From positions 1 through 64,000 of the forward strand of contig JAJYXR010000022.1 of assembly GCA_021801795.1 (NCBI GenBank): a DNA stretch of 64,000 nucleotides, written 5' to 3'. A program made the translations under genes and the position numbers. Positions 1-64,000 of the stretch are shown in pieces. Every line of letters begins with the position of its first letter. The stretch's first letter is position 1. The notes under the pieces were generated by a model that saw only the letters and a list, made by a program, of their open reading frames with translations, was not told the DNA's origin and made no database searches. The DNA is from Actinomycetes bacterium (GTDB lineage Bacteria > Actinomycetota > Acidimicrobiia > Acidimicrobiales > JAJYXR01).

Positions 1-43
1 ACTTGCTTATTCCGACTTGCTCTGCCCACTCCGACAGATTCAC
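1..43 (-). CDS. IS607-like serine recombinase, N-terminal fragment cut by window edge
   Basis: Only 14 codons are present before the window edge. They read V/M-NLSEWAEQVGISK, which resembles the opening of the MerR-type helix-turn-helix of IS607-family TnpA resolvases (a typical start is M-N-L-x-x-WA-x-x-x-G-V). The GTG at 41-43 is preferred over the ATG at 44-46 because it lies 7 bp after the -10 box of a good promoter, as expected for a leaderless transcript, and because it gives the usual M-N-L start. IS607 TnpA would catalyse transposition with a serine recombinase domain, but that part lies outside the window. Another MerR-type DNA-binding protein is possible. Confidence 0.5.
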   Translation of the reverse strand, partial: MNLSEWAEQVGISK

Positions 44-50
44 CATGCTG

Positions 51-79
51 AGGATAGAACATACTAGCGACTAACACAA
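51..79 (-). promoter_or_regulatory. Promoter TTGTGT-N17-TATCCT for the left-edge recombinase
   Basis: Read on the minus strand, the -35 box TTGTGT (74-79) and the -10 box TATCCT (51-56) are separated by exactly 17 bp. The predicted start of transcription falls on the GTG start codon at 43. The -35 hexamer and spacing are identical to the promoter of the HNH gene near 39.0 kb. The rest of the stretch from 80 to 229 contains nothing I recognise. Confidence 0.5.
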
Positions 80-229
80 GCAACTATGTGAGCAGCAGTT
101 GACAACCCTACACGGCCTCGCAGCTAGCCCACGACAGAGGGTCGCGTCTCATCACTCTTACCACAGGCTGAGCACGAGCCAGCTCAGTTCTAGGATGCGG
201 GCGGACTAGGCACCGAGGGGGCACACAGG

Positions 230-2695
230 CTACTGCTCCGCGAGGATGGCCGCGAGCTCGCCAAGCGGGTCTCGGACCACCGGGCCGGTTACTCCCACCT
301 CTGCCCTCAGGATCCTGCCGTTGAACTCGAAGGGTGCCTCGTAGCCTTCTCCGATGGCCGGACCCCACTCGTATCCACAGGTGAGACCGGCCCCTACACC
401 GTTGAAACCAGATGGCGTGAAGCGGGTGAGCAGGCTCTCGGCCACCACGCTCCCGTCGACCAGCAGCCGGACCCGCCCGGCCATGCCGTCAGGTCTGCCG
501 GCCGCCTCCGGTGCCGCCTTGTCGAAGTCCATCTCGACTACGTGCCTGCCCCCGGCCACCGCTGAATCGGCAGCCAGCACGTAGCGGTCCTTGCCATAGA
601 GGTTGTGGACGTAGCGAGGGCGACCGTCAATGAAGTGGAGGGACCAGCCCCCGAGCGCCGAACCCAGAGCGACGAGCACTCCCTCCGGCAGCGCCTCCTC
701 CGGCACATCCACCTCCACGGTGATGTGATGGGAGCGGTTCCGCACGTTCACGGCCACGGCTTCGGGGACCTGGGCACCCATGGGGAAGTACCGGAAGCGG
801 TCACGCTCGCCGCGGGTATGGGGCTTCGGGTGAGTCAGGGTCCAGAGCACCCTGTTGTCCAGAGGCAGCACCTGGTTACGCTCTGCCTCCCGCCACCATA
901 TGTCCACCAGTTCCCTGACCCGTTCCGGGTGCAGCGAGGCCAGGTCCGTGGTCTCCGATAGGTCCGAGCCCAGATCGTAGAGCTCCCACACGTCGTCCTC
1001 GAAGGGGGCGTTCGGGTCCAGCCCGTCGCCGTATATGGGTCCGACTGGATGGTAGGTGACTGCCTTCCACCCTTCGTGGTAGATGGCGCGGGAGCCGAAC
1101 ATCTCGAAGTACTGGGTCACGTGGCGCTCCGGTGCCCCTGCCGAGCCCGGCCCGAGCAGGTACGCGAAGCTGATCCCGTCGATATGGGACTGGGGGACGT
1201 GCTCGATCACCTCGGGTGGATCTATTCCGATCAGTTCCAGGATGGTCGGCATGACGTCGATGGCGTGCGCGAACTGGTGCCTGATCCCGCCCGCGCTGGA
1301 GTCCCCATCCGTGTCGTCACCCGTAGCAGACGAGCCCAGGGTGCCTGCAGCAGCACCTCGCGATGGCCGGGTTCCGTATCGGGCGGGCCAGCTCAGGATG
1401 CAGGGGTCTGCCACCCCTCCGTGGTGGACCTCCCGCTTCCATCGCCTGAAGGGAGCATTGCCCGCCATGGTCCAGCCCCATGGGTAGTTGTTATGGCTGG
1501 TCGGACCTCCGATCTCGTCGATCCGGTCGTACAGCTCCCCTGGAGAGGCGGGATCGAGGTTCGACATCCTCACGTCGTTTATGGACCCCTCCGCGCCGCC
1601 CTCGGCGCTCGCACCGTTGTCCGAGACGATCACCACGATCGTGTTGTCCAGATCCCCCGCATCCCCGATGAAGTCGAGGACGCGACCCAGCTGCTCGTCG
1701 GTGTAGGAGAGGAAGGCAGCGAAACACTCCATGAACCGTGCCGCCACCTCGCGTTCGTGCGCCGAGAGGGAGCTCCAGGCAGGCACCCACGGGGGGCGTT
1801 CGGAAAGCCTGGTGCCCGGGGGAAGGATCCCCATTTCGAGCTGGCGGTGGTACACACGCTCGCGCCAGGCATCCCAGCCCGAGTCGAAGTGCCCTCGGTA
1901 GCCTTCTATCCAGCTCCTAGGCGCCTGGTGTGGCGAATGGCAGGCGCCGGTGGCCAGGTAGAGGAAGAAAGGTCTGGCCGGATCGGCCGCCTTCAGGTCG
2001 CCGATGTACTCGACTGCCTTCTCAGCCAGGTCCGCGCTCAGGTGGTAGCCCTCGGCCGGCGACGAGGGGGGCCGTATGGAATGGTTGTCCTCGTAGAGGG
2101 CGGGCACGAACTGGTTCGTCTCCCCTCCATGGAATCCGTACCAGCGGTCGAAGCCGCGACCGAGGGGCCAGGTCCACCGTGGAGCGGCCATATGGGTCTC
2201 GTCCTCCGGGCTCAGGTGCCACTTGCCGACCGCGTAGGTCGCGTAGCCCGAGGCGCGCAGGATCTCGGAGAGGAAACCGTTCTCTCTGGGGGGCTTTCCC
2301 CAGTAGCCCGGAAAGCCTATCGCCAGGTCCGCGACCCTCCCCATGGCGTTGCGGTGGTGGTTCCGGCCGGTGAGAAGGCATGCCCGCGTCGGCGAGCACA
2401 GGGCGGTAGTACGGAAGTTCGCCAACCGGATGCCCCTGGAAGCCACGGCATCGATCACGGGGGTGGCTATGTCGGACCCATAGCAGCCCAGCTGTGCGAA
2501 GCCCACGTCATCGAGGACGACCATGACCACGTCAGGCGCTCCCTCCGGCGCTACCGGCTCTTCTGGCCACCACGGGACCGAGTCACGCCAGTCTCTGCCG
2601 ATGCGCCCGGTGGCGACCACGGGGGAGCCAGCACCAAAGCGAGCTACGGACGCGCTGTCCGCGCCTGCCGGGGGGTACGGATCGCCAGCGCTCAC
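230..2695 (-). CDS. Arylsulfatase (type I sulfatase family)
   Basis: This 821-residue protein is a formylglycine-dependent sulfatase that would hydrolyse sulfate esters. The metal-binding motif VVLDDVGFAQLGCYG lies near residues 58-72. The catalytic C-x-P-x-R signature appears as CSPTR, followed by ACLLTGRNHHR, where the Cys would be converted to formylglycine. A second metal site reads VSDNGASAEGG. The C-terminal 200 residues extend beyond the core fold and look like a beta-rich accessory domain. No signal peptide is evident, so the enzyme is probably cytoplasmic or exported by another route. The GTG start is preceded by AGGGAG about 8 bp upstream. It lies 37 bp downstream of the exporter gene on the same strand, so the two may be co-transcribed. 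The substrate cannot be told from sequence. Confidence 0.93.
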   Translation of the reverse strand: MSAGDPYPPAGADSASVARFGAGSPVVATGRIGRDWRDSVPWWPEEPVAPEGAPDVVMVVLDDVGFAQLGCYGSDIATPVIDAVASRGIRLANFRTTALCSPTRACLLTGRNHHRNAMGRVADLAIGFPGYWGKPPRENGFLSEILRASGYATYAVGKWHLSPEDETHMAAPRWTWPLGRGFDRWYGFHGGETNQFVPALYEDNHSIRPPSSPAEGYHLSADLAEKAVEYIGDLKAADPARPFFLYLATGACHSPHQAPRSWIEGYRGHFDSGWDAWRERVYHRQLEMGILPPGTRLSERPPWVPAWSSLSAHEREVAARFMECFAAFLSYTDEQLGRVLDFIGDAGDLDNTIVVIVSDNGASAEGGAEGSINDVRMSNLDPASPGELYDRIDEIGGPTSHNNYPWGWTMAGNAPFRRWKREVHHGGVADPCILSWPARYGTRPSRGAAAGTLGSSATGDDTDGDSSAGGIRHQFAHAIDVMPTILELIGIDPPEVIEHVPQSHIDGISFAYLLGPGSAGAPERHVTQYFEMFGSRAIYHEGWKAVTYHPVGPIYGDGLDPNAPFEDDVWELYDLGSDLSETTDLASLHPERVRELVDIWWREAERNQVLPLDNRVLWTLTHPKPHTRGERDRFRYFPMGAQVPEAVAVNVRNRSHHITVEVDVPEEALPEGVLVALGSALGGWSLHFIDGRPRYVHNLYGKDRYVLAADSAVAGGRHVVEMDFDKAAPEAAGRPDGMAGRVRLLVDGSVVAESLLTRFTPSGFNGVGAGLTCGYEWGPAIGEGYEAPFEFNGRILRAEVGVTGPVVRDPLGELAAILAEQ

Positions 2696-2732
2696 CTAGC
2701 CAGCTCCCTACCTGTCCCAGCTCGCCATCTCG

Positions 2733-4427
2733 TCAGCTATCCACCTGGTCATGCCCCACCTCGTCAGCACCCCATCTCCGACCCTGCGATCTGGCCGGCG
2801 ACGGACGCAGCACGGCCAGCGCGATCAAGCATGCCAGAGCCGCTGCGAGCGCTCCCGCACGGAAGGCCCCGTCGTAGCCGTTCACGCTGGCCACGATGCG
2901 GGCATGGTCGAGAGCCAGCCCTCGGAGGTGGGCCGAGGAGATCACCCCGTGGTTCCCCAGGGTCTTCTCCAGGCCGACCAGCCTGGACCGGGTCAGGGTG
3001 GCAGCGATCGTCACCAGCGCTGCGAGCCCGAGGGAGCCCCCGACCTGCTGGCTGGTGTTGAGCAGGCCTGAGGCCAGTCCGGTTTCGTGACCCCGGACTG
3101 CGGAGACCGCGTTCAGGGTGAGCGGGACGAAGGACAGGCCCATGCCGAGGCCGACGACCACCAGGGGACCGAACATCGACAGGTAGCTGCTCTCCTGACC
3201 GACTCCAGATAGCCAGAGCAACCCGAGCGCGACGAACAGGGGACCGACGCTCAGGAACAACCTGGTGCCGAAGCGCCCGACGAGGCGAGACACGACCAGC
3301 CCCACCGATCCGACGACGATGGGAATCGGCAGGTAGGCCAGCCCCGTCACCAGGGGGCTGTAGTGGAGCACGTCCTGCATGAACTGGGTGAGGAAGTAGA
3401 GAAGCGAGAGCATTGCCGCCCCGAGCAGCAGCATGATGGCGTATCCCCCCGATCGCCTCAGGTCGTGGAGGAACCCGAGCGGCAGCAGGGGTTCTCCGCT
3501 GCGCCCTTCCAGGTAGACGAACGACGCCAGCAGCGCCGCGGCGAGCGCGAAGGAGGCCATGGTGAGCGGATCCGACCATCCCACACTCGGTGCGCGTTCG
3601 AGCCCGTAGACCAGGAGCGCCATCCCTGCCGAGACCGTTATCGCGCCCGGTAGATCGAGACGCCGGCGGCGCCCGCTTACCCGAGGTATGACGAACGGTG
3701 TCGCGGCCACCAGGGCCACCCCGATGGGCACGTTCACGAACAGCACCCACCGCCAGGTGGTGACATCGACTATCAGCCCGCCGAGAAGGAGGCCGAGCGC
3801 AGCGCCTGCCCCCGACATGCCCGCGTAGACCGCCATCGCCCTGTGGCGAGGGGGACCTTCCTCGAAGGTGGTGGCGATGAGCGACAGGGCGGTCGGAGAG
3901 GCGATCGCGGCCCCCACTCCCTGGGTGGCGCGCGCGACTATGAGCCAGACCTGGTCCGTGGCGAGACCTCCTGCCAGCGAGGCCGCGCTGAACAGGAGGA
4001 TCCCCACCACCAGCATCCTGCGGCGTCCGAACAGATCACCTATGCGGCCACCGAGGAGCAGGAGGCCACCGAACGCGAGCACGTAGGCGTTGATGACCCA
4101 GGAGAGGTTAGTGGTGGAGAATCCGAGCTCACGCTGCATCGAGGGCAGCGCGATGTTCACTATCGTGAGGTCGAGCATCACCATTAGCTGTGCTGTCGCG
4201 ATCACCACCAGCCCGAGGCGCGGGTGGCTGGTGCCGGCCCCGGATTCCCGAGACAGGCCAGATGCCCCAGGGACTCCATCCCCAGGGACTCCAGCTCCGG
4301 CTGATCCGTGGACTCCATTCCCAGGGGCCAGCGGGGCCAGCGGGGCAGCAGCCTCACCGAAGTCCTCTCGTAGGACCCCCGATCCGGCCGCCGTGCCCGT
4401 AGCTATACTCCTGCCATCGGGGTCCAT
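2733..4427 (-). CDS. DHA2-family MFS multidrug exporter (EmrB/QacA type)
   Basis: This is a proton-coupled exporter of the 14-helix DHA2 group. After a cytoplasmic N-terminus of about 65 residues rich in Gly, Pro and Ala come the motif LDLTIVNIALPSMQ in helix 1, the motif-A loop GGRIGDLFGRRR, and a motif-C-like GAGAALGLLLGG in helix 5. The rest is hydrophobic throughout. ATG at 4427 is chosen because AGGTGGAG lies 9 bp upstream; a GTG at 4442 would overlap that ribosome-binding site. The N-terminal extension is encoded by short tandem repeats (see 4265-4345) and is not part of the conserved family. The substrate is unknown. The sulfatase gene follows directly, and ogt is divergent. Confidence 0.92.
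   Translation of the reverse strand: MDPDGRSIATGTAAGSGVLREDFGEAAAPLAPLAPGNGVHGSAGAGVPGDGVPGASGLSRESGAGTSHPRLGLVVIATAQLMVMLDLTIVNIALPSMQRELGFSTTNLSWVINAYVLAFGGLLLLGGRIGDLFGRRRMLVVGILLFSAASLAGGLATDQVWLIVARATQGVGAAIASPTALSLIATTFEEGPPRHRAMAVYAGMSGAGAALGLLLGGLIVDVTTWRWVLFVNVPIGVALVAATPFVIPRVSGRRRRLDLPGAITVSAGMALLVYGLERAPSVGWSDPLTMASFALAAALLASFVYLEGRSGEPLLPLGFLHDLRRSGGYAIMLLLGAAMLSLLYFLTQFMQDVLHYSPLVTGLAYLPIPIVVGSVGLVVSRLVGRFGTRLFLSVGPLFVALGLLWLSGVGQESSYLSMFGPLVVVGLGMGLSFVPLTLNAVSAVRGHETGLASGLLNTSQQVGGSLGLAALVTIAATLTRSRLVGLEKTLGNHGVISSAHLRGLALDHARIVASVNGYDGAFRAGALAAALACLIALAVLRPSPARSQGRRWGADEVGHDQVDS
4265..4345. repeat. Short tandem repeats in the 5' end of the exporter gene
   Basis: Two 15 bp units of CCCCAGGGACTCCA[TG] (4265-4294) are followed, after a spacer, by two and a half 9 bp units of GGGGCCAGC (4324-4345). 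Both unit lengths keep the reading frame. They encode the variable N-terminal tail of the exporter. Confidence 0.75.
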
Positions 4428-4516
4428 CTGGCCGTGCTCCACCTAGTCAGCGTAGTGATTCATTCCGGTGACCATGCCGGGGCCACCTGGTCGGAGCCGA
4501 GCATGCAGGTAAGCCA

Positions 4517-5020
4517 GTGACGACGCGGGCGAGCCATGCGGGCCAGGCGGTCAGGGTGGTCATGCGTGCGATCGAGAGTCCCATGGGGATTCTTCGGCTC
4601 GTCGGGAGCGACGGGGTGGTTACCCGTCTCCTCCTCGAAGATCAGATCCGTGGCTTCCACGATTCGGAGTGGGTGGAGGATGACAGCGCGTTCCCAGAGG
4701 CCTCCTCCCAGCTGCTGGGTTACTTCGACGGCAGGCTGAAGGTGTTCGATGCCCCGCGACGGCTCGACGGCACGGCATTCCAGCGGCGCGTCTGGGCCGC
4801 TATCGAGGCGATTCCCTACGGGGCTACGCGGACCTACGGCGAGCTGGCCGGGATCGTCGGGGCCAAAGGTGCCGCCAGGGCAGTGGGTCAGGCAGCAGCA
4901 CGGAACCCGGTTCCCGTCATCGTTCCCTGCCACCGTGTCCTGGCTTCAAGGGGTGCTCTCGGTGGCTACGCAGGCGGGCTGGGGATGAAGCAGGCCCTGC
5001 TCGCCCTGGAACGTACCTGA
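4517..5020 (+). CDS. ogt: Methylated-DNA--protein-cysteine methyltransferase (Ogt type)
   Basis: This enzyme repairs O6-alkylguanine in DNA by transferring the alkyl group irreversibly to its own cysteine. The active-site motif IVPCHRVL is present near the C-terminus, preceded by the helix-turn-helix and arginine-finger region VGQAAARNPVPV. The YGATRTYGELA segment is typical of the DNA-binding domain. The length of 167 residues matches the family. GTG at 4517 is used here. ATG at 4562, just before RAIESPMG, is an equally plausible start with a weak GGTGG upstream. The gene is divergent from the exporter, and no operon partner is evident. Confidence 0.93.
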   Translation: MTTRASHAGQAVRVVMRAIESPMGILRLVGSDGVVTRLLLEDQIRGFHDSEWVEDDSAFPEASSQLLGYFDGRLKVFDAPRRLDGTAFQRRVWAAIEAIPYGATRTYGELAGIVGAKGAARAVGQAAARNPVPVIVPCHRVLASRGALGGYAGGLGMKQALLALERT

Positions 5021-5078
5021 GGTGGGAGCGGCCGCCGGCTGTTGCCTGCTGCCACGATGCCTGCCGGTGTCAGCGCTA

Positions 5079-5107
5079 TTGCATTCGTAGTTGTGAAAGC
5101 GTATAGT
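5079..5107 (+). promoter_or_regulatory. Promoter TTGCAT-N17-TATAGT for the surface-protein island
   Basis: A -35 box TTGCAT (5079-5084) and a -10 box TATAGT (5102-5107) are separated by 17 bp. Transcription would start near 5114. This rules out the GTG at 5106 as the start of the following gene, because it lies inside the -10 box, and supports ATG 5193. Confidence 0.6.
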
Positions 5108-5192
5108 GACAGGGCAGGTATTACTTGTGAAGAGTAGTGACAATCTAGTGTGGCCAATGAGTGGGGCGGCGGCTGCACGGGGGGAGGTCCCT

Positions 5193-6122
5193 ATGGCTGA
5201 GACAGTCTTCGAGCAGGTGAAGCAGCGGGTGACTTCCGTCGGTGGCCCAGGCCGCAGTCGCGTGCTGGGACGGGTGAGCCGGTGGAGATTGGCCAGGATG
5301 CTCCTGGCGGCGGCCCTGGTGTCGGCGGGGGCGGCGGTAGCAGTACCACTGGCTCTACCAGGGGTAGCTGCAGCCACAGCCTGCACTACCGCAGGCGTGA
5401 GTTCTGCCTCGCCCGATGCCTGCACCATAGGCACCAGCGTCACGATAGATGCAGGCACATTCACCGTAGTAAGCTCACCCACGCTGTACTGGCAGTTCGT
5501 GCTCTCTGGCTATGACCAGTGGGCGAGCGCTTCCAGTACCACTCTTGGCAGCTGCAGCGTGTCGTCAGGAGCTACGGCGTGCTCGGGCGGCACCCAACCG
5601 GTCCTTCTCGCAGTCGACGCTACTGGTGCGGGGAAAGGTTGGAACATCAGCGAGTATATTTCCAGCTCAGACCTTCCCAGCGGCAGCGCTCTCTACTTCA
5701 ATGGAGCGGGGAGCACGACGTATGGGGACTCGACGGTTGCCCCCGTGTCCACCACCGACGGCGGGTTTACTGCGACCACGCCATCCACGGTGTGTGACTA
5801 CGCGAGCACCTGCACGAACGCGACTCCGACTTCGGGTTCCGTTTGTGGAAATTATCCCGGGGGTACTGCCGGTTCAACCTCGTGTCCCGCTGACCCGGTG
5901 AACATGCTTGCCAGCACGTCCAGTACTGCACAGGAAGATCTTTACTCTGCCGAATCCACTACGGGTGTAGGCGCGATCTGCTTCGCGACTGGTACGGCGA
6001 CGGCTAGAGGCTGTGCCTCGACTACGAACACAGCGTTCTATAACCTCGGCATTCCCTCTAGCGCGCTGGCAGGGACTTACGCCAGCACGGTGGTGAATAT
6101 CCAGATCAACGCTGGTCCCTGA
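5193..6122 (+). CDS. Secreted WxL-like surface protein A1
   Basis: This 309-residue exported protein has a basic N-terminus, a hydrophobic stretch around residues 32-52 and likely cleavage after AAATA. The mature N-terminus has a pair of cysteines about 15 residues apart, as in its two paralogues. The rest is rich in Ser, Thr, Gly and Ala and is probably all beta. Near residue 150 it has D-A-T-G-x-G-x-GWNI, matching the first W-x-L segment of WxL domains. The C-terminus ends YNLGIP ... TYASTVVNIQINAGP, a degenerate form of the WWLxIPGN ... GP ending of the paralogues. ATG 5193 follows GGGGGAGG at 7 bp. The gene heads an island with DUF916-like partners. Assignment to WxL is by motif and context, so it is a distant-homology call. 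Confidence 0.7.
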   Translation: MAETVFEQVKQRVTSVGGPGRSRVLGRVSRWRLARMLLAAALVSAGAAVAVPLALPGVAAATACTTAGVSSASPDACTIGTSVTIDAGTFTVVSSPTLYWQFVLSGYDQWASASSTTLGSCSVSSGATACSGGTQPVLLAVDATGAGKGWNISEYISSSDLPSGSALYFNGAGSTTYGDSTVAPVSTTDGGFTATTPSTVCDYASTCTNATPTSGSVCGNYPGGTAGSTSCPADPVNMLASTSSTAQEDLYSAESTTGVGAICFATGTATARGCASTTNTAFYNLGIPSSALAGTYASTVVNIQINAGP

Positions 6123-6183
6123 CTCATCTCTCCGGGTCATGCTGCAGCGGGCACCGGATAGGTATGACAGGAGGAAGGCGAGG

Positions 6184-7359
6184 ATGGTGGCGTTTCGGTT
6201 CCTTGCCCGTCTGGTCATCACGGTAAGCCTCTTGACACCAGTGTCCATGATCCCTAGCCACGACGCCGGAGCCGTTGCTCCTGGTGGTGGGGTCGGTAGC
6301 TCCCAGGGCTATGGCTGCGAGTCAGTCCATGCAGGACCAGTCGTGCCACCGGGTGAACGACCATCCAGCTACTTCGAGCTGAATGCAGCTCAGGGCACGG
6401 TTAACCATGAGGAGCTGCTGCTCGCGAACCCCAATGCGTTCGCATGTGAGGTGACAGTCCTGCCTGCGTTCGGAGCTACTGCCAGGAACTCGGGTGATAC
6501 GTTCCCCAGCGCGATCCAGCCTGGGGCGTCCTGTGAGGCCGAGAGCTGCTGGCTCTCAGGTCTTCCCGTGACGGTCACAGTCCCTTCATACGGCCGGATC
6601 GACGTTCCATTCGGTATAACCGTCCCACAGGGCACTCCGTCGGGTGAGTATCTGGCCGGGGTGGTGGCCGAACCAGGTTTCGTCCCTAGCTCACCCAGTC
6701 TGGCCAAGGGCGGCGCGGGCCGTGGCGTGGTGGGAGCCGTGGTGGTGTCCCGGGTCGCCATCGGGGTTGCCGTGACAGTTCCCGGTCCGCTGCATCCGCT
6801 CCTCGTCATCCCAGGGGTGGATCTCGCTCCTGGAACCTCAGTGGTGCCCCGCCTGCATGTCACCGAAAGCGATAGGGGCAACACGTGGCTCCATCCGGCG
6901 GGTGACGTGGTGGTGAGCATCGGAGGCCGCCGCCGCAGCTTCCCCATGGCATCCAACACGGTCCTACCAGGAGACTCGGCAGTGCTCGCCGTCGCTACGC
7001 CAGGCGTAGCCGCCGGAGTGCATCCGGTAGAGGCAGAGCTCTGGTACTGGCACCACACGCTCCTGGCGGTCTGGCGCGGCGCGATCGATTTCCCGGTGCC
7101 GCCGCGGGTGATAAACCGCCATGGCGTACGGACAGTGGTCCTGCCTGCCCCATCTGGCACTCCCGGCTGGGCGGAGGCATTGGGTGGTGCGCTTGGTGGC
7201 CTGCTGGTCGGTCTGCTCGTCTTCTGGTTCCTGGCCTTCTGGAAACGCCGCCGCAGGAAGGACGAGGAAGATCCGGAACCGGCACCCATCACACCCGAGC
7301 CTGCCTCGGCTCCCCAGGCCGGTATCCGGTCACCAGTCGGCGAAGGGAGGCCGCGGTGA
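6184..7359 (+). CDS. DUF916-like (WxL-interacting) membrane-anchored protein B1
   Basis: This 391-residue protein has a signal peptide (residues 1-30), two extracellular beta-sandwich domains, one C-terminal transmembrane helix (about 331-353) and a basic then acidic cytoplasmic tail starting KRRRRKDEED. The first domain has the DUF916-like pattern of N-x-x-x-x-x-x-x-V-x-V-x-A followed by VPxGTPSGEYLAGVV. It shares with B2 and B3 a C-x4-CW[LI]xGLP element and, in the second domain, TW[LV]HPxG. In Firmicutes, DUF916 proteins bind peptidoglycan and WxL proteins. ATG 6184 follows AGGAGG with 9 bp spacing. The stop overlaps the next start as GTGA, so A1-B1-A2 is probably one operon. Confidence 0.72.
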   Translation: MVAFRFLARLVITVSLLTPVSMIPSHDAGAVAPGGGVGSSQGYGCESVHAGPVVPPGERPSSYFELNAAQGTVNHEELLLANPNAFACEVTVLPAFGATARNSGDTFPSAIQPGASCEAESCWLSGLPVTVTVPSYGRIDVPFGITVPQGTPSGEYLAGVVAEPGFVPSSPSLAKGGAGRGVVGAVVVSRVAIGVAVTVPGPLHPLLVIPGVDLAPGTSVVPRLHVTESDRGNTWLHPAGDVVVSIGGRRRSFPMASNTVLPGDSAVLAVATPGVAAGVHPVEAELWYWHHTLLAVWRGAIDFPVPPRVINRHGVRTVVLPAPSGTPGWAEALGGALGGLLVGLLVFWFLAFWKRRRRKDEEDPEPAPITPEPASAPQAGIRSPVGEGRPR

Positions 7360-8165
7360 AGACAGGAGTCGTGCTTGGGACCAGCACTAATGAGATCACC
7401 GGTACCTCCATTGCTGCTGGGAGGAAGCCAGCGCTGGTTGCCGTCGCTCTGTCTGGCCTGCGGTTGCTGGCCATAGCCCTGGTGGGAGTGGCTTGCCTCG
7501 CTGCCGCCTCGCCTGGTGTCGCGGATGCCGCTTCATGCTCTTCTTCCACGCCGCCCCTATCGTCCTCATACGGTTCGCCTGCCTCGTGCTCCGCAATCGC
7601 CACCATAACGGTCGACTCTGGTAACTACGCCATCGTGGATGCCGACGCAGGCAGCGTGCCCAGCTTCGGCACCATCACCCTGAACGGCTACGACCAGTAC
7701 GCGAAGCAGGCGGACGCCATTACGGCAGTCGATGCCAGCGGATCAGGTGCGGGCTGGAACATGACGGTGGCAGCCACTGGCTTCGAGGACACGAGCGGGT
7801 CACCGAGCAACTGCACCAGTTCGGCCCCCTGCGTCCTGTCGGGTGCGACAGTCGAGTACAACGCCTCGTCCGCAAGCCCTCCAGGGGACGTCCCACCGAG
7901 TCCCTCCTGCGCAACGGGTAGCACATGTGCAGACGACTCGGGCTCGAGCTCTTTCTGCACGACCGGTGCGTCCATCGCCTACCCGGTGGTCTCCACCTCC
8001 AGTGCAGCTACGTTCTGTGCAGTCAGCGCCGGGGAGGGCATGGGGGCAGTGGCACTGCCCAACTACTGGTGGTTGAAGATCCCCGGCAATGCCACACTAG
8101 GTGGGGCCACGAGCGGGAGCACTTTCGTCGACACCTTGACCGTTACTCTCTCGGCAGGCCCCTGA
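7356..8165 (+). CDS. Secreted WxL-like surface protein A2
   Basis: This 269-residue protein is a paralogue of A1 and A3. It has a signal peptide (hydrophobic about 29-52, cleavage after VADA) and a mature N-terminus starting SCSSSTPP ... SPASCS with two cysteines. The strand pattern TITVDSGNYAIVDAD...GTITLNGYDQY is followed by D-A-S-G-S-G-AGWNMTV near residue 133 (first W-x-L-like motif). It ends WWLKIPGN ... VTLSAGP (second motif WWL near 238). The GTG start overlaps the B1 stop and is preceded by GGGAGG. It is probably secreted and attached to the wall non-covalently, by analogy with WxL proteins; no LPXTG motif or transmembrane anchor is present. Confidence 0.7.
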   Translation: MKTGVVLGTSTNEITGTSIAAGRKPALVAVALSGLRLLAIALVGVACLAAASPGVADAASCSSSTPPLSSSYGSPASCSAIATITVDSGNYAIVDADAGSVPSFGTITLNGYDQYAKQADAITAVDASGSGAGWNMTVAATGFEDTSGSPSNCTSSAPCVLSGATVEYNASSASPPGDVPPSPSCATGSTCADDSGSSSFCTTGASIAYPVVSTSSAATFCAVSAGEGMGAVALPNYWWLKIPGNATLGGATSGSTFVDTLTVTLSAGP

Positions 8166-8416
8166 AATGCCTGGTGACCACATATTAAAAAGGACCCCGA
8201 CTCTCTTCGCGTGCCGGGTGGAGGAATCGGGCACGCTACGGTGCGGGAGACTGCCTGCTACTCAAGGCTGGGAGCTATTAAGATAGGACGGGCGCGAGCC
8301 GATATAGATATACAGACATACCCGTATACAGTGGAGGAGATCCGGCTGAAAGGAAAGCGTCAGCCAGTAACCGTGTGATAGGCATTCCAGGGTCGGATAC
8401 CGCCAGAGGGGGGACA
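8166..8416. promoter_or_regulatory. Intergenic region, probable internal promoter of the island
   Basis: This 251 bp gap divides the island into two likely transcription units. A short inverted repeat GCGTGCC (8209-8215) / GGCACGC (8230-8236) follows A2 and could be a weak terminator stem, but no T-run follows it. From 8275 to 8330 the sequence is unusually AT-rich for this genome and holds overlapping TATAGATATAC and GTATAC elements that could be a -10 region or an operator. I find no matching -35 box, so the promoter call is tentative. Confidence 0.3.
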
Positions 8417-9220
8417 ATGATGGAAGTGAAGAAGAGAATCACTCGAACGTCATCCAGGAGGGCCGGCTCTACATTCCTGCGAGCGCGGGAAGTGCATCGC
8501 GCTGCCTTCGGCCATGGGGCTCGCATGGCAGTAGTTGCCACGATCCTGCTGGCCTCAGGGGCGCTCTTCATAGGAGTCACGGCCCTGCCCGCGGGAGCTA
8601 CTGCGTGCTCGTCCACGACCCCCCCGAGCTCCTATGCCTCACCTGATTCGTGCACGATAAACGCCACCGTTACCATCGACTCCGGTAACTACGCGATTGC
8701 CGAGTCGGACAACGGCAGCGTGAGCCTCGGGACGGTGACCCTGACCGGCTACAACGCCTACACCGAGAGCAATAACGACATCATAACCGCAGTCGACGCC
8801 ACCGGATCTGGCGGTGGCTGGAATCTGACGGCTTCTGCCACAGGTTTCACCACGACATCCGGACCGAGTGGCAACTGCAGCTCGACCACTCCCTGCACGC
8901 TCGAGAACGTCGAGCTATCGTACAATGGCGACTCCGCGCCCACCACTGGGGCGGATCCCTCGACAAGCTGTGATTCGGGGAGCACCTGTACGGACAATTC
9001 AGCGTACTGCACCTCGGGGGCCAGCCTCAGTTATCCGATCGCCCTCTCGTCTACAGCGGCAGACATCTGCGCATACAGCAGCTCGAACGGGATGGGGGCG
9101 GTCAACCTGTCGAGCATGTGGTGGCTTTCCATCCCGGGGAACACCTACTCGAGCCCGTACGCCGGGTCGGGTGCGACCTTCTCCTCCACCATCACGCTCA
9201 CCCTTAGCTCAGGACCCTAA
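8417..9220 (+). CDS. Secreted WxL-like surface protein A3
   Basis: This 267-residue protein is the closest of the three paralogues to the canonical motif pair: GWNLTASATGF (near residue 134, a true W-x-L) and MWWLSIPGN (near 235). It has a signal peptide with a hydrophobic core around residues 36-58 and cleavage near AGATA. The mature N-terminus ACSSTTPPSSYASPDSC carries the conserved cysteine pair. The protein ends ITLTLSSGP. ATG 8417 is preceded by AGAGGGGGG; an upstream ATG at 8375 lacks a ribosome-binding site. B2 follows after 7 bp. A2 and A3 share so much pattern that a duplication of an A gene is likely. Confidence 0.72.
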   Translation: MMEVKKRITRTSSRRAGSTFLRAREVHRAAFGHGARMAVVATILLASGALFIGVTALPAGATACSSTTPPSSYASPDSCTINATVTIDSGNYAIAESDNGSVSLGTVTLTGYNAYTESNNDIITAVDATGSGGGWNLTASATGFTTTSGPSGNCSSTTPCTLENVELSYNGDSAPTTGADPSTSCDSGSTCTDNSAYCTSGASLSYPIALSSTAADICAYSSSNGMGAVNLSSMWWLSIPGNTYSSPYAGSGATFSSTITLTLSSGP

Positions 9221-9227
9221 GAGCTCA

Positions 9228-10457
9228 ATGGACCGCGTTTCAGTGACTACTGGCAGCGCAGGCAGTCGTGCTCTCATCGGGGGGGATCGGGGCCGATGGC
9301 TCAGGCTGGCGGCCCTCGCAGTCGCTGCTTCGGCCATGCTGGCCATCGTCCCACCTGGAGCCGGAGCGTGGGCGACGCCTTCGGTGGGAGACTTCACCGT
9401 CTCCCCGCTGTCGGCGAACTCCAAGACCACCACCGCGTACTACCTGGTGATGGGGGCCCCAGGCTCCAGCTATCAGGAGGCCTTCAGGGTTACCAATAAT
9501 ACGAGCCACACCCTGACCCTTCAGGTATTCGCCGCCAACGGCTACACGGCCGTGGGCTCAGGGGATGCGTACGCGCCCGTGCAGGCAACTGGTGTACCGT
9601 GCGCGACCACTGGGTGTTGGATATCTGGTCTGCCGTCCTCCGTTACGCTGCCTGCTCTAACAGCGCAGGTGGTCAGGTTCAGCGTGAGCCTCCCATCCAC
9701 CTTGCGAAACGGCGAGTACCTGGCGGGCGTGGTGGTGAGCGAAGCCCCCGGGGCTGCATCCCAGAGCCTGGTGGGATCGCACCAGGTATCGCTGGGCGTC
9801 TCGGTGCGGCGCCAGGTAGCCGTGGGCGTAGGCGTGGTGGTCGGGAACACGGCCTCCCTCGTGTCCGATCTCGCCATCACAGCGGTGACCGGGGGAGCCA
9901 GGGGGCCGACGGGTGTGCAGCAGGTCGTGCGCCTCACGGAGGCGGACCTGGGACAGACATGGGTACACCCCTACGGAGCCGTGGTCATCGCAGAGCACGG
10001 TCATACGGTCAGCGTCCCGCTGAAGTCAGGAACGGTGCTGCCCGGAGACCACACGGTGATGACCCTGGATGTGAAGAGACTGCCGGGTGGGAGCTACCCG
10101 ACCGTAGCGACACTCCACTACGATCACGGTACGAAGATTGCCGTCTGGCACGGCACGGTGTCGTTCTCGGCGCCGACTTCTTTCGTGGTAAAGCACGGAC
10201 CTGCTGGTCGTTCCATCGTGATCCTCCAGCCTGCCGGCCTGCCTGTCTGGGTAGTAGGCCTGCTGATCGCCCTGGGTGTGCTCGTCATCGCCTTGGCAGT
10301 CTTCCTGGTGTGGATCTGGCGCCCTCGCCGGCGCGAGAGGAGCAGCCCGGCAGGTAGTTCTCCAGAGCAGCGCTCTGGTGGCCATGCAGGTATCGAGGGG
10401 GCGAGTCCTGCCGGTGTAGGAAGGCCTCCAGGGGAGCGATCAGGCAGGCGGGACTGA
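9228..10457 (+). CDS. DUF916-like membrane-anchored protein B2
   Basis: This 409-residue protein has the same layout as B1: a signal peptide (hydrophobic 27-45), a mature region opening GDFTVSPLSANSKTTTAYYLV, a first beta-sandwich with FRVTNNTSHTLTLQVFAANGY, the CATTGCWISGLP element, and VSLPSTLRNGEYLAGVVVSE. A second beta domain follows with QTWVHPYG and GTVLPGDHTV. A transmembrane helix lies near 338-363, and the Arg-rich cytoplasmic tail is low in complexity. The ATG is 7 bp after A3. The gene for the giant LamG protein starts 2 bp after the stop, so A3-B2-giant-B3 is probably one operon. Its role is inferred as the scaffold that holds A3 or the giant protein at the envelope. Confidence 0.72.
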   Translation: MDRVSVTTGSAGSRALIGGDRGRWLRLAALAVAASAMLAIVPPGAGAWATPSVGDFTVSPLSANSKTTTAYYLVMGAPGSSYQEAFRVTNNTSHTLTLQVFAANGYTAVGSGDAYAPVQATGVPCATTGCWISGLPSSVTLPALTAQVVRFSVSLPSTLRNGEYLAGVVVSEAPGAASQSLVGSHQVSLGVSVRRQVAVGVGVVVGNTASLVSDLAITAVTGGARGPTGVQQVVRLTEADLGQTWVHPYGAVVIAEHGHTVSVPLKSGTVLPGDHTVMTLDVKRLPGGSYPTVATLHYDHGTKIAVWHGTVSFSAPTSFVVKHGPAGRSIVILQPAGLPVWVVGLLIALGVLVIALAVFLVWIWRPRRRERSSPAGSSPEQRSGGHAGIEGASPAGVGRPPGERSGRRD

Positions 10458-10459
10458 GC

Positions 10460-13400
10460 ATGCGAGCGTCGCGCTGGCAGCGGATCGTCACATCGCTCGG
10501 CTTGCTGAGCGGGGGCCTCACCTTGGTGGCAGTGCTCGCAGCACCCCAGAACGCCTCGGCGACCTCGCTATCGGCGAGCCCCGCGAGCCTCACCTTCTCC
10601 GGCGACTACGGCACCACACGGGGCCAGGGCGTCACCATCACCAACACGGGGACCTCCAGCTTGGGCGTCGACTCGGTGACGGTGGGAGCCTCCGGAGCGG
10701 TGCCGGACGTGGCGTCGGGTTTCGGGATCGACCAGGACGCCTGCAGCGGGGCCACCCTCGCCCCCTCGGGCAGTACGGGGGACACTTGCACCTTCGACGT
10801 CACCTACACACCGGTCACCGGAGCGAACCAGTCGACCGACGTGCTCGTCTCCACCAGTGGGGGTGTGCTCGAGGTGCCGGTGAACGGTCGGGTCCACCTG
10901 CCGCTCTACTCGGACGTGAATGCCGGGATGAACTGCGCGAACGGGGGCGGGTTCTGGCGCCTGGATGAGGCACCAGACGGCGGGGACGGGCAGAACGCGA
11001 ACGACTACTCGGGATGCGGCAACGCTGGGGATTACGGCAACTCCACGGTCTACTCTGCTTCGAACCCCGGCCCTCCTGGCACCTACGGTGACTACGGCTC
11101 CTACTTCGACAACGCGCCGAGCTTCGTCACCACCTCGACGGAGGTCTCTAACCCAGAGACCTTCACAGAGGGCGCGTGGGTGTACACCACCAACTCCTCC
11201 TATGGCCAGACGGTGATCGGCTTCGGGAACGACCAGACCGACCCGCCTGGAGCCGGCAGCTACGACCGCCTCCTCTACATAGGCACGAACGGAGAGCTCT
11301 ACTTCGTCGTCTACGACGGCTCGAAGGTCACGGTGAACACTACTGCCACGCTCTCGAACGACACCTGGTACTTCGTGGCAGCCACCCTCTCCAACGGCTG
11401 CGCGTCGGGCCAGGCCATGGACGTCTACCTCTTCTCGAGCTCCGGCTCACTCCTGGGGAGCGCAGGAAGCACTGCCAGCGACGTCTGTGCCCAGAACTAC
11501 TCGGGCTGGTGGTCGATCGGCGCCTCTGACACCGGGAGCTGGCCTAACATCGGTAGTGGCGCCATGTACGGCGACATCATGGACGCCTTCGTGAGCGGCA
11601 ACGCGCTAAGCGAGTCCAGTCTTGCCAACATGGCGAGCGACGGCGGGGGGGCGGACCTCGCTGTGCCGAGCGTGTCGGGAGGCGGGGTCGGCGGCATAGC
11701 CTTCCACGCGAGTTCCTCGGGTGTGACCGGCCGGATGACCTTCCCTGCCACCGCGGTCGGCTCCACGAGCAACCCTGGGGGGGTGACGATCACCGAAGGC
11801 GGTGGCGCTTCGCTGTCCACTGGCTCGGTGATGATCAGGGGCCCGGATGCGGCCGACTTCACCGTAACTGGTGACACCTGCGCGAACACGACCGTGTCCG
11901 TAGGCGGGTCCTGCAGCATCCAGGTGGCCTTCAGCCCGCTCGGACCCGGGAACTTCTCCGCCGAGCTGACTGTCGCCGACAACACGGCGGTCAGCGCCAC
12001 GACGGTGCTCCTCCAGGGGAGCACGCCGAATCCCTACAGATCCCAGGTCCTCTCTGACATATCGTCGATGGGACTTCCGGCCGGGGACGGTGCCTACCTC
12101 TCCCTCGACCGCCACCAGGGAAACGTCGCCTTCGACGCAAGTGGCGGGGGGAACGATGGCTTCATACAAGACGACGTAGGCCTGGCGCAGCCGATAGCCG
12201 GGAGCGGTGCGCCTGCCTGCCTGAGCGGCGACGTGGCGCCCGTGTTCGACGGGGGGGCGAGCTCAGGCCAGAGCTACGTCCAGATCGACGAGGGTAACCT
12301 CGGTACGCAGCCAATCGGTTCCACGTCTAACGGCTCATCCTCGCTGTCGGTGGCCGCCTGGTTCGATGCCGCCATGTGGAACGGCGGGAACTACCGGATC
12401 GTCGCCAACGACCACCCCTCCTCCACCTCCGACGGCTTCGACGTGTACGTGAACAACGGGGGAGGGAGCGTGGGCTTCGGGATGGGCTTCTACGGCACCT
12501 TCGGCGGGACCCACACCACGATCACCGCCACCCCCTCTAGTGCCCTCAGCCTCGGGTCCTGGTACTACGTGGTGGCCACCTACTCCGGCTCCTCGAGCGG
12601 GTCGTCGATGGCCCTGTACCTCTACAACTCCTCCGGCGCGGAGATCGCCAGCGCGACTGGTTCGCAGAGCTCGGGGTCGATGTACGCAGGGGAGTACCTC
12701 CCCCTGATCGGACGTGACCCTCAGTACAGCGGGGACTACATGGACGGGTCGATAGCCGGGGTGGGCATCTGGTACGCGCCTTCGACCGGCACAGCGGAGC
12801 TCACTAGCTCCGAGGCCCAGAGCCTGGCGACGACCGCCACATCCTGTGCGACCGGCGTCCCCGATCCGTCCCACGTCACCTTCACCAACCAGCCGGTGGG
12901 CTCCACGTCGTCGTCGTCCTCTGCCGGGGGTGGTCCGCAGGTGGTCCTGCTCGCGAACACCGGTACGACCTCGCTCACCGTGTCGTCGGTCAGCCTCGCT
13001 GGTGCCGACCCGCAGGACTTCGCCGTAGTGGTAGACCACTGCTCGGGGCTCAGCGTAGGCCCCGGTGGAAGCTGCTTCATGGAGGTGGCCTTCGACCCGG
13101 TCTCCTCGGGGGGGCTCAGCGCCGAGCTCGTCTTGCGAGATACCGGCTTCCTAGGCGGGGCGGTGGTGAGGCTCTTCGGCACCACCTCCAACCCCTACTC
13201 TTCCGCCACCTCGGGGGAGCCTCCTCCATCTGCCCAGCCATACAACGAGCAGGGTTCCTGGAACCTCGACCAGACCTCTGGCACCACGGTTCCCGACCGC
13301 TCCGGCAGCGGCAACACGGGCACATACGAGAACTCCCCGACGCTCGGCACCGCCGGCTCGGGCTCGCCGGTCTGCACCTCGAACTTCACCGGGGCCACCT

Positions 13401-16400
13401 TCAACACGGGTTCCACCACGGACCAGTACGTGGATGTCCCCGGCCTTAACGACAAGGTGAACTACTCTGCGCTCAGCGTCGAGACCTGGTTCGAGCTGCC
13501 CTCCTCGGGCTACACCGGCGGCTGGACCCGCCTAGTCTCGAACGGCTTCCCGCAGGGTGGTACCTCCTACGGCGGCTTCGAGCTCGGGATAGACCCCGAG
13601 CCCGGCACGAACGGCGTCGGGGGAACCGCGAACGGGACTTCGACCGGCGTGTTCTTCAACGTGCGCACCTCGAACGGGTTCCAGGGCCCGAACAACTCCG
13701 GACTCAGCCTGAGCCCGGGCACCTGGTACGACCTGGTGGGCGTCTACAACGGCTCGGAGGTGCTCGTCTACCTGAACGGCACCCTCGAGGCATCTGCTCC
13801 CCTGACTGGAAGCGTGATGGCCTCCCCGTACGACGTGCTCCTCGCGGCAGGCGCGGACGAGGGCGGGAGCGGCCCCGGCGCGCCAGGCAGCTTCTTTCCG
13901 GGCACCATATCCCAGGTAAGTATCTGGTCCTCCGCCCTCACCCCCGCACAGGTGAGCCAGCACTACGGATACTTCGCGGACGCGGTGGCCACGTGTGCCT
14001 ACTGGCGCCTCGACGAGCCGCCCACCTCCCGCACAGCCTACGACACCTCGCCGAACGCCACGCCGACCAGCTTCGCCGGTGGAGCACCGCATACTCCCCT
14101 CGCGGACAACGGCTCGCTGCACGGCCTCGTGGCACCCGGACAGCCAATTACTGGCACCGGCGCACCCATATGCCTTCCTGGCGACACCGCGGACGCCTTC
14201 GACGGCGGCTACATCTCCACCAGCCGCACCTTCGACAACCCCCAGATGTTCTCGGTCGCCGCCTGGTTCAAGACCTCGACGGCAGGAGGGGGCATAGTGA
14301 GCTTCGGGAACATCGAGGGCGGACAGCACGACCGCGCCCTCTACGTGGGCTCGAACGGCTACCTGTACTTCGGGATCTGGTCCACGTCGGCCAATGCCGC
14401 AGTGTTCCTCAGCTCGGCTCCCACGTCGAGCTACAGCGGCCAGTTGGTCGACAACGGCGAGTGGTACTACGCGGTGGGCGTGGTCTCCTCCAACGGGAAC
14501 ATGTGGCTCTACCTGGACGGCGCGCTCATCGCATCGAATACCACCAACACCTACACCGCACAGAACTACGCAGGCCAGTGGTGGATCGGCTTCTTCGGCC
14601 CGGGCTCGGGCTGGCCGTACGAGGGAGCGCTCAGCTTCGTGGGCGACATAGCCGACGTGTCGGTCTACGACATCCTCTTGAGCAGGAGCGGGATCTCCCC
14701 CTCGGTCTCGCAGCTCTACTCCGACGCGACCTCCTGCGGGGTCGCGAGCCCGAGCACGAGCCAGCTCTTCTTCCCGAACCAGGCGGTCGCCTCCACCTCG
14801 GCTTCGCAGAGCGTGACCGTGACCAACACTGGCACCGCGACCCTCACCTTCCCTTCCTCGCCTGCCACCATCGGGGGGAGCGACCCAGGGGACTTCGAGC
14901 TGACCGGCGACACCTGTGCCGGGGCGAGCCTCTCGCCGGGGTCAACCTGCAGCGTGTCGGTCGCCTTCGACCCCACCACCACGGGCGGTCGCGCGGCGAC
15001 CCTGAGCCTCGCCTCGAACAGCGCGGGCGGCAGTATCGAGGTGAGGCTGTTCGGAGCGGTCCAGGTGCCCTACACCGCGGCTGTGATGTCGGGCGAGGGG
15101 GCGGGTTCGCCAGCCGCCTACTGGCGCCTCGACGAGCCCACTGGTTACACGAGCGCGTTCGACTCCTCGGGGAACTCTAACACCGCCACTTACCAGGGCG
15201 ACTACACCCTCGGCCAGTCACCTTCGTTCATGGCCTGCGACCCGAACGACACTGCAGTCGCGCTGGACGGCGCGTCGGGCAGGGTCACCACGCCGCTCGT
15301 CAACTACTCGCCGGGGGGCGCTCTCACCGTCGAGGCGTGGTTCCGCTTCGTCGGCTACACGGGCAATCCCCGAGTCGTCGCGAACGATCATACCGACGCC
15401 AACGACCACGGCTTCGAACTCGAGGTGAACAACGGTGGTGGCTCGGGGTTCTTCGTGGTGGGCAACGGCTCCTCACAGGGCAGCGCTACGTGGACCCAGA
15501 GCCTTTCGTTGAACACCTGGTACTTCTACGTCGGCACCTATAACGGCTCCACAGTAGCGGCCTACATCGACGGCAGCCTGGTAGCCTCTACTTCATACAG
15601 CGGGGGTAACGTCGCGCCGCCTGCGACCTCCGGCCTACCTGTAGCCATCGGATACGACCCAGCCTATAACGGCGACTTCGTGGACGGCTCGGTCGCCCAG
15701 GTCGCGGTATACAACAGCGGGCTCAGCTCCTCGGAGGTCGCGGCTCAGTGGTCTGCGGCCACCTCCTGCGCGGAGCCGAGCGTGACGCCATCGAGCCTGG
15801 ACTTCCCGAACCAGCCGCTCTTCACCACCTCGGCCTCACAGACCGTGACCGTCGCGAACACAGCGACGTCCGGCTCGCCCTCGCTCTCTGTCTCCTCGGT
15901 CTCCATAGAAGGCACTGCCGCCAACGGTGCGCCTGACTTCGCGATAACGGCGGACTCATGTGCAGGGGCGAGCGTAGCGCCAGGAGCGAGCTGCACCATA
16001 TCGGTGGACTTCGACCCGCAGTTCGTCGGGCGGACATCGGCCGCGCGCCAGGGCACCCTGGTGGTTACCGACACCACTGAGTCGGGCGCGCCCGCGACCG
16101 CACAGGAGGTGACACTGGACGGCACCGTCACGGACCCTCTGGGCATAGGCGTCTGCTCCGGAGGCGGCACTGGAGCTGCCGGGTCGACCTCGTGCCTGCC
16201 CACCGAGACCACGGGAGGCGTCGGCGCGCCGCTCGCCTACTGGCGGATGGACGAGACCTCCGGCTCCATCGCGCACGACTCCTCCGGCAACGGCCACGAC
16301 GGCTATCTCCATGGGGGCGTGACGCTCGGGAATCCCGGGTCGGTGGTCTCGGACACCTCGGAGACCTCGATGGGCTTCAACGGAGCTACCAGCTACATAA

Positions 16401-17404
16401 GCGTACCCAGCCTGAACGATAACGTGACCCCCGCCGCGCTCAGCGTGGAGGGGTGGTTCGAGCCGACCGGTTGGACCGGGAATCCACGCGTAGTCGCGAA
16501 CTCCTGGACCGACGGAGGATGCACCGTACCAGCCGGCGCCTGCACCACCGGCTTCCAGCTCGTGGTGAACTCTCCGGGCCAGAGCGGGCAGTTCGCGGTG
16601 GGGACCCAGGGAGGGAACCTGGAGCAGGTCACCTGGTCCCTTTCCACGCCGCTGGCGCTGAACACCTGGTACTTCTACGTCGGCACCTACTCGTCCAGCG
16701 CCATATCCGTCTATCTCTACCAGGAGGGTTCCTCGTCGCCCCTGGTTTCGGCGTCTGCTACCCCTTCGTGCAGTAGCTGCGCGGTGGCGGCCACGCCCTA
16801 CGACGTGGAGATCGGTCGTGATCCGGTTTACCAGGGTGACTACTTCCAGGGGAACATAGACCAGGTGGCCATCTACGACTCCCAGCTCTCCTCGGCCGAG
16901 GTGGCGACTCAGTTCTACGCGGGCGAGAGCGTCTTCTCGGTCACCATGCCGAGCTCTCTTGCCTGGTCGACGACCCTGAACGGCTTCAACCAGTCGGTGG
17001 TGAACGGGTCCTCCCTCACCGTGGACGACCAGACGCAGGCGGGCTACGGATGGGATGTGGAAGCGACCTCTACCCAGTTCTCCTCGTCTGCACACAGCTT
17101 GGCCACCAACAGCCTGAGCGTGAACGGCTCATCGAGCTCGCCTGGTGCCACCACCGTTCCGGGAGTCTCGTGCTCGGCAGGCACCTGTGGGAGCACGCCC
17201 AGCGATACGGTCGGATATCCGGTAACGGTTCCCGCAGGGACTGGAGGAAGCTTCCCCACCCCGGTAAGCCTGTTCGCAGCCCAGTACGGCACAGGCCAGG
17301 GTAGCTGGAGCGTGGGGACGGACTGGTGGCTGTCATTGCCTGGCAACACCTATGCCGGAACCTACACCTCGACCATAGTGGTGCTCCTGGCCAGCGGGCC
17401 GTGA
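10460..17404 (+). CDS. Giant secreted LamG / choice-of-anchor-D protein with C-terminal WxL-like domain
   Basis: This 2,314-residue protein has a signal peptide (1 to about 35, cleavage near ASA). Modules alternate as follows, with approximate residues: anchor-D Ig-like 36-147, LamG 150-395, anchor 400-525, LamG 528-795, anchor 797-913, LamG 915-1170, LamG 1172-1428, anchor 1430-1538, LamG 1540-1772, anchor 1773-1893, LamG 1915-2155, WxL-like 2158-2314. LamG modules are marked by [YF]WR[LM]DE and later DGS[IV]A/GxI openings; anchor modules by TNTGT and DxCxGAxLxPGxxCxxxVxFDP. The final domain has GWDVEATSTQF (near 2196) and WWLSLPGN (near 2289), and ends LASGP as the small A proteins do. It has no transmembrane anchor. 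It is probably a carbohydrate- or surface-binding adhesin held by DUF916-like partners. Confidence 0.8.
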   Translation: MRASRWQRIVTSLGLLSGGLTLVAVLAAPQNASATSLSASPASLTFSGDYGTTRGQGVTITNTGTSSLGVDSVTVGASGAVPDVASGFGIDQDACSGATLAPSGSTGDTCTFDVTYTPVTGANQSTDVLVSTSGGVLEVPVNGRVHLPLYSDVNAGMNCANGGGFWRLDEAPDGGDGQNANDYSGCGNAGDYGNSTVYSASNPGPPGTYGDYGSYFDNAPSFVTTSTEVSNPETFTEGAWVYTTNSSYGQTVIGFGNDQTDPPGAGSYDRLLYIGTNGELYFVVYDGSKVTVNTTATLSNDTWYFVAATLSNGCASGQAMDVYLFSSSGSLLGSAGSTASDVCAQNYSGWWSIGASDTGSWPNIGSGAMYGDIMDAFVSGNALSESSLANMASDGGGADLAVPSVSGGGVGGIAFHASSSGVTGRMTFPATAVGSTSNPGGVTITEGGGASLSTGSVMIRGPDAADFTVTGDTCANTTVSVGGSCSIQVAFSPLGPGNFSAELTVADNTAVSATTVLLQGSTPNPYRSQVLSDISSMGLPAGDGAYLSLDRHQGNVAFDASGGGNDGFIQDDVGLAQPIAGSGAPACLSGDVAPVFDGGASSGQSYVQIDEGNLGTQPIGSTSNGSSSLSVAAWFDAAMWNGGNYRIVANDHPSSTSDGFDVYVNNGGGSVGFGMGFYGTFGGTHTTITATPSSALSLGSWYYVVATYSGSSSGSSMALYLYNSSGAEIASATGSQSSGSMYAGEYLPLIGRDPQYSGDYMDGSIAGVGIWYAPSTGTAELTSSEAQSLATTATSCATGVPDPSHVTFTNQPVGSTSSSSSAGGGPQVVLLANTGTTSLTVSSVSLAGADPQDFAVVVDHCSGLSVGPGGSCFMEVAFDPVSSGGLSAELVLRDTGFLGGAVVRLFGTTSNPYSSATSGEPPPSAQPYNEQGSWNLDQTSGTTVPDRSGSGNTGTYENSPTLGTAGSGSPVCTSNFTGATFNTGSTTDQYVDVPGLNDKVNYSALSVETWFELPSSGYTGGWTRLVSNGFPQGGTSYGGFELGIDPEPGTNGVGGTANGTSTGVFFNVRTSNGFQGPNNSGLSLSPGTWYDLVGVYNGSEVLVYLNGTLEASAPLTGSVMASPYDVLLAAGADEGGSGPGAPGSFFPGTISQVSIWSSALTPAQVSQHYGYFADAVATCAYWRLDEPPTSRTAYDTSPNATPTSFAGGAPHTPLADNGSLHGLVAPGQPITGTGAPICLPGDTADAFDGGYISTSRTFDNPQMFSVAAWFKTSTAGGGIVSFGNIEGGQHDRALYVGSNGYLYFGIWSTSANAAVFLSSAPTSSYSGQLVDNGEWYYAVGVVSSNGNMWLYLDGALIASNTTNTYTAQNYAGQWWIGFFGPGSGWPYEGALSFVGDIADVSVYDILLSRSGISPSVSQLYSDATSCGVASPSTSQLFFPNQAVASTSASQSVTVTNTGTATLTFPSSPATIGGSDPGDFELTGDTCAGASLSPGSTCSVSVAFDPTTTGGRAATLSLASNSAGGSIEVRLFGAVQVPYTAAVMSGEGAGSPAAYWRLDEPTGYTSAFDSSGNSNTATYQGDYTLGQSPSFMACDPNDTAVALDGASGRVTTPLVNYSPGGALTVEAWFRFVGYTGNPRVVANDHTDANDHGFELEVNNGGGSGFFVVGNGSSQGSATWTQSLSLNTWYFYVGTYNGSTVAAYIDGSLVASTSYSGGNVAPPATSGLPVAIGYDPAYNGDFVDGSVAQVAVYNSGLSSSEVAAQWSAATSCAEPSVTPSSLDFPNQPLFTTSASQTVTVANTATSGSPSLSVSSVSIEGTAANGAPDFAITADSCAGASVAPGASCTISVDFDPQFVGRTSAARQGTLVVTDTTESGAPATAQEVTLDGTVTDPLGIGVCSGGGTGAAGSTSCLPTETTGGVGAPLAYWRMDETSGSIAHDSSGNGHDGYLHGGVTLGNPGSVVSDTSETSMGFNGATSYISVPSLNDNVTPAALSVEGWFEPTGWTGNPRVVANSWTDGGCTVPAGACTTGFQLVVNSPGQSGQFAVGTQGGNLEQVTWSLSTPLALNTWYFYVGTYSSSAISVYLYQEGSSSPLVSASATPSCSSCAVAATPYDVEIGRDPVYQGDYFQGNIDQVAIYDSQLSSAEVATQFYAGESVFSVTMPSSLAWSTTLNGFNQSVVNGSSLTVDDQTQAGYGWDVEATSTQFSSSAHSLATNSLSVNGSSSSPGATTVPGVSCSAGTCGSTPSDTVGYPVTVPAGTGGSFPTPVSLFAAQYGTGQGSWSVGTDWWLSLPGNTYAGTYTSTIVVLLASGP

Positions 17405-18531
17405 CGAGCTGGCGCGCCGTCATGCGCGGACGTGCTCGCATAGTGGTGCTCGCGACGAGGTGCTTGGTCGTCGCCGTCCCCTTCTTCCTCTTAGCCGCAC
17501 CGGCTGCCTGGGCCTCCGCAGGCTCTGGAGGTGTGCCAGCTACCGCCAAACTGCCCAAGGGGGCCGCATCCCCCGGTTTTTCCGTATCGGTGCTGGGCGG
17601 GGCTCCTGGTGCTACGTACGCGTCCCTGGACCTCCTACCGGGAGAATCCATGCTGTCGGGGATCGTGGTCACCAACCTCTCCAGCCAAGTGGAAGTTCTG
17701 AAGGTCCTTGCCGCGACAGGACGTACGGCTTCCGATTCAGGAGACGCCTATAGGCCCGATGCCGGTCCCTGCGTAGGAGCTGCCTGCTGGCTCATAGGTC
17801 TGCCTCCCGTCATATCGATACCAGCCGGTAAGAGCAGGTCGGTGCTGTTCAAGGTGTCGGTTCCTCCCCGCGCGCCCGACGGTGACTACCTGGCGGGCGT
17901 GGTCCTCCTACCAGCGTCGTATGGAAGCCCTCACGTGATGACCATGACCAAGGGCGTGCGGGCGAACACCACCGTGGTCCACGGCTTGGCAGTTGGAGTG
18001 GCGATCACGGTAGGCAACGCCGCGTCTCTGGTCTCGTCTCTTAGGGTGGAGGGAGTTTCCGTCGTCCATCCGCCGCTGAGGGCAGGCTCCAACGACGGCC
18101 CCGTTATGGTGGAGGTCACCGAGCACGATGACGGGGAAACCTGGCTTCATCCCCGCGGCGTGCTGTCCATCCGTCTCTCCAGGCGGGTGGTGTCGCGTGT
18201 GGTGGTGTCATCGACTGTCCTTCCCGGTGGTACCGCGACCCTGGAGGTGGCCGTAGAGGGCGTGCCCGCAGGAGTCTGGCCAGCAGGCGTGCTGCTCTGT
18301 TTCGATTCTTCCAGAAGTTGTACGGAGTGGTCCGGGAAGCTCGCCTTCCCAGCGGTGGCAGCCTCCAGCAGCCACGGATCACGACGCGGCTTCGTGGTGG
18401 ACGTACTAGGCAGCCATCTGCCCGCGTGGGAGGGATCTCTGCTGACTGGTCTGGCAGTCCTGGTCCTACTCGCTGGTCTGGTTGCCGGGTTAGTCGCCTG
18501 GAGAAGGGCACGCTTGCCGACCGGGGACTGA
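17401..18531 (+). CDS. DUF916-like membrane-anchored protein B3
   Basis: This 376-residue protein has a signal peptide (hydrophobic about 15-35), a first beta domain with GESMLSGIVVTNLSS, the CVGAACWLIGLP element and VSVPPRAPDGDYLAGVV. A second domain holds ETWLHPRG and STVLPGGTATLEV. A C-terminal transmembrane helix (about 344-368) is followed by a very short tail, RRARLPTGD, much shorter than in B1 and B2. The GTG start overlaps the stop of the giant gene as GTGA, indicating coupling; ATG 17422 is an alternative. As the last gene of the island it is the likely dedicated membrane partner of the giant LamG protein. Confidence 0.72.
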   Translation: MTSWRAVMRGRARIVVLATRCLVVAVPFFLLAAPAAWASAGSGGVPATAKLPKGAASPGFSVSVLGGAPGATYASLDLLPGESMLSGIVVTNLSSQVEVLKVLAATGRTASDSGDAYRPDAGPCVGAACWLIGLPPVISIPAGKSRSVLFKVSVPPRAPDGDYLAGVVLLPASYGSPHVMTMTKGVRANTTVVHGLAVGVAITVGNAASLVSSLRVEGVSVVHPPLRAGSNDGPVMVEVTEHDDGETWLHPRGVLSIRLSRRVVSRVVVSSTVLPGGTATLEVAVEGVPAGVWPAGVLLCFDSSRSCTEWSGKLAFPAVAASSSHGSRRGFVVDVLGSHLPAWEGSLLTGLAVLVLLAGLVAGLVAWRRARLPTGD

Positions 18532-18563
18532 GTATCTACGCGTCACACCGTGAGGAGCACCGG

Positions 18564-18636
18564 TGGGCCGCCCGGGGCTCGAACCCGGCACCTTGGGATT
18601 AAAAGTCCCCTGCTCTACCCGATGAGCTAGCGGCCC
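18564..18636 (-). tRNA. tRNA-Lys (anticodon UUU)
   Basis: Reading the minus strand gives acceptor GGGCCGC/GCGGCCC, D-arm GCTC...GAGC, anticodon loop CTTTTAA (anticodon TTT), five-base variable loop AGGTG, and T-arm CCGGG-TTCGAGC-CCCGG. The discriminator base is A, and the 3' CCA is not encoded. The lowest pair of the anticodon stem (27-43) is a G-A mismatch. TACGCT lies 7 bp upstream of the 5' end and may be the -10 box. It sits between the surface island and the FAD oxidase gene. Confidence 0.93.
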
Positions 18637-18693
18637 TCTGCCAAGCGTAGGCGCGCGGAGGGAACTAGCCGCCGGATCACCCTCCCTGCGGCC

Positions 18694-20229
18694 CTACTCC
18701 CTGCCCGGCAGCAGCACTCCAGGGTTCATGATGCCCAGCGGATCGAATGCTCCCTTCAGGGCGCGGAAGAGAGCGAGCTCGCCCTCGGGTCGGACCAGGT
18801 GCATCCACCGCGTCTTCGCCCGGCCTATGCCGTGCTCTGCCCCGATGCTTCCCCCGAGCGACACCGCGAGCTCCAGGATGGACGTGTCCAGATCCTCCTC
18901 CGTCTCCTCGGGGATCCCCAGGAAGTTCAGGTGCAGGTTCCCGTCCAGCAGGTGGCCGAAGACATGGACGGAGACATGGACGGAGGCATGGACGGAGGCA
19001 AGGAGGGAGGCATGGACGGAGGCAAGGAGGGAGGCATGGACGGAGGCATCCCGCTCCCGGCCTGCCTGCCGGAGCAACACTGGTGCCCGGGCGACGAACT
19101 CACCGAGGGCAGGCAGTGGGAGGCTGACGTCGAGCTTGTGGGGCGAACCGAGAGCCGCCAGCGCCTCGGTGATCTGCTCCCGGTAGCGCCAGAGCCGGCT
19201 GGTTCCGGCGGGTTCGGAGGCGACGGCAGATCCGGTCAGCCGCCGACTCTCGTGGTCGAGCACGCGGACCAGTGGGGCCAGCACCTCCTCGTCCGATGCG
19301 CACTCGACCAGCAGGTACCAGGCATGGTTCCCGGTGAGGGGTAGTGGGCACGCCCGAGCCTGCGCAGTGACCTCCAGCGTAGAACCCGCTATCAGCTCCG
19401 CTGCGCTCAGCTGGCCGGTCAGCTCGCGGATGGCAGTCCCGACGGCGAGCGCATCGTCGATGCTCCGAAGGCCGAGGAGAGCCACGGCACGGTTAGCCTC
19501 TGTCCTCACTATCCTGAGTCGCAGGGCAGTCAGCACCCCGAGCGTGCCCTCACTGCCCACCAGGAGGCCAGCCAGCTCGTAGCCGCTCGTGTCCTTGGCC
19601 AGGCCCCGCATCTGGGCGACCACCTGACCGCCCGGAAGGGCGACCTCCACGCCGGTCACCTGGGCACGCATCGTCCCGTGCCGCAGCACGTGAAGCCCGC
19701 CGGCGTTAGTGGCCGCCATGCCACCCAGCGTCGCGCTCTCACGGGACGCCAGATCGACGCCCAGCTCCATGCCCGCCCCGCGCAGCTCCGCCTGGAGGGC
19801 GGCCAGCGTCGTGCCGGCGCCGACGCTCAGCTGTCTCGCCGCCATGTCCGGCTCGCCAACCCAGCTAAGCCGCCTCGTGCTGAGGACAAGGCTAGGTGCC
19901 GTCATGCCCCCCCGTGAGCCGCCCGACCCGCCCGCGCCAGGCATACCACCCGCGCCAGGCAGGCCAGGCACTCCTCCGCCCACCAGCCCCGTGTTGCCCC
20001 CTTGCACCACCAGGGCGATCCCCTCGGAGCTGCAGAGCCGGAGCACCTCGGCCACCTCTGCCGCAGTGCCAGGTCGGACCACCCCGGCAGAGACTCCCCT
20101 GAACCGCCCGGTCCAGTCCACCTCGTAGGAAGCCCTGAGCTCGGGGTCGGTGAGCAGGTGGGCACCGCCGACGACATCGGCGAGAGCCGCCCTCGTCCTC
20201 CCGCTCAGCCCGGTGGAAGGAGCCATCAT
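18694..20229 (-). CDS. FAD-linked oxidase (GlcD / D-lactate dehydrogenase-like)
   Basis: This 511-residue protein is a two-domain oxidase of the PCMH/FAD_oxidase_C type, acting on a 2-hydroxy acid such as glycolate or D-lactate. The FAD-binding segment reads VVQGGNTGLVGGGVPG, followed by GVDLASRESATLGGMAATNAGG. The C-terminal domain ends SIGAEHGIGRAKTRW, the usual signature. Two low-complexity insertions are not found in the family core: a Gly-rich one after GGGVPG, and a tetrapeptide repeat of SVHA/SLLA just before VFGHLLDGNLHLNFLG, encoded by 12 bp repeats. No partner iron-sulfur subunit is adjacent. The exact substrate is unknown. Confidence 0.88.
   Translation of the reverse strand: MMAPSTGLSGRTRAALADVVGGAHLLTDPELRASYEVDWTGRFRGVSAGVVRPGTAAEVAEVLRLCSSEGIALVVQGGNTGLVGGGVPGLPGAGGMPGAGGSGGSRGGMTAPSLVLSTRRLSWVGEPDMAARQLSVGAGTTLAALQAELRGAGMELGVDLASRESATLGGMAATNAGGLHVLRHGTMRAQVTGVEVALPGGQVVAQMRGLAKDTSGYELAGLLVGSEGTLGVLTALRLRIVRTEANRAVALLGLRSIDDALAVGTAIRELTGQLSAAELIAGSTLEVTAQARACPLPLTGNHAWYLLVECASDEEVLAPLVRVLDHESRRLTGSAVASEPAGTSRLWRYREQITEALAALGSPHKLDVSLPLPALGEFVARAPVLLRQAGRERDASVHASLLASVHASLLASVHASVHVSVHVFGHLLDGNLHLNFLGIPEETEEDLDTSILELAVSLGGSIGAEHGIGRAKTRWMHLVRPEGELALFRALKGAFDPLGIMNPGVLLPGRE
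18963..19046. repeat. 12 bp tandem repeat, seven units, inside the FAD oxidase gene
   Basis: The unit is CATGGACGGAGG, with one CATGGACGGAGA and two CAAGGAGGGAGG variants. Seven units give 84 bp, or 28 in-frame residues on the minus strand. The repeat abuts a conserved FAD_oxidase_C strand whose own sequence (VHVFGH) looks like the seed from which the units expanded. Confidence 0.88.
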
Positions 20230-20237
20230 CCAGGCAT

Positions 20238-21371
20238 TCAGGGTGCCAGGATGATGGCCGCGGGTCTCCCGCCGACCGCGAGAACTGGCCCCACGCGACC
20301 ACTCGCGAGGTCCACCTTCGCCACCTGGCCCTCCTGGCCTGCTACCCAGGCCGTCCTACCTGAGGGTGTCACCGCCAGCGCCTCGGCCAGGACGCCGACC
20401 GATATGGGGGCGCCAGCAGTGAGGCTGCTCATGGAGAGGGGGACGAGCATGTCACCGCCGGAGACCCAGGCAGTCTGCCCGCCTCCCTGGAGTCCCGATG
20501 AGCCCGGGTGCCCGCCTCCGCTGCCGCTCGGAGTACCGGCGCCAGCGACAGATATACCAGTCGGGTCCGTGTCGACGAACACCTGTGGCAGGGGGCGTAG
20601 GGAGGATATGTCTATGGGGCTCACGGTGTCAGAACCGAGGTTGGCTACGAGGGCTGTGCTGTTCGCGGGGCCGCCTACTGCCACGGCATCGGGCTCGATG
20701 CCCACCGGTATAGGTGGCAGCGCCTGCATCGTGGCCAGATCTACCGGAGTCACCTCGCCAGCACCGAAGTCGGCTACCAGTGCAATGCCATCGCCCTGCC
20801 CGCCTATTGCCACAGCATCAGGTTCCCGGCCGACCCCTATCGGGCGGAGCGCCCGCATGGTCGACAGGTTCACCGGGGTGAGAGTGTTCGAGTTATAGTT
20901 CGCCACGACCGCGTATTTGCCGTTCGGTGAGATCGCCACGGCGTCTGGCTCGACGCCCGTGGGCACCCTGTCGAGGACCCTACCGCTCGGCAGCGACAGG
21001 ACGCTCAGCAGGTCCGACCCCTCGTCCGTCACGAACAGTCTCGCCGAGTGCTCCCCGAGGGCCATGGCAGAAGGAAGGCGTCCTGCCTGGACGGGAGCTT
21101 CCACCTTGCCGTCCAGGGTGTCCACCGCCGCAATGGTGGTACCGGGCTGGTCCACGTAGGAGAAGTTGCAGACGTAGGCCACCGCACTCGGGCCGGACGC
21201 GCTCGGGCCGGACGCGCTCGGGGTTCCCAGGGCGCCGCTCGCCCCCGATGAGCCGGAGGCGCTCGAGGGGCTCGAGTGGCTGGCGTGGGCAGTGCCCGCC
21301 CCGCAACTGGCCGCAAGGCAGGCAACGGAGACCAGCATGGTGCCGAGCAGGGTAGTAGCTGGACGACTCAT
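20238..21371 (-). CDS. Exported YVTN-type beta-propeller protein
   Basis: This protein of about 377 residues has an N-terminal hydrophobic signal (LLGTMLVSVACLAASC) that may be a signal peptide or a loose lipobox, followed by a Ser/Gly/Ala-rich linker. At least five to six propeller blades follow, with repeats of the type PDAVAIxxxGxxA-V-x-N-x-x-S-x-T-V-x-P-[IV]-[ND]-L, seen for example as VVANYNSNTLTPVNLSTM and LVANLGSDTVSPIDISSL. Such proteins bind surfaces or small ligands, but no enzymatic residues can be assigned. ATG 21371 is chosen because AGG lies 8 bp upstream and the upstream GTG at 21407 would overlap the previous gene. It lies just downstream of the class-V aminotransferase on the same strand. 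Confidence 0.8.
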   Translation of the reverse strand: MSRPATTLLGTMLVSVACLAASCGAGTAHASHSSPSSASGSSGASGALGTPSASGPSASGPSAVAYVCNFSYVDQPGTTIAAVDTLDGKVEAPVQAGRLPSAMALGEHSARLFVTDEGSDLLSVLSLPSGRVLDRVPTGVEPDAVAISPNGKYAVVANYNSNTLTPVNLSTMRALRPIGVGREPDAVAIGGQGDGIALVADFGAGEVTPVDLATMQALPPIPVGIEPDAVAVGGPANSTALVANLGSDTVSPIDISSLRPLPQVFVDTDPTGISVAGAGTPSGSGGGHPGSSGLQGGGQTAWVSGGDMLVPLSMSSLTAGAPISVGVLAEALAVTPSGRTAWVAGQEGQVAKVDLASGRVGPVLAVGGRPAAIILAP

Positions 21372-21391
21372 CCACATGACCTGCCCGAAGG

Positions 21392-22846
21392 CTATCCCCG
21401 GGCGCACGACGAACCAACGTCGCGCTCGGCTGGTGACCAGCCCACGCTATCGGTGTCCGGCCAGAAGTCGCCTGTCGACATGTCCTGCACGTAGGGCACC
21501 GGGGTGCCCCGGCCCGAGAGCGAGTCGGCGGCGATGGCGGCGACGGCAGCGAGGAGTGCGTCTACCTCCTCGTCGCTGGTGGCGAGGCTGCAGCTGGCCC
21601 TCACCGCTCCGGGCATGTAGCGATGGTCACCACGGCTCACCTGATCACGGTAGGCGGCTACTTCTTCGGGACCCATCCCAAGTAGCCGTACGAGGTAAGG
21701 GTGGGCGCAGAAGCAGCCATGGCGTACCCCGATGCCCCACTCTGCGCTGAGACGGGATGCGACCAGAGCGTGGTGGGTGCCCGCGACGTTGAAGGTGGCC
21801 ATCGGCAGGAGGGCTGGTGGGTCTGCCTGGTCTGGTCGCGAGCGAGGCCCCAGGACCTCGACGCCGTCTATCGCGGCCAGACCCTCCCGCAGCTTTCGAG
21901 CCAGGCGGGTCCCGTGTGCCTCGATCGCATCCCATCCGAGCCGGGTCAGCTCGGAGATGGCACTGTGGAGCGCGACGGCGCCAACCACGTTCGGTGAGCC
22001 CGCCTCCTCGCGCTCTGGAGGCTCTGTCCATACGACGTCCTCGAGGTCCACCAGGTCCACGGCTCCCCCGCCGGCCAGGAAGGGATCGCCGTCCGCGAAG
22101 GTGTCCCGCGGGGCCACCAGGACCCCAGTGCCGAATGGGGCGTAGAGCTTGTGCCCGCTGAAGGCCACGAAGTCGGCCGATGCCGGTATCGGGCGGTGAG
22201 GTGCCAGCTGCGCTGCATCCAGCATCACCGGCACCCCGTGGAGGTGCGCGAGCTCGATCATCTCGGCTATGGGTGGTAGCCAGCCGCTTACGTTGGAGGC
22301 CCCGGTGATGGCCAGCAGGGAAGGCCTGGGATGGGCCTTCAGGCCCTCCTCCAGGGCCTCAATCCCGAAGGTACCGTCCCGCTCGCACTCCACGTAGCGG
22401 CGCGTGGCGACCCTTCCCCAGGGCAGGAGGTTCGCGTGGTGCTCGATCACCGTGGTGAGGACGACGTCGTCGGGTGAGAACCTCAGGCGGTAGGCGAGAT
22501 GGTTTATCGCCTCGGTGGTGTTTCGGCAGAGGACTGCCACGTGGTTCGGCCGGGGCATGCCGCAGAACTCGAGGGCGGACCCGCGGGCGCTCTCGTACGC
22601 GGCCGTCGCCGTCCTCGACTTCCAGCCCGCCCCCCGGTGGATGCTCGAGTAGAGGGGAAGGAACTCCGCCACCGACTCAGCTACAGCCGTCAGTGCCGGC
22701 GTGGATGCTGCTGCGTCCAGATCCACGTAGGGGCGCGAAGCTCCGTCGATGCACGGGACAGGGGTGCCCTGGCCCACCAGCGTCAGCCTCGTTCCGGCAG
22801 CATCCTCGGGCACCCTTCGGCCCTCCTCCCGGCTAGCGGTTACCAT
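21392..22846 (-). CDS. Class-V aminotransferase, cysteine desulfurase-like
   Basis: This 484-residue PLP enzyme belongs to the NifS/SufS/CsdA group. It has the PLP-lysine motif FSGHKLYAPFGTGVLV, the DAAQLAPHRP aspartate motif, IEHHANLLPW, and a C-terminal VRHGCFCAHPYLVRLLG that holds a candidate catalytic cysteine. It is longer than a typical SufS (about 410). Similar short segments GTPVPCIDG near the start and GTPVPYVQD near the end frame the catalytic core. No suf or isc genes are adjacent, so it may serve another sulfur-transfer or elimination role. The start codon lies 7 bp from the divergent start of the zinc-finger gene. Confidence 0.85.
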   Translation of the reverse strand: MVTASREEGRRVPEDAAGTRLTLVGQGTPVPCIDGASRPYVDLDAAASTPALTAVAESVAEFLPLYSSIHRGAGWKSRTATAAYESARGSALEFCGMPRPNHVAVLCRNTTEAINHLAYRLRFSPDDVVLTTVIEHHANLLPWGRVATRRYVECERDGTFGIEALEEGLKAHPRPSLLAITGASNVSGWLPPIAEMIELAHLHGVPVMLDAAQLAPHRPIPASADFVAFSGHKLYAPFGTGVLVAPRDTFADGDPFLAGGGAVDLVDLEDVVWTEPPEREEAGSPNVVGAVALHSAISELTRLGWDAIEAHGTRLARKLREGLAAIDGVEVLGPRSRPDQADPPALLPMATFNVAGTHHALVASRLSAEWGIGVRHGCFCAHPYLVRLLGMGPEEVAAYRDQVSRGDHRYMPGAVRASCSLATSDEEVDALLAAVAAIAADSLSGRGTPVPYVQDMSTGDFWPDTDSVGWSPAERDVGSSCARG

Positions 22847-22853
22847 CGTAAAA

Positions 22854-23195
22854 GTGGACCATCACACCGCCGCGCCTGCCGACCAGCTCTCTGCCCAGGG
22901 TCACACCGATCCGCCGGGCGCCTACGAGGCAGACCCCCCCGGCGTCGACCAGGCAGACCCACCCGGCGCTGTTCAGGACGAGCTCGACCGCATAGAGACG
23001 CAGCTAGACGACGTGGCCTCTGCACTCGACCGTATCGAAGCCCGATCGTATGGATGCTGCGAGGTCTGTGGCGCAGCCATCGACGACGACCTCCTCGCGG
23101 CCGATCCGGTCAGGCGCCTCTGCCCAATCCACACCGGTGCCCATGCCAGCCCAGATGCTGGCGTCACCTTCGGCACCAGCCAGGTGTTGCCTTAG
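22854..23195 (+). CDS. Small DksA/TraR-like zinc finger protein
   Basis: This protein of about 113 residues has an N-terminal tail with three DPPG-type repeats, a short coiled-coil-like helix (DELDRIETQLDDVASALDRIEARSYG), then CCEVCGAAIDDDLLAADPVRRLCPIH. That matches the DksA/TraR finger C-x2-C...C-x2-C, except that the last Cys is His. Such proteins bind the RNA polymerase secondary channel or serve as unknown zinc proteins in Actinomycetota. GTG 22854 is chosen because TACCAT lies 7 bp upstream, fitting a leaderless transcript; there is no Shine-Dalgarno sequence. Longer starts would overlap the divergent aminotransferase gene. Confidence 0.7.
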   Translation: MDHHTAAPADQLSAQGHTDPPGAYEADPPGVDQADPPGAVQDELDRIETQLDDVASALDRIEARSYGCCEVCGAAIDDDLLAADPVRRLCPIHTGAHASPDAGVTFGTSQVLP

Positions 23196-23213
23196 GGGCG
23201 AACTCGCGGTCGG

Positions 23214-23633
23214 CTATGCCTTCTTCGTCTCCCAGAAGATGTCGCCGATCTGCTTTATCGAGTCCAGAAGCTTGTCTGCTATGGCTATGTCGGCGGTCCG
23301 CTTGGCCTGAGAGGTAGTCTTCTTGGCCGTCCAGAAAAGCTCGTGGAGCTGGGGGTACTTCTCCAGGTGGGCTGGGGTGAAGTACTGGTACCACAGCACG
23401 TCCAGGTGGCGGTTGCACTCGCCGGCGACCTGCTCCTTGATCACGGTTGCCCGCTCGCGGAAGTAGGGGTCGTCGGAGGCGTTGTACTTCTCCATGATCG
23501 CCTTCACCGACTCGGCCTCCACACGCGCCTGTGCGGGGTCGTAGACACCGCAGGGCAGGTCGCAGTGTGCGTGGACACTGGTCGGGGAGACGATGCGGTC
23601 AGCTAGTGAGAGTAGACGGTTCGCTAGGGCCAT
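23214..23633 (-). CDS. sodN: Nickel superoxide dismutase
   Basis: This is a Ni-containing superoxide dismutase that converts superoxide to oxygen and hydrogen peroxide. The nickel hook HCDLPCGVYDPAQA is intact, with the His1, Cys2 and Cys6 ligands of the mature enzyme. It is preceded by a 22-residue leader ending VHA that must be removed to free His1. The rest (YFTPAHLEKYPQLHELFW) matches the family, as does the length of 139 residues. ATG 23633 has GGAG 8 bp upstream. The maturation protease gene is divergent, with only 30 bp between the two start codons. Confidence 0.96.
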   Translation of the reverse strand: MALANRLLSLADRIVSPTSVHAHCDLPCGVYDPAQARVEAESVKAIMEKYNASDDPYFRERATVIKEQVAGECNRHLDVLWYQYFTPAHLEKYPQLHELFWTAKKTTSQAKRTADIAIADKLLDSIKQIGDIFWETKKA

Positions 23634-23663
23634 CGGTAGCACTCCTTTTCGGTTGTAGCGTGT

Positions 23664-24113
23664 ATGGCGTTGCCAACCACCTTAGAGGCTCCGCGGACCG
23701 CCGTGTGGCGTGGGATGCCCACAGCGCTCCCGGCACGGGTCGCCCTCGGGCTGGCTGGCGCTGTCAGCCTGCTCCTAGCGCTCGGAGTCTTGCTGGTGCG
23801 GCCGAGGCGCCTAGCGGTCGAGGGATACAGCATGGCGCCCACCCTCTTGCCAGGTGATCGGCTCCTGGCAGTTCGAGCTTCGCGTATCGGCATCGGAGAT
23901 CTAGTGGTCGTGCGCGATCCGCGTGACCAGGCGCGCCTCCTGGTCAAACGCGTAGCCTCCTTCGAGCCGGGGGGCAGGATGAGCCTGATCGGTGACAACC
24001 CCGAGGCGAGCACGGACAGCCGGACCTTCGGAACGGTTGGCAGGGCCGAGGTGGTCGGCAAGGTGGCCCGCCGCTACTGGCCACCTCACAGGGCGAGCAT
24101 CGAGCCCGGCTGA
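23664..24113 (+). CDS. sodX: Nickel-type superoxide dismutase maturation protease (S26)
   Basis: This 149-residue signal-peptidase-I-like serine protease has one N-terminal hydrophobic segment (about 25-48), the catalytic serine in EGYSMAPTLLPGDRLL and the catalytic lysine in RLLVKRVASF, followed by IGDNPEASTDSRTFG. Proteins of this size next to sodN process the SodN leader to expose the nickel-binding N-terminus, and the head-to-head placement here supports that role. No ribosome-binding site is evident, so the start is the first ATG that leaves a full N-terminus. Confidence 0.92.
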   Translation: MALPTTLEAPRTAVWRGMPTALPARVALGLAGAVSLLLALGVLLVRPRRLAVEGYSMAPTLLPGDRLLAVRASRIGIGDLVVVRDPRDQARLLVKRVASFEPGGRMSLIGDNPEASTDSRTFGTVGRAEVVGKVARRYWPPHRASIEPG

Positions 24114-24141
24114 CAGGGCGGCATCGAGCTCTCCTGGCTAG

Positions 24142-24147
24142 TAAGAT
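24142..24147 (+). promoter_or_regulatory. Possible -10 box of a leaderless rsiG transcript
   Basis: TAAGAT lies exactly 7 bp before the GTG start of rsiG, and no Shine-Dalgarno sequence is present. A convincing -35 box is missing. Confidence 0.35.
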
Positions 24148-24154
24148 TCTCCAA

Positions 24155-24688
24155 GTGAGCTGGCTGGACGTCGAGATCGAGCGCTTGACTGAGCCAGGTT
24201 ACCTGGCGGGCATCGAGTCGATTGCCATCGATGCTCTTCGCTCGATGAGGTCTGAGTGCCAGCAGGCGGAGGTTACGGTCTCCTACCTGCGCCGCGTGGC
24301 CCAGGGGCGTCTCGACATCGTAGGTGCCTACATGAACGGCATCGACTCGGCCTCTGGACTCGACAGCCTGATAGAGGAGTTGCCCAGGATCATCGCCGGG
24401 CCGGTTCGTCCCCCCGGACCCGGGCGCCTACCGGCCCAGTTCGCGCCAGATGCAGCCGGCATGGAGCTCACTGGCGAGATCGACGTGATCTTCGGACCTG
24501 ACGAGGTGGGCAAGCTGCCGTCGATGGGTCAGGAGGAGCTGGCAGAGATCGCCTCGAACCTGGCAAAGGTGGAGACCAAGCTGTCTGCACAGCGTCACGA
24601 GCTCCATAAGCAGATTGACGGGATCCAGGCGGAGATAGTCCATCGCTACAAGACGGGTGAGGCCTCGGTCGACAGCCTGGTGCCCTGA
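24155..24688 (+). CDS. rsiG: RsiG-family anti-sigma factor, predicted c-di-GMP binding
   Basis: This 177-residue mostly helical protein carries the RsiG signature E-x3-S-x2-R-x3-Q-x3-D exactly, as EVTVSYLRRVAQGRLD near residues 39-54. A second copy lies near 137-152 as ETKLSAQRHELHKQID, identical in spacing with His for Gln. In Streptomyces, RsiG uses two such helices to bind c-di-GMP and then sequesters the sporulation sigma factor WhiG. The GE-IDVIFGPDE segment between them is also seen in this family. No sigma factor gene is in the window. The assignment rests on the motif pair and on the helical character. The start is GTG, apparently leaderless. Confidence 0.82.
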   Translation: MSWLDVEIERLTEPGYLAGIESIAIDALRSMRSECQQAEVTVSYLRRVAQGRLDIVGAYMNGIDSASGLDSLIEELPRIIAGPVRPPGPGRLPAQFAPDAAGMELTGEIDVIFGPDEVGKLPSMGQEELAEIASNLAKVETKLSAQRHELHKQIDGIQAEIVHRYKTGEASVDSLVP

Positions 24689-24811
24689 TCCGACTGTGGC
24701 GGAGGTGGCCGGATGTGCTTTGCTGGGGAACCAGCACCAGTCTGGTAACGCAGATCTCGGCAGTGTCCTGCATTCGGAGTGGGACTTGTATCATGAGTGA
24801 GAGGAGTCTTC

Positions 24812-25357
24812 GTGCCTGGGGTAGACGAGGTGGTCAAGGAGCTCCCCGAGCGTTGGCGTGAGCTCGGCACCTTCATTCGCGAGCAGCGAAGCTCGGCTCG
24901 GCTCTCGCTCAGGCGGCTGTCTGAGCTCGCGGGCATCTCGAACCCGTACCTGAGCCAGATCGAGCGGGGATTACGCCGGCCCTCTGCCGAGATCCTCCAG
25001 CAGATCGCCAAGGCGCTTCGGATATCTGCAGAGACCCTCTACGTCCAGGCCGGGATCCTCGAGCCGGATTCGGGCAGCCAGGATGCTGCACGGGCCATCC
25101 TCGCAGACGTGCACCTGAGCGAGGAGCAGAAGCAGACGCTGGTTCGCATCTATCTTTCCTTCCGCCACGAGAACGAGGGCAGCGCTTCGGCTGGCGACGT
25201 CATCCAGGCAGCGCCAGAGGCTCAGCCGGGCGGACCGGCAGAGGGGCCCACACGCGCTGATAACGGGGCCGAGGCAGAGCACGCCGCTCCAGAGCACAGT
25301 CTGGCCGGTCGGCCCGGTGGTCGTCGGGCCGGTCATCCCGGCGGTAGCTCCCGCTAG
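24812..25357 (+). CDS. XRE-family helix-turn-helix regulator
   Basis: This DNA-binding protein of about 181 residues has a Cro/CI-type HTH at residues 13-70 (LGTFIREQRSSARLSLRRLSELAGISNPYLSQIERGLRRPS). A middle helical part carries LSEEQKQTLVRIYLSFR, and the C-terminal tail of about 45 residues is disordered and rich in Pro, Gly and Ala. Homologues are common single-copy regulators in Actinomycetota, but the target is unknown. GTG 24812 is chosen because GAGAGGAG lies 5 bp upstream; a GTG at 24797 is the alternative. It lies between rsiG and mshA on the same strand. Confidence 0.85.
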   Translation: MPGVDEVVKELPERWRELGTFIREQRSSARLSLRRLSELAGISNPYLSQIERGLRRPSAEILQQIAKALRISAETLYVQAGILEPDSGSQDAARAILADVHLSEEQKQTLVRIYLSFRHENEGSASAGDVIQAAPEAQPGGPAEGPTRADNGAEAEHAAPEHSLAGRPGGRRAGHPGGSSR

Positions 25358-25368
25358 GCTCTTTCCCG

Positions 25369-26664
25369 GTGCGCAGGCTGGCTGTTCTATCCCTCCACAC
25401 CTCACCGCTCGCCCAGCCCGGTACTGGCGACGGGGGTGGCATGAACGTCTACGTTCGCGAGCTATCGACGGCACTGGCCCGTGCGGGCGCCGAGTGCGAC
25501 GTGTTCACCCGTGCCTACGACGAGCGTCTGCCTACGGTGATGCATGTGGAACCTGGCTTCAGGGTGCACCACGTGAAGGCCGGGCCTGTTGGTCCGGTGG
25601 AGAAGGCGAAGCTGCCGGAGCTGGTCGACGAGTTCACCGCTGGGGTGCTCGCCGTGATGGAAGCTGCCTGTACCGGCGATCCTGACCTCGGCCTAGATAG
25701 GGGAGCCGGCTACGAGGCGGTGCCCTTCGACGCGGTACATGCGAACTACTGGCTGTCGGGTCTGGCGGGGCACCGCATCAAGCACCATCTGGATCTCCCG
25801 CTGATCTCTACCTTCCATACCCTCGATCGGGTGAAGGCCGAGGTGGCTCCCGAGGAAGATGCCTGGTCGGGAGGGCTCCGTCGCGCGGAGGCGGAGGCTG
25901 CGATCATTCAGTGCTCGGACGCCGTTCTAGCCTCCTGCAGCGTCGAGGCAGAGCAGCTGGTGGAGCTTTACGATGCAGAGCCGGAGCGGATATCCATGGT
26001 GCCGCCCGGGGTGGATCATGCATTCTTCGCGCCTGGCCACAAGCCCCAGGCGCGAAGGGCGATTGGCCTGCCTTCAGCGGCCCCCCTCCTGCTTTTCGTC
26101 GGTCGCATCCAGCCGCTGAAGGGTGCCGAGGTGGCCATCAGGTCGCTCGCAGAGCTGACCGAGTTCCCTTCGGCGACCCTGGTGGTGGTCGGAGGGCCAA
26201 GCGGCCCTGAGGGTGAAGAGCACCTCCATGCCCTGGGGCGTCTTGCCCGGAATCTAGGTGTGCCGGGCCGAATACGGTTCGTCCCGCCGCAGCCTCACGA
26301 GCTCCTGTCGAGCTACTACAGGGCTGCCGACGTGTGCCTGGTCCCGAGCCGATCGGAGTCCTTCGGCCTCGTGGCACTCGAAGCGGCCGCCTGTGGCACT
26401 CCCGTGGTCGCATCGGCGATCGGTGGCCTCACCACCCTGGTAGACGACGGCCGAACTGGCTACCTGGTCGACGTCGACCCCGGGAAGGCGCCCCAGGCCT
26501 TCGCTGAGGCAGCCGCCCTGGTTCTTCGAGACTCGCTTGAAGCCGATCGCATGTCCACCGCTTCGGTTATTAGAGCGAGGCGCTACACCTGGGCACACGC
26601 AGCCGAGGTTCTGCTCGCCGAGTACGAGTCCCTGGTCGCGAGCCGCCTGGTCGAGTGCGGCTGA
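25369..26664 (+). CDS. mshA: D-inositol-3-phosphate glycosyltransferase (mycothiol biosynthesis)
   Basis: This 431-residue GT4/GT-B glycosyltransferase transfers GlcNAc from UDP-GlcNAc to inositol 3-phosphate in the first committed step of mycothiol synthesis. The N-terminal loop GGMNVYVRELSTALARAG, the HANYWLSGLAG segment, and HTLDRVKAE match MshA. The C-terminal nucleotide-sugar site reads VPSRSESFGLVALEAAACGTPVVAS with the expected E-x7-E pattern. The GTG start lies 11 bp after the XRE gene. The stop overlaps the proC start as TGATG, so the two are translationally coupled. Other GT4 enzymes share these motifs, but the MNVYVREL region favours MshA. Confidence 0.87.
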   Translation: MRRLAVLSLHTSPLAQPGTGDGGGMNVYVRELSTALARAGAECDVFTRAYDERLPTVMHVEPGFRVHHVKAGPVGPVEKAKLPELVDEFTAGVLAVMEAACTGDPDLGLDRGAGYEAVPFDAVHANYWLSGLAGHRIKHHLDLPLISTFHTLDRVKAEVAPEEDAWSGGLRRAEAEAAIIQCSDAVLASCSVEAEQLVELYDAEPERISMVPPGVDHAFFAPGHKPQARRAIGLPSAAPLLLFVGRIQPLKGAEVAIRSLAELTEFPSATLVVVGGPSGPEGEEHLHALGRLARNLGVPGRIRFVPPQPHELLSSYYRAADVCLVPSRSESFGLVALEAAACGTPVVASAIGGLTTLVDDGRTGYLVDVDPGKAPQAFAEAAALVLRDSLEADRMSTASVIRARRYTWAHAAEVLLAEYESLVASRLVECG

Positions 26665-27509
26665 TGGGACTCCGGCTGGTGGTAGTGGGCGGGGGCCGCA
26701 TGGGGGGTGCGATCATCCGGGGGGTCGTCTCAGGAGGATGGGCGCAGGCCGATCAGATAGTCGTGGTCGAGCCATCGGAGCCCCGGCGTGCCGAGCTGAG
26801 CGCTGAGATGCCTGGGCTGGTGCTCCTGGCGGACGGAGCGCACCTCGATCAGGTAGAGGGATTCCACGCAGCTACTGGTCCCGCTGCCCGGGTAGAGGGG
26901 GTCGGGGCGCTCGTGGCGGTGAAGCCACTTGACGCAGAAGCGGCCTTTCGTGCGCTAGGCAGGCGCGGGCTGAAGCGCGTCGTGTCGATCGTGGCCGGCG
27001 TGCGGATCGAGTCCCTCGAGTCCTGGCTCCCGGCAGGCACCGCAGTCATTCGGGCCATGCCGAACACACCTGCGCTGGTAGGTGCTGGTGCGACCGCCAT
27101 CGCGCACGGAGCGAGCTGCGGGGAGGAGGACGCCGCCTGGGCAAGGGAGCTTCTCGGGACCGTCGGCTACGTCGTGTCAGTGCCCGAGCGGTCTCTTGAT
27201 GCGGTAACCGGACTGTCCGGATCTGGGCCTGCCTACCTCCTCCTCGTCGTCGAGGCGATGATCGAGGCTGGTGTGTCAGCCGGGCTCCCGCGCGAGGTCA
27301 GCCGGGCGCTTACGACCCATACCCTTCTCGGAACCGGCAGGCTGCTAGTGGAGACCGGTGAGGATCCAGAGTACCTGCGGGCCCAGGTCACCTCTCCAGG
27401 TGGCACCACTGCCGCCGGGCTGAGGGCACTGGAAGCCCGGGCTGTGCGGTCTGCCTTCATAGAGGCCGTGAGCGCCGCCACGGAGCGAGCGCGCGAGCTG
27501 GGAGCCTGA
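26664..27509 (+). CDS. proC: Pyrroline-5-carboxylate reductase
   Basis: This protein of about 281 residues makes L-proline from pyrroline-5-carboxylate using NAD(P)H. The Rossmann motif VVVGGGRMGGAIIRG is at the N-terminus, then IRAMPNTPALVGAGATAI, and the C-terminal dimerisation and signature region LSGSGPAYLLLVVEAMIEAGVSAGLPRE...VTSPGGTTAAGL. The ATG at 26664 overlaps the mshA stop; a GTG at 26655 is an alternative. Confidence 0.93.
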   Translation: MGLRLVVVGGGRMGGAIIRGVVSGGWAQADQIVVVEPSEPRRAELSAEMPGLVLLADGAHLDQVEGFHAATGPAARVEGVGALVAVKPLDAEAAFRALGRRGLKRVVSIVAGVRIESLESWLPAGTAVIRAMPNTPALVGAGATAIAHGASCGEEDAAWARELLGTVGYVVSVPERSLDAVTGLSGSGPAYLLLVVEAMIEAGVSAGLPREVSRALTTHTLLGTGRLLVETGEDPEYLRAQVTSPGGTTAAGLRALEARAVRSAFIEAVSAATERARELGA

Positions 27510-27518
27510 TCCACCGCT

Positions 27519-28592
27519 GTGACCTCGAGCTTCTCGGTGGGTGCCGGCGGGTCCCACTCGGACTCGGCCCACGCTGGCGAGGCTGGCTCACCGGCGGCGC
27601 AGTCCGGCGGGTCAGTCTTCCTTCTCAGTGACTACGGCTATTCAGACGAGTTCGCGGGCGTAATGCGAGCAGTCATCCAGCGTGACGCTCCTGGCGCACC
27701 CGTGGTCGACATCACACACGGCATCCCGCCATTCGACGTGCGTGCCGGTGCCCGATGCCTGGAGCGGGCGGTGGATCATCTGGGTCGCGGCGTAGTGGTT
27801 GCCGTGGTGGATCCTGGGGTGGGGAGTGCCCGTCGGGGAATTGCCCTACTCGCATCCTCCTCCGGGCAGCCATCTCCTCACTCTGGTGTGGGACCTGCCT
27901 ATTTCGTCGGACCGGACAACGGGCTCCTCATGCCGGCACTGAAGAGGATGGGTGGAGTGCGAACGGCGGTCGCCCTTGCACCTGGCGTCGCGCGCCCGGG
28001 CGGGTCATCGACGTTCGACGGCCGCGACCTCTTCGCACCGGTGGCGGCGCTGCTGTGGTCGGGGGCCTCCATCGAAGAGCTAGGCGATCCCGTCGATCCC
28101 GCGACACTGGTGGATATCGCGGAACCTTTCCTAGAGGTGTCTGCCGGATCGCTAACCGCCGAGGTGACCTGGATCGACGGGTTCGGGAATGTGCAGCTGG
28201 CCGCGCGTCTGGACGACGCCGAGAGCTGCGGCATTCGCTCCGATCCGGGCAGGCCTCCGGTGAGGGTGTCGGTTATCAGGTTGCCTGGCAGGCAGGACGA
28301 GCCCGGTGACCCCGCCCGCGGCGACGGTGAGGGCGAGGGCCAGGGCGAGGGCGAGGGCGAGGGCGAGGGCGAGGGCGAGGGCGAGGGCGAGGGCGAGGGC
28401 CTACCGGTGGCCGAGCTGCAGGTGCGGCTCGTAGGCTCCTTCGCAGCGATCGCTCCGGCTGATGCTGGGCTGGTGATAGACGCGAACTTGCACCTGGCGA
28501 TCTCATGTCGCGAGCAGAGCGCAGCTGACCTCTACGGGATACGCGTGGGCGATCGGGTGGTCCTGTCTGCTGGCGGGGGTGCACAGGGATGA
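27519..28592 (+). CDS. SAM hydrolase / SAM hydroxide adenosyltransferase (DUF62) with acidic GE insert
   Basis: This 357-residue member of the DUF62 family, related to SAM-dependent halogenases, converts SAM to adenosine and methionine. Family segments are VFLLSDYGYSDEFAGVMRAVI, VDITHGIPPFDVRAGA, VAVVDPGVGSARRG and YFVGPDNGLL, with the C-terminal WIDGFGNVQL. Between the two domains' last strands is a Gly-Glu dipeptide repeat of about 25 residues, encoded by a hexanucleotide array, which the family lacks. The GTG start lies 9 bp after proC. The stop overlaps the following ligase gene as ATGA. Confidence 0.87.
   Translation: MTSSFSVGAGGSHSDSAHAGEAGSPAAQSGGSVFLLSDYGYSDEFAGVMRAVIQRDAPGAPVVDITHGIPPFDVRAGARCLERAVDHLGRGVVVAVVDPGVGSARRGIALLASSSGQPSPHSGVGPAYFVGPDNGLLMPALKRMGGVRTAVALAPGVARPGGSSTFDGRDLFAPVAALLWSGASIEELGDPVDPATLVDIAEPFLEVSAGSLTAEVTWIDGFGNVQLAARLDDAESCGIRSDPGRPPVRVSVIRLPGRQDEPGDPARGDGEGEGQGEGEGEGEGEGEGEGEGEGLPVAELQVRLVGSFAAIAPADAGLVIDANLHLAISCREQSAADLYGIRVGDRVVLSAGGGAQG
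28329..28400. repeat. (GAGGGC)12 hexanucleotide repeat in the DUF62 gene
   Basis: Twelve contiguous hexamers, eleven GAGGGC and one CAGGGC (third position), encode alternating Glu and Gly (one Gln). The array is a typical slippage-prone microsatellite, and its unit length keeps the frame. Confidence 0.95.
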
Positions 28593-30184
28593 ACCTCGCG
28601 TCGCTCTGCGACCAGCATCCCCCGGAGGCCAAGGCTTTCCACGACACCGAGCGGTGGTGGACATGGGGTGAGGTAAGGGCGCGCGCTGGTGCGGCGGCCA
28701 TGCTTCTGTCCCGAGGGGGCATTGGCGTGGGCGACAGGGTGGCTCTGTCGTGGTCCACCTCTCCTGGTTTCGCAGTTGCTTACCTGGGGATCCTCTCGTT
28801 GGGAGCGGTGGTCATACCCGTGGACGTGTCGAGCCCGCCTCCGGAGCGAGAACGGCAGCTCGCCATGATCGACCCAGCGCTGGTGATTGACGAGGCGACT
28901 CTGGAGCGTGCACCGAGCGTCAGATCTGGGCCGCCCGAGGACAGCTCAGGGAGGCTGGAAGTCGACGATAGGGCCAGGAGCGGTTCCACTATCGAGCTGG
29001 ATGCCATAGCGGAGATCCTCTCCGGTGGAGGTAATCGCCGGTTACGCGAAGGCCTACCACCCGCAGAGGACGCTGGCTGGCGGGTGGGTTCCGCTGCCAG
29101 CCGGTCGGCGGGCGATGTGGCCGTGATGCTCTTCACCTCGGGTACCGGGGGGATGCCCAAGCTAGCGATGCTCACCCATGGAAGCCTCCTGGCGAACATC
29201 CGCCAGATGCTCGGCGTGCCTGGTGGGATGATCCATGCTGGTGACGTCGGCCTGCTCTCTGTCCCCATGTCCCATGTATTCGGCCTGAACGTCGCTCTCG
29301 GGCTATCGCTTGCCACAGGGGCTCCGCTCGTCTGCCAGAGGCGTTTCGATGTAGACGAGGCCTTCGACCTGGTCGATCGTCTGGAAGTGACCCTTCTGAC
29401 GGGCCCGCCTGCGATGTACCGGGCACTTGCCGGCGCGTCAGACGCCAGTGGCAGAGAACTGGTCCGTCTGCGGCGGGCTTTGTCCGGCTCGGCACCACTT
29501 CCGGTAGACCTTATAGAGGAGTTCGAGGGGCGGTTCGGTGTGCGCCTGGACCAGGGCTATGGGCTCACGGAGGCCTCTCCCGCCGTGGCCACGACGATAA
29601 CCGACGGGCCTGACGACCAGGCCACTGTCAGGGCACGCCTTCATGGCTCCGTTGGACGTCCCCTCCCGGGCGTGCAGCTACGCGTGACCGAAGAGGGTTG
29701 CGGTGACTTGTCGCAGTCTGTCCTGCCGGGAGATGCCGGCGAGATATGGCTGCGGGGCGCCAACGTTTTCGCTGGCTACTGGCGCGATGAGGCTGCTACC
29801 AGTGAGGTGCTGGCTCCTGGTGGGTGGCTGCGCACGGGCGACGTGGGAGTCTGGGACGACCAAGGAAACCTCTATGTAGTAGACCGCGTCAAGGACCTGG
29901 TCATCGTGTCAGGCTTCAACGTCTATCCCGAGGAGGTCGAGCGGGTAGCGGTGATGCACCCTGGCGTTCTAGAGGCAGTAGCTTTCGGCCGTCCGGATGT
30001 CACGGCCGGCGAGGTGCTGGCGCTGGCCGTCGTCGTGGAAGCCGGATCTGGTGTTACCGAAAGAGCGGTCGTGGACCACTGCAGGGCTCATCTAGCCCGT
30101 TACAAGTGCCCAGTGGCAGTGCAGTTCGTCTCCGAACTGCCCAAGGGCGCCACCGGGAAGGCCCTACGCAGGTTATTTCGCTGA
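28589..30184 (+). CDS. Acyl-CoA ligase / AMP-dependent synthetase
   Basis: This 531-residue ANL-superfamily enzyme activates a carboxylic acid as acyl-AMP and then acyl-CoA. The P-loop-like motif MLFTSGTGGMPKLAMLTHG lies near residue 178. The motifs DQGYGLTEASP and WLRTGDVGVWDDQGNLYVVDRVKDLVIVSGFNVYPEEVE follow. The catalytic lysine is in ELPKGATGKALRRLF at the very C-terminus. It resembles medium- or long-chain fatty acid ligases; the substrate is not determined. The ATG overlaps the stop of the DUF62 gene by 4 bp. Confidence 0.9.
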   Translation: MNLASLCDQHPPEAKAFHDTERWWTWGEVRARAGAAAMLLSRGGIGVGDRVALSWSTSPGFAVAYLGILSLGAVVIPVDVSSPPPERERQLAMIDPALVIDEATLERAPSVRSGPPEDSSGRLEVDDRARSGSTIELDAIAEILSGGGNRRLREGLPPAEDAGWRVGSAASRSAGDVAVMLFTSGTGGMPKLAMLTHGSLLANIRQMLGVPGGMIHAGDVGLLSVPMSHVFGLNVALGLSLATGAPLVCQRRFDVDEAFDLVDRLEVTLLTGPPAMYRALAGASDASGRELVRLRRALSGSAPLPVDLIEEFEGRFGVRLDQGYGLTEASPAVATTITDGPDDQATVRARLHGSVGRPLPGVQLRVTEEGCGDLSQSVLPGDAGEIWLRGANVFAGYWRDEAATSEVLAPGGWLRTGDVGVWDDQGNLYVVDRVKDLVIVSGFNVYPEEVERVAVMHPGVLEAVAFGRPDVTAGEVLALAVVVEAGSGVTERAVVDHCRAHLARYKCPVAVQFVSELPKGATGKALRRLFR

Positions 30185-30283
30185 AGCAGAACGACTCGGG
30201 GCAGATTCGAGGCTCCTTGGCAACGGTTGGCTCCTTCGCGACGGTGCCCCCAGCTCGCCTGGTGCGCGCAATGGTGATCTCGG

Positions 30284-30289
30284 TACGCT
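30284..30289 (+). promoter_or_regulatory. Possible -10 box of a leaderless rex transcript
   Basis: TACGCT lies 7 bp before the rex GTG, and there is no Shine-Dalgarno sequence. No consensus -35 box is visible. Confidence 0.35.
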
Positions 30290-30296
30290 CGCCAGT

Positions 30297-31124
30297 GTGA
30301 CCATGTCGCCACGCAGGATCCCAGAGGCAACCGTGGCGCGCCTGCCTGTCTACCAGCGGATCCTCATGGAGCTTCTACGTGCTGGCAGCGTGACCACCTC
30401 GTCCGACCATCTGGCGGGCCTTGCTCGCGTGAACGCGGCCAAGGTTAGGAGAGACCTCTCTCTTCTCGGGTCCTTCGGTACGAGAGGATCGGGCTACGAC
30501 ACCCGGTATCTGCTGGAACAGATCGAAAGGGCTCTCGGCCTCGATGCCGACCGCCCGGTCGTGATCGTCGGTATAGGTAACCTCGGAAGGGCTCTCGCGA
30601 ACTCACCTGGCTTCAGCTCCCGAGGTTTTAGACTGGCTGGCCTTTTCGACGTAGACCCTGCTGTCGTCGCGACCCAGGTGGCCGGCATCGTCGTTCGCAG
30701 CATCGACGAGCTGGCGAACCTTGCAGAGGCAGATGTGCCGGCTATAGGCGTGGTCGCCACACCGGCAAGCGCTGCCCAGGACGTCACCGATCGCCTCGTA
30801 GAGGCTGGGGTCGCCTGCATCCTGAACTTTGCGCCCCAGGTTCTAGTAGTTCCCCCTGGAGTGATCCTGCGATACGTCGACCTCTCGATCGAGTTGCAGG
30901 TTATGAGCTTCTACCTGTCCCGGCGTGAGGACATGGATGCGCTCCTGGACGGAGCGGCTGCAGTTCAGGGCAACGGAGGAGACCGTGTGCCAGGCGCCCG
31001 TGACGGAGGCGCTGGTGAGGGGGATGGACCTGAGGGGGATGGACCTGAGGGGGATGGCCGTGAGGCCAGCCCACCCATGGCGGTGCCGCGTTCCGTCGGC
31101 CTTACGAGCGCAGAGCCTGCTTGA
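30297..31124 (+). CDS. rex: Redox-sensing transcriptional repressor Rex
   Basis: Rex senses the NADH/NAD+ ratio and represses respiratory genes when NADH is high. This 275-residue protein has an N-terminal winged helix (IPEATVARLPVYQRILMELLRAG...SSDHLAGLARVNAAKVRRDLSLLGSFGTRGSGYD) and a Rossmann domain with VVIVGIGNLGRALA. The C-terminal swapped helix reads SFYLSRRED. The final 45 residues are an extra tail with GDGPE repeats not found in the family. The gene heads rex-hemA-hemC-hemD as in Streptomyces. I see no canonical Rex operator (TTGTGAA-N4-TTCACAA) upstream of rex, hemA or nuoA. Confidence 0.95.
   Translation: MTMSPRRIPEATVARLPVYQRILMELLRAGSVTTSSDHLAGLARVNAAKVRRDLSLLGSFGTRGSGYDTRYLLEQIERALGLDADRPVVIVGIGNLGRALANSPGFSSRGFRLAGLFDVDPAVVATQVAGIVVRSIDELANLAEADVPAIGVVATPASAAQDVTDRLVEAGVACILNFAPQVLVVPPGVILRYVDLSIELQVMSFYLSRREDMDALLDGAAAVQGNGGDRVPGARDGGAGEGDGPEGDGPEGDGREASPPMAVPRSVGLTSAEPA
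31020..31064. repeat. 15 bp tandem repeat, three units, in the rex 3' end
   Basis: Three units of GGGGATGGACCTGAG (the third with two changes) encode GDGPE-GDGPE-GDGRE in the C-terminal tail of Rex. Confidence 0.85.
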
Positions 31125-31259
31125 GAAGGTGGGCGGGGCGCTCTGGCGTTCCTGTGATTTAGCAGGCATCCTGGTAGGGGAGGGCATAATCGCAAAGCCA
31201 CCGACTCTGGTGACTGTCGGCCCTGCATCTAATCACCGACAGAGGGAGTTCCTGGGGCG

Positions 31260-32570
31260 TTGTCAGTTGTCGTAGTGGGACTCGAACAGCAGCAGGCTCC
31301 ACTCGAGCTGATCGAGCGCGTCGCCATTTCTGACGAGGCGCTTGGAAAGACCCTTGCCGAGCTGGGCGAGCGCGCGAATCTAGCCGAGGTAGTGGTCCTC
31401 TCAACCTGCCTGCGTACGGAGATATACGCGGTCGTCGAGCGCTTTCACGAAGGGGTGGAGGAGCTCAGGGGCTATCTCGAAGAGCTGGCTGGCAGCTCGC
31501 CTGGGGATATGGACGAGCTGGTTACGGTCAGGTTCGACGACGACGTCGTCACCCACGTGTTCGAGGTGGCATCAGGTCTTCGCTCCTCTCTGCTCGGCGA
31601 GACCGAGGTGTTGGGGCAGGTAAGGCGTGCGCTGGAGCGAGCCGTGGAGGAGAGGGTCTGTGGTCCGGTACTCGGGACTCTCTTCAAGCGGGCGATACAG
31701 GTGGGGCGTCTCGTGCGGTCTTCGACGGGTATCGCACGCGGTACTACCTCCCTGGCGCATGCAGCAGTCGAGCTCGCAGATGGGCGCCTGGAGGGAAGCT
31801 GGTCAGGCCGGCGGGTACTGGTGGTCGGTGCCGGGACCATGGCTCGCGGGGTAGTCGAGGCCTTGGGTGGCCTTGATGGCGTTCCCGAGCTAGTGGTCGC
31901 GAACAGGACGCGCGCGCGCGCCGAGGCTCTCGCGCGCAGGTTGGACGGACGGGCGGTCGGCCTGGCCGAGCTGGCTGGCGAGCTGGACCAGGCCGATGTG
32001 GCATTCGTGGCCACCGGTGCACCTGCGCCCGTGCTTGGTCCGAGCCTGCTGGCAGCAACGAGCGCCAGTCATCCTCGCGGCGAGGTCGGTGGCCTCTCAC
32101 CTCGACAGGGTGGCGCGTCACAGAAGGTGGTGGTGGATCTGGGTGTGCCGCGCTCCGTGGAGCCGAGCCTTGGAAGAGGTGACGGAGTAGAGCTGCTCGA
32201 CATGGATGCCCTGGTAGCTTTCACCGAAGCAGCGCAGGCAGCGAGGCACCAGGAGCTGGGCCGTGCCCAGGCGATCGTAGGCAGGGAGGTAGAGCGCTAC
32301 CACGCCGATACGCGGGCACGCGGGGCAGCTCCGCTGGTGTCCGCGCTCCGGAGCAGGGTCGACGATGCCAGGCGCATGGAGATCGAACGCCAGCGCCGGA
32401 AGGCATCGTTGGCTGGGCTGGGAGACGAGCATTGGGAGCAGATAGACGCGATCACGAGGACGGTGCTCTCGAAGGTATTGCATGAACCCTCGGTGGTCCT
32501 CAAGGAAACTGCGGGTACTCCCCGGGGGGAGCGCCTTTCCGAGGCGCTGCGCGCGCTCTTCGGTCTCTAG
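31260..32570 (+). CDS. hemA: Glutamyl-tRNA reductase
   Basis: This enzyme reduces glutamyl-tRNA to glutamate-1-semialdehyde, the first step of C5-pathway tetrapyrrole synthesis. The 436-residue protein has the nucleophilic cysteine in VVLSTCLRTEIYA, ETEVLGQVRRAL, the NADPH-binding VLVVGAGTMARGVVEAL and the C-terminal dimerisation helices. The likely start is TTG at 31260, with GAGGGAG upstream; no ATG or GTG gives a full N-terminus. It follows rex after 135 bp, in which CATAAT (31185-31190) could be a -10 box. Confidence 0.95.
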   Translation: MSVVVVGLEQQQAPLELIERVAISDEALGKTLAELGERANLAEVVVLSTCLRTEIYAVVERFHEGVEELRGYLEELAGSSPGDMDELVTVRFDDDVVTHVFEVASGLRSSLLGETEVLGQVRRALERAVEERVCGPVLGTLFKRAIQVGRLVRSSTGIARGTTSLAHAAVELADGRLEGSWSGRRVLVVGAGTMARGVVEALGGLDGVPELVVANRTRARAEALARRLDGRAVGLAELAGELDQADVAFVATGAPAPVLGPSLLAATSASHPRGEVGGLSPRQGGASQKVVVDLGVPRSVEPSLGRGDGVELLDMDALVAFTEAAQAARHQELGRAQAIVGREVERYHADTRARGAAPLVSALRSRVDDARRMEIERQRRKASLAGLGDEHWEQIDAITRTVLSKVLHEPSVVLKETAGTPRGERLSEALRALFGL

Positions 32571-32606
32571 ACGGTATCCCGGTACAGGCAAAGGCGATAC
32601 CTGCAC

Positions 32607-33530
32607 ATGACCAAGGTGTTGAAGATAGCGACGAGAGGCTCGCCGCTGGCTAGGTGGCAGGCCGAGCATGTAGCCCAGCTTCTGTCGGCGCTCCCCGGAG
32701 GACCCCGGTGCGAGATCCAGGTTGTCCGGACCTCAGGTGACGATAGGCCCGACCTCCCGCTCTCGAGCATTGGAGCCCAAGGCGTGTTCGTAAGGGAGGT
32801 GCAGCATGCAGTCCTCGACGGACGCGCCAACATAGCGGTTCATTCGGCGAAGGACCTCCCTTCATCGACCCCAGCCGATCTCACCATCGCGGCGGTGCCA
32901 GGACGTGAGGATCGTAGGGACGCGTTGGTTGGCTGCAGACTCGACTCCCTGCGTCCGGGCGCTGTCGTGGCCACTGGGTCTGCGCGCCGACGTGCTCAGC
33001 TCGCCTGGCTCAGGCCAGACCTCACCTTCGTCGACCTACGTGGCAGCATGGAGACGCGCCTGGACCGGTGCATGTCTGTCGGGGCGGGCCTAGTCGCCAT
33101 GGCAGCTCTGCGCCGGCTCGGCCTCGAAGATCGCGTGGCGGAGGTCCTCGATACGCGAGTCATGCTCCCGCAGGTCGGCCAAGGTGCCCTGGCGGTCGAG
33201 TGCAGGGCAGACGACCCTGTAGTGCTCAGCCTGGTAGCGCAGATCGATGACGACGCCTCCCATACCGCTCTCCTCGCAGAGCGCGCCTTCCTAAAAGGCG
33301 TCGGCGGTGGATGCAGCCTGCCTGTGGCTGGTTCAGCCGAGGTAGGACAAGATGGTCTCGTGAACATCGAGGCGATGCTGGCCAGCCGGGATGGTCACGT
33401 GCTCCTGCGTACTGGTCAGTCGGGAAAGGATCCAGAAGCGCTTGGGGCCTCCATAGCCCGGGAGCTGCTGGACGATCGTGGTGGTCGGTCCCTATGGGAC
33501 TGGCAAGCTGACGGAGATCGCCCGACGTGA
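32607..33530 (+). CDS. hemC: Porphobilinogen deaminase (hydroxymethylbilane synthase)
   Basis: This 307-residue enzyme polymerises four porphobilinogens. It has the N-terminal KIATRGSPLARWQAEHV, the SAKDLPSS motif, and LAWLRPDLTFVDLRG. The cysteine that carries the dipyrromethane cofactor is in KGVGGGCSLPVAG. The stop overlaps the GTG of the next gene. Confidence 0.95.
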   Translation: MTKVLKIATRGSPLARWQAEHVAQLLSALPGGPRCEIQVVRTSGDDRPDLPLSSIGAQGVFVREVQHAVLDGRANIAVHSAKDLPSSTPADLTIAAVPGREDRRDALVGCRLDSLRPGAVVATGSARRRAQLAWLRPDLTFVDLRGSMETRLDRCMSVGAGLVAMAALRRLGLEDRVAEVLDTRVMLPQVGQGALAVECRADDPVVLSLVAQIDDDASHTALLAERAFLKGVGGGCSLPVAGSAEVGQDGLVNIEAMLASRDGHVLLRTGQSGKDPEALGASIARELLDDRGGRSLWDWQADGDRPT

Positions 33531-35287
33531 CCGGGCCAGCCACGCCAGAGGGGCCAGCCACGCCAGAGGGGCCAGCCACGCCAGAGGGGCCAGCCACGCC
33601 AGAGGGGCCAGCCACGCCAGAGGGGCCAGCCACGCCAGAGGGGCCAGCCACGCCAGAGGGGCCAGCCACGCCACCCCACGCCGTCAGCAGTGGGAGGCAC
33701 GTGAATGTCTACCTGGTGGGCGCTGGTCCCGGTGATCCAGGGCTTCTGACCTGCAGAGCTGCGAAGCTCCTGTCCATGGCGGACGTGGTTCTCTACGACA
33801 GGTTGGTAGACCCGCGAGTCCTCGCTATGGCACATGGTGGCGCGACCCTCATCGACGTCGGCAAGCAGCCCGGCAAGGCCCAGAGGCAGCAGGACATAAA
33901 CGCCATGCTGGTGGAGCAGGGGTCGACAGGGAAGTGCGTGATTCGCCTGAAGGGGGGCGACCCGTTCCTGTTCGGTCGCGGAGGCGAGGAGGCCGAGGCT
34001 CTTCAGCGGGCGGGAGTGTTGTTCGAGGTCGTACCCGGGGTATCGTCTTCGTTGGCGGCCCCCGCCTATGCCGGCATACCGGTTACCCATAGAGGAATGG
34101 CGAGCTCGGTGACGGTCGTCACTGGTCATGTCGAGGACCAGGGGGGGTCGGCTGAAGGCGCGAGGGTGGACTGGGAATCGCTGGGCCGTGCGGGGGGCAC
34201 CCTGGTTATCCTCATGGGCATTGCCAGGCGGGCAGAGATTGCGTGCCAGCTAGTGGACTCCGGGCGTGACCCGTCTACGCCGGTGGCAGTCGTTCAATGG
34301 GGGACCACCCGCCGGCAGCGAACGATACGAACCACGCTGGCGGACCTGGGCGAAGTGGAAGCCGAGCCGCCGTCTGTGATCGTGGTCGGATCGGTGGCGG
34401 CACTCAGTTACCAATGGTTCGAGCTCCAGCCGCTACACGGGTTGAGCGTCGTGGTGACGAGGTCCACTGCCCAGGCGGGAGAACTATCGAGCCTTCTGGA
34501 TCAGGCTGGCGCTGATGTGGTGGAGCTACCGGTTATCGAGATAACGGATCCTTCGGATGCCGGGGAAGAGCTGAGTAAGGCTGCGCTCAGGGTTGGCTCA
34601 TTTGCCTGGGTGGTATTTACGTCGGCCAATGCCGTCCAGCGTTTTCTCGAAGTGCTGGGCGACGTGCGCGCACTGGCAGGCACCAGGCTCGCAGCAGTCG
34701 GTCCTGCCACCGCCGGCGCACTGGCTTCGAGAGGTCTGGTAGCCGATATCGTCGCCCCTGTGAGCACAGCCGAGGGCCTGGTGGCAGCCATGCCCGCCTA
34801 TGATGGCGGTGCTGGTGCAAGCGACCGGAGGGGCACAGTTCTCTTCCCACGGGCGGAGGAGGCACGAGATGTCCTGGCGCCTGGCCTGCGGGCAAAGGGA
34901 TGGGAGGTGGAGGAGGTGGTGGCTTACCGCACCGTGTGCGCTGGGTGCCTCGATCCTCGGATGATCGCCGCCGCAGGCCGGGCGGACCTGGTTACCTTCG
35001 CATCCCCGTCGGCCGTCCGCTGCTACGTGGGTGTGAGTGCTCTGAGCGGGCCAGGCCGGGTGGGCATCTCTGCTGGTTGTGCTGGTTCTGCCGCGATCGA
35101 GCCAGGCGGTGCGATCAGCGCCAGGACGCAGGCCGCTGCATGCACGGGCCCTGTGACTGCGGATGCAGCCCGAGAGGCCGGCTTCGACGTGGTGGCAGTT
35201 GCCGAGACACCAGTTGCGGCCTCACTCGTCGACGCCATAGTCGCATGGCATGGAGCGTCTGCGTTCTCGGGAGAAGCAGGCTCGTGA
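33527..35287 (+). CDS. hemD: Fused uroporphyrinogen-III methyltransferase / uroporphyrinogen-III synthase with N-terminal repeat
   Basis: This bifunctional protein of 586 residues closes hydroxymethylbilane to uroporphyrinogen III (HemD domain, from about residue 304, LHGLSVVVTRSTAQAGELS) and methylates it towards sirohaem or cobalamin (CobA/SUMT domain, about 60-300). SUMT motifs are VYLVGAGPGDPGLLT, VIRLKGGDPFLFGRGGEE and VVPGVSSSLAAPAYAGIPVTHRG. The first 50 residues are eight copies of GPATPE (the last GPATPP), placed directly after the start codon and absent from the family. The GTG start overlaps the hemC stop, and hemB overlaps the stop here. The CobA-HemD fusion is common in Actinomycetota; the repeat is not. 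Confidence 0.93.
   Translation: MTGPATPEGPATPEGPATPEGPATPEGPATPEGPATPEGPATPEGPATPPHAVSSGRHVNVYLVGAGPGDPGLLTCRAAKLLSMADVVLYDRLVDPRVLAMAHGGATLIDVGKQPGKAQRQQDINAMLVEQGSTGKCVIRLKGGDPFLFGRGGEEAEALQRAGVLFEVVPGVSSSLAAPAYAGIPVTHRGMASSVTVVTGHVEDQGGSAEGARVDWESLGRAGGTLVILMGIARRAEIACQLVDSGRDPSTPVAVVQWGTTRRQRTIRTTLADLGEVEAEPPSVIVVGSVAALSYQWFELQPLHGLSVVVTRSTAQAGELSSLLDQAGADVVELPVIEITDPSDAGEELSKAALRVGSFAWVVFTSANAVQRFLEVLGDVRALAGTRLAAVGPATAGALASRGLVADIVAPVSTAEGLVAAMPAYDGGAGASDRRGTVLFPRAEEARDVLAPGLRAKGWEVEEVVAYRTVCAGCLDPRMIAAAGRADLVTFASPSAVRCYVGVSALSGPGRVGISAGCAGSAAIEPGGAISARTQAAACTGPVTADAAREAGFDVVAVAETPVAASLVDAIVAWHGASAFSGEAGS
33533..33672. repeat. 18 bp tandem repeat, 7.8 units, at the 5' end of hemD
   Basis: Seven perfect units of GGGCCAGCCACGCCAGAG (33533-33658) and a partial eighth encode GPATPE. 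There are no spacers, so this is a minisatellite and not a CRISPR array. The units are identical, which suggests recent expansion or frequent homogenisation. Confidence 0.95.
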
Positions 35288-36324
35288 GAATCACCCCTGA
35301 AGCTGCATTCCCTGTGCGGAGGATGCGGCGACTTCGCCGCACGGCAGCTATGCGTCGCATGGTGGCCGAGACATCTCTCGGCGTCGATGACCTCGTGGCG
35401 CCTCTGTTCGTCCGCGAGGGCATAGACAGTCCCGTGCCGATTAGCTCGCTTCCCGGGCATTTCCAGCACACAGTCACGTCGTTGTGCCGGGAGGCGGAGC
35501 ACCTAGCGGACCTCGGTGTGCCCGGGGTGATGGTCTTCGGGGTTCCTACGACGAAGGACGCCTACGGGTCTGGCGCCTCCGATCCGGACGGGATCGTCCA
35601 GGTGGCGCTGTCTGAGTTGCGCAGCTCGCTGGGCGAGAGACTGGTCATCATGTCGGATCTCTGCCTCGACGAGTACACCGACCACGGACACTGCGGCCTA
35701 CTTGGCCCCGGTGGCTACGTTAACAATGACGCGACGTTGCTTCGCTACCAGGAGGTGGCCGTAGCCCAGGCCGATGCCGGGTCCGACGTGGTCGCTCCCA
35801 GCGGGATGATGGACGGTCAGGTGGCCGCCATCCGGTCGGCGTTGGACGGGGCTGGCTACCCTGATGTCGCCATACTTGCCTACGCCGCGAAGTACGCCTC
35901 CGCGCTCTACGGACCCTTTCGCGAGGCGGTGGACGTCACCATCTCGGGAGGGGGAGACCGAAAGGGCTACCAGCAGGATCCCCGTAACCGGCGAGAGGCC
36001 CTGGCCGAGGTGGCACTGGACATCTCGGAAGGTGCCGACATGGTTATGGTGAAGCCTGCCCTGGCATACCTGGACGTAATCGCCGACGTGGCCAGGCGCT
36101 TCCAGGTGCCCGTAGCCGCATACCATGTGAGCGGGGAGTACGCGATGGTGAAGGCGGCTGCCGAGAGAGGCTGGATCGACGGAGCCGCGGTGGCTGCCGA
36201 GCAGATTCTCGCGGTCAAGCGCGCGGGTGCGTCAGTCATCCTGACCTACTTCGCCGCCGAGCTAGCAGCTGCACTCGGCGGGCAGGAATCGATCGATCGG
36301 TCTCTCGAACCTGGGCATGGCTGA
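35284..36324 (+). CDS. hemB: Delta-aminolevulinic acid dehydratase (porphobilinogen synthase)
   Basis: This enzyme of about 346 residues condenses two aminolevulinates to porphobilinogen. Both active-site lysines are visible, in YAAKYASALYGPFR and the Schiff-base motif MVKPALAYLDVI. The metal segment reads DLCLDEYTDHGHCGLL: Cys-x-Asp...Cys in place of the three-cysteine zinc form. The start is set at GTG 35284, which overlaps the hemD stop and opens the conserved FPVRRMRRLRRTAAMRRMVAET. Confidence 0.95.
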   Translation: MRITPEAAFPVRRMRRLRRTAAMRRMVAETSLGVDDLVAPLFVREGIDSPVPISSLPGHFQHTVTSLCREAEHLADLGVPGVMVFGVPTTKDAYGSGASDPDGIVQVALSELRSSLGERLVIMSDLCLDEYTDHGHCGLLGPGGYVNNDATLLRYQEVAVAQADAGSDVVAPSGMMDGQVAAIRSALDGAGYPDVAILAYAAKYASALYGPFREAVDVTISGGGDRKGYQQDPRNRREALAEVALDISEGADMVMVKPALAYLDVIADVARRFQVPVAAYHVSGEYAMVKAAAERGWIDGAAVAAEQILAVKRAGASVILTYFAAELAAALGGQESIDRSLEPGHG

Positions 36325-37666
36325 GATGGACACTGCGCGCGGAGCCGAAGGAGATGAGGTTCTTCACCCTGGTAGTTCCTCTGGCGGGAACCAGGCGTGG
36401 TTCGATCGTGCCTGCAGGGTGATACCAGGCGGTGTCGACTCCCCGGTACGGTCCTTCACCTCGGTTGGCGGTACCCCCTACACGGTGGCCCGCGGCGAGG
36501 GGGCCTTCGTGTGGGATGTGGAGGGCAACAGATACATCGACCTGGTTCAGTCCTATGGTGCGGTCATTCTCGGACACGCCCATCCGGCAGTAAGGGCCGC
36601 CATAGACCTTGCGTCTGCATGCGGGACGACCTTCGGAGCTCCGACTGTGGGAGAGGTTCTCCTGGCTGAAGCCATCTGCGCGAGGGTTCCCGGCTGCGAT
36701 CAGGTGCGCCTGGTGTCCTCTGGCACTGAAGCAACCATGAGCGCGATACGGGTGGCCAGGGGCTTCACCGGTCGTGACCAGGTGGTGAAGTTCGACGGCT
36801 GCTACCACGGCCACGCGGATGCCCTTCTGGCTGGCGGTGGGAGCGGCGTGGCCACTCTCGGGTTACCCGGGTCTGCCGGAGTGCCGGCGTCAGCCGTGGC
36901 TGACACGCTGGTCGTGCCCTACAACTCCGTGCCAGAGCTCGACGAGAAGGTTGCCTGCGTCATCGTCGAGCCCGTAGCCGCGAACATGGGGCTGGTACCC
37001 CCGTCTCCTGGCTTTCTTCAGGCCCTGCGTGACGCCTGTGATGCTGTGGGGGCACTGCTGATCTTCGACGAGGTGATCACCGGTTTCCGCGTCGGCTACG
37101 GCGGTGCCTCGGCTCGCCTAGACGTGCGGCCAGATCTCTGGTGCTTCGGCAAGGTGATAGGGGGAGGGCTGCCTGTCGGCGCGTTCGGGGGACGCAGGGA
37201 AGTACTCGGGGTGCTGGCTCCGCAGGGAAACGTCTACCAGGCTGGAACCTTGTCGGGTAATCCGCTTGCGACTGCAGCGGGCCTGGCTGTACTGGGCGTC
37301 ATGGACGCTGGCCTCTACGGAGAGCTCGAAGCGCGCGCAGCATGGTTCGCGGCATCGCTCCAGGCCGCGATGGACGAGGCCGGCCTTGTCGCCTCTGTAC
37401 CGTCGATGGGGCCTCTCGTGGGTCTTTTTTTCGGCGATGACCCACGAGAGGACTTCCCGGTCCGACACTTCGCAGCCGCGCGCCGGTCAGCTTCGACCGG
37501 TGTCTACGCCAAGTTCTTCAAGGAGATGCTTGGCCGCGGTGTAGCGCTTCCTCCGGGGCCATATGAGGTGATGTTCCCTGGCATCGCGCACGACGAAGCT
37601 CTCCTCGGCCAGGTGGTGGATCGCGCTGGCGAAGCAGCCACCGCGGTGAGCGCACGGGTGTCGTGA
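36317..37666 (+). CDS. hemL: Glutamate-1-semialdehyde 2,1-aminomutase
   Basis: This 449-residue PLP enzyme makes 5-aminolevulinate from glutamate-1-semialdehyde, downstream of HemA. It has ACRVIPGGVDSPVRSFTSVGG, VSSGTEATMSAIRVARGFTGRD, and the PLP lysine in CFGKVIGGGLPVGAFGG. The start overlaps the hemB stop by 8 bp. The gene is convergent with the HNH gene, and the stop codons are separated by only a few bases. Confidence 0.95.
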   Translation: MAEMDTARGAEGDEVLHPGSSSGGNQAWFDRACRVIPGGVDSPVRSFTSVGGTPYTVARGEGAFVWDVEGNRYIDLVQSYGAVILGHAHPAVRAAIDLASACGTTFGAPTVGEVLLAEAICARVPGCDQVRLVSSGTEATMSAIRVARGFTGRDQVVKFDGCYHGHADALLAGGGSGVATLGLPGSAGVPASAVADTLVVPYNSVPELDEKVACVIVEPVAANMGLVPPSPGFLQALRDACDAVGALLIFDEVITGFRVGYGGASARLDVRPDLWCFGKVIGGGLPVGAFGGRREVLGVLAPQGNVYQAGTLSGNPLATAAGLAVLGVMDAGLYGELEARAAWFAASLQAAMDEAGLVASVPSMGPLVGLFFGDDPREDFPVRHFAAARRSASTGVYAKFFKEMLGRGVALPPGPYEVMFPGIAHDEALLGQVVDRAGEAATAVSARVS

Positions 37667-37679
37667 ACAGGAGTTCACG
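37662..37679. terminator. Hairpin between convergent hemL and HNH genes
   Basis: CGTGAAC-AGGA-GTTCACG is a perfect 7 bp stem with a 4-base loop that covers both stop codons. It lacks a T-run. The half-sites resemble a Rex operator, but their spacing (6 bp between GTGAA and TTCAC instead of 4) is wrong. A shared terminator stem is the simplest reading. Confidence 0.4.
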
Positions 37680-39018
37680 GGCCGCGGTCTACCGCTTCCA
37701 GTGCCTCAGGCTTGGCGAACTGCCATCGTCCCGGACCTCCTGATAAGCGCCATCCCTTATGCGTCTTCATGAAGTGGTGGAAGTGGCATAGACGTGCGAG
37801 GTTCTCCAGGGTGGTCGGGCCGCCGTCGATGAAGTCGACCTGCCAGTGGTCTATCTCCAGACCGTGTGCCGTGGAGCATCCCGGCACCACGCACACAGGA
37901 TCCCTAGCCTCGAGAGCGCTGCGCAGGTGCGCCGGTATGGTCCGGCCCATGTGCGTCACATGCTGGACATCGACCCCGTCCGAGACGACCAGCTTTAGCC
38001 AAGCATCACCGATCAAGCTCTTCGCAGTCGCGAGTGGTACTGGACCGATGCCTGGAATCTCGCAGACTTCTCCGTCACGAAGCTCTCCCCGGCGCAGGGC
38101 CGCTAGGTCTACCCGTAGCTCGACTGTGCCCCGATAGCTGGTGCCGGAGCCGCTGGATCGGCTTCTCTTAGATGCCTGGCCTCTGTCAGCCCCAGCGTGG
38201 TTAGACCCGAAGTCGCCACGTGCTAGTGCGACGAGGGCATCTGCCTCGTGGGCGGCCATCGGCTCGAAGCGGCCCTGCTCGCGTGCAGATTCGAAGAGCC
38301 TGTCGCGAATCCTGCCCAGTGCAGATGCCACCACGGCGCCCTCCTCGGGCACCAGGCGCGCCTCGAGACAGAAGGCGCCCTCGTGGTCGATCCAGGAGCG
38401 GCAGTACCTGCGGTCACGCAGAGATCTATAGCGGCTCAGCATGTCCTCTTCGGCACTGGCAGCTGCCTCCAGCCGCCTGCATCGCTGGCGAAGCTCCTTA
38501 AGGGATTCCTCGGATGCGGCCTCCACCAGCTCGCTTTCGGTGGATGGGTGTGCGGATGCCACTCTGGCGATCTCACGGACCTGGTCGATCGAGAGCTCGC
38601 CGGCGCCAAGTGCCTTCGAAACCAACGGAAGTACTGTTACCTGGGCCGAAGCCTCGATCTCGCCTAATGACGAGCCGACTGCATGGCCGCTCTGCGCGGC
38701 TAGCCACTCCGCGGCACTCCGGTGCCCCTCTGACATCCACGCGCGTGAATGTGTCACCCGCGCGAGCAGGAGGACGCGGGCGGCCACTACCAGACGCTCG
38801 AGAGCGCACAGCTCCTTCACTGCTGCCGCGGCCTCATCACCTGTGATGTTCTCGTTCGACACACGGGCGACCAGCTTCTTCATGGCGTAGGTAACGGATG
38901 AGAACGTCGCCAGGTCGTCCGAGTGGGTCGCTGCCGAGCCTTCGGAGGCCCTATCCCCGGGTGGACCGCCCGCGTCCTCGGCACACAGGCCACCATCTGA
39001 CCCAAACTGATACAACAT
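37675..39018 (-). CDS. DUF222 / HNH endonuclease-like protein (13E12 family)
   Basis: This protein of about 447 residues has the Actinomycetota-specific DUF222 domain (about residues 40-300) and a C-terminal HNH motif: VCVVPGCSTAHGLEIDHW...GGPTTLENLARLCHFHHFMKTH. Such proteins are multi-copy in mycobacteria and are thought to be mobile or selfish nucleases; no function is proven. ATG 39018 is chosen because it lies 7 bp from the -10 box of a strong promoter, so the mRNA is leaderless; an upstream start at 39060 would include the promoter. Its AT-rich upstream region contrasts with the surrounding sequence and may mark an insertion boundary. Confidence 0.88.
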   Translation of the reverse strand: MLYQFGSDGGLCAEDAGGPPGDRASEGSAATHSDDLATFSSVTYAMKKLVARVSNENITGDEAAAAVKELCALERLVVAARVLLLARVTHSRAWMSEGHRSAAEWLAAQSGHAVGSSLGEIEASAQVTVLPLVSKALGAGELSIDQVREIARVASAHPSTESELVEAASEESLKELRQRCRRLEAAASAEEDMLSRYRSLRDRRYCRSWIDHEGAFCLEARLVPEEGAVVASALGRIRDRLFESAREQGRFEPMAAHEADALVALARGDFGSNHAGADRGQASKRSRSSGSGTSYRGTVELRVDLAALRRGELRDGEVCEIPGIGPVPLATAKSLIGDAWLKLVVSDGVDVQHVTHMGRTIPAHLRSALEARDPVCVVPGCSTAHGLEIDHWQVDFIDGGPTTLENLARLCHFHHFMKTHKGWRLSGGPGRWQFAKPEALEAVDRGP

Positions 39019-39025
39019 ACGTTCG

Positions 39026-39054
39026 ATAATAGTCGGGTAAGATACAAAACACAA
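39026..39054 (-). promoter_or_regulatory. Promoter TTGTGT-N17-TATTAT driving a leaderless HNH transcript
   Basis: On the minus strand, TTGTGT (49-54 of the 39,000s) and TATTAT (26-31) are 17 bp apart, and the ATG follows the -10 box by 7 bp. There is no Shine-Dalgarno sequence. The -35 hexamer equals that of the left-edge recombinase promoter. Confidence 0.65.
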
Positions 39055-39089
39055 TAGCACTACAAAAAATATTTGCTAATATCATGTAG

Positions 39090-39119
39090 CTCACCGAACG
39101 TGATCGGCTATTCGGTGAG
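39090..39119. promoter_or_regulatory. 9 bp perfect inverted repeat, possible operator or hairpin
   Basis: CTCACCGAA (39090-39098) and TTCGGTGAG (39111-39119) flank a 12-base loop. It lies just upstream of the HNH promoter and 235 bp before the proline-rich protein gene. The adjacent 39019-39090 stretch is very AT-rich (runs such as CAAAAAATATTTG). The rest of the gap up to 39353 shows no gene that I can support. Confidence 0.45.
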
Positions 39120-39353
39120 TGCGAGGCGCGACCTGGCCGGTTGGATCTCCGGGCAGGTCGGTTCCGGTCTGGCTATCCTGGGATCCGCGGTAGGGACTCT
39201 GTGCGTGCGCGGCTGTTGTCGCGATGTAGCTCTCAGCAGACGTCTCTGGTGCTCAGATTCAGAGTCCGGGAGTGCGGACCAGCCGAGAGGGGGGAGTATG
39301 TGCGAGATGGATGAGGTGCCTCAGCTTTGGCTGGGACCGGCTGTGGGTACTAG

Positions 39354-40871
39354 ATGACTACCTACGACTACGGATCCGATGGAGCCGTCCGTCTCGAAGG
39401 CGTGAGCCTAGTGGTGGAGGATCCGGCTGGTGTTCGCCTGGTAGGTGGACTCGCACTGGCCATAGACGCTTTAGGTGTGACCGTGGATGGCGGCCAAGGG
39501 TCCAGCGCGCGTACCGTTACCTGGTCCGAGGTGCTTAGCCTCTCGACGGGCAGATCCTGGCCACTGGACGCTGGACGATCTGGAGTCCAGCTAGACCTCG
39601 TGACCACTTCTCGGCGGATCAGCTTTGTCATTCCCGTCGACCGCTTGGCTCCAGGTGCTCTTGACTCCGTTTTGGCGATGGCCCGCACTCGCTCCCAGCC
39701 CCCCGCACCGCCCCAGCCTGGTCCGTGGGGCCAGCCCCAGCCCTCGCCGTTCCAGCCCCCCGCACCGCCCCAGCCTGGTCCGTGGGGCCAGCCCCAGCCC
39801 TCGCCGTTCCAGCCCCCCGCACCGCCCCAGCCTGGTCCGTGGGGCCAGCCCCCCGCACCGCCCCAGCCTGGTCCGTGGGGCCAGCCCCAGCCCTCGCCGT
39901 TCCAGCCCCCCGCACCGCCCCAGCCTGGTCCGTGGGGCCAGCCCCCCGCACCGCCCCAGCCTGGTCCGTGGGGAGCCTATGAGACGACGTTCGTCGGCGG
40001 ATCTGCTGCATCTCGCAGGCGCTCTGGGGGCCGGACACGGCGGGTGGTGTTGGTGGCGGCCGTGGTGGTAGTACTTGCTGGCGTTGGCGCGGCAGTCGTG
40101 GCGGTCACTAGGGGGAAGCCCGGAACGTCCACTCCTCATGTGACGAATGCCTCAGGGCCGCCGCACCAGGAGCTGGTAGCCGTTGCCCAGGGTGTCAATC
40201 TGGCTATCACGGATATGCCTACGGGTTGGATGGTGGCGAGTTCGTCGGGTGGGCAGGGTGCGTCATCGTCGCCTAGTTCTGCTCAGGTCCATACCTTGCT
40301 GGGGAACTTCGCTTCGTGTCTCGGTACGAGTGAGGCTTTGGTGAGCCATGCATTCGCTGGCGTGCCCTACGCGGGCGAGGTAGATGAAGGGTCACCGACC
40401 TTTACGGACAGCACCCAGGGAACTACGCAGGTGAGCTCGACCTCTTCGATCGTTCCGACGAGTGGCGATGCGTCGCAAGCCGTAGCGCTCCTGTTCAAGC
40501 CGCAGTTCGGTTCGTGCATGGGTACGTACAGCGCAGCTGCCGTCCAGCTCGGGATAACAGCATCGTCAGGTGCTTCCTCAGGCGTGACGGCAACAGTCGC
40601 TGGGAAGGTCGAGACGACACCACTTTCTTCGGTTGCTGCCGTGAGAGGGGTCTCTTTTGTGGTTCCGGTCATGGTGGCCAGCGCTACGAAGTCCGTGGTG
40701 GAGTACCTTTCGGGATCGCTGTTGGCCTCTGGTCGAGTTGAAGGTGCAGTATCTGCCGTCTCAACCGGATCACCATTCCCCCCTCTTCTCTTCGCGAGCC
40801 TGACTCACACTGTGGCCCAGCGCGTAGCTTCTGCCTCGAAGGAGCTCTCGACATCCCTGACGCCGGCCTGA
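39354..40871 (+). CDS. Proline/glutamine-rich single-pass membrane protein
   Basis: This 505-residue protein is unknown. The N-terminal 115 residues (cytoplasmic) are beta-rich and look like a small signalling or PH-like fold. They are followed by a 92-residue tract of repeated PPAPPQPGPWGQ with optional PQPSPFQ, a basic stop-transfer (RRRSGGRTRR), and one transmembrane helix at about 225-247. An extracellular C-terminal domain of about 250 residues, rich in Ser, Thr and Val, follows; it contains ITDMPTGWMVASSSGG and two or three Cys. This layout (cytoplasmic Pro-rich region, one helix, outer domain) is common in Actinomycetota. No family name can be assigned. The 3' end of the gene is partly duplicated downstream. 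Confidence 0.78.
   Translation: MTTYDYGSDGAVRLEGVSLVVEDPAGVRLVGGLALAIDALGVTVDGGQGSSARTVTWSEVLSLSTGRSWPLDAGRSGVQLDLVTTSRRISFVIPVDRLAPGALDSVLAMARTRSQPPAPPQPGPWGQPQPSPFQPPAPPQPGPWGQPQPSPFQPPAPPQPGPWGQPPAPPQPGPWGQPQPSPFQPPAPPQPGPWGQPPAPPQPGPWGAYETTFVGGSAASRRRSGGRTRRVVLVAAVVVVLAGVGAAVVAVTRGKPGTSTPHVTNASGPPHQELVAVAQGVNLAITDMPTGWMVASSSGGQGASSSPSSAQVHTLLGNFASCLGTSEALVSHAFAGVPYAGEVDEGSPTFTDSTQGTTQVSSTSSIVPTSGDASQAVALLFKPQFGSCMGTYSAAAVQLGITASSGASSGVTATVAGKVETTPLSSVAAVRGVSFVVPVMVASATKSVVEYLSGSLLASGRVEGAVSAVSTGSPFPPLLFASLTHTVAQRVASASKELSTSLTPA
39699..39974. repeat. Pro-rich 57/36 bp tandem repeat in the membrane protein gene
   Basis: Six units occur: three of 57 bp encoding PPAPPQPGPWGQPQPSPFQ and three shorter of about 36 bp encoding PPAPPQPGPWGQ, in the order long-long-short-long-short-short. 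Each unit contains GGGGCCAGCC except the last. Confidence 0.93.
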
Positions 40872-40899
40872 CGCCAAGGAGCTCTCGACATCCCTGACG
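40839..40899. repeat. 24 bp direct repeat duplicating the 3' end of the Pro-rich gene
   Basis: AAGGAGCTCTCGACATCCCTG and its next three bases occur at 40839-40862, inside the coding end, and again at 40876-40899 after the stop, with a 37 bp period. It looks like a recent tandem duplication whose second copy is non-coding. Confidence 0.85.
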
Positions 40900-40946
40900 G
40901 TGGCGTAAGGATGAAGCGCCCCCGGATCCTCCGAGCCTTAGTTTTC

Positions 40947-41064
40947 GCCAGGGGGCCAGCCCGAAACAGCCAGCGGGCCAGCCCGAAACAGCCAGCGGGC
41001 CAGCCCACAACAGCCAGCGGGCCAGCCCGAAACAGCCAGGGGGCCAGCCCGAAACAGCCAGCGG
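40947..41064. repeat. 22 bp intergenic tandem repeat, five units
   Basis: The unit GCCAGCGGGCCAGCCCGAAA plus CA is repeated five times with one or two changes, and a partial sixth follows. It lies between the convergent Pro-rich gene and the reductase gene. There are no spacers and the unit is not a multiple of three, so it is neither CRISPR nor coding. The rest of the gap (40872-41115) holds only the duplication listed above. Confidence 0.92.
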
Positions 41065-41115
41065 CAGGCTAGTTCGAGCCGCCGAATCACCTAGTCCGGG
41101 GGCTGCGGTCGATGG

Positions 41116-42477
41116 TCAGGCGTCGGGCAGTGTGCGGGCCAGGGCCACCAGGGATCTGTATGCGATCTCGGCGGGACCTCTCTCGTCGGGTCTCACCAGG
41201 TTCGCCATGATCCGGAGCAACCACCCCATGGCACTCTCGGAGCGCATGCCAGTGGAGACACAGGCCCTCATCAGGCGGGGCTCGTTGATGATCTTCACGA
41301 ACACGCGCGCAACCTTGTAGTAGAGGCCATAGGCGTCCTGGAGGCGTGTTTCGTAATCTGCCAGGGCGCTGCCACCTTCGCCAGCAAGGGCACGACCGAC
41401 GCAGGAAGCAGCCAGACGACCGGTCTCGTACCCGTAGGCAATGCCTTCGCCGTTGAAGGGGTTGATGGACCCCGACGCGTCTCCTACGAGCAGGGTGGTC
41501 GGTCCCGTCCGCGGACCGACCGCGAGTCCCATGGGAAGACGGCCACCCGTCGGCGCTCCGCAAGATGACTTGTCACTCAGTCCCCACGAGCGTGGGGCGA
41601 AGTCGACGAAGGCATCCATCAGTCGGCTCGTGTTGGTCCCCTTCCAGCGCTCAGCGCTGCTAAGGACGCCCACTCCTACATTCACCCGGCCGTCGCCGAG
41701 GGGGAATATCCATCCGTAACCAGGTACGACGGCCCCGGACTTGTCGCGGATGTCCAGGTGGGACTCGATGAAACGCTCCTCGTGGCGATCTGAACGGAAA
41801 TAGCCCCGGAGCGCCATGCCCATCGGATAGCTGGTATTCCGAGCCGTTCCTAGAGATCGACCGAAGCGCGAGTTGGCTCCATCGGCTACTACCACGATTC
41901 GGGCACGTATGTCACGTACCTGCCCGCTTTCCTTGTCCCGCACGGTCGCGCCGGTACACGGCGGCAGCCTGCCCCCGTCGCGAAAAACGTTCCCAGCGGC
42001 CCCAGCCCCGCCAGCCCCGCCAGCCCCGCCAGCGGCCCCAGCCCTGGCCGGCTCTGCGTCGGAGGCCTTGTCGGCAAACAGTGGCGACACTGCCTCTACG
42101 CCTTGGTAGAGGGTCGCTCCAGCCTTGACGGCGTGCTCGGCAACCATCTGGTCCAGATCGTGCCTGGTAATGACGTAACCGTAGGCCGGGAAGGAAGGGT
42201 GGGACGGCCACGGAAGCTCGAGCACACTACCGAAGGCACACGCGCGAAGCCCGTCATAGCGATGCGCGTTGTCGAGCCCGGCGCCGAGCCCCATGTCTTC
42301 TAGCTGGCGGACCGCACGCGGCGTGAGGCCGTCCCCGCAGGTCTTCTCTCGCGGGAAGTGCTTCCTCTCGACGACGGCTACGTCCCAACCTGCCTCTGCC
42401 AGCCAGTACGCGCAGGCTGCGCCGGAAGGACCTGCACCTATAACGAGAACGTCGTGGTGCTCTGGAATGCTGGCCAT
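41116..42477 (-). CDS. Geranylgeranyl reductase family flavoprotein (menaquinone reductase-like)
   Basis: This FAD-dependent enzyme of 453 residues saturates isoprenoid double bonds. It has the N-terminal dinucleotide motif VLVIGAGPSGAACAYWLAEAGWDVAVVERKHFPREKTCGDGLTPRA, the ARIVVVADGANSRFGRSLG segment, and LLVGDASGSINPFNGEGIAYGYETG. In mycobacteria the close relative MenJ reduces menaquinone, which fits the adjoining nuo operon. An insert of repeated Gly-Ala codons (9 bp units, 42003-42029) sits in a loop. TAGCAT lies 6 bp before the ATG with no ribosome-binding site, so the mRNA may be leaderless. It is divergent from nuoA with 64 bp between. Confidence 0.87.
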   Translation of the reverse strand: MASIPEHHDVLVIGAGPSGAACAYWLAEAGWDVAVVERKHFPREKTCGDGLTPRAVRQLEDMGLGAGLDNAHRYDGLRACAFGSVLELPWPSHPSFPAYGYVITRHDLDQMVAEHAVKAGATLYQGVEAVSPLFADKASDAEPARAGAAGGAGGAGGAGAAGNVFRDGGRLPPCTGATVRDKESGQVRDIRARIVVVADGANSRFGRSLGTARNTSYPMGMALRGYFRSDRHEERFIESHLDIRDKSGAVVPGYGWIFPLGDGRVNVGVGVLSSAERWKGTNTSRLMDAFVDFAPRSWGLSDKSSCGAPTGGRLPMGLAVGPRTGPTTLLVGDASGSINPFNGEGIAYGYETGRLAASCVGRALAGEGGSALADYETRLQDAYGLYYKVARVFVKIINEPRLMRACVSTGMRSESAMGWLLRIMANLVRPDERGPAEIAYRSLVALARTLPDA

Positions 42478-42541
42478 GTCCCCATGCTAGGTGTCTCCGA
42501 ATGTGCCTCGCACGAGGGCACCGTGATAGAACCGAAGCGAC

Positions 42542-43024
42542 ATGGACTCGTATCTGCCGATCTTCGTGTTGCTGGTGCTCGGGGTGCTCTTTGCCGGGCT
42601 GTCGTTCGTGGCGTCGGGGATGCTGGCACCACGGAAGCACCCGACCGCGGCGAAGCTGGCTCCTTACGAGTGTGGGATCGTCCCCGATGTCGACCCTCCC
42701 CAGCGATTTCCGGTGAGGTTCTACCTGGTGGCGATGATCTTCATCATCTTCGACATCGAGATCGTGTTCCTGTACCCGTGGGCTGTGATATTTCGTCAGC
42801 TGAGGACGTTCGGCCTGGTGGAGGTCTTGGTGTTCGCCGGTGCGGTGTTCATATCCTTCCTGTACCTGGTGAGTAACGGAGCGCTCGACTGGGGTCCGGT
42901 TCGTCGGCTCATGCCTGCGGTGAGGACACGCACTACCGCCTCTACCGTGAGGCGGGTCGCGGCTAGGGCAGCAGGCAGCGAGCTACCCGGTCCCGATGCC
43001 CCTGGTACGGGCAGGGCTGCATAG
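42542..43024 (+). CDS. nuoA: NADH-quinone oxidoreductase subunit A
   Basis: This membrane subunit of 160 residues belongs to complex I. It has three predicted helices and the conserved [43 protein letters not shown]. The C-terminal 45 residues are an extra basic, Ala-rich tail beyond the family core. It is the first gene of nuoA-N. GATAGA about 12 bp upstream may be a -10 box with a very short leader. Confidence 0.95.
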
Positions 43025-43040
43025 GAGGCTGAGAGAAGGA

Positions 43041-43598
43041 ATGGGACTCGAGGAGCTGAACCATAACTTCTTCACCGGTCAGCTGGAAGACCTGGTGAGG
43101 TGGGCACGGCGTTCGAGCGTCTGGCCCGTCACTTTCGGTCTCGCGTGCTGTGCGATCGAGATGATGTCCGTGGGGGCTGCTGACTTCGACATCAGCCGCT
43201 TCGGGATGGAGGTCTTCAGAGCGTCTCCCAGGCAGGCCGATCTCATGATCGTGGCCGGTCGGGTCTCGCAGAAGATGGCCCCTGTGCTGCGGCAGGTCTA
43301 CGACCAGATGATGGAGCCTAAGTGGGTGATATCGATGGGTGTCTGTGCATCGTCAGGCGGGATGTTCAACAACTATGCCATCGTCCAGGGCGTAGACCAG
43401 GTGGTGCCTGTGGACGTGTATGCCCCTGGGTGCCCGCCTTCTCCCGAGACGTTGCTCCATGCCATTCTCACCCTTCACGAGAAGATCCGCACCGGTGGGA
43501 TCACGCGCCGAGCCGTGGTGGCTGAGTCCGGCGATCCCGAACTGGCAGGCTGGGTGCCCGAGAGGCCTGACGCGATCAGGCTGGGTACACCGAGGTGA
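43041..43598 (+). CDS. nuoB: NADH-quinone oxidoreductase subunit B
   Basis: This subunit of 185 residues carries the N2 [4Fe-4S] cluster next to the quinone site. It has [53 protein letters not shown], with the expected cysteine set. ATG 43041 follows AGGAGGCTGAGAGAAGGA. Starts further upstream would overlap nuoA. Confidence 0.96.
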
Positions 43599-44251
43599 GC
43601 ACCGCTTCCGAGACCGACTCGCCGCCGATACCCGGCCTTCCCGCCGGAGTGGCCTGGTCAGTCGGCGCTCCCACCCAGGCTGGCGCTCCCACCCAGGCTG
43701 GCGCTCCCACCCAGGCTGGCGCTCCCACCCAGGCTGGCGCTCCCACCCAGGCTGGCGCTCCCACCCAGGCTGGCGCTCCCACCGAACCCGGCAGTGGCCC
43801 GAGGGTGCAGACCGGGCAGGTTCTGGTTTTCCCAGAGCTGTCGAGGTACCACGAGGTCGCGGAATCGCTCCAGAGAGGTGGATTCGAGATGCTCTCTGAT
43901 CTGTGCGCCGTCGACTACCTAACGCATCCGGGCAGAAGCCTTCCTGGTGGTATCAGGCCGGAGCGCTTCGAGGTGGTGGCGAACCTGCTGTCGATGGAGC
44001 ACGGGAGGCGTGTCCGGCTTCGCGTGCAGGTCCCGGCAGAGGAGCCGGTGGTCGACTCGCTCTGGGACATCTACCCCGGTGCGGAGGCCATGGAACGCGA
44101 GGCCTACGACCTGTTCGGCATCGTGTTCAGGGGCCATCCTGACCTTACGCGCATACTGATGCCAGAGGAGTGGGAAGGCCATCCTCTGCGGAAGGACTAC
44201 GCGGTCGGCAGGGTTCCGGTTCAGTTCAAGGAAGCTCCGGGGCCGAGGTGA
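43595..44251 (+). CDS. nuoC: NADH-quinone oxidoreductase subunit C with N-terminal repeat
   Basis: This hydrophilic arm subunit has 218 residues. The C-terminal 150 residues carry the 30 kDa signature [25 protein letters not shown], then [46 protein letters not shown]. The first 65 residues hold six copies of GAPTQA (encoded by 18 bp repeats), which the family lacks. The GTG overlaps the nuoB stop. Confidence 0.95.
43664..43784. repeat. 18 bp tandem repeat, six units plus a partial, at the 5' end of nuoC
   Basis: Units of GGCGCTCCCACCCAGGCT are identical and encode GAPTQA; the partial last unit gives GAPTEP. The period equals that of the hemD repeat but the sequence differs. Confidence 0.95.
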
Positions 44252-44257
44252 CGGTCG

Positions 44258-45673
44258 ATGGCTGACACTGAGTCCGTAGGGACCGCCGAGGCAGAGGCCT
44301 CCCAGGAGGGCAGGGTCCACACGCGGGAGGCAGAGGCCTCCCAGGAGTCTTCGAAGGAGTTCGTGGCCGAGACGTCCGAGGGTTCCCAGGAGCTGGCACC
44401 CAGGCGGTCTACCCCTCTGGGAGAGCTCCACCGTGAGGTGGGGTCGGTCCTGAGGCTCCCGGAGGGAAATGTTCTGGATGCTTCGGACATCGTCACGGAG
44501 GCTCCAGATTCGGAGACGATGATCATAAACATGGGTCCCCAGCACCCCTCTACCCACGGGGTGCTGCGCCTGATGATGGAGCTGGACGGCGAGACGGTGC
44601 TTCGCACGAAGCCGGTTGTCGGATATCTCCATACCGGTATGGAAAAGACTGGCGAGGAGCTCACCTACATCCAGGGGGGCACGAACGTCACCCGGATGGA
44701 CTACCTGTCGCCTCTGAACAACGAGCTCGTCTTCGCCCTCGCGGTGGAGGCGTTGCTGGGCCTGGAGCTTCCCCCTAGGGCTGTGTGGATCAGGATGCTC
44801 CTCTCGGAGCTCCAGAGGGTGTCGTCGCATCTGATGTGGCTGGCGACGAACGGCATGGACGTGGGATCGACGACGATGATGATCTTCGGCTTTCGCGAGC
44901 GGGAGATGCTGCTGGCCTTCTTCGAGAAGACCACCGGCGTACGGATGAACCATAACTTCATCCGTACCGGAGGCACGGCGGCGGACCTTCCAGACGGCTG
45001 GGAGGACGACGTGGAGCTCATATGCGACACGGTGGTGGCGAGGCTGGACGACTACGACGAGCTCCTGACCGGCCAGCCCATCTTCCGGGAGCGGATGGAG
45101 GGTGTAGGTGTCCTGAGCGCCGAGGAGGCGATAGCCCTCAGTGCCACGGGACCCATCCTGCGTTCCACCGGGATTCCCTGGGATCTGAGGCGCTCGATGC
45201 CGTACCTGGCATATGAGGAGGTGGACTTCGACGTAATCGTGGGCACCTACGGAGACAACTTCGATCGTTACGCGGTCAGGATGAACGAGATCAGGGAGTC
45301 GGTGGGTATCATCCGCCAGGTGGTGGAGAGGATGCCTCGAGGTGACTACAGGTCCGACGACCGGAAGGTGACCCCACCGCCCCGGTCCCTGATCGACGAG
45401 TCGATGGAATCTCTTATCCACCACTTCAAGATCTTCACCGACGGCTTCAAGGTTCCCGAGGGTGAGGTTTACGTGGCCATAGAGTCGCCACGGGGAGAGA
45501 TCGGCTGCTACCTGGTTTCCGACGGGTCCGGGAAGCCCTACCGGATGCACATACGCGCACCATCGTTCGTGAACCTCCAGAGCCTTCCGGTGATGCTGCG
45601 GGGTGGTCTGGTAGCCGATGCCGTGGCCACCATCTCCTCGGTCGACCCCGTCATGGGTGAGGTGGACCGGTGA
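44258..45673 (+). CDS. nuoD: NADH-quinone oxidoreductase subunit D
   Basis: This 49 kDa-type subunit of 471 residues forms the quinone-binding chamber with NuoB. The family core begins near residue 85, with MGPQHPSTHGVLRLMMELDGE, GYLHTGMEKTGEE, and later RMEGVGVLSAEEAI and SPRGEIGCYLVSDGSGKPYRMHIRAPSF. The N-terminal 80 residues are an acidic extension with two EAEASQE repeats. Spacing from nuoC is 6 bp. NuoE overlaps the stop. Confidence 0.96.
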   Translation: MADTESVGTAEAEASQEGRVHTREAEASQESSKEFVAETSEGSQELAPRRSTPLGELHREVGSVLRLPEGNVLDASDIVTEAPDSETMIINMGPQHPSTHGVLRLMMELDGETVLRTKPVVGYLHTGMEKTGEELTYIQGGTNVTRMDYLSPLNNELVFALAVEALLGLELPPRAVWIRMLLSELQRVSSHLMWLATNGMDVGSTTMMIFGFREREMLLAFFEKTTGVRMNHNFIRTGGTAADLPDGWEDDVELICDTVVARLDDYDELLTGQPIFRERMEGVGVLSAEEAIALSATGPILRSTGIPWDLRRSMPYLAYEEVDFDVIVGTYGDNFDRYAVRMNEIRESVGIIRQVVERMPRGDYRSDDRKVTPPPRSLIDESMESLIHHFKIFTDGFKVPEGEVYVAIESPRGEIGCYLVSDGSGKPYRMHIRAPSFVNLQSLPVMLRGGLVADAVATISSVDPVMGEVDR

Positions 45674-46227
45674 CCCGCCACCTGTCGGCCGAGCTCCTGG
45701 CTGCCGCCAAGGAGCTGATCGCGCTCTACCCGAACCCACGCTCTGCGCTGGTGCCCCTGTGCCACCTGGCCCAGGAGCAGGATGGCTGGCTCACCCCGGA
45801 CGCCATCGAGGACATAGCGGAACTCCTGGACATCACTCCCGCGGAGGTCCTGGGCACTGCTTCGTTCTACGACATGCTCCACACCGAGGAGGTCGGCAGG
45901 TACGTCATCGCCATCTGCACGAACATCGCCTGCATGCTGCGAGGCGCAGACGACCTCCTGGCGCACGCGGAGGATCATCTCGGCATACGAGCGGGCGCGA
46001 CCACTCCCGACGGCATGTTCACGATCGAGGAGGCCGAGTGCCTGGCCGACTGCGGCCGTGCCCCGTGCGTGCAGGTGAACCACCGTTTCTTCGGGAATCT
46101 CACGCCGGAGGGCTTCGATCAGCTAGCCGCCGATCTCCGCTCTGGGGCCCTGGAATCCGAGGTGCCACCGCATGGCACTCTGTGCAGGGTACGGCGGTCG
46201 GTGGGTCTCGAGGCTGGAGGACATTGA
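45670..46227 (+). CDS. nuoE: NADH-quinone oxidoreductase subunit E
   Basis: This 24 kDa-type subunit of 185 residues carries the N1a [2Fe-2S] cluster. The cluster ligands are in CTNIACMLRG and AECLADCGRAPCVQVNHRFFGNLTPE. The GTG overlaps the nuoD stop, and the stop overlaps nuoF. Confidence 0.95.
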   Translation: MTRHLSAELLAAAKELIALYPNPRSALVPLCHLAQEQDGWLTPDAIEDIAELLDITPAEVLGTASFYDMLHTEEVGRYVIAICTNIACMLRGADDLLAHAEDHLGIRAGATTPDGMFTIEEAECLADCGRAPCVQVNHRFFGNLTPEGFDQLAADLRSGALESEVPPHGTLCRVRRSVGLEAGGH

Positions 46228-47531
46228 TGGCCGTCACGGAGGCACCCCGTATAGTGACCTCGAGGCTCGGCTACGAGGACTCCCACACCCTGGAGCGCTA
46301 TCTGGCAACCGGTGGCTACGAGGGCCTGCGGAAGGCTCTGTCGATGTCGCCGGAGGCGGTGGCCGCCGAGGTGGATGCTGCCAGCCTGCTCGGTCGCGGC
46401 GGTGCCGGGTTTCCCGCGGGACGCAAGTGGGCGATGCTGCGAAAGGCTCCGACTACCTACCTGGTGGTCAACGGGGACGAGAGCGAGCCCGCGACCTTCA
46501 AGGATCACATGCTCCTGGAGCGGGATCCGCATCAGCTGGTAGAAGGCGTGGTCATCGCGGCATACGCGCTCGGGGTGTCCCGTGCCTTCATCTACGTACG
46601 AGGCGAGTTCGCTCTCGGGATGGAGCGGGTCCAGCAGGCTCTGAACGATGCCTACGCCCATGGTGCGGTCGGTCAGGACATATTCGGCTCAGGCTTCAGC
46701 GTGGACGTAGTGGTCCATCCCGGTGCCGGGGCCTACATATGCGGAGAGGAGACGGCCCTCATAGAGAGCCTGGAGGGCAAGCGTGGGTTCCCGAGGATAA
46801 AGCCCCCCTACTTTCCTGCAGCGATCGGTCTCTATGGAGAACCGACAGTGGTGAACAACGTCGAGACGCTCTCGAACCTCCCCTGGATAATCCTGAACAC
46901 CGGTGCAGCATTCAGCGCGCTCGGCGAGGGTCGCTCGACGGGCACCAGGCTCTTCGCTCTGGCCGGCCACGTCCGTAACCCGGGGGTCCACGAGATAGAG
47001 ATGGTGAAGACCACCTTCCGGGATCTCATATACGCGCCGGTGCTCGGCGGTGGGATCCTGGGTGGCAGGGAGCTGAAGGCCTTCATACCCGGAGGGGTGT
47101 CGGCACCCTGGTTCGGACCCGAGCAGCTCGATCTCCCGCTGGGTCAGGACGAGGTGGGTGCCGCTGGATCCATGCTCGGATCAGGCTCGGTGGTGGTGAT
47201 GGACGAATCCACCTGCGTGGTCCGCGCTGCCTGGCGCATTACCAAGTTCTTCTGGCGGGAATCCTGCGGGCAGTGCACTCCGTGCCGTGAGGGAAGCGGA
47301 TGGCTGGAGAAGATTCTCCGGCGCATCGAAGGCGGGGAGGGTCGCGAGGATGACATAGAGCTGCTGATGGACGTCTGCGACAACATATCTCCGGGCGTCT
47401 CCTGGCCGCCCCAGCAGACGACCATATGCGTGTTGGGACCCTCGATCCCGTCCTCGATAGCCTCAGCGATACGGATGTTCCGCGACGATTTCCTGGTCCA
47501 CGTGAAGGAGGGTGGGTGTCCCCATGGCTGA
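46227..47531 (+). CDS. nuoF: NADH-quinone oxidoreductase subunit F
   Basis: This NADH- and FMN-binding subunit of 434 residues is the electron entry point. It has GRGGAGFPAGRKWAML, NGDESEPATFKDHMLLERDPHQLVEG, GAGAYICGEETALIESLEGKRG, and the N3 cluster motif ESCGQCTPCREGSGW with a late cysteine in TTICVLGPS. The start is ATG 46227, overlapping the nuoE stop. Confidence 0.96.
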   Translation: MAVTEAPRIVTSRLGYEDSHTLERYLATGGYEGLRKALSMSPEAVAAEVDAASLLGRGGAGFPAGRKWAMLRKAPTTYLVVNGDESEPATFKDHMLLERDPHQLVEGVVIAAYALGVSRAFIYVRGEFALGMERVQQALNDAYAHGAVGQDIFGSGFSVDVVVHPGAGAYICGEETALIESLEGKRGFPRIKPPYFPAAIGLYGEPTVVNNVETLSNLPWIILNTGAAFSALGEGRSTGTRLFALAGHVRNPGVHEIEMVKTTFRDLIYAPVLGGGILGGRELKAFIPGGVSAPWFGPEQLDLPLGQDEVGAAGSMLGSGSVVVMDESTCVVRAAWRITKFFWRESCGQCTPCREGSGWLEKILRRIEGGEGREDDIELLMDVCDNISPGVSWPPQQTTICVLGPSIPSSIASAIRMFRDDFLVHVKEGGCPHG

Positions 47532-50295
47532 TCCCGTGCTCACCTCCCATCACGCGATCGCGCCTCAGCCTGATAGGACATCAGGCGACGGGGCCAACAG
47601 GGTGCGCCTCACCATCGACGGGGTCGAGGTGGAGGCATCCGCGGGAGAGTTCCTGATAGCAGCCGCGGAACATGCCGGGGTGTTCGTCCCCCGGTTCTGC
47701 TACCACCCCAGGATGAAGCCGGTCGGTATGTGCAGGATGTGCCTGGTGGAGGTGAACGGACCGAGGGGGGCGACGCTGCAGCCGGCGTGTTACCTGCCTG
47801 TGGCCGATGGGATGGAGGTGGTCACCACCTCCGAGAAGGTACGCAAGGCACAAGACGGGGTGCTGGAGTTCCTGCTGGTGAACCACCCCCTCGACTGCCC
47901 GGTCTGCGACAAGGGCGGTGAGTGCCCCCTTCAGGACCAGACCCTCGCCTACGGTCCCGGCGAGAGCAGGTTCATCGAGGAGAAGCGTCATTTCGCGAAG
48001 CCGAAGGCGATCTCGGAGCTGGTCCTGCTGGACAGGGAACGGTGCATCCAGTGCGGCCGATGTGTCCGGTTCGCCGCGGAGGTGGCCGGCGAGGCCGAGA
48101 TCGACTTTCGCGGACGGGGCGACCAGGTGGAGGTGGCCATCTTCGAGCGCCAGCCATTCAGCTCTTATTTCAGCGGGAACACCGTCCAGATCTGTCCGGT
48201 CGGAGCGCTGACGGCTGTTCCCTACAGGTTCACCGCCCGCCCATGGGATCTCGACCAGGTGGAGTCCACCTGCGTCACCTGCGCGGTGGGCTGCAAGGTG
48301 GCGGTGCAGTCCTCGCAGAACCGGTGGACCCGCATGCTCGGGATCGACTCCGATCCGGTGAACCAGGGGTGGCTCTGCGACAAGGGACGCTTCGCCTCCG
48401 AGGCCGTGAACTCCGATGACCGCCTGGGAGAGCCCTTGGTTCGCCGCGGTGGGCGTGATGGCGAGCTCGAGCCGGCCAGCTGGGCCGAGGCCCTGGAGAT
48501 CGTGGCCGCTCGCCTGATGGGGGCCGTTCGGGACAAGGGTCCGGGCTCGATAGGCATCCTCGGGGGAGCGCACCTGACGAACGAGGACGCCTACGCATGG
48601 GCGAAGCTGGCGAAGTCGGTGCTCGGCACAGACAACGTCGACGCCCAGATGGGTGACGGCCTGCCTGGCGATCTCGTGCTCGGGCTGCCGAGGGCGACCA
48701 TAGATCAGGCCTGCTCCGCCTCCTGCGTCATAACGCTCACCGGCGACCTGCGCGAGGAGCTACCGGTTCTCTACCTTCGCCTCCGTTCGGCCGTGGTGGA
48801 CGACGGAGTTCCCCTGGTGGAGCTGGCCTCTGGCCCGACAGCAGCTGGCCACTGGGCTACTTCGTCTCTCCCTTACGCTCCTGGCATGTCTCCGGGTCTC
48901 GTAGAGGCCCTCATCACAGGGGCCGCTGACCCCCAGGGGGCCGGCACCCCCGAGGGGGTGGACCCGGCGTCCTGGGAGCGGGCATTGGCGGCTGTGTCCG
49001 GCGCGGGCGACGGTGGGGAGGGGATCGTGGTCCTTCTCGGACGTCCCTCCCTCGCGGAGAACGAAGCGCTGGTGGCCGAGGCCGCCTCGCTGATGGCAAA
49101 CGCCTGGCCGGCTGCGAGGTTCCTTCCCGTGCTGCGGCGGGCGAACGTGATGGGGGCTCTGGACATGGGTCTATCCCCAGGCCTCCTTCCCGGTCGGGTG
49201 ACTCTGGAGGGCGCCCGTGGGTGGTACGAGGAGCGATGGGGATCGGTTCCCGTCGCACCTGGTCTGGACGCGCCGGGCATCCTCGGGGCGGCTGGGAGAG
49301 GCGACATGGAGGTGCTGGTCCTCCTCGGTGCTGACCCGTTGGGCGACTGCCCGGACAGGAACCTGGCCGATTCGGGCCTCCAGGGAGCGGGCTTCATCGT
49401 GGCCGTGGACACCTTCCTCTCTGCCTCCTCGGCCCTCGCCGACGTGGTCCTCCCGGCAGCCGCCCACCACGAGCGTGCGGGTACGACCACGAACGTCGAG
49501 GGACGGGTCACGCGGGTAGGCCAGAAGCTGGTAGCTCCCGGCCAGTGCTGGCCCGACTGGATGATCGCATCGGAGATAGCCCGGAGGCTGGGCGCCGATC
49601 TGGGCGCCTCGAGCGCCGGTGAGCTCTGGGACGAGGTGGAGGCGGTGGCCCCCTCCCACCGCGGCCTGACCCGAGCTGTCCTCGACATGCCTGCTGCACG
49701 CGACGGTGTGCTGCTTCCCATCCCCGAGACCCCGGTGACCATATCCCCAAGGTCCAGGGGCCCCGAGCCTATTGACCCCATAGCGCTGCCCGGGGTGGAG
49801 TCGGTGGAACGTCAGGGGGCACCTGCCAGGGCGGGAACCTCGGAGCCAGTCGGCGGCACGGAGAACCTCCGGCCAGGAGGCGCTGTAGCGCCGTCGCGTG
49901 ATGAGCGCCCGGCACTCGTGAGCTGGCCGGTGCCGCTGAGGACACCACCTCGGGTTCCCTCCCCGGACAGCTACTCGCTCAGGCTGGTGTCGCGCCGGAG
50001 GCTCTACGATGCCGGCGTGCAGCTAGCCGTCTGCCCCGAGCTGGCCGACCTGGTTCCCGAAGCGGTCCTCCGCGCCCATCCTCACGAGCTCGATCGGCTC
50101 GGCGTCTCCACCGGCGACAGGGTGCGGGTTCGTTCTTCCAGGGGATCCATACTGGTCGCCGCGGTCGCCGACGCGAAGGTCGCGCGCTCGGTGGCGGAGA
50201 TGGACGCGAACCTCCTTACCGGAGGGTCCGAGGGTGCCTCCTGGCTCGTCGACTCCGGCGAGCCGGTGACCGACGTGAGGCTGGAGACGATCTGA
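47524..50295 (+). CDS. nuoG: NADH-quinone oxidoreductase subunit G
   Basis: This large iron-sulfur subunit of about 923 residues has an N-terminal [2Fe-2S] domain (CYHPRMKPVGMCRMCLVEV...LQPACYLPV), the His-Cys3 cluster (HPLDCPVCDKGGECPLQD), the CIQCGRCVRFAAEVAGEAEIDF [4Fe-4S] site, and the TCVTCAVGCKV...GWLCDKGRF N7-like site. A molybdopterin-like body follows. A low-complexity linker (about residues 740-815) joins the C-terminal beta domain. ATG 47524 overlaps the nuoF stop. Confidence 0.95.
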   Translation: MADPVLTSHHAIAPQPDRTSGDGANRVRLTIDGVEVEASAGEFLIAAAEHAGVFVPRFCYHPRMKPVGMCRMCLVEVNGPRGATLQPACYLPVADGMEVVTTSEKVRKAQDGVLEFLLVNHPLDCPVCDKGGECPLQDQTLAYGPGESRFIEEKRHFAKPKAISELVLLDRERCIQCGRCVRFAAEVAGEAEIDFRGRGDQVEVAIFERQPFSSYFSGNTVQICPVGALTAVPYRFTARPWDLDQVESTCVTCAVGCKVAVQSSQNRWTRMLGIDSDPVNQGWLCDKGRFASEAVNSDDRLGEPLVRRGGRDGELEPASWAEALEIVAARLMGAVRDKGPGSIGILGGAHLTNEDAYAWAKLAKSVLGTDNVDAQMGDGLPGDLVLGLPRATIDQACSASCVITLTGDLREELPVLYLRLRSAVVDDGVPLVELASGPTAAGHWATSSLPYAPGMSPGLVEALITGAADPQGAGTPEGVDPASWERALAAVSGAGDGGEGIVVLLGRPSLAENEALVAEAASLMANAWPAARFLPVLRRANVMGALDMGLSPGLLPGRVTLEGARGWYEERWGSVPVAPGLDAPGILGAAGRGDMEVLVLLGADPLGDCPDRNLADSGLQGAGFIVAVDTFLSASSALADVVLPAAAHHERAGTTTNVEGRVTRVGQKLVAPGQCWPDWMIASEIARRLGADLGASSAGELWDEVEAVAPSHRGLTRAVLDMPAARDGVLLPIPETPVTISPRSRGPEPIDPIALPGVESVERQGAPARAGTSEPVGGTENLRPGGAVAPSRDERPALVSWPVPLRTPPRVPSPDSYSLRLVSRRRLYDAGVQLAVCPELADLVPEAVLRAHPHELDRLGVSTGDRVRVRSSRGSILVAAVADAKVARSVAEMDANLLTGGSEGASWLVDSGEPVTDVRLETI

Positions 50296-50297
50296 GC

Positions 50298-51449
50298 ATG
50301 GGCGATCCACTGTTCATGAACGGCGTTGGACTGGCGGTCCTGGTGATAGTCATCGTGAAGGTCCTGGTGGCCTTCGCGGCGCTCATGGTGGCCGTCATGT
50401 TCATGATCTGGTTCGAGCGCAAGGTCATCTCCGACATGCAGGCACGTATCGGGCCGAACCGTGCCGGTCCCTTCGGGCTGCTCCAGACGCTCGCAGACGG
50501 CATCAAGCTCTTCTTCAAGGAGGATCTGCTGCCCGAGCGCGCCGACCTGCCCGTCTTCAAGCTCGCGCCCTACCTTTCGATAGTGCCCGCCTTCCTGGCC
50601 TTCGCCATAGTTCCCGTCGGTGGCGTGGTGACCGTCGCGGGCCATACCTTCGACCTGCAGGTAGCCGATCCACCCATCGGGATCCTCTTCCTGCTCGCGA
50701 TGTCCTCCATCTCGGTCTACGGGGTGATGCTCGCGGGCTGGTCGTCTGGGTCGAAGTACCCGCTGCTCGGCTCCGTGCGCGCCTCGGCTCAGATGATCTC
50801 CTACGAGGCGGCTCTCGGCATGACCGTCACTGCGGTCGTACTCATCACCGGATCCCTTTCCACCAGGGCAATGGTCATCTCCCAGGCCTCCCATGTGTGG
50901 GACTGGAATATCATCCGCCTGGGTGTGGTGCCCTTCGTGCTCTTCATGGTCGCCATCACGGCCGAGCTGAACAGGCCCCCCTTCGACCTGGTCGAGGCCG
51001 AGCAGGAACTGGTCGGCGGCTTCAACACCGAGTACTCCTCGATCCGCTTCGCCCTCTTCTACCTCGCGGAGTTCATGAACACCATCACCATGTCGGCCGT
51101 GGTGGTGACGCTTTTCCTGGGCGGCCCCGACGGTCCGGGGTTCCACTTCCTCAGGTGGCTGTGGCCGATCCTGTGGTTCATAGGCAAGACCCTGGCCTTC
51201 CTCTTCGTCTACGTCTGGCTTCGCGCAGCGCTTCCTCGCCTTCGCTACGACCAGCTCATGGACCTCGGTTGGAAGAGGCTGATACCGCTCTCGCTAGGCT
51301 GGCTGCTCGTCGTGGCTGCCGTGCTGGTGGATCGCTGGTGGGGTCTGGTGGTGGCGGCAGGTCTCGTGCTGGGGGCTGTCGTGCTGTCCCGGTCGGCACT
51401 GGTCGGCAGGGTCCGTACCGACGAACTGGAACCGGAGGCCACCAGCTGA
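50298..51449 (+). CDS. nuoH: NADH-quinone oxidoreductase subunit H
   Basis: This membrane subunit of 383 residues, about eight helices, joins the hydrophilic arm to the proton pumps. It has FERKVISDMQARIGPNRAGPFGLLQTLADGIKLFFKEDLLP, SKYPLLGSVRASAQMISYEAALGM, and ITAELNRPPFDLVEAEQELVGGFNTEYSS. It follows nuoG by 2 bp. Confidence 0.96.
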   Translation: MGDPLFMNGVGLAVLVIVIVKVLVAFAALMVAVMFMIWFERKVISDMQARIGPNRAGPFGLLQTLADGIKLFFKEDLLPERADLPVFKLAPYLSIVPAFLAFAIVPVGGVVTVAGHTFDLQVADPPIGILFLLAMSSISVYGVMLAGWSSGSKYPLLGSVRASAQMISYEAALGMTVTAVVLITGSLSTRAMVISQASHVWDWNIIRLGVVPFVLFMVAITAELNRPPFDLVEAEQELVGGFNTEYSSIRFALFYLAEFMNTITMSAVVVTLFLGGPDGPGFHFLRWLWPILWFIGKTLAFLFVYVWLRAALPRLRYDQLMDLGWKRLIPLSLGWLLVVAAVLVDRWWGLVVAAGLVLGAVVLSRSALVGRVRTDELEPEATS

Positions 51450-52267
51450 TGGGCATATTCGAAGAGATGCGCGAGGAGCTGAACTTCTTCGGTGGCTTCC
51501 GGGTCACCCTCGAGCAGATGGCCCGGCCTCGTGTGACATCTCAGTATCCAGACGAGAAGAAGCCGAAGCCCCCGCGGACCCACGGGCGCCATGTCCTGAA
51601 CCGTTACGAGGACGGCATGGAGAAGTGCATAGGCTGCGAGCTCTGCGCCGGGGTGTGCCCGGCAGACTGCATCTACGTACGGGGTGCCAGTAACCCACCT
51701 GACGATCCTGTATCACCTGGTGAGCGCTACGGCTTCGTCTACGAGATCAACTTTCTTCGCTGCATCCACTGCGACATGTGCGTCGAGGCCTGCCCCACTC
51801 AGGCCATCACCGAGAGCAAGCTCTTCGAGTTCTCCTTCACCAACCGTGCCGACGCCATATATACCAAGGCAGAGCTCCTCGTAGGCGACGACGGCCATCC
51901 CCAGCACATGCCCTGGGAGGACTGGCGTGACGGCGACGACCAGAACACATCTGCCTGGATGCGGGCGACCTCACCTGGGGGGAGGGCATCCTACGAGGGG
52001 CGCGTGAGCTGGTCCGGCGAGCTCGGATATGGAGTACGGGCCCCCGAGCGTGGACAGGCTCTGGATCCCCCCGGTCCCCTGGCCGAGGTGTTCGCGTTGA
52101 GAGAATCCCTCGCCAGCCACCTGCTGGCAGCCGACAGGCCGGAGGCAGAGCGCGGCATGAAGGGCGTGGCCTACCGGATGCGGGGTCGCCTGGAAAAGGC
52201 CCGAGCGCGGGGCAGGGCGCGGGGCAGGGCGCGGGCCGGCAGAGCCCAGGCAGGAGGCGAGGCGTGA
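51449..52267 (+). CDS. nuoI: NADH-quinone oxidoreductase subunit I with long C-terminal extension
   Basis: This 8-iron ferredoxin subunit of 272 residues carries clusters N6a and N6b. The ligands are in KCIGCELCAGVCPADCIYVRG and RCIHCDMCVEACPTQAITES. The usual length is about 180-200, and the extra 90 residues at the C-terminus end in Arg-Ala-Gly repeats (RARGRARGRARAG). ATG 51449 overlaps the nuoH stop; the stop overlaps nuoJ. Confidence 0.95.
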   Translation: MGIFEEMREELNFFGGFRVTLEQMARPRVTSQYPDEKKPKPPRTHGRHVLNRYEDGMEKCIGCELCAGVCPADCIYVRGASNPPDDPVSPGERYGFVYEINFLRCIHCDMCVEACPTQAITESKLFEFSFTNRADAIYTKAELLVGDDGHPQHMPWEDWRDGDDQNTSAWMRATSPGGRASYEGRVSWSGELGYGVRAPERGQALDPPGPLAEVFALRESLASHLLAADRPEAERGMKGVAYRMRGRLEKARARGRARGRARAGRAQAGGEA

Positions 52268-53016
52268 GCGCCCACATCCTGGCTGCCGTCTCCACGGTGG
52301 ACGCCCTGACATTCGCGGTGTCTGCCCTCATAGTGCTGGCAGGGGCCGTAGGGGTGGTGGTGTCCAGGCATCCCGTGCATGCTGCCCTCATGCTCGTCAT
52401 GACCCTCTTCGGAGTGGCGGTGCTCTTCGTGGAGCAGCGAGCGGAGTTCCTGGCCGCCGTACAGGTAATCGTCTACGCCGGTGCGATCGTGGTGCTGTTC
52501 CTATTCGTGATCATGTTCCTCGGTGTGGACAGGCGTGAGAGCGTGGCCGCGGAGCCCTTGAGGGGCCAGCGGCCCCTCGCTCTCGTCCTGGTCGTCCTCG
52601 GCTTCGCCGGCCTGGTCGTCCTCGGCGCCGAGGCCCACTGGTCGGTGGGTGCCCACTCGGTGGCAGGCGTGGCCCGGGGTCAAGCAGGAGGGAATGTGGC
52701 GGCCCTCGGCAGGGCGGTCTTCACCACCTACCTGTTTCCCTTCGAGGTGACCGCCGCGCTGCTCGTGATCGCCGTGGTCGGCGCCGTGGTCCTCGCGAGG
52801 CGTCCTCCCCGGATAGCTCCCCCCACCGAAGAGGTGCCCTTCGAGGGTGCCGACGTAGCCAGGCCGGCCAGCGGGGAGCCCGGTGGCAGCGAGCGACGGG
52901 CCGACGGGGAGCCCGGTGGCGGGCGGGCCGACGGGGAGCCCGCGGAGCCTGTGCGGGTAGGCAGTCCGAGCGATCCCCGCCCCGGTGGCGAGACTTCCGT
53001 GGAGGTATCCCGGTGA
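52264..53016 (+). CDS. nuoJ: NADH-quinone oxidoreductase subunit J
   Basis: This membrane subunit of 250 residues has five helices. Signature segments are [51 protein letters not shown]. The C-terminal 80 residues are a hydrophilic tail with ADGEPGG-type repeats that are not in the family. The GTG overlaps the nuoI stop. Confidence 0.94.
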
Positions 53017-53318
53017 CGGTGCCCGGTGCCTGGTACCTGGGGCTCTCGGTGGTCCTCTTCGCCATCGGCGCGCTGGGTGTGCTGGTGCGCCGGAACGTCC
53101 TGGTGATGTTCATGTGCGTGGAGCTGATGCTGAATGCCGCGAACCTGGCCTTCGTGACCTTCTCGAGGATGCTCGACGACATAGGCGGGCAGGCACTGGT
53201 GTTCTTCGTCCTGGTGGTGGCAGCGGCCGAGGTGGTGGTCGGCTTGGGAATAGTCGTAGCCATCTTCCGGAGGCGCCAGGACGCGACCGCAGACGACTTC
53301 CACGTACTCAAGGGCTGA
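53013..53318 (+). CDS. nuoK: NADH-quinone oxidoreductase subunit K
   Basis: This antiporter-like small subunit of 101 residues has three helices and the conserved [32 protein letters not shown] with the buried glutamate. The GTG overlaps the nuoJ stop. Length matches the family exactly. Confidence 0.96.
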
Positions 53319-53343
53319 CGGAACCAAGGACTGACTCAGAACG

Positions 53344-55317
53344 ATGATCCATGCCGCCTATCTGATGGTGCTGTTGCCGCTGGCCGGCTTCGCCGTGCTG
53401 GTCGTTCTCGGTCGCCGTCTGGGTGATCCCTGGGCGGGCTGGCTGGCCACGCTGGCCGTCGCCGGTTCCTTCGTGGCGACCTGCGTCACCTACGCGGGAC
53501 TGCTGTCGAGGCCCTCGGGGGCGTCTCGTGAGGTCACCCAGAACTTCTTCACCTGGATATCCGCCGGGCCGCTGCACGTGCACGCGGGCATCCTGGTCGA
53601 TCCCCTGTCGATGACCATGGCGCTGTTCGTGAGTGGGGTCAGCACCCTGATCCACCTTTACTCGATCGGGTACATGAAGCGTGACCGGGACTTCCCGAAG
53701 TTCTTCCTCTACCTGAACCTTTTCGTCGCCTCCATGATGCTCCTGGTCCTGGGTTCCAGCCTGCTGGTCACCTTCGTGGGCTGGGAAGGGGTGGGTCTGT
53801 GCTCCTACTTCCTGATCGCCTACTGGTTCGAGAGGCCTTCTGCTGCCAGCGCGGGGAAGAAGGCCTTCATCTACAACCGGATCGGGGACGCGGGGTTCCT
53901 CCTGGCGATGTTCCTGCTCTTCGAGAAGACAGGCACCCTCTCCTACCGGGGAATATTCGCCCACGCGTCTGACCTGTCGACGGGGGTGGCCACGGCGGCA
54001 TGCCTGCTGCTCTTCCTAGCCGCCGCAGGAAAGTCGGCCCAGATCCCGCTGTTCCCCTGGCTTCCCGACGCCATGGAGGGCCCCACGCCGGTCTCGGCCC
54101 TCATCCATGCCGCGACCATGGTGACCGCGGGCGTGTACCTGTTGTGTCGGATGAGCCCCGTGCTGGCAACGGCACACGACGCCCAGCTGGTGATTGCCTC
54201 GGTAGGGGCAGCGACCGCCTTCGTGGGCGCGACCATCGCGTGCGCGCAGGACGACATAAAGAAGGTGGTGGCATTCTCCACGGTGTCCCAGCTCGGATAC
54301 ATGTTCCTGGCGGTGGGCACCGGAGCGTACGAGGCTGCCATATTCCTCATGGTCGCCCACGCCTTCTACAAGGGGCTGCTGTTCCTCGGGTCCGGTTCGG
54401 TCATCCATGGTCTGCACGACGAGCAGGACCTGAAACGCATGGGGGGCCTGGCTCGTTACCTGCCGCTCACGGCTGTCACCTTTGCCTCGGGGTGGTTCGC
54501 GCTGGCTGGCGTACCGCCGTTGTCGGGGTTCTGGGCCAAGGGTGACGTGCTCGACAACGCCTTTGCCCGCTACCCGACCTTATGGGTCATCGGGATCATC
54601 ACAGCAGCTCTCACCGCGTACTATTCGAGCAGGCTCTTCATCCTCGCCTTCACCGGCGAGGCACGGTGGCGCCATTCAGAGGCCACCGGCGGGCCGGCAC
54701 CAGCTTCGACGTCCCCGGCAGCCGCCGCCCAGGCAGCCCAGGCAGCCTCCGTGGCGGCTCACCTGGGACCCCACGAGGAGCCTCATGAAGCGCCGGTCAC
54801 CATGGCCGTTCCTCTGGTGGTGCTGGCGGTGGCAGCCTTCGCAGCGGGAATGCTCAGCCTGCCATGGCACACCGGGATCACACGACCGCTCGCCTGGCTC
54901 GACCCAGTATTCGGGTCGAGCCTCTACGCTGCCCACCAGTCCACGGCTACCAAGTGGGTGCTCGGCGTGGTCGACTCGCTGGTTGCCTTCGGCGGCATAG
55001 GGGCGGCTTGGCTCCTGTGGCGGCGCACCTGGCGGCGCCCGGCTCTCGAACCGGACTTCCTGAGGAGAGTGTGGTACGTGAACGAGCTCTACGATCTCCT
55101 TATAGGTAGGCCAGGAGCCAGGCTGGCATCCTTCGCCTCCGGCGTGATCGACAGGCGGGCCATCGACGGAGTGGTGGAGGGGGTGGGAACCGCCACCAGG
55201 GGAGCCGGTTCTGCCCTCAGGCGTCTCCAGACGGGCTTCCTCAGGCAGTACGCCCTCGGGATTGTCCTCGGAATCGTGCTGCTGCTCGCGTTCATGCTTA
55301 CGAGGGTCTGGCCATGA
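53344..55317 (+). CDS. nuoL: NADH-quinone oxidoreductase subunit L
   Basis: This Mrp-antiporter-like proton pump of 657 residues ends in the long lateral helix. Motifs include VGWEGVGLCSYFLIAYWFERPSA, LFPWLPDAMEGPTPVSALIHAATMVTAGVYLL and FSTVSQLGYMFLAVGTGAYEAAIFLMVAHAFYKGLLFLGSGSVIH. An Ala/Gln-rich insert (AAAAQAAQAASVAAH) follows helix 12 in a loop. ATG 53344 is 25 bp after nuoK; the stop overlaps nuoM. Confidence 0.96.
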   Translation: MIHAAYLMVLLPLAGFAVLVVLGRRLGDPWAGWLATLAVAGSFVATCVTYAGLLSRPSGASREVTQNFFTWISAGPLHVHAGILVDPLSMTMALFVSGVSTLIHLYSIGYMKRDRDFPKFFLYLNLFVASMMLLVLGSSLLVTFVGWEGVGLCSYFLIAYWFERPSAASAGKKAFIYNRIGDAGFLLAMFLLFEKTGTLSYRGIFAHASDLSTGVATAACLLLFLAAAGKSAQIPLFPWLPDAMEGPTPVSALIHAATMVTAGVYLLCRMSPVLATAHDAQLVIASVGAATAFVGATIACAQDDIKKVVAFSTVSQLGYMFLAVGTGAYEAAIFLMVAHAFYKGLLFLGSGSVIHGLHDEQDLKRMGGLARYLPLTAVTFASGWFALAGVPPLSGFWAKGDVLDNAFARYPTLWVIGIITAALTAYYSSRLFILAFTGEARWRHSEATGGPAPASTSPAAAAQAAQAASVAAHLGPHEEPHEAPVTMAVPLVVLAVAAFAAGMLSLPWHTGITRPLAWLDPVFGSSLYAAHQSTATKWVLGVVDSLVAFGGIGAAWLLWRRTWRRPALEPDFLRRVWYVNELYDLLIGRPGARLASFASGVIDRRAIDGVVEGVGTATRGAGSALRRLQTGFLRQYALGIVLGIVLLLAFMLTRVWP

Positions 55318-56888
55318 TCCATCACGAACCCGAGTTCCCCTTCCTCACCACCCTGGTCCTCCTTCCTGCCGTCGGTGCGGTGCTCGCAGCTCTCGTTCCG
55401 CGGAGCATCTCCAAGGAGGCCGAGAGAAGGCTGGTCCAGGCCATTGGCCTTGTCACCACCCTGCTCACCCTGGCCCTGGCCATCTGGGTGACGGTCCGCT
55501 TCCGGGTAGGTGACGGCGGCTACCAGATGACCAGCCGCCATAGCTGGGCCGCCACCCTCGGCATCTCCTGGCACCTCGGGGTAGACGGCATATCGTTGTT
55601 CCTGGTCCTGCTCACGGCAGTGCTATTCCCGGTGGCCCTCACCGGTGGTGCCGTAAAGCAGAACCCGCGGTCCTTCGTGGCCTGGATGCTCCTGCTCGAG
55701 GCCGGCTGCCTGGGGAGCTTCCTCTCGCTGGACGTGATCCTCTTCTTCATCTTCTTCGATCTGACCCTGGTGCCGGTCTACTTCGTGATCGCGGGATGGG
55801 GATTCGGTAACCGGTCCCATGCTGCCACGAAGTTCTTCCTATACACCTTCCTCGGTTCCGCTCTGATGCTGGTGGCGATGGTGGCACTCGCGGTGATCCA
55901 CGACTCCCAGACGGGCGTGTTCACCTTTGATCTGGTGTCCCTGGCCCATACGCACCTCAGCCTTTCCGACCAGGTGCTGCTCTTCCTCGGATTCACGGCA
56001 GCCTTCGCGGTGAAGGCACCTGTGTTCCCGTTCCATACCTGGTCTCCGGACGCCTACGCCGCAGCTCCTACCGGTGGAGCGGTGGCGCTTGCTGCGATCA
56101 TGGCCAAGCTCGGCACCTACGGCATCATCCGGTTCGACCTGACTCTGTTCCCGAGGGCCACCGTCGACCTCGCCCCGCTGCTTCTCACCCTCGGCGTAGC
56201 CGGGATCGTCTACGGAGCTGTCGTAGCCTGCGTGCAGCGGGACCTGAAGCGGCTGGTGGCCTACTCCTCACTCGGGCATCTCGGGTTCATCGTGATCGGT
56301 ATATTCGCGCTCAGCACCGACGGCCTCGCGGGCGGGGTGCTGGCAATGGTGAACCACGGGATCATCATCGCGGCCATCTTCCTCCTGATCGGCTGGATCT
56401 ACGAACGGCGCGGCACCTGGAACGTGAAGGAGCTGAAGGGTCTCCAGCGCCCGGCACCCATCCTGGCGGCCTCCTTCACCGTCGTCATGCTGGCCGCCAT
56501 CGGCCTGCCGGGCCTGAACGGCTTCGTGGGCGAGTTCCTCATCCTCCTAGGGACCTTCGTCGCACACCGCTGGTGGGCTGTGGTGGCCACCGCGGGAGTG
56601 GTCCTGTCGGCCCTATACCTGCTCTGGGCCTACCAGCAGGCATTCCACGGCGTAGCAGACGAGGTCAATGCCCAGACCCGTGATCTGAGCTGGCGTGAGG
56701 GGTTGCTGATCGCACCCCTCATCGTGCTCATCGTGCTCATCGGTGTCTATCCGAAGCCAGTCCTCGACAGGATCACCCCCTCGGTGAACGACCTGGTGGC
56801 TCATGTCGACCGGGCTACCGGCGCGCCGGCAGCCCCGAAGATCGGTTACCGGGCGGCAGCGCCGGGCCGCACCAGGAGGCTGCCATGA
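55314..56888 (+). CDS. nuoM: NADH-quinone oxidoreductase subunit M
   Basis: This proton-pump subunit of 524 residues has WHLGVDGISLFLVLLTAVLFP, FFDLTLVPVYFVIAGWG, FPFHTWSPDAYAAAPTGGAVALAAIMAKLGTYG and AYSSLGHLGFIVIGIF. The ATG overlaps the nuoL stop, and the gene overlaps nuoN by 4 bp. Confidence 0.96.
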   Translation: MIHHEPEFPFLTTLVLLPAVGAVLAALVPRSISKEAERRLVQAIGLVTTLLTLALAIWVTVRFRVGDGGYQMTSRHSWAATLGISWHLGVDGISLFLVLLTAVLFPVALTGGAVKQNPRSFVAWMLLLEAGCLGSFLSLDVILFFIFFDLTLVPVYFVIAGWGFGNRSHAATKFFLYTFLGSALMLVAMVALAVIHDSQTGVFTFDLVSLAHTHLSLSDQVLLFLGFTAAFAVKAPVFPFHTWSPDAYAAAPTGGAVALAAIMAKLGTYGIIRFDLTLFPRATVDLAPLLLTLGVAGIVYGAVVACVQRDLKRLVAYSSLGHLGFIVIGIFALSTDGLAGGVLAMVNHGIIIAAIFLLIGWIYERRGTWNVKELKGLQRPAPILAASFTVVMLAAIGLPGLNGFVGEFLILLGTFVAHRWWAVVATAGVVLSALYLLWAYQQAFHGVADEVNAQTRDLSWREGLLIAPLIVLIVLIGVYPKPVLDRITPSVNDLVAHVDRATGAPAAPKIGYRAAAPGRTRRLP

Positions 56889-58618
56889 GCCCTGCCCACC
56901 TGCTGACAGCGGCGCTGTCGGTCTCGGCTGTGAGGGGCGGCACGCTCAGCCTCCCCCACATCGACTACCTGACGATCCTGCCCGAGCTCATCTTCCTTGG
57001 TGGCGCGCTGGTCATGCTCCTGCACTCCGCGCTCATCAGGCGCACCATGGACGCTGCCACCTCGACATCCTGGGCACTTAGCGCGGCTACAGCGGCGCTG
57101 GTGGCCTCCCTGGTCCAGTGGTACGAGGTGAGCGCACACGGCCCGAAGGTGGCAGTGGCAGGGGCCGTGGCATTCGACGGTTTCAGCGTCTTCGTGACGA
57201 TACTGGTGTCCTCGGCGACCCTGGTAGCGATACTCATTAGCCACTCCTGGCTGGAGCGCGAGGGCGTGCGGGGTCCGGAGATGCAGGCTCTCATGCTCGT
57301 CTCCGCGATGGGGGCCATGCTGATGGGCGCAGCCAACGACCTCATCATGGTCTTCCTGGGACTGGAGATCCTCTCGATCGCCCTCTACGTCCTCGCGGCC
57401 TTCGACCACCGACGCCCCGCTTCGGGCGAGGCAGCGCTCAAGTACTTCATCCTCGGTGCCTTCTCCTCAGCCGTCTTCGTCTACGGGATAGCGCTGGTAT
57501 ACGGAGCAACCGGTACGACGAACCTGCCGCAGATCGCCGACTTCCTCTCCCGTAACCTGCTGCTGCACAACGGTCTGCTGCTCGGAGGTCTGGCGCTGCT
57601 CCTCGCAGGCTTCTGCTTCAAGATCGCAGCGGTGCCCTTCCACATGTGGACACCGGACGTCTACCAGGGGGCGCCGACGCCAGTCACCGGCTTCATGTCG
57701 GCCATAGCCAAGGTAGGCGGTTTCGCGGCCCTGCTCAGGGTATTCGTCTCATCCTTCGGTCTGCTGAGAGCCGACTGGCAGCCTGCCATCTGGGTTATAG
57801 CAGCCTTGACGCTCCTGCTCGGTGCCTCCGTAGCCCTAGTCCAGCGGGACGTGAAGCGGATGCTGGCCTACTCGTCCATAAACCACGCCGGCTTCGTGCT
57901 CCTGGGGCTCCAGGCTGCCACCAGCCGCGGGGTATCGGACTCCCTCTACTACCTCTTCGCCTACGCCTTCATGGCTCTCGGCAGCTTCGCCGTAGTGAGC
58001 ATCGTAGGTGCCAAGGGCGATGGGAACCACCGCCTGGATGCCTACCGCTCCCTCGGCAGACGCCATCCCTGGCTGGCGGCGGCCTTCACGGTGTTCCTGC
58101 TCGGACAGGCCGGCATCCCCTTCACCACCGGCTTCCTCGCCAAGCTCGCCGTGGTGGAGGCTGCCGTCGAGGCGCACTCGGTATGGCTCGCCGGCATCGC
58201 GATGGTGTCCGCCGTGGTGGCAGCCTTCTTCTACCTTGGTCTGGTCCGCCTCATGTGGGCGGCTCCGGCCGCCGACGCCCCAGTGGCAGGCGCCCCAGCA
58301 GGGGCAATGGCGAGCGTGGGTGCAGCCACAGCATCTATGCAGCCGGCTGAGCGAGTCTCAGCCGGCGCTCTGGCGTCCCCTGTGGGGACCGCGGCAGGGC
58401 AGGTGTCGGGTTCTGCGGCTGGGTCTCCCGCGGGGGCTGGCAGCACCTCAGGAGAGGAGGCCGGCAGCACCTCCGAAGAGACGGAGGAGCCAGCCCTGTC
58501 GACTCCACTGGGAGTTGGTATCGCCATCGCGCTGTGTGCCGGCGTGACGGTGGTGTTTGGGGTCATACCAGCTCCCCTGCTGGACTTCGCCCATCAGGCG
58601 ACCTTGCTCATCCGCTGA
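56885..58618 (+). CDS. nuoN: NADH-quinone oxidoreductase subunit N with loop insertion
   Basis: This proton-pump subunit of 577 residues has FLGLEILSIALYVLAAF, SAEAALKYF-like GEAALKYFILGAFSSAVFVYGIAL, FHMWTPDVYQGAPTPVTGFMSAIAKVGGFAAL and AYSSINHAGFVLLGL. Between the last two helices there is an insert of about 90 residues rich in Ala, Gly, Ser and Glu that standard NuoN lacks. It ends the operon. Its stop overlaps by 11 bp the 3' end of the convergent MprF-like gene. Confidence 0.95.
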   Translation: MSPAHLLTAALSVSAVRGGTLSLPHIDYLTILPELIFLGGALVMLLHSALIRRTMDAATSTSWALSAATAALVASLVQWYEVSAHGPKVAVAGAVAFDGFSVFVTILVSSATLVAILISHSWLEREGVRGPEMQALMLVSAMGAMLMGAANDLIMVFLGLEILSIALYVLAAFDHRRPASGEAALKYFILGAFSSAVFVYGIALVYGATGTTNLPQIADFLSRNLLLHNGLLLGGLALLLAGFCFKIAAVPFHMWTPDVYQGAPTPVTGFMSAIAKVGGFAALLRVFVSSFGLLRADWQPAIWVIAALTLLLGASVALVQRDVKRMLAYSSINHAGFVLLGLQAATSRGVSDSLYYLFAYAFMALGSFAVVSIVGAKGDGNHRLDAYRSLGRRHPWLAAAFTVFLLGQAGIPFTTGFLAKLAVVEAAVEAHSVWLAGIAMVSAVVAAFFYLGLVRLMWAAPAADAPVAGAPAGAMASVGAATASMQPAERVSAGALASPVGTAAGQVSGSAAGSPAGAGSTSGEEAGSTSEETEEPALSTPLGVGIAIALCAGVTVVFGVIPAPLLDFAHQATLLIR

Positions 58619-61600
58619 GAACCGGGTCCTGGCTGGGTGCTTCACCTCCGGGCGCCTCACCGCCGGTCGCCGTTCGGTCTGCCTCGGCGGGCGCCAGGTC
58701 GCCGGCTCTCTTGGAGCGGGAGGGGGCCAAGAGCCTTCCCACCACCGGGACGTCGGAGAGCGACTCTGCGCGCAGTATGGCCAGCGTCACCGCTACCAGG
58801 TGCTCCGGCGCGTCGTAGACGACGTAGCGGGAGAGCCAGTCAGGGTCGTACTTCGCGTTGAAGCGCCACAGGGATTCGATCTGGAGGAACCCTGACATCT
58901 TCCTGAGCGCCCATCGTTCGGCGCGCTGGGCTATGCCGTCGCCGCGCTCGCCGTCCAGGACGGAGCGCATCGCGGCGAAGTTCAGGCTGAGGCCCCTCGC
59001 TCCCTGCCCGGCCAGGTGCTCGATGGTGGATACGAGCGCGAAGTCGATCAGCCCGTTCGGGTGGTCCCCGGTGTCGCGGCGCATGAGGTCGAGGGAGTAG
59101 CCACCAATCCCTGGTGCTGGCACGAACTGGCACATGGCGACCGGGGTGCCTTCTGGGTCGCGTACCACCGCCAGGAGTAGGCCATGGTCCCGCGGGTCGA
59201 AGATGCGCCCGAGCATCATGGAGAACCCCCGCTCCTCGTCGCCGCGCCGGCTCTTGGCCATCAGCGTGGCCAACTCCGCCGCGGTAGGAGCGTCGAGGAC
59301 TGCCGGATCGTGGAAGGAGACGCTATATCCGTAGCGGGCGATGCGGTTATGGGCTTGGCGGAGGCCCTTCATGTGCTTGCCGGCCAGGGAGAAGCTCTGT
59401 ATGTCGACCACGGCCTCGTCGCCGATGTAGATGTCGTGCATGCCGGTCATCCGGTAGAGAGGAAGCCATTCCTCGCCGGCTCCCATGAGAGCGACTATCC
59501 AGCTCTGGGACTCCGCGAAGCGCCGGAAGGCATTCCAGGCCTGTGCTCGCTCGCTGGCGGGACCGATGGGGTCGGGAGAGACCAGGCAGACCCCGCCGTA
59601 GATGGCGTAGGCGACCAGGGTGTCGCGGTGGAAGAACCAGCGCTTGTCTGCACGCAGGGCGAAGTAGTCGAGCGTCCCCGCACCGTGGCGGTTCACGATG
59701 TCGCGGGCGCGGATCTCGGCGGCCTTCCCCGAGGAGCGGCGCCTGTCCACTACTGGCCTGGTAGCCAGGATGACTGCGATGAAGGCAAGCGCTATGCCTA
59801 CCGCCAGCAGGCTGGGCGAGAGGAAGTCCTCCAGCCGGTCGGGCAGCCCGATCTCCTGAATGCCGACCATGCGGCTCAGCACCGCCTCGATCGCCTGGAA
59901 CAGGCCCAGGGAGGTCGGCTGGTGCCGCCGGGGCAGGTGGACGCCGAGCTCGATGATGGTGGTGGCGATAACGGTGGTGCCGACTGCGCCCAGCAGGAGC
60001 GTGAGGAGGGCAGAGCGCAGTGAGGTCCTGTCGGATGCGGCTGCGAACTGGGAGCGTTCCGCCAGCAGCACCAGCAGGACGCCGAGCGTCACCAGCGTTC
60101 CCAGGGTGTCTCCTCCATGGGCCAGGTGGAGGACCAGGGTGAGCGCGAGCAGCCCCACAGCGATGGCCCATGCCCGCTTCTGCCCCCGGCGCACCCCGCG
60201 GGCCAATGCCAGGAGACCTATTGCCCCGAGCGCTACCAGGGCACCTGCCGCCTGGGTGGCACCGAGGGGCAGCACCTGCTCTACCAGGTGCAGGTGGCTC
60301 CGCAGCGGGGGCTGGAGCGCACTCGCGAGGTCAGCCAGCCCGGCCAGCCCTATCGCGGCGGATGCGACCCGGCGGACCCGGCGCGAGCGTCTCTTCAGCG
60401 CTCCCAGGTCAGGTGGAGGTGGCCAGGACGCGCCGCTCGGGTGCGCGGCCACCATGGTCGGGAAGCTGTCGTGGGCTGCCTCCCCCCTGGCTGCTACTCG
60501 CTCCAGCAAGCTGGTCGACGGCTCGTCCGAGCGTGCCAGGAAGAGGCGGATATGGAGGTCTGCTCCGGTCTCCAGCTCCACCCACGATGTCTGCCTGCTC
60601 TCCAGGAACACCGGCGGGAGACCCAGGCGCCCCGGCCGTTCCTCGACCAGGTAGCCGGCCACCCCCGGAGACGCGAAGAACCCGTTCACACCTGGTCCCT
60701 CGCCATGGCGGGTGGTTCCTAGGTGGGTGAGCTCCGCCTGGAGGCTGTATCCGCTTATCAGCCCCGTGTATCCCTGCCCGAGCAGCTCCCTGGCGAAGTC
60801 CCTGCCAGCGTCGTTGGCGCTGTTGTACCCAGGGATCTGCTGGTCGAGGAGGCCGGGCAGCCTTCCGCCACCTAGAGCAGACCATGCCTTCCGGCTGATC
60901 ACAGCGAGCACGCCCAGCAGCACCAGAAGCTCTGCCAGCGCGATGAGGCCGGCTGCTGCGAGCCGGTCGGCCCAGCCGGCCTGTCCTGCCTGTGCGATGA
61001 GCCGGTGGGGGGTCGGGTGGCTGGCGAAGAGCCGGTCGAGCAGTCCGACCAGGAAGGGGAACCGCAGCACCACCGCTGCCGCGAAGGGGAGCAGGAGCCA
61101 CCAGGCATAGCGGGCCATCCGCCGGTACAGCAGGCGTGAGGTGAGGAACCGGTGCAGGCTGGCTGGATCGGCCAGGTGGTCCATGCCCTCGGACCAGGGC
61201 CGAGACGAGCGGTCGATCTCCTCGGCGGTCAGCCCGCCGCCCACCGGCAGGTGCACGAGCAGATCACGACGGCCGGGCTCCGGATGCTCCGGTATCGAGA
61301 GCCTGCGCCCCCCCTCTATCCTCACCAGGCGCTCCCCGGTGGCAGTGGTGAGCGCGAGGTCGACAGAGGGCTCGATTCGCACCCCCATCGACTCGAGCTG
61401 GTGGCCTACGGCTTCCACGGAGGCCACCTCGGCATCGTGCTCGCCTGGTATCCAGATCACCCGGCGGTCGCATCCACCTGCGAACTCCTCCATGGATGCA
61501 GCCAGCTCGTGATGGGCTGCGAGCGCTGCACGCACGAAACCGGCAGGGCCCCCGGATCCGGAGTCGCCGGCAGGGCCCCCGGATTCCCCATCGGCAGCAT

Positions 61601-61850
61601 GGTGCTGGTCCTCGCCTGGGTGATCCGGCAGCTGGCGGGCTGGCCAGGCCGCGCGGGCGTCGAAGAGATTACCGGCAAGGACCAGGACGCCAGCCCCCTG
61701 CCAGGAGCCCAGTGCCGTCGCGAGGGCCCGGGTGGCCGACGTGGAGGCGGGAGTCGCGCTCGGGGTGAGAAGCAGGTTCGCCACGACGCCGACCTTTCGC
61801 CCTACGTCGAGGGGAACCCGTGTGGGCGACTCGTTGGGTGGGACCGCCAT
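58608..61850 (-). CDS. Large membrane protein: phosphoesterase-like N-terminus plus MprF/LysX-type C-terminal transferase domain
   Basis: This protein of about 1,080 residues has three parts. Residues 12-230 resemble a calcineurin-like phosphoesterase but with altered metal motifs (AGNLFD for GDLFD, PGEHD for GNHD, and no N-terminal DxH). At least seven transmembrane helices lie at about 248-272, 299-320 and then between 492 and 697. Residues 717-1033 form the DUF2156/LPG-synthase C-terminal domain, with LDYFALRADKRWFF, GVCLVSPDPIG, LAGKHMKGLRQAHNRIARYGYSVSF and LSLNFAAMRSVL. MprF-like enzymes transfer an amino acid from aminoacyl-tRNA to phosphatidylglycerol. The start is set at ATG 61850; longer forms lack the hydrophobic start of the fold. 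It is convergent with nuoN and divergent from acs. Confidence 0.8.
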   Translation of the reverse strand: MAVPPNESPTRVPLDVGRKVGVVANLLLTPSATPASTSATRALATALGSWQGAGVLVLAGNLFDARAAWPARQLPDHPGEDQHHAADGESGGPAGDSGSGGPAGFVRAALAAHHELAASMEEFAGGCDRRVIWIPGEHDAEVASVEAVGHQLESMGVRIEPSVDLALTTATGERLVRIEGGRRLSIPEHPEPGRRDLLVHLPVGGGLTAEEIDRSSRPWSEGMDHLADPASLHRFLTSRLLYRRMARYAWWLLLPFAAAVVLRFPFLVGLLDRLFASHPTPHRLIAQAGQAGWADRLAAAGLIALAELLVLLGVLAVISRKAWSALGGGRLPGLLDQQIPGYNSANDAGRDFARELLGQGYTGLISGYSLQAELTHLGTTRHGEGPGVNGFFASPGVAGYLVEERPGRLGLPPVFLESRQTSWVELETGADLHIRLFLARSDEPSTSLLERVAARGEAAHDSFPTMVAAHPSGASWPPPPDLGALKRRSRRVRRVASAAIGLAGLADLASALQPPLRSHLHLVEQVLPLGATQAAGALVALGAIGLLALARGVRRGQKRAWAIAVGLLALTLVLHLAHGGDTLGTLVTLGVLLVLLAERSQFAAASDRTSLRSALLTLLLGAVGTTVIATTIIELGVHLPRRHQPTSLGLFQAIEAVLSRMVGIQEIGLPDRLEDFLSPSLLAVGIALAFIAVILATRPVVDRRRSSGKAAEIRARDIVNRHGAGTLDYFALRADKRWFFHRDTLVAYAIYGGVCLVSPDPIGPASERAQAWNAFRRFAESQSWIVALMGAGEEWLPLYRMTGMHDIYIGDEAVVDIQSFSLAGKHMKGLRQAHNRIARYGYSVSFHDPAVLDAPTAAELATLMAKSRRGDEERGFSMMLGRIFDPRDHGLLLAVVRDPEGTPVAMCQFVPAPGIGGYSLDLMRRDTGDHPNGLIDFALVSTIEHLAGQGARGLSLNFAAMRSVLDGERGDGIAQRAERWALRKMSGFLQIESLWRFNAKYDPDWLSRYVVYDAPEHLVAVTLAILRAESLSDVPVVGRLLAPSRSKRAGDLAPAEADRTATGGEAPGGEAPSQDPVLSG

Positions 61851-62071
61851 GGCCCCTCTATTCTGGCAGGCCCGGCACCCCATGGTGCGCCGCTGGCTAC
61901 AGGCCCATCCAGGACCGCTGCTCGTCGTCAGGCAATGGAATGCGGCAGCATTTAGGCTGGGCGCGGTCCAGGGCCCCATGCGGTGCCCGCAGCCGGACCG
62001 CGGGGCGCACCGAGCGGCCTACATAGACCTACCGAGACCCACAGATAGACGAAAGAGGGGGAACCCAGGCC
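61851..62071. other. Intergenic region between the MprF-like gene and acs
   Basis: This 221 bp region separates two divergent genes. It contains an AGAGGGGG ribosome-binding site for acs (62054-62061) and an AATAGA element close to the start of the MprF-like gene that could be its -10 box. No convincing -35 boxes, terminators or RNA structures are visible. Confidence 0.4.
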
Positions 62072-64000
62072 ATGACCGACGAAGTCGCCAGCACCGAGGG
62101 CAGGGCAGCGATCGAGGACTTCTACACAGAGGATCGCCGCTTCCCGCCGCCGGAGGAGTTCAGGGCCAACGCGCTGGTCACCGACCGCTCGCTCTACGAC
62201 CAGGCAGATGCCGACTGGCAGTCCTTCTGGGAAGACCAGGCCAGGTCGCTCGACTGGTTCGAGCCATGGCACACGGTGCTCGAGTGGGATCTGCCCTTCG
62301 CCCGGTGGTTCGTCGGCGGGAAGCTGAACGTCTCCTACAACTGCCTCGATCGTCACGTCGCTGCCGGCCGGGGGGATCGGGTGGCCTACTACTTCGAGGG
62401 GGAGCCCGGCGACCGCAGGACCATCACCTACGCCGAGCTGCTGGCAGAGGTGGAGCGCTTCGCGAACGTGCTCAGGTCACTGGGGGTCGAGCGCTCCGAC
62501 CGGGTCGCCATCTACATGCCCATGATCCCCGAGCTGCCGGTCGCGATGCTGGCCTGCACGCGTATCGGTGCAGCACACTCGGTGGTCTTCGGAGGCTTCT
62601 CGCCCGACGCGCTGAGGGACCGGATCGAGGATGCACAGGCGAAGGTGCTCATCACCGCTGACGGAGGCTGGAGGCGAGGTTCCCCGGTGCGCCTGAAGGA
62701 GAATGCAGACGCGGCGCTTGAGGGCACCTCCTCGGTCCAGCATGTGGTGGTGGCCCGCCGTGTCACCGAGATCGATGGGAAGCCCGTTCCCATGACCCCA
62801 GGCCGGGACCAGTTCTGGGACGATCTGATGGCCGCCGCGGACCCCTCCTGCGTGGCTGTTCCGCTGGACTCCGAGGAGTTGCTCTACCTTCTCTACACCT
62901 CCGGCACCACCGCCAGACCTAAGGGCATCATGCACACCACCGGTGGCTATCTCACCCAGGCTGCCTTCACCCACCGCTACGTCTTCGACCTACATCCCGA
63001 GACCGATGTCTACTGGTGCGCTGCCGACATCGGCTGGGTTACCGGTCACACCTATATCGTCTACGGCCCGCTGGCGAACGGTGCGACCAGCGTGATCTAC
63101 GAGGGCACCCCCGACTACCCCGCGAAGGACCGGTGGTGGGAGATAGTCGAGCGCTACGGGGTCACCATCCTCTACTGCGCCCCCACCGCGATCCGGACCT
63201 TCATGAAGTGGGGAGACTCCTATCCCGGCTCCCATGACCTGAGCAGCCTCAGGCTTCTGGGATCGGTCGGGGAGCCGATAAACCCCGAGGCATGGATGTG
63301 GTACCAGTCACGTATCGGCACCGGCCGGTGCCCGGTGGTGGACACCTGGTGGCAGACGGAGACCGGAGGGATCATGATCTCGCCGCTGCCTGGGGTGACC
63401 ACCACGAAGCCGGGATCAGCCACCTTCCCGCTGCCTGGGATCGGCGCAGAGGTGGTCGATGACGACGGCAAGCCGGTGGAGCGGGGTGGCGGCTACCTCA
63501 CCCTCACCCGGCCATGGCCGGGGATGCTGCGGGGCATCTACGGAGATCCCGAGCGCTACCGCGCTACCTACTGGAGCCGCTTCGAGGGCCGCTACTTCGC
63601 AGGCGACGGCGCGAAGGTCGACGAGGATGGCTACCTATGGCTGCTGGGGCGGGTGGACGATGTCATGAACGTCTCCGGTCACAGGGTCTCCACTACCGAG
63701 GTGGAGTCGGCTCTGGTGGACCACAGCGCTGTAGCCGAGGCTGCCGTGGTGGGGGCGAAGGACGACACCACCGGCCAGGCCGTCATCGCGTTCGTCACCC
63801 TGAAGTCGGGTGAGGCGCCGAGCGAGGAACGCGGCGAGGAGCTGCGCCGTCACGTGGCGACGAAGATAGGCGCCATAGCTCGACCGAAGACGGTGGTCTT
63901 CACCGAGGAGCTCCCCAAGACCCGTTCGGGCAAGATCATGAGGCGCCTCCTGAAGGACGTGGCCGAGGGACGCGACCTGGGCGACACCACCACCCTGGCC
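62072..64000 (+). CDS. acs: Acetyl-CoA synthetase, 3' end beyond window
   Basis: The first 643 codons are open to the window edge. The protein makes acetyl-CoA from acetate, ATP and CoA through acetyl-AMP. Motifs include the P-loop-like [21 protein letters not shown] (Ala-Arg where Gly-Lys is usual), the WWQTETGG segment, [26 protein letters not shown], and the C-terminal lysine in [12 protein letters not shown] that is acetylated in related enzymes. ATG 62072 follows AGAGGGGG with 10 bp spacing. The family length is about 650, so only a few residues are missing. Confidence 0.94.

Follow-up and report, generated by a model that had tools for sequence, protein, structure and literature searches.

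Seven consecutive genes of an actinobacterial genome probably encode a divergent branch of the WxL/WxLIP (csc) surface system. The branch has a single signature Trp, and its B proteins would act as holders of displayed A proteins and of a giant LamG protein. The genes lie within the window, i.e., the stretch of 64,000 nucleotides that was analysed. Clusters of the csc/WxL type are known from Lactobacillales and Bacillales (Siezen 2006, PMC1534035; Hassan & Williamson, PMC9772566). They have been described as nearly restricted to these groups, and are usually interpreted as devices for adhesion in the gut or in virulence (PMC9772566, PMC10599100). More than 91% of WxL domains are attributed to Firmicutes, with the remainder left undiscussed in the literature. 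We found no description of a WxL/WxLIP system in Actinomycetota in the literature, i.e., in open-licence papers. Here, we describe the seven-gene cluster, its relationship to the Firmicutes system, its distribution in Actinomycetota, and its possible mode of action.

A first-pass annotation had described seven consecutive genes in which small A proteins, B proteins, and a LamG giant alternate, and all seven ORFs were confirmed on the + strand (Table 1). The genes are closely spaced and span positions 5193–18531. Two junctions, B1/A2 and giant/B3, are overlaps of 4 nt, three further junctions have gaps of 2–16 nt, and the A2–A3 junction is the sole longer gap, at ~250 nt. The short or overlapping junctions are as in operons. 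The flanking genes are ordinary, with a methylguanine-DNA methyltransferase gene upstream and an FAD-linked oxidase gene downstream, and every A and B match in whole-genome searches falls inside the cluster. No LPXTG protein was found at the cluster, as the annotation had stated. The four A domains (A1–A3 and the tail of the giant) can be aligned with one another, as can the three B proteins. Among the A domains, that of A1 diverges most, and A1–A3 are Cys-rich, with 8–10 Cys. The giant carries six LamG stretches (Pfam PF13385, E 7e-93) and five choice_anch_D (ASH-like) stretches (NF012200), with choice_anch_D in the giant being the only match in an NCBIfam scan.

Table 1. Features of the seven-gene cluster (positions are those of the window)
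Feature	Position	Strand	Description	Evidence
A1	5193-6122	+	309 aa, secreted small WxL-like protein	ORF; alignment with A2, A3, and the giant's tail
B1	6139-7359	+	406 aa, WxLIP-like, two Ig-like domains, KRRRRK after the C-terminal TM	
A2	7356-8165	+	269 aa, secreted small WxL-like protein	In the window A set for HHalign against Bacillota WxL
A3	8417-9220	+	267 aa, secreted small WxL-like protein	PF13731, AF2, Foldseek
B2	9228-10457	+	409 aa, WxLIP-like protein	PF06030, AF2, Foldseek
Giant	10460-17404	+	2314 aa, large-WxL protein, LamG + ASH/choice_anch_D, WxL-like C-terminus	
Giant's C-terminal WxL-like domain	16868-17401	+	Ends ...LLASGP at the stop codon	A-family alignment, profile E 2.5e-33
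B3	17401-18531	+	376 aa, WxLIP-like, C-terminal TM; overlaps the stop of the giant at its start	

The annotation had read the A proteins as WxL-like and the B proteins as DUF916-like, and had proposed profile–profile comparison as the check. Run against Bacillota alignments, this comparison found homology for both families and left the reading unrefuted. The independent Bacillota set consisted of WxL and DUF916 proteins encoded on annotated plasmids from, among others, Enterococcus, Pontibacillus, Terribacillus, and Companilactobacillus. The A domains of the window matched its WxL alignment with 97.5% probability (HHalign; E 6e-12, 150 columns), as compared to ≤5% for the controls, i.e., column-shuffled WxL, LamG, ASH, and cross-family comparisons. 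Single-sequence Pfam scans were less clear. A2 and A3 score 17.0 and 16.6 bits against PF13731, below the gathering score of 25 bits, and no PF13731 match was found for A1; that the A proteins of the window fall below the cut-off counts against the WxL reading. A1 is matched by the A-family profile with an E of 2.9e-11, and the end of the giant, which the annotation had taken to be the same WxL-like domain, aligns with A1–A3. Among relatives, the giant of L088, from another genus, scores 49 bits against PF13731, and 34 of 46 actinobacterial A domains match this family at E ≤0.1, the best at 5.5e-15. Pfam already recognises some actinobacterial members. A PDB sequence search with the A profiles gave no significant match. 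The profile comparisons show A1–A3 and the giant's tail to be homologous to the WxL domains of Firmicutes.

The actinobacterial domains share several features with PF13731: they are C-terminal, with a D-x-R/T-G...G-W motif 1, a GxG, and a Y-x-x-T near the end. In all four window domains, the stop codon directly follows ...GP. When the two groups are aligned jointly, 46 of 46 actinobacterial domains and 10 of 11 Bacillota domains have the motif 1 Trp. The third position of this motif in the actinobacterial domains is V in 32, L in 8, and I in 4, meaning that the motif is mostly WxV, not WxL. The second motif (YxxxLTWxLxxxP), which is held to be defining, differs more strongly: its Trp is found in none of the 46 actinobacterial domains, as opposed to 10 of the 11 from Bacillota, and the position is mostly occupied by L, I, V, or F. 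The rest of motif 2 is retained, i.e., the Y, the T, and the terminal GP/AP. On this alignment, half of the defining WxL signature is lost branch-wide, or was lacking ancestrally.

The B proteins of the window resemble one another (B1 and B2, 37% identity, E 4.3e-48; B3 and B2, 35% identity, E 1.8e-38). B2 scores 29.9 bits against PF06030, currently named WxLIP_PGBD, above the gathering score of 27.3 bits; B1 (11.9 bits) and B3 (13.7 bits) are below the cut-off, with the same region aligned. Across the family, 38 of 39 members match PF06030. By contrast with PF06030, PF11797 (HBD) has no Pfam match in B1–B3 and is matched by 4 of the 39 members. HHalign comparison of the window B proteins with Bacillota DUF916/DUF3324 proteins gave a probability of 94.6% (E 6.5e-8, 152 columns; controls ≤5%). 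The HHalign alignment of actinobacterial B proteins from outside the window extends over 318 columns, covering both domains. The B-family profile also matches the solved EfmWxLIP1 with an E of 1.4e-13. The predicted fold agrees: the best PDB matches in a Foldseek search with an AF2 model of B2 (pLDDT 79) are E. faecium EfmWxLIP1 9i1y/9i25 (E ~1e-13; TM-score by target 0.68–0.74), the latter entry being titled as a WxLIP bound to a long WxL. The C-terminal membrane anchor ascribed to B1–B3 in the first-pass annotation is evident as a TM helix followed by basic residues in each protein. Like solved WxLIPs (PF06030 + PF11797), the B proteins have two Ig-like domains and a TM; they differ in being only 14–16% identical, in having a second domain that PF11797 usually fails to detect, and in having a conserved Arg-rich cytoplasmic tail. 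The comparisons of profiles show B1–B3 to be homologous to the DUF916/WxLIP proteins of Firmicutes.

The cluster is not peculiar to one actinobacterium. The A profile matches 37 of 396 sampled Actinomycetota genomes, in a scattered distribution, and PF06030 matches 33 of the 396. A profile built solely from the window A domains found A at nine loci, spread over eight further genomes of the class. At seven of the nine, A is adjoined by a B gene found with a separate, window-only B profile, a count that is non-circular; at an eighth (G091), A is adjoined by a PF06030 match. Since the two profiles were used independently and match neighbouring genes elsewhere, the A–B alternation is far beyond chance. 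With broader profiles, B lies within 3.5 kb of 47 of 52 A clusters, a count that is partly circular because members were collected by proximity, and A lies within 3.5 kb of 35 of 46 PF06030 matches, which is also partly circular. For these counts, B genes were taken from the PF06030 results and from a search of 16 genomes chosen by their A matches. The five A clusters that lack B include two fragments at or near contig ends and one short, decayed match; among the five, the A cluster in G114 has a weak B match adjoining it in a locus scan.

Existing annotations recognise only one side of the pair. On Streptomyces goshikiensis plasmids, the gene for a “RICIN domain” protein adjoins that for a “DUF916” protein, and Arthrobacter caoxuetaonis has a “hypothetical protein” beside “DUF916”; in these named examples, the DUF916 partner is therefore annotated and the WxL partner is not. 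In a profile search of contigs with the window B alignment, the soil actinobacterial MAG VAWK01000045 was the only named relative. Matches from tblastn to a Klebsiella plasmid (E 9) were rejected, being on the opposite strand to the annotated gene and in a phage-like region. Other large actinobacterial A proteins contain HtaA, purple acid phosphatase/metallophosphoesterase, GH43 + ricin lectin, or fn3 domains. In sum, A/B gene pairs are present in about a tenth of the sampled actinobacterial genomes, where they are mostly unrecognised.

The A–B pairs appear to be dedicated. In a mirror-tree analysis of 48 A–B pairs, tree distances correlate with an r of 0.69. Because species history alone yields such a correlation, re-pairing was limited to genomes with two or three pairs and was done inside each of them. 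Among the 3456 re-pairings of this kind, the true pairing ranks 15th; with the window left out, it ranks 3rd of 576. The six possible A–B assignments in the window all give similar r values, from 0.685 to 0.693. Judged from these trees, cognate A and B proteins co-vary even when compared to within-genome reshuffling.

How might such a system work? The B proteins would be type I membrane proteins whose two Ig-like domains lie outside and whose Arg-rich tail, beyond a TM helix, is cytoplasmic; this topology is drawn from composition, and the folds are models. The A proteins and the giant's tail would be Ig-like, C-terminal WxL domains. After Sec export, the incomplete beta-sandwich of the WxL domain would be completed by a strand of its B partner, donated from a long loop of the first B domain. 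There is a precedent in an AF2 model from E. faecium, in which a WxLIP hairpin becomes ordered, runs parallel to a WxL strand, and completes the WxL sandwich (PMC10599100). The B2 model has a strand at 162–172, a low-confidence loop at ~173–195, and a strand at 196–205 that leads into the second domain; by its position, the loop is a candidate strand donor. Strand donation would thus both fold the WxL domain and keep it on the outer side of the membrane/peptidoglycan layer. The small A proteins would form a platform from which the giant may project its LamG and ASH domains as a chain that binds glycans or matrix. Homology, pairing, and co-variation are observed; we infer strand donation in these proteins, glycan binding, and surface location. 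It is plausible that the LamG giant is an adhesin; since cargo elsewhere includes enzymes, “surface display” is the safer term.

Two alternatives assign the B proteins a different role. In the classical view, the WxL domain itself binds peptidoglycan, with B in an accessory role only. WxL domains of E. faecalis do bind peptidoglycan and attach in trans (reviewed in PMC5817068), yet a dedicated B gene is found at nearly every A locus and the partners co-vary, making this view unlikely for the actinobacterial proteins. Alternatively, the authors of PMC10599100 proposed for WxLIP that its second domain attaches to host cells and that its TM helix enters their membrane, such that the system would be a host adhesion device. 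This we consider very improbable here. By the positive-inside rule, the Arg cluster conserved after the TM marks an anchor in the bacterial membrane itself: a C-terminal TM is found in 36 of 39 B proteins, and basic residues are more numerous after the TM than before it in 35, which fits an own-membrane anchor and disfavours insertion into a host membrane. In addition, carriers include streptomycetes and a soil MAG, and there is little conservation of the PF11797-homologous domain.

A third alternative is suggested by the predicted folds, with WxL/WxLIP as a single-membrane counterpart of chaperone–usher assembly. A would polymerise by donor-strand exchange into an usher-free fibre or stack, B would be a membrane-tethered donor-strand chaperone, and the giant would be the tip adhesin. 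The 14 best Foldseek matches to the AF2 model of A3 (pLDDT 76) are chaperone–usher pilins (CfaB, FimG, PapA, and others), incomplete Ig folds of the kind proposed for WxL, and the WxL chain of 9i25 is not among the 50 matches listed. For the B2 model, the commonest matches after WxLIP are the corresponding chaperones (CfaA, CsuC, FimC, Caf1M, and PapD; E ~1e-8 to 1e-7). There are also weak matches to DUF4402 in three A members and to Fimbrial in one. In the adhesin-like giant, as in FimH, the pilin-like domain is C-terminal, and the logic of an incomplete Ig domain and a donated strand would be common to both systems. However, the TM-scores of the A3 model against pilins are modest (0.3–0.5), and profile comparison detected no sequence homology to eighteen pilins (≤25% probability, with the signal peptide included in the aligned part) or nine chaperones (≤2.3%) of E. 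coli K-12. No usher (PF00577) was found in the genome, which is 92% complete, in a search for which the E. coli control was positive. B proteins are membrane-anchored and paired ~1:1 with A, and a ratio of nearly one B to each A speaks for holders and against a catalytic chaperone. A pilus-like fibre is thus speculative and, in our estimate, improbable; given the lack of homology to K-12 proteins and of an usher, the proteins may still work in a donor-strand-like manner without belonging to the chaperone–usher family.

The preferred reading, a branch of the WxL/WxLIP system, is also consistent with the organisation of csc clusters. Both have one or more small WxL proteins and a DUF916 protein with a C-terminal TM, all secreted and clustered, together with a large multidomain protein with a C-terminal WxL domain; some CscC proteins have ConA-like lectin domains. 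The window cluster differs in lacking an LPXTG protein (frequent in csc clusters, but not essential), in having three B genes for four WxL domains, in its Cys-rich A proteins without the motif 2 Trp, and in the size of the giant, which is 2314 aa as opposed to ~500–1000. The first-pass annotation had suggested “an independent or undescribed branch”. An independent origin is rejected on the profile comparisons with Bacillota; “undescribed” stands, as far as the open-licence literature goes.

Paired WxL–WxLIP genes are scattered over Actinomycetota, streptomycetes and a soil lineage among them, and their cargo comprises heme-binding, phosphatase, glycosidase, and lectin proteins. Such a distribution and cargo recast the system as a device for surface display in general. 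Loss of the motif 2 Trp throughout the branch shows half of the name-giving signature to be dispensable. Co-variation within genomes predicts cognate holder–cargo pairs, and the double structural likeness to the partners of the chaperone–usher pathway leads to a concrete donor-strand hypothesis.

Directly 3′ of the pair formed by a gene for a small secreted WxL-like protein (A) and a gene for a DUF916-like protein (B), five of the sampled actinobacterial genomes encode a second, longer B-like protein (B′, 523–625 aa), giving the gene order A-B-B′. The layout of another sub-branch (L121, L122 and L124) is unlike the usual A-B pair, i.e., two small A genes lie divergently on opposite strands, together with one B gene. 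At locus L067, A-like and B-like stretches fall within a single reading frame; adjacent genes may have been joined there by a frameshift or by chance. An A protein of 264 aa (E 2e-22) is encoded at L069, in a genome from the same order as the window. No B gene is found on its contig; the strongest B-like hit of the whole genome lies elsewhere and is of borderline significance (E 5e-4).

Coordinates of A/B arrangements in relatives and of complex I genes in the window
Feature	Location
B′	L066:8346-9968
B′	L068:6626-8248
B′	L070:8376-10097
B′	L071:1-1876
B′	L072:10780-12351
Two divergent small A + one B	L121:6949-9260
Two divergent small A + one B	L122:6864-9174
Two divergent small A + one B	L124:7518-10244
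A-like and B-like stretches, single frame	L067:9776-11023
A protein	L069:10357-11151
Respiratory complex I subunit genes	window 45618-58618 (+)

Downstream of the A/B cluster, the window carries ordinary respiratory complex I subunit genes, with NuoF-, NuoG- and NuoL-like genes among those scanned.

Outside Actinomycetota, the small-A query matches, over 94% of its length (E 3e-3), an RCC1 domain protein encoded on Paenibacillus urinalis plasmids (H14–H16); judging from this sequence match, the protein is possibly another unrecognised large WxL protein. Thermotoga maritima, a control genome of the PF06030 (DUF916) search, has a match above the cut-off; the DUF916 domain therefore extends past Bacillota and Actinomycetota.
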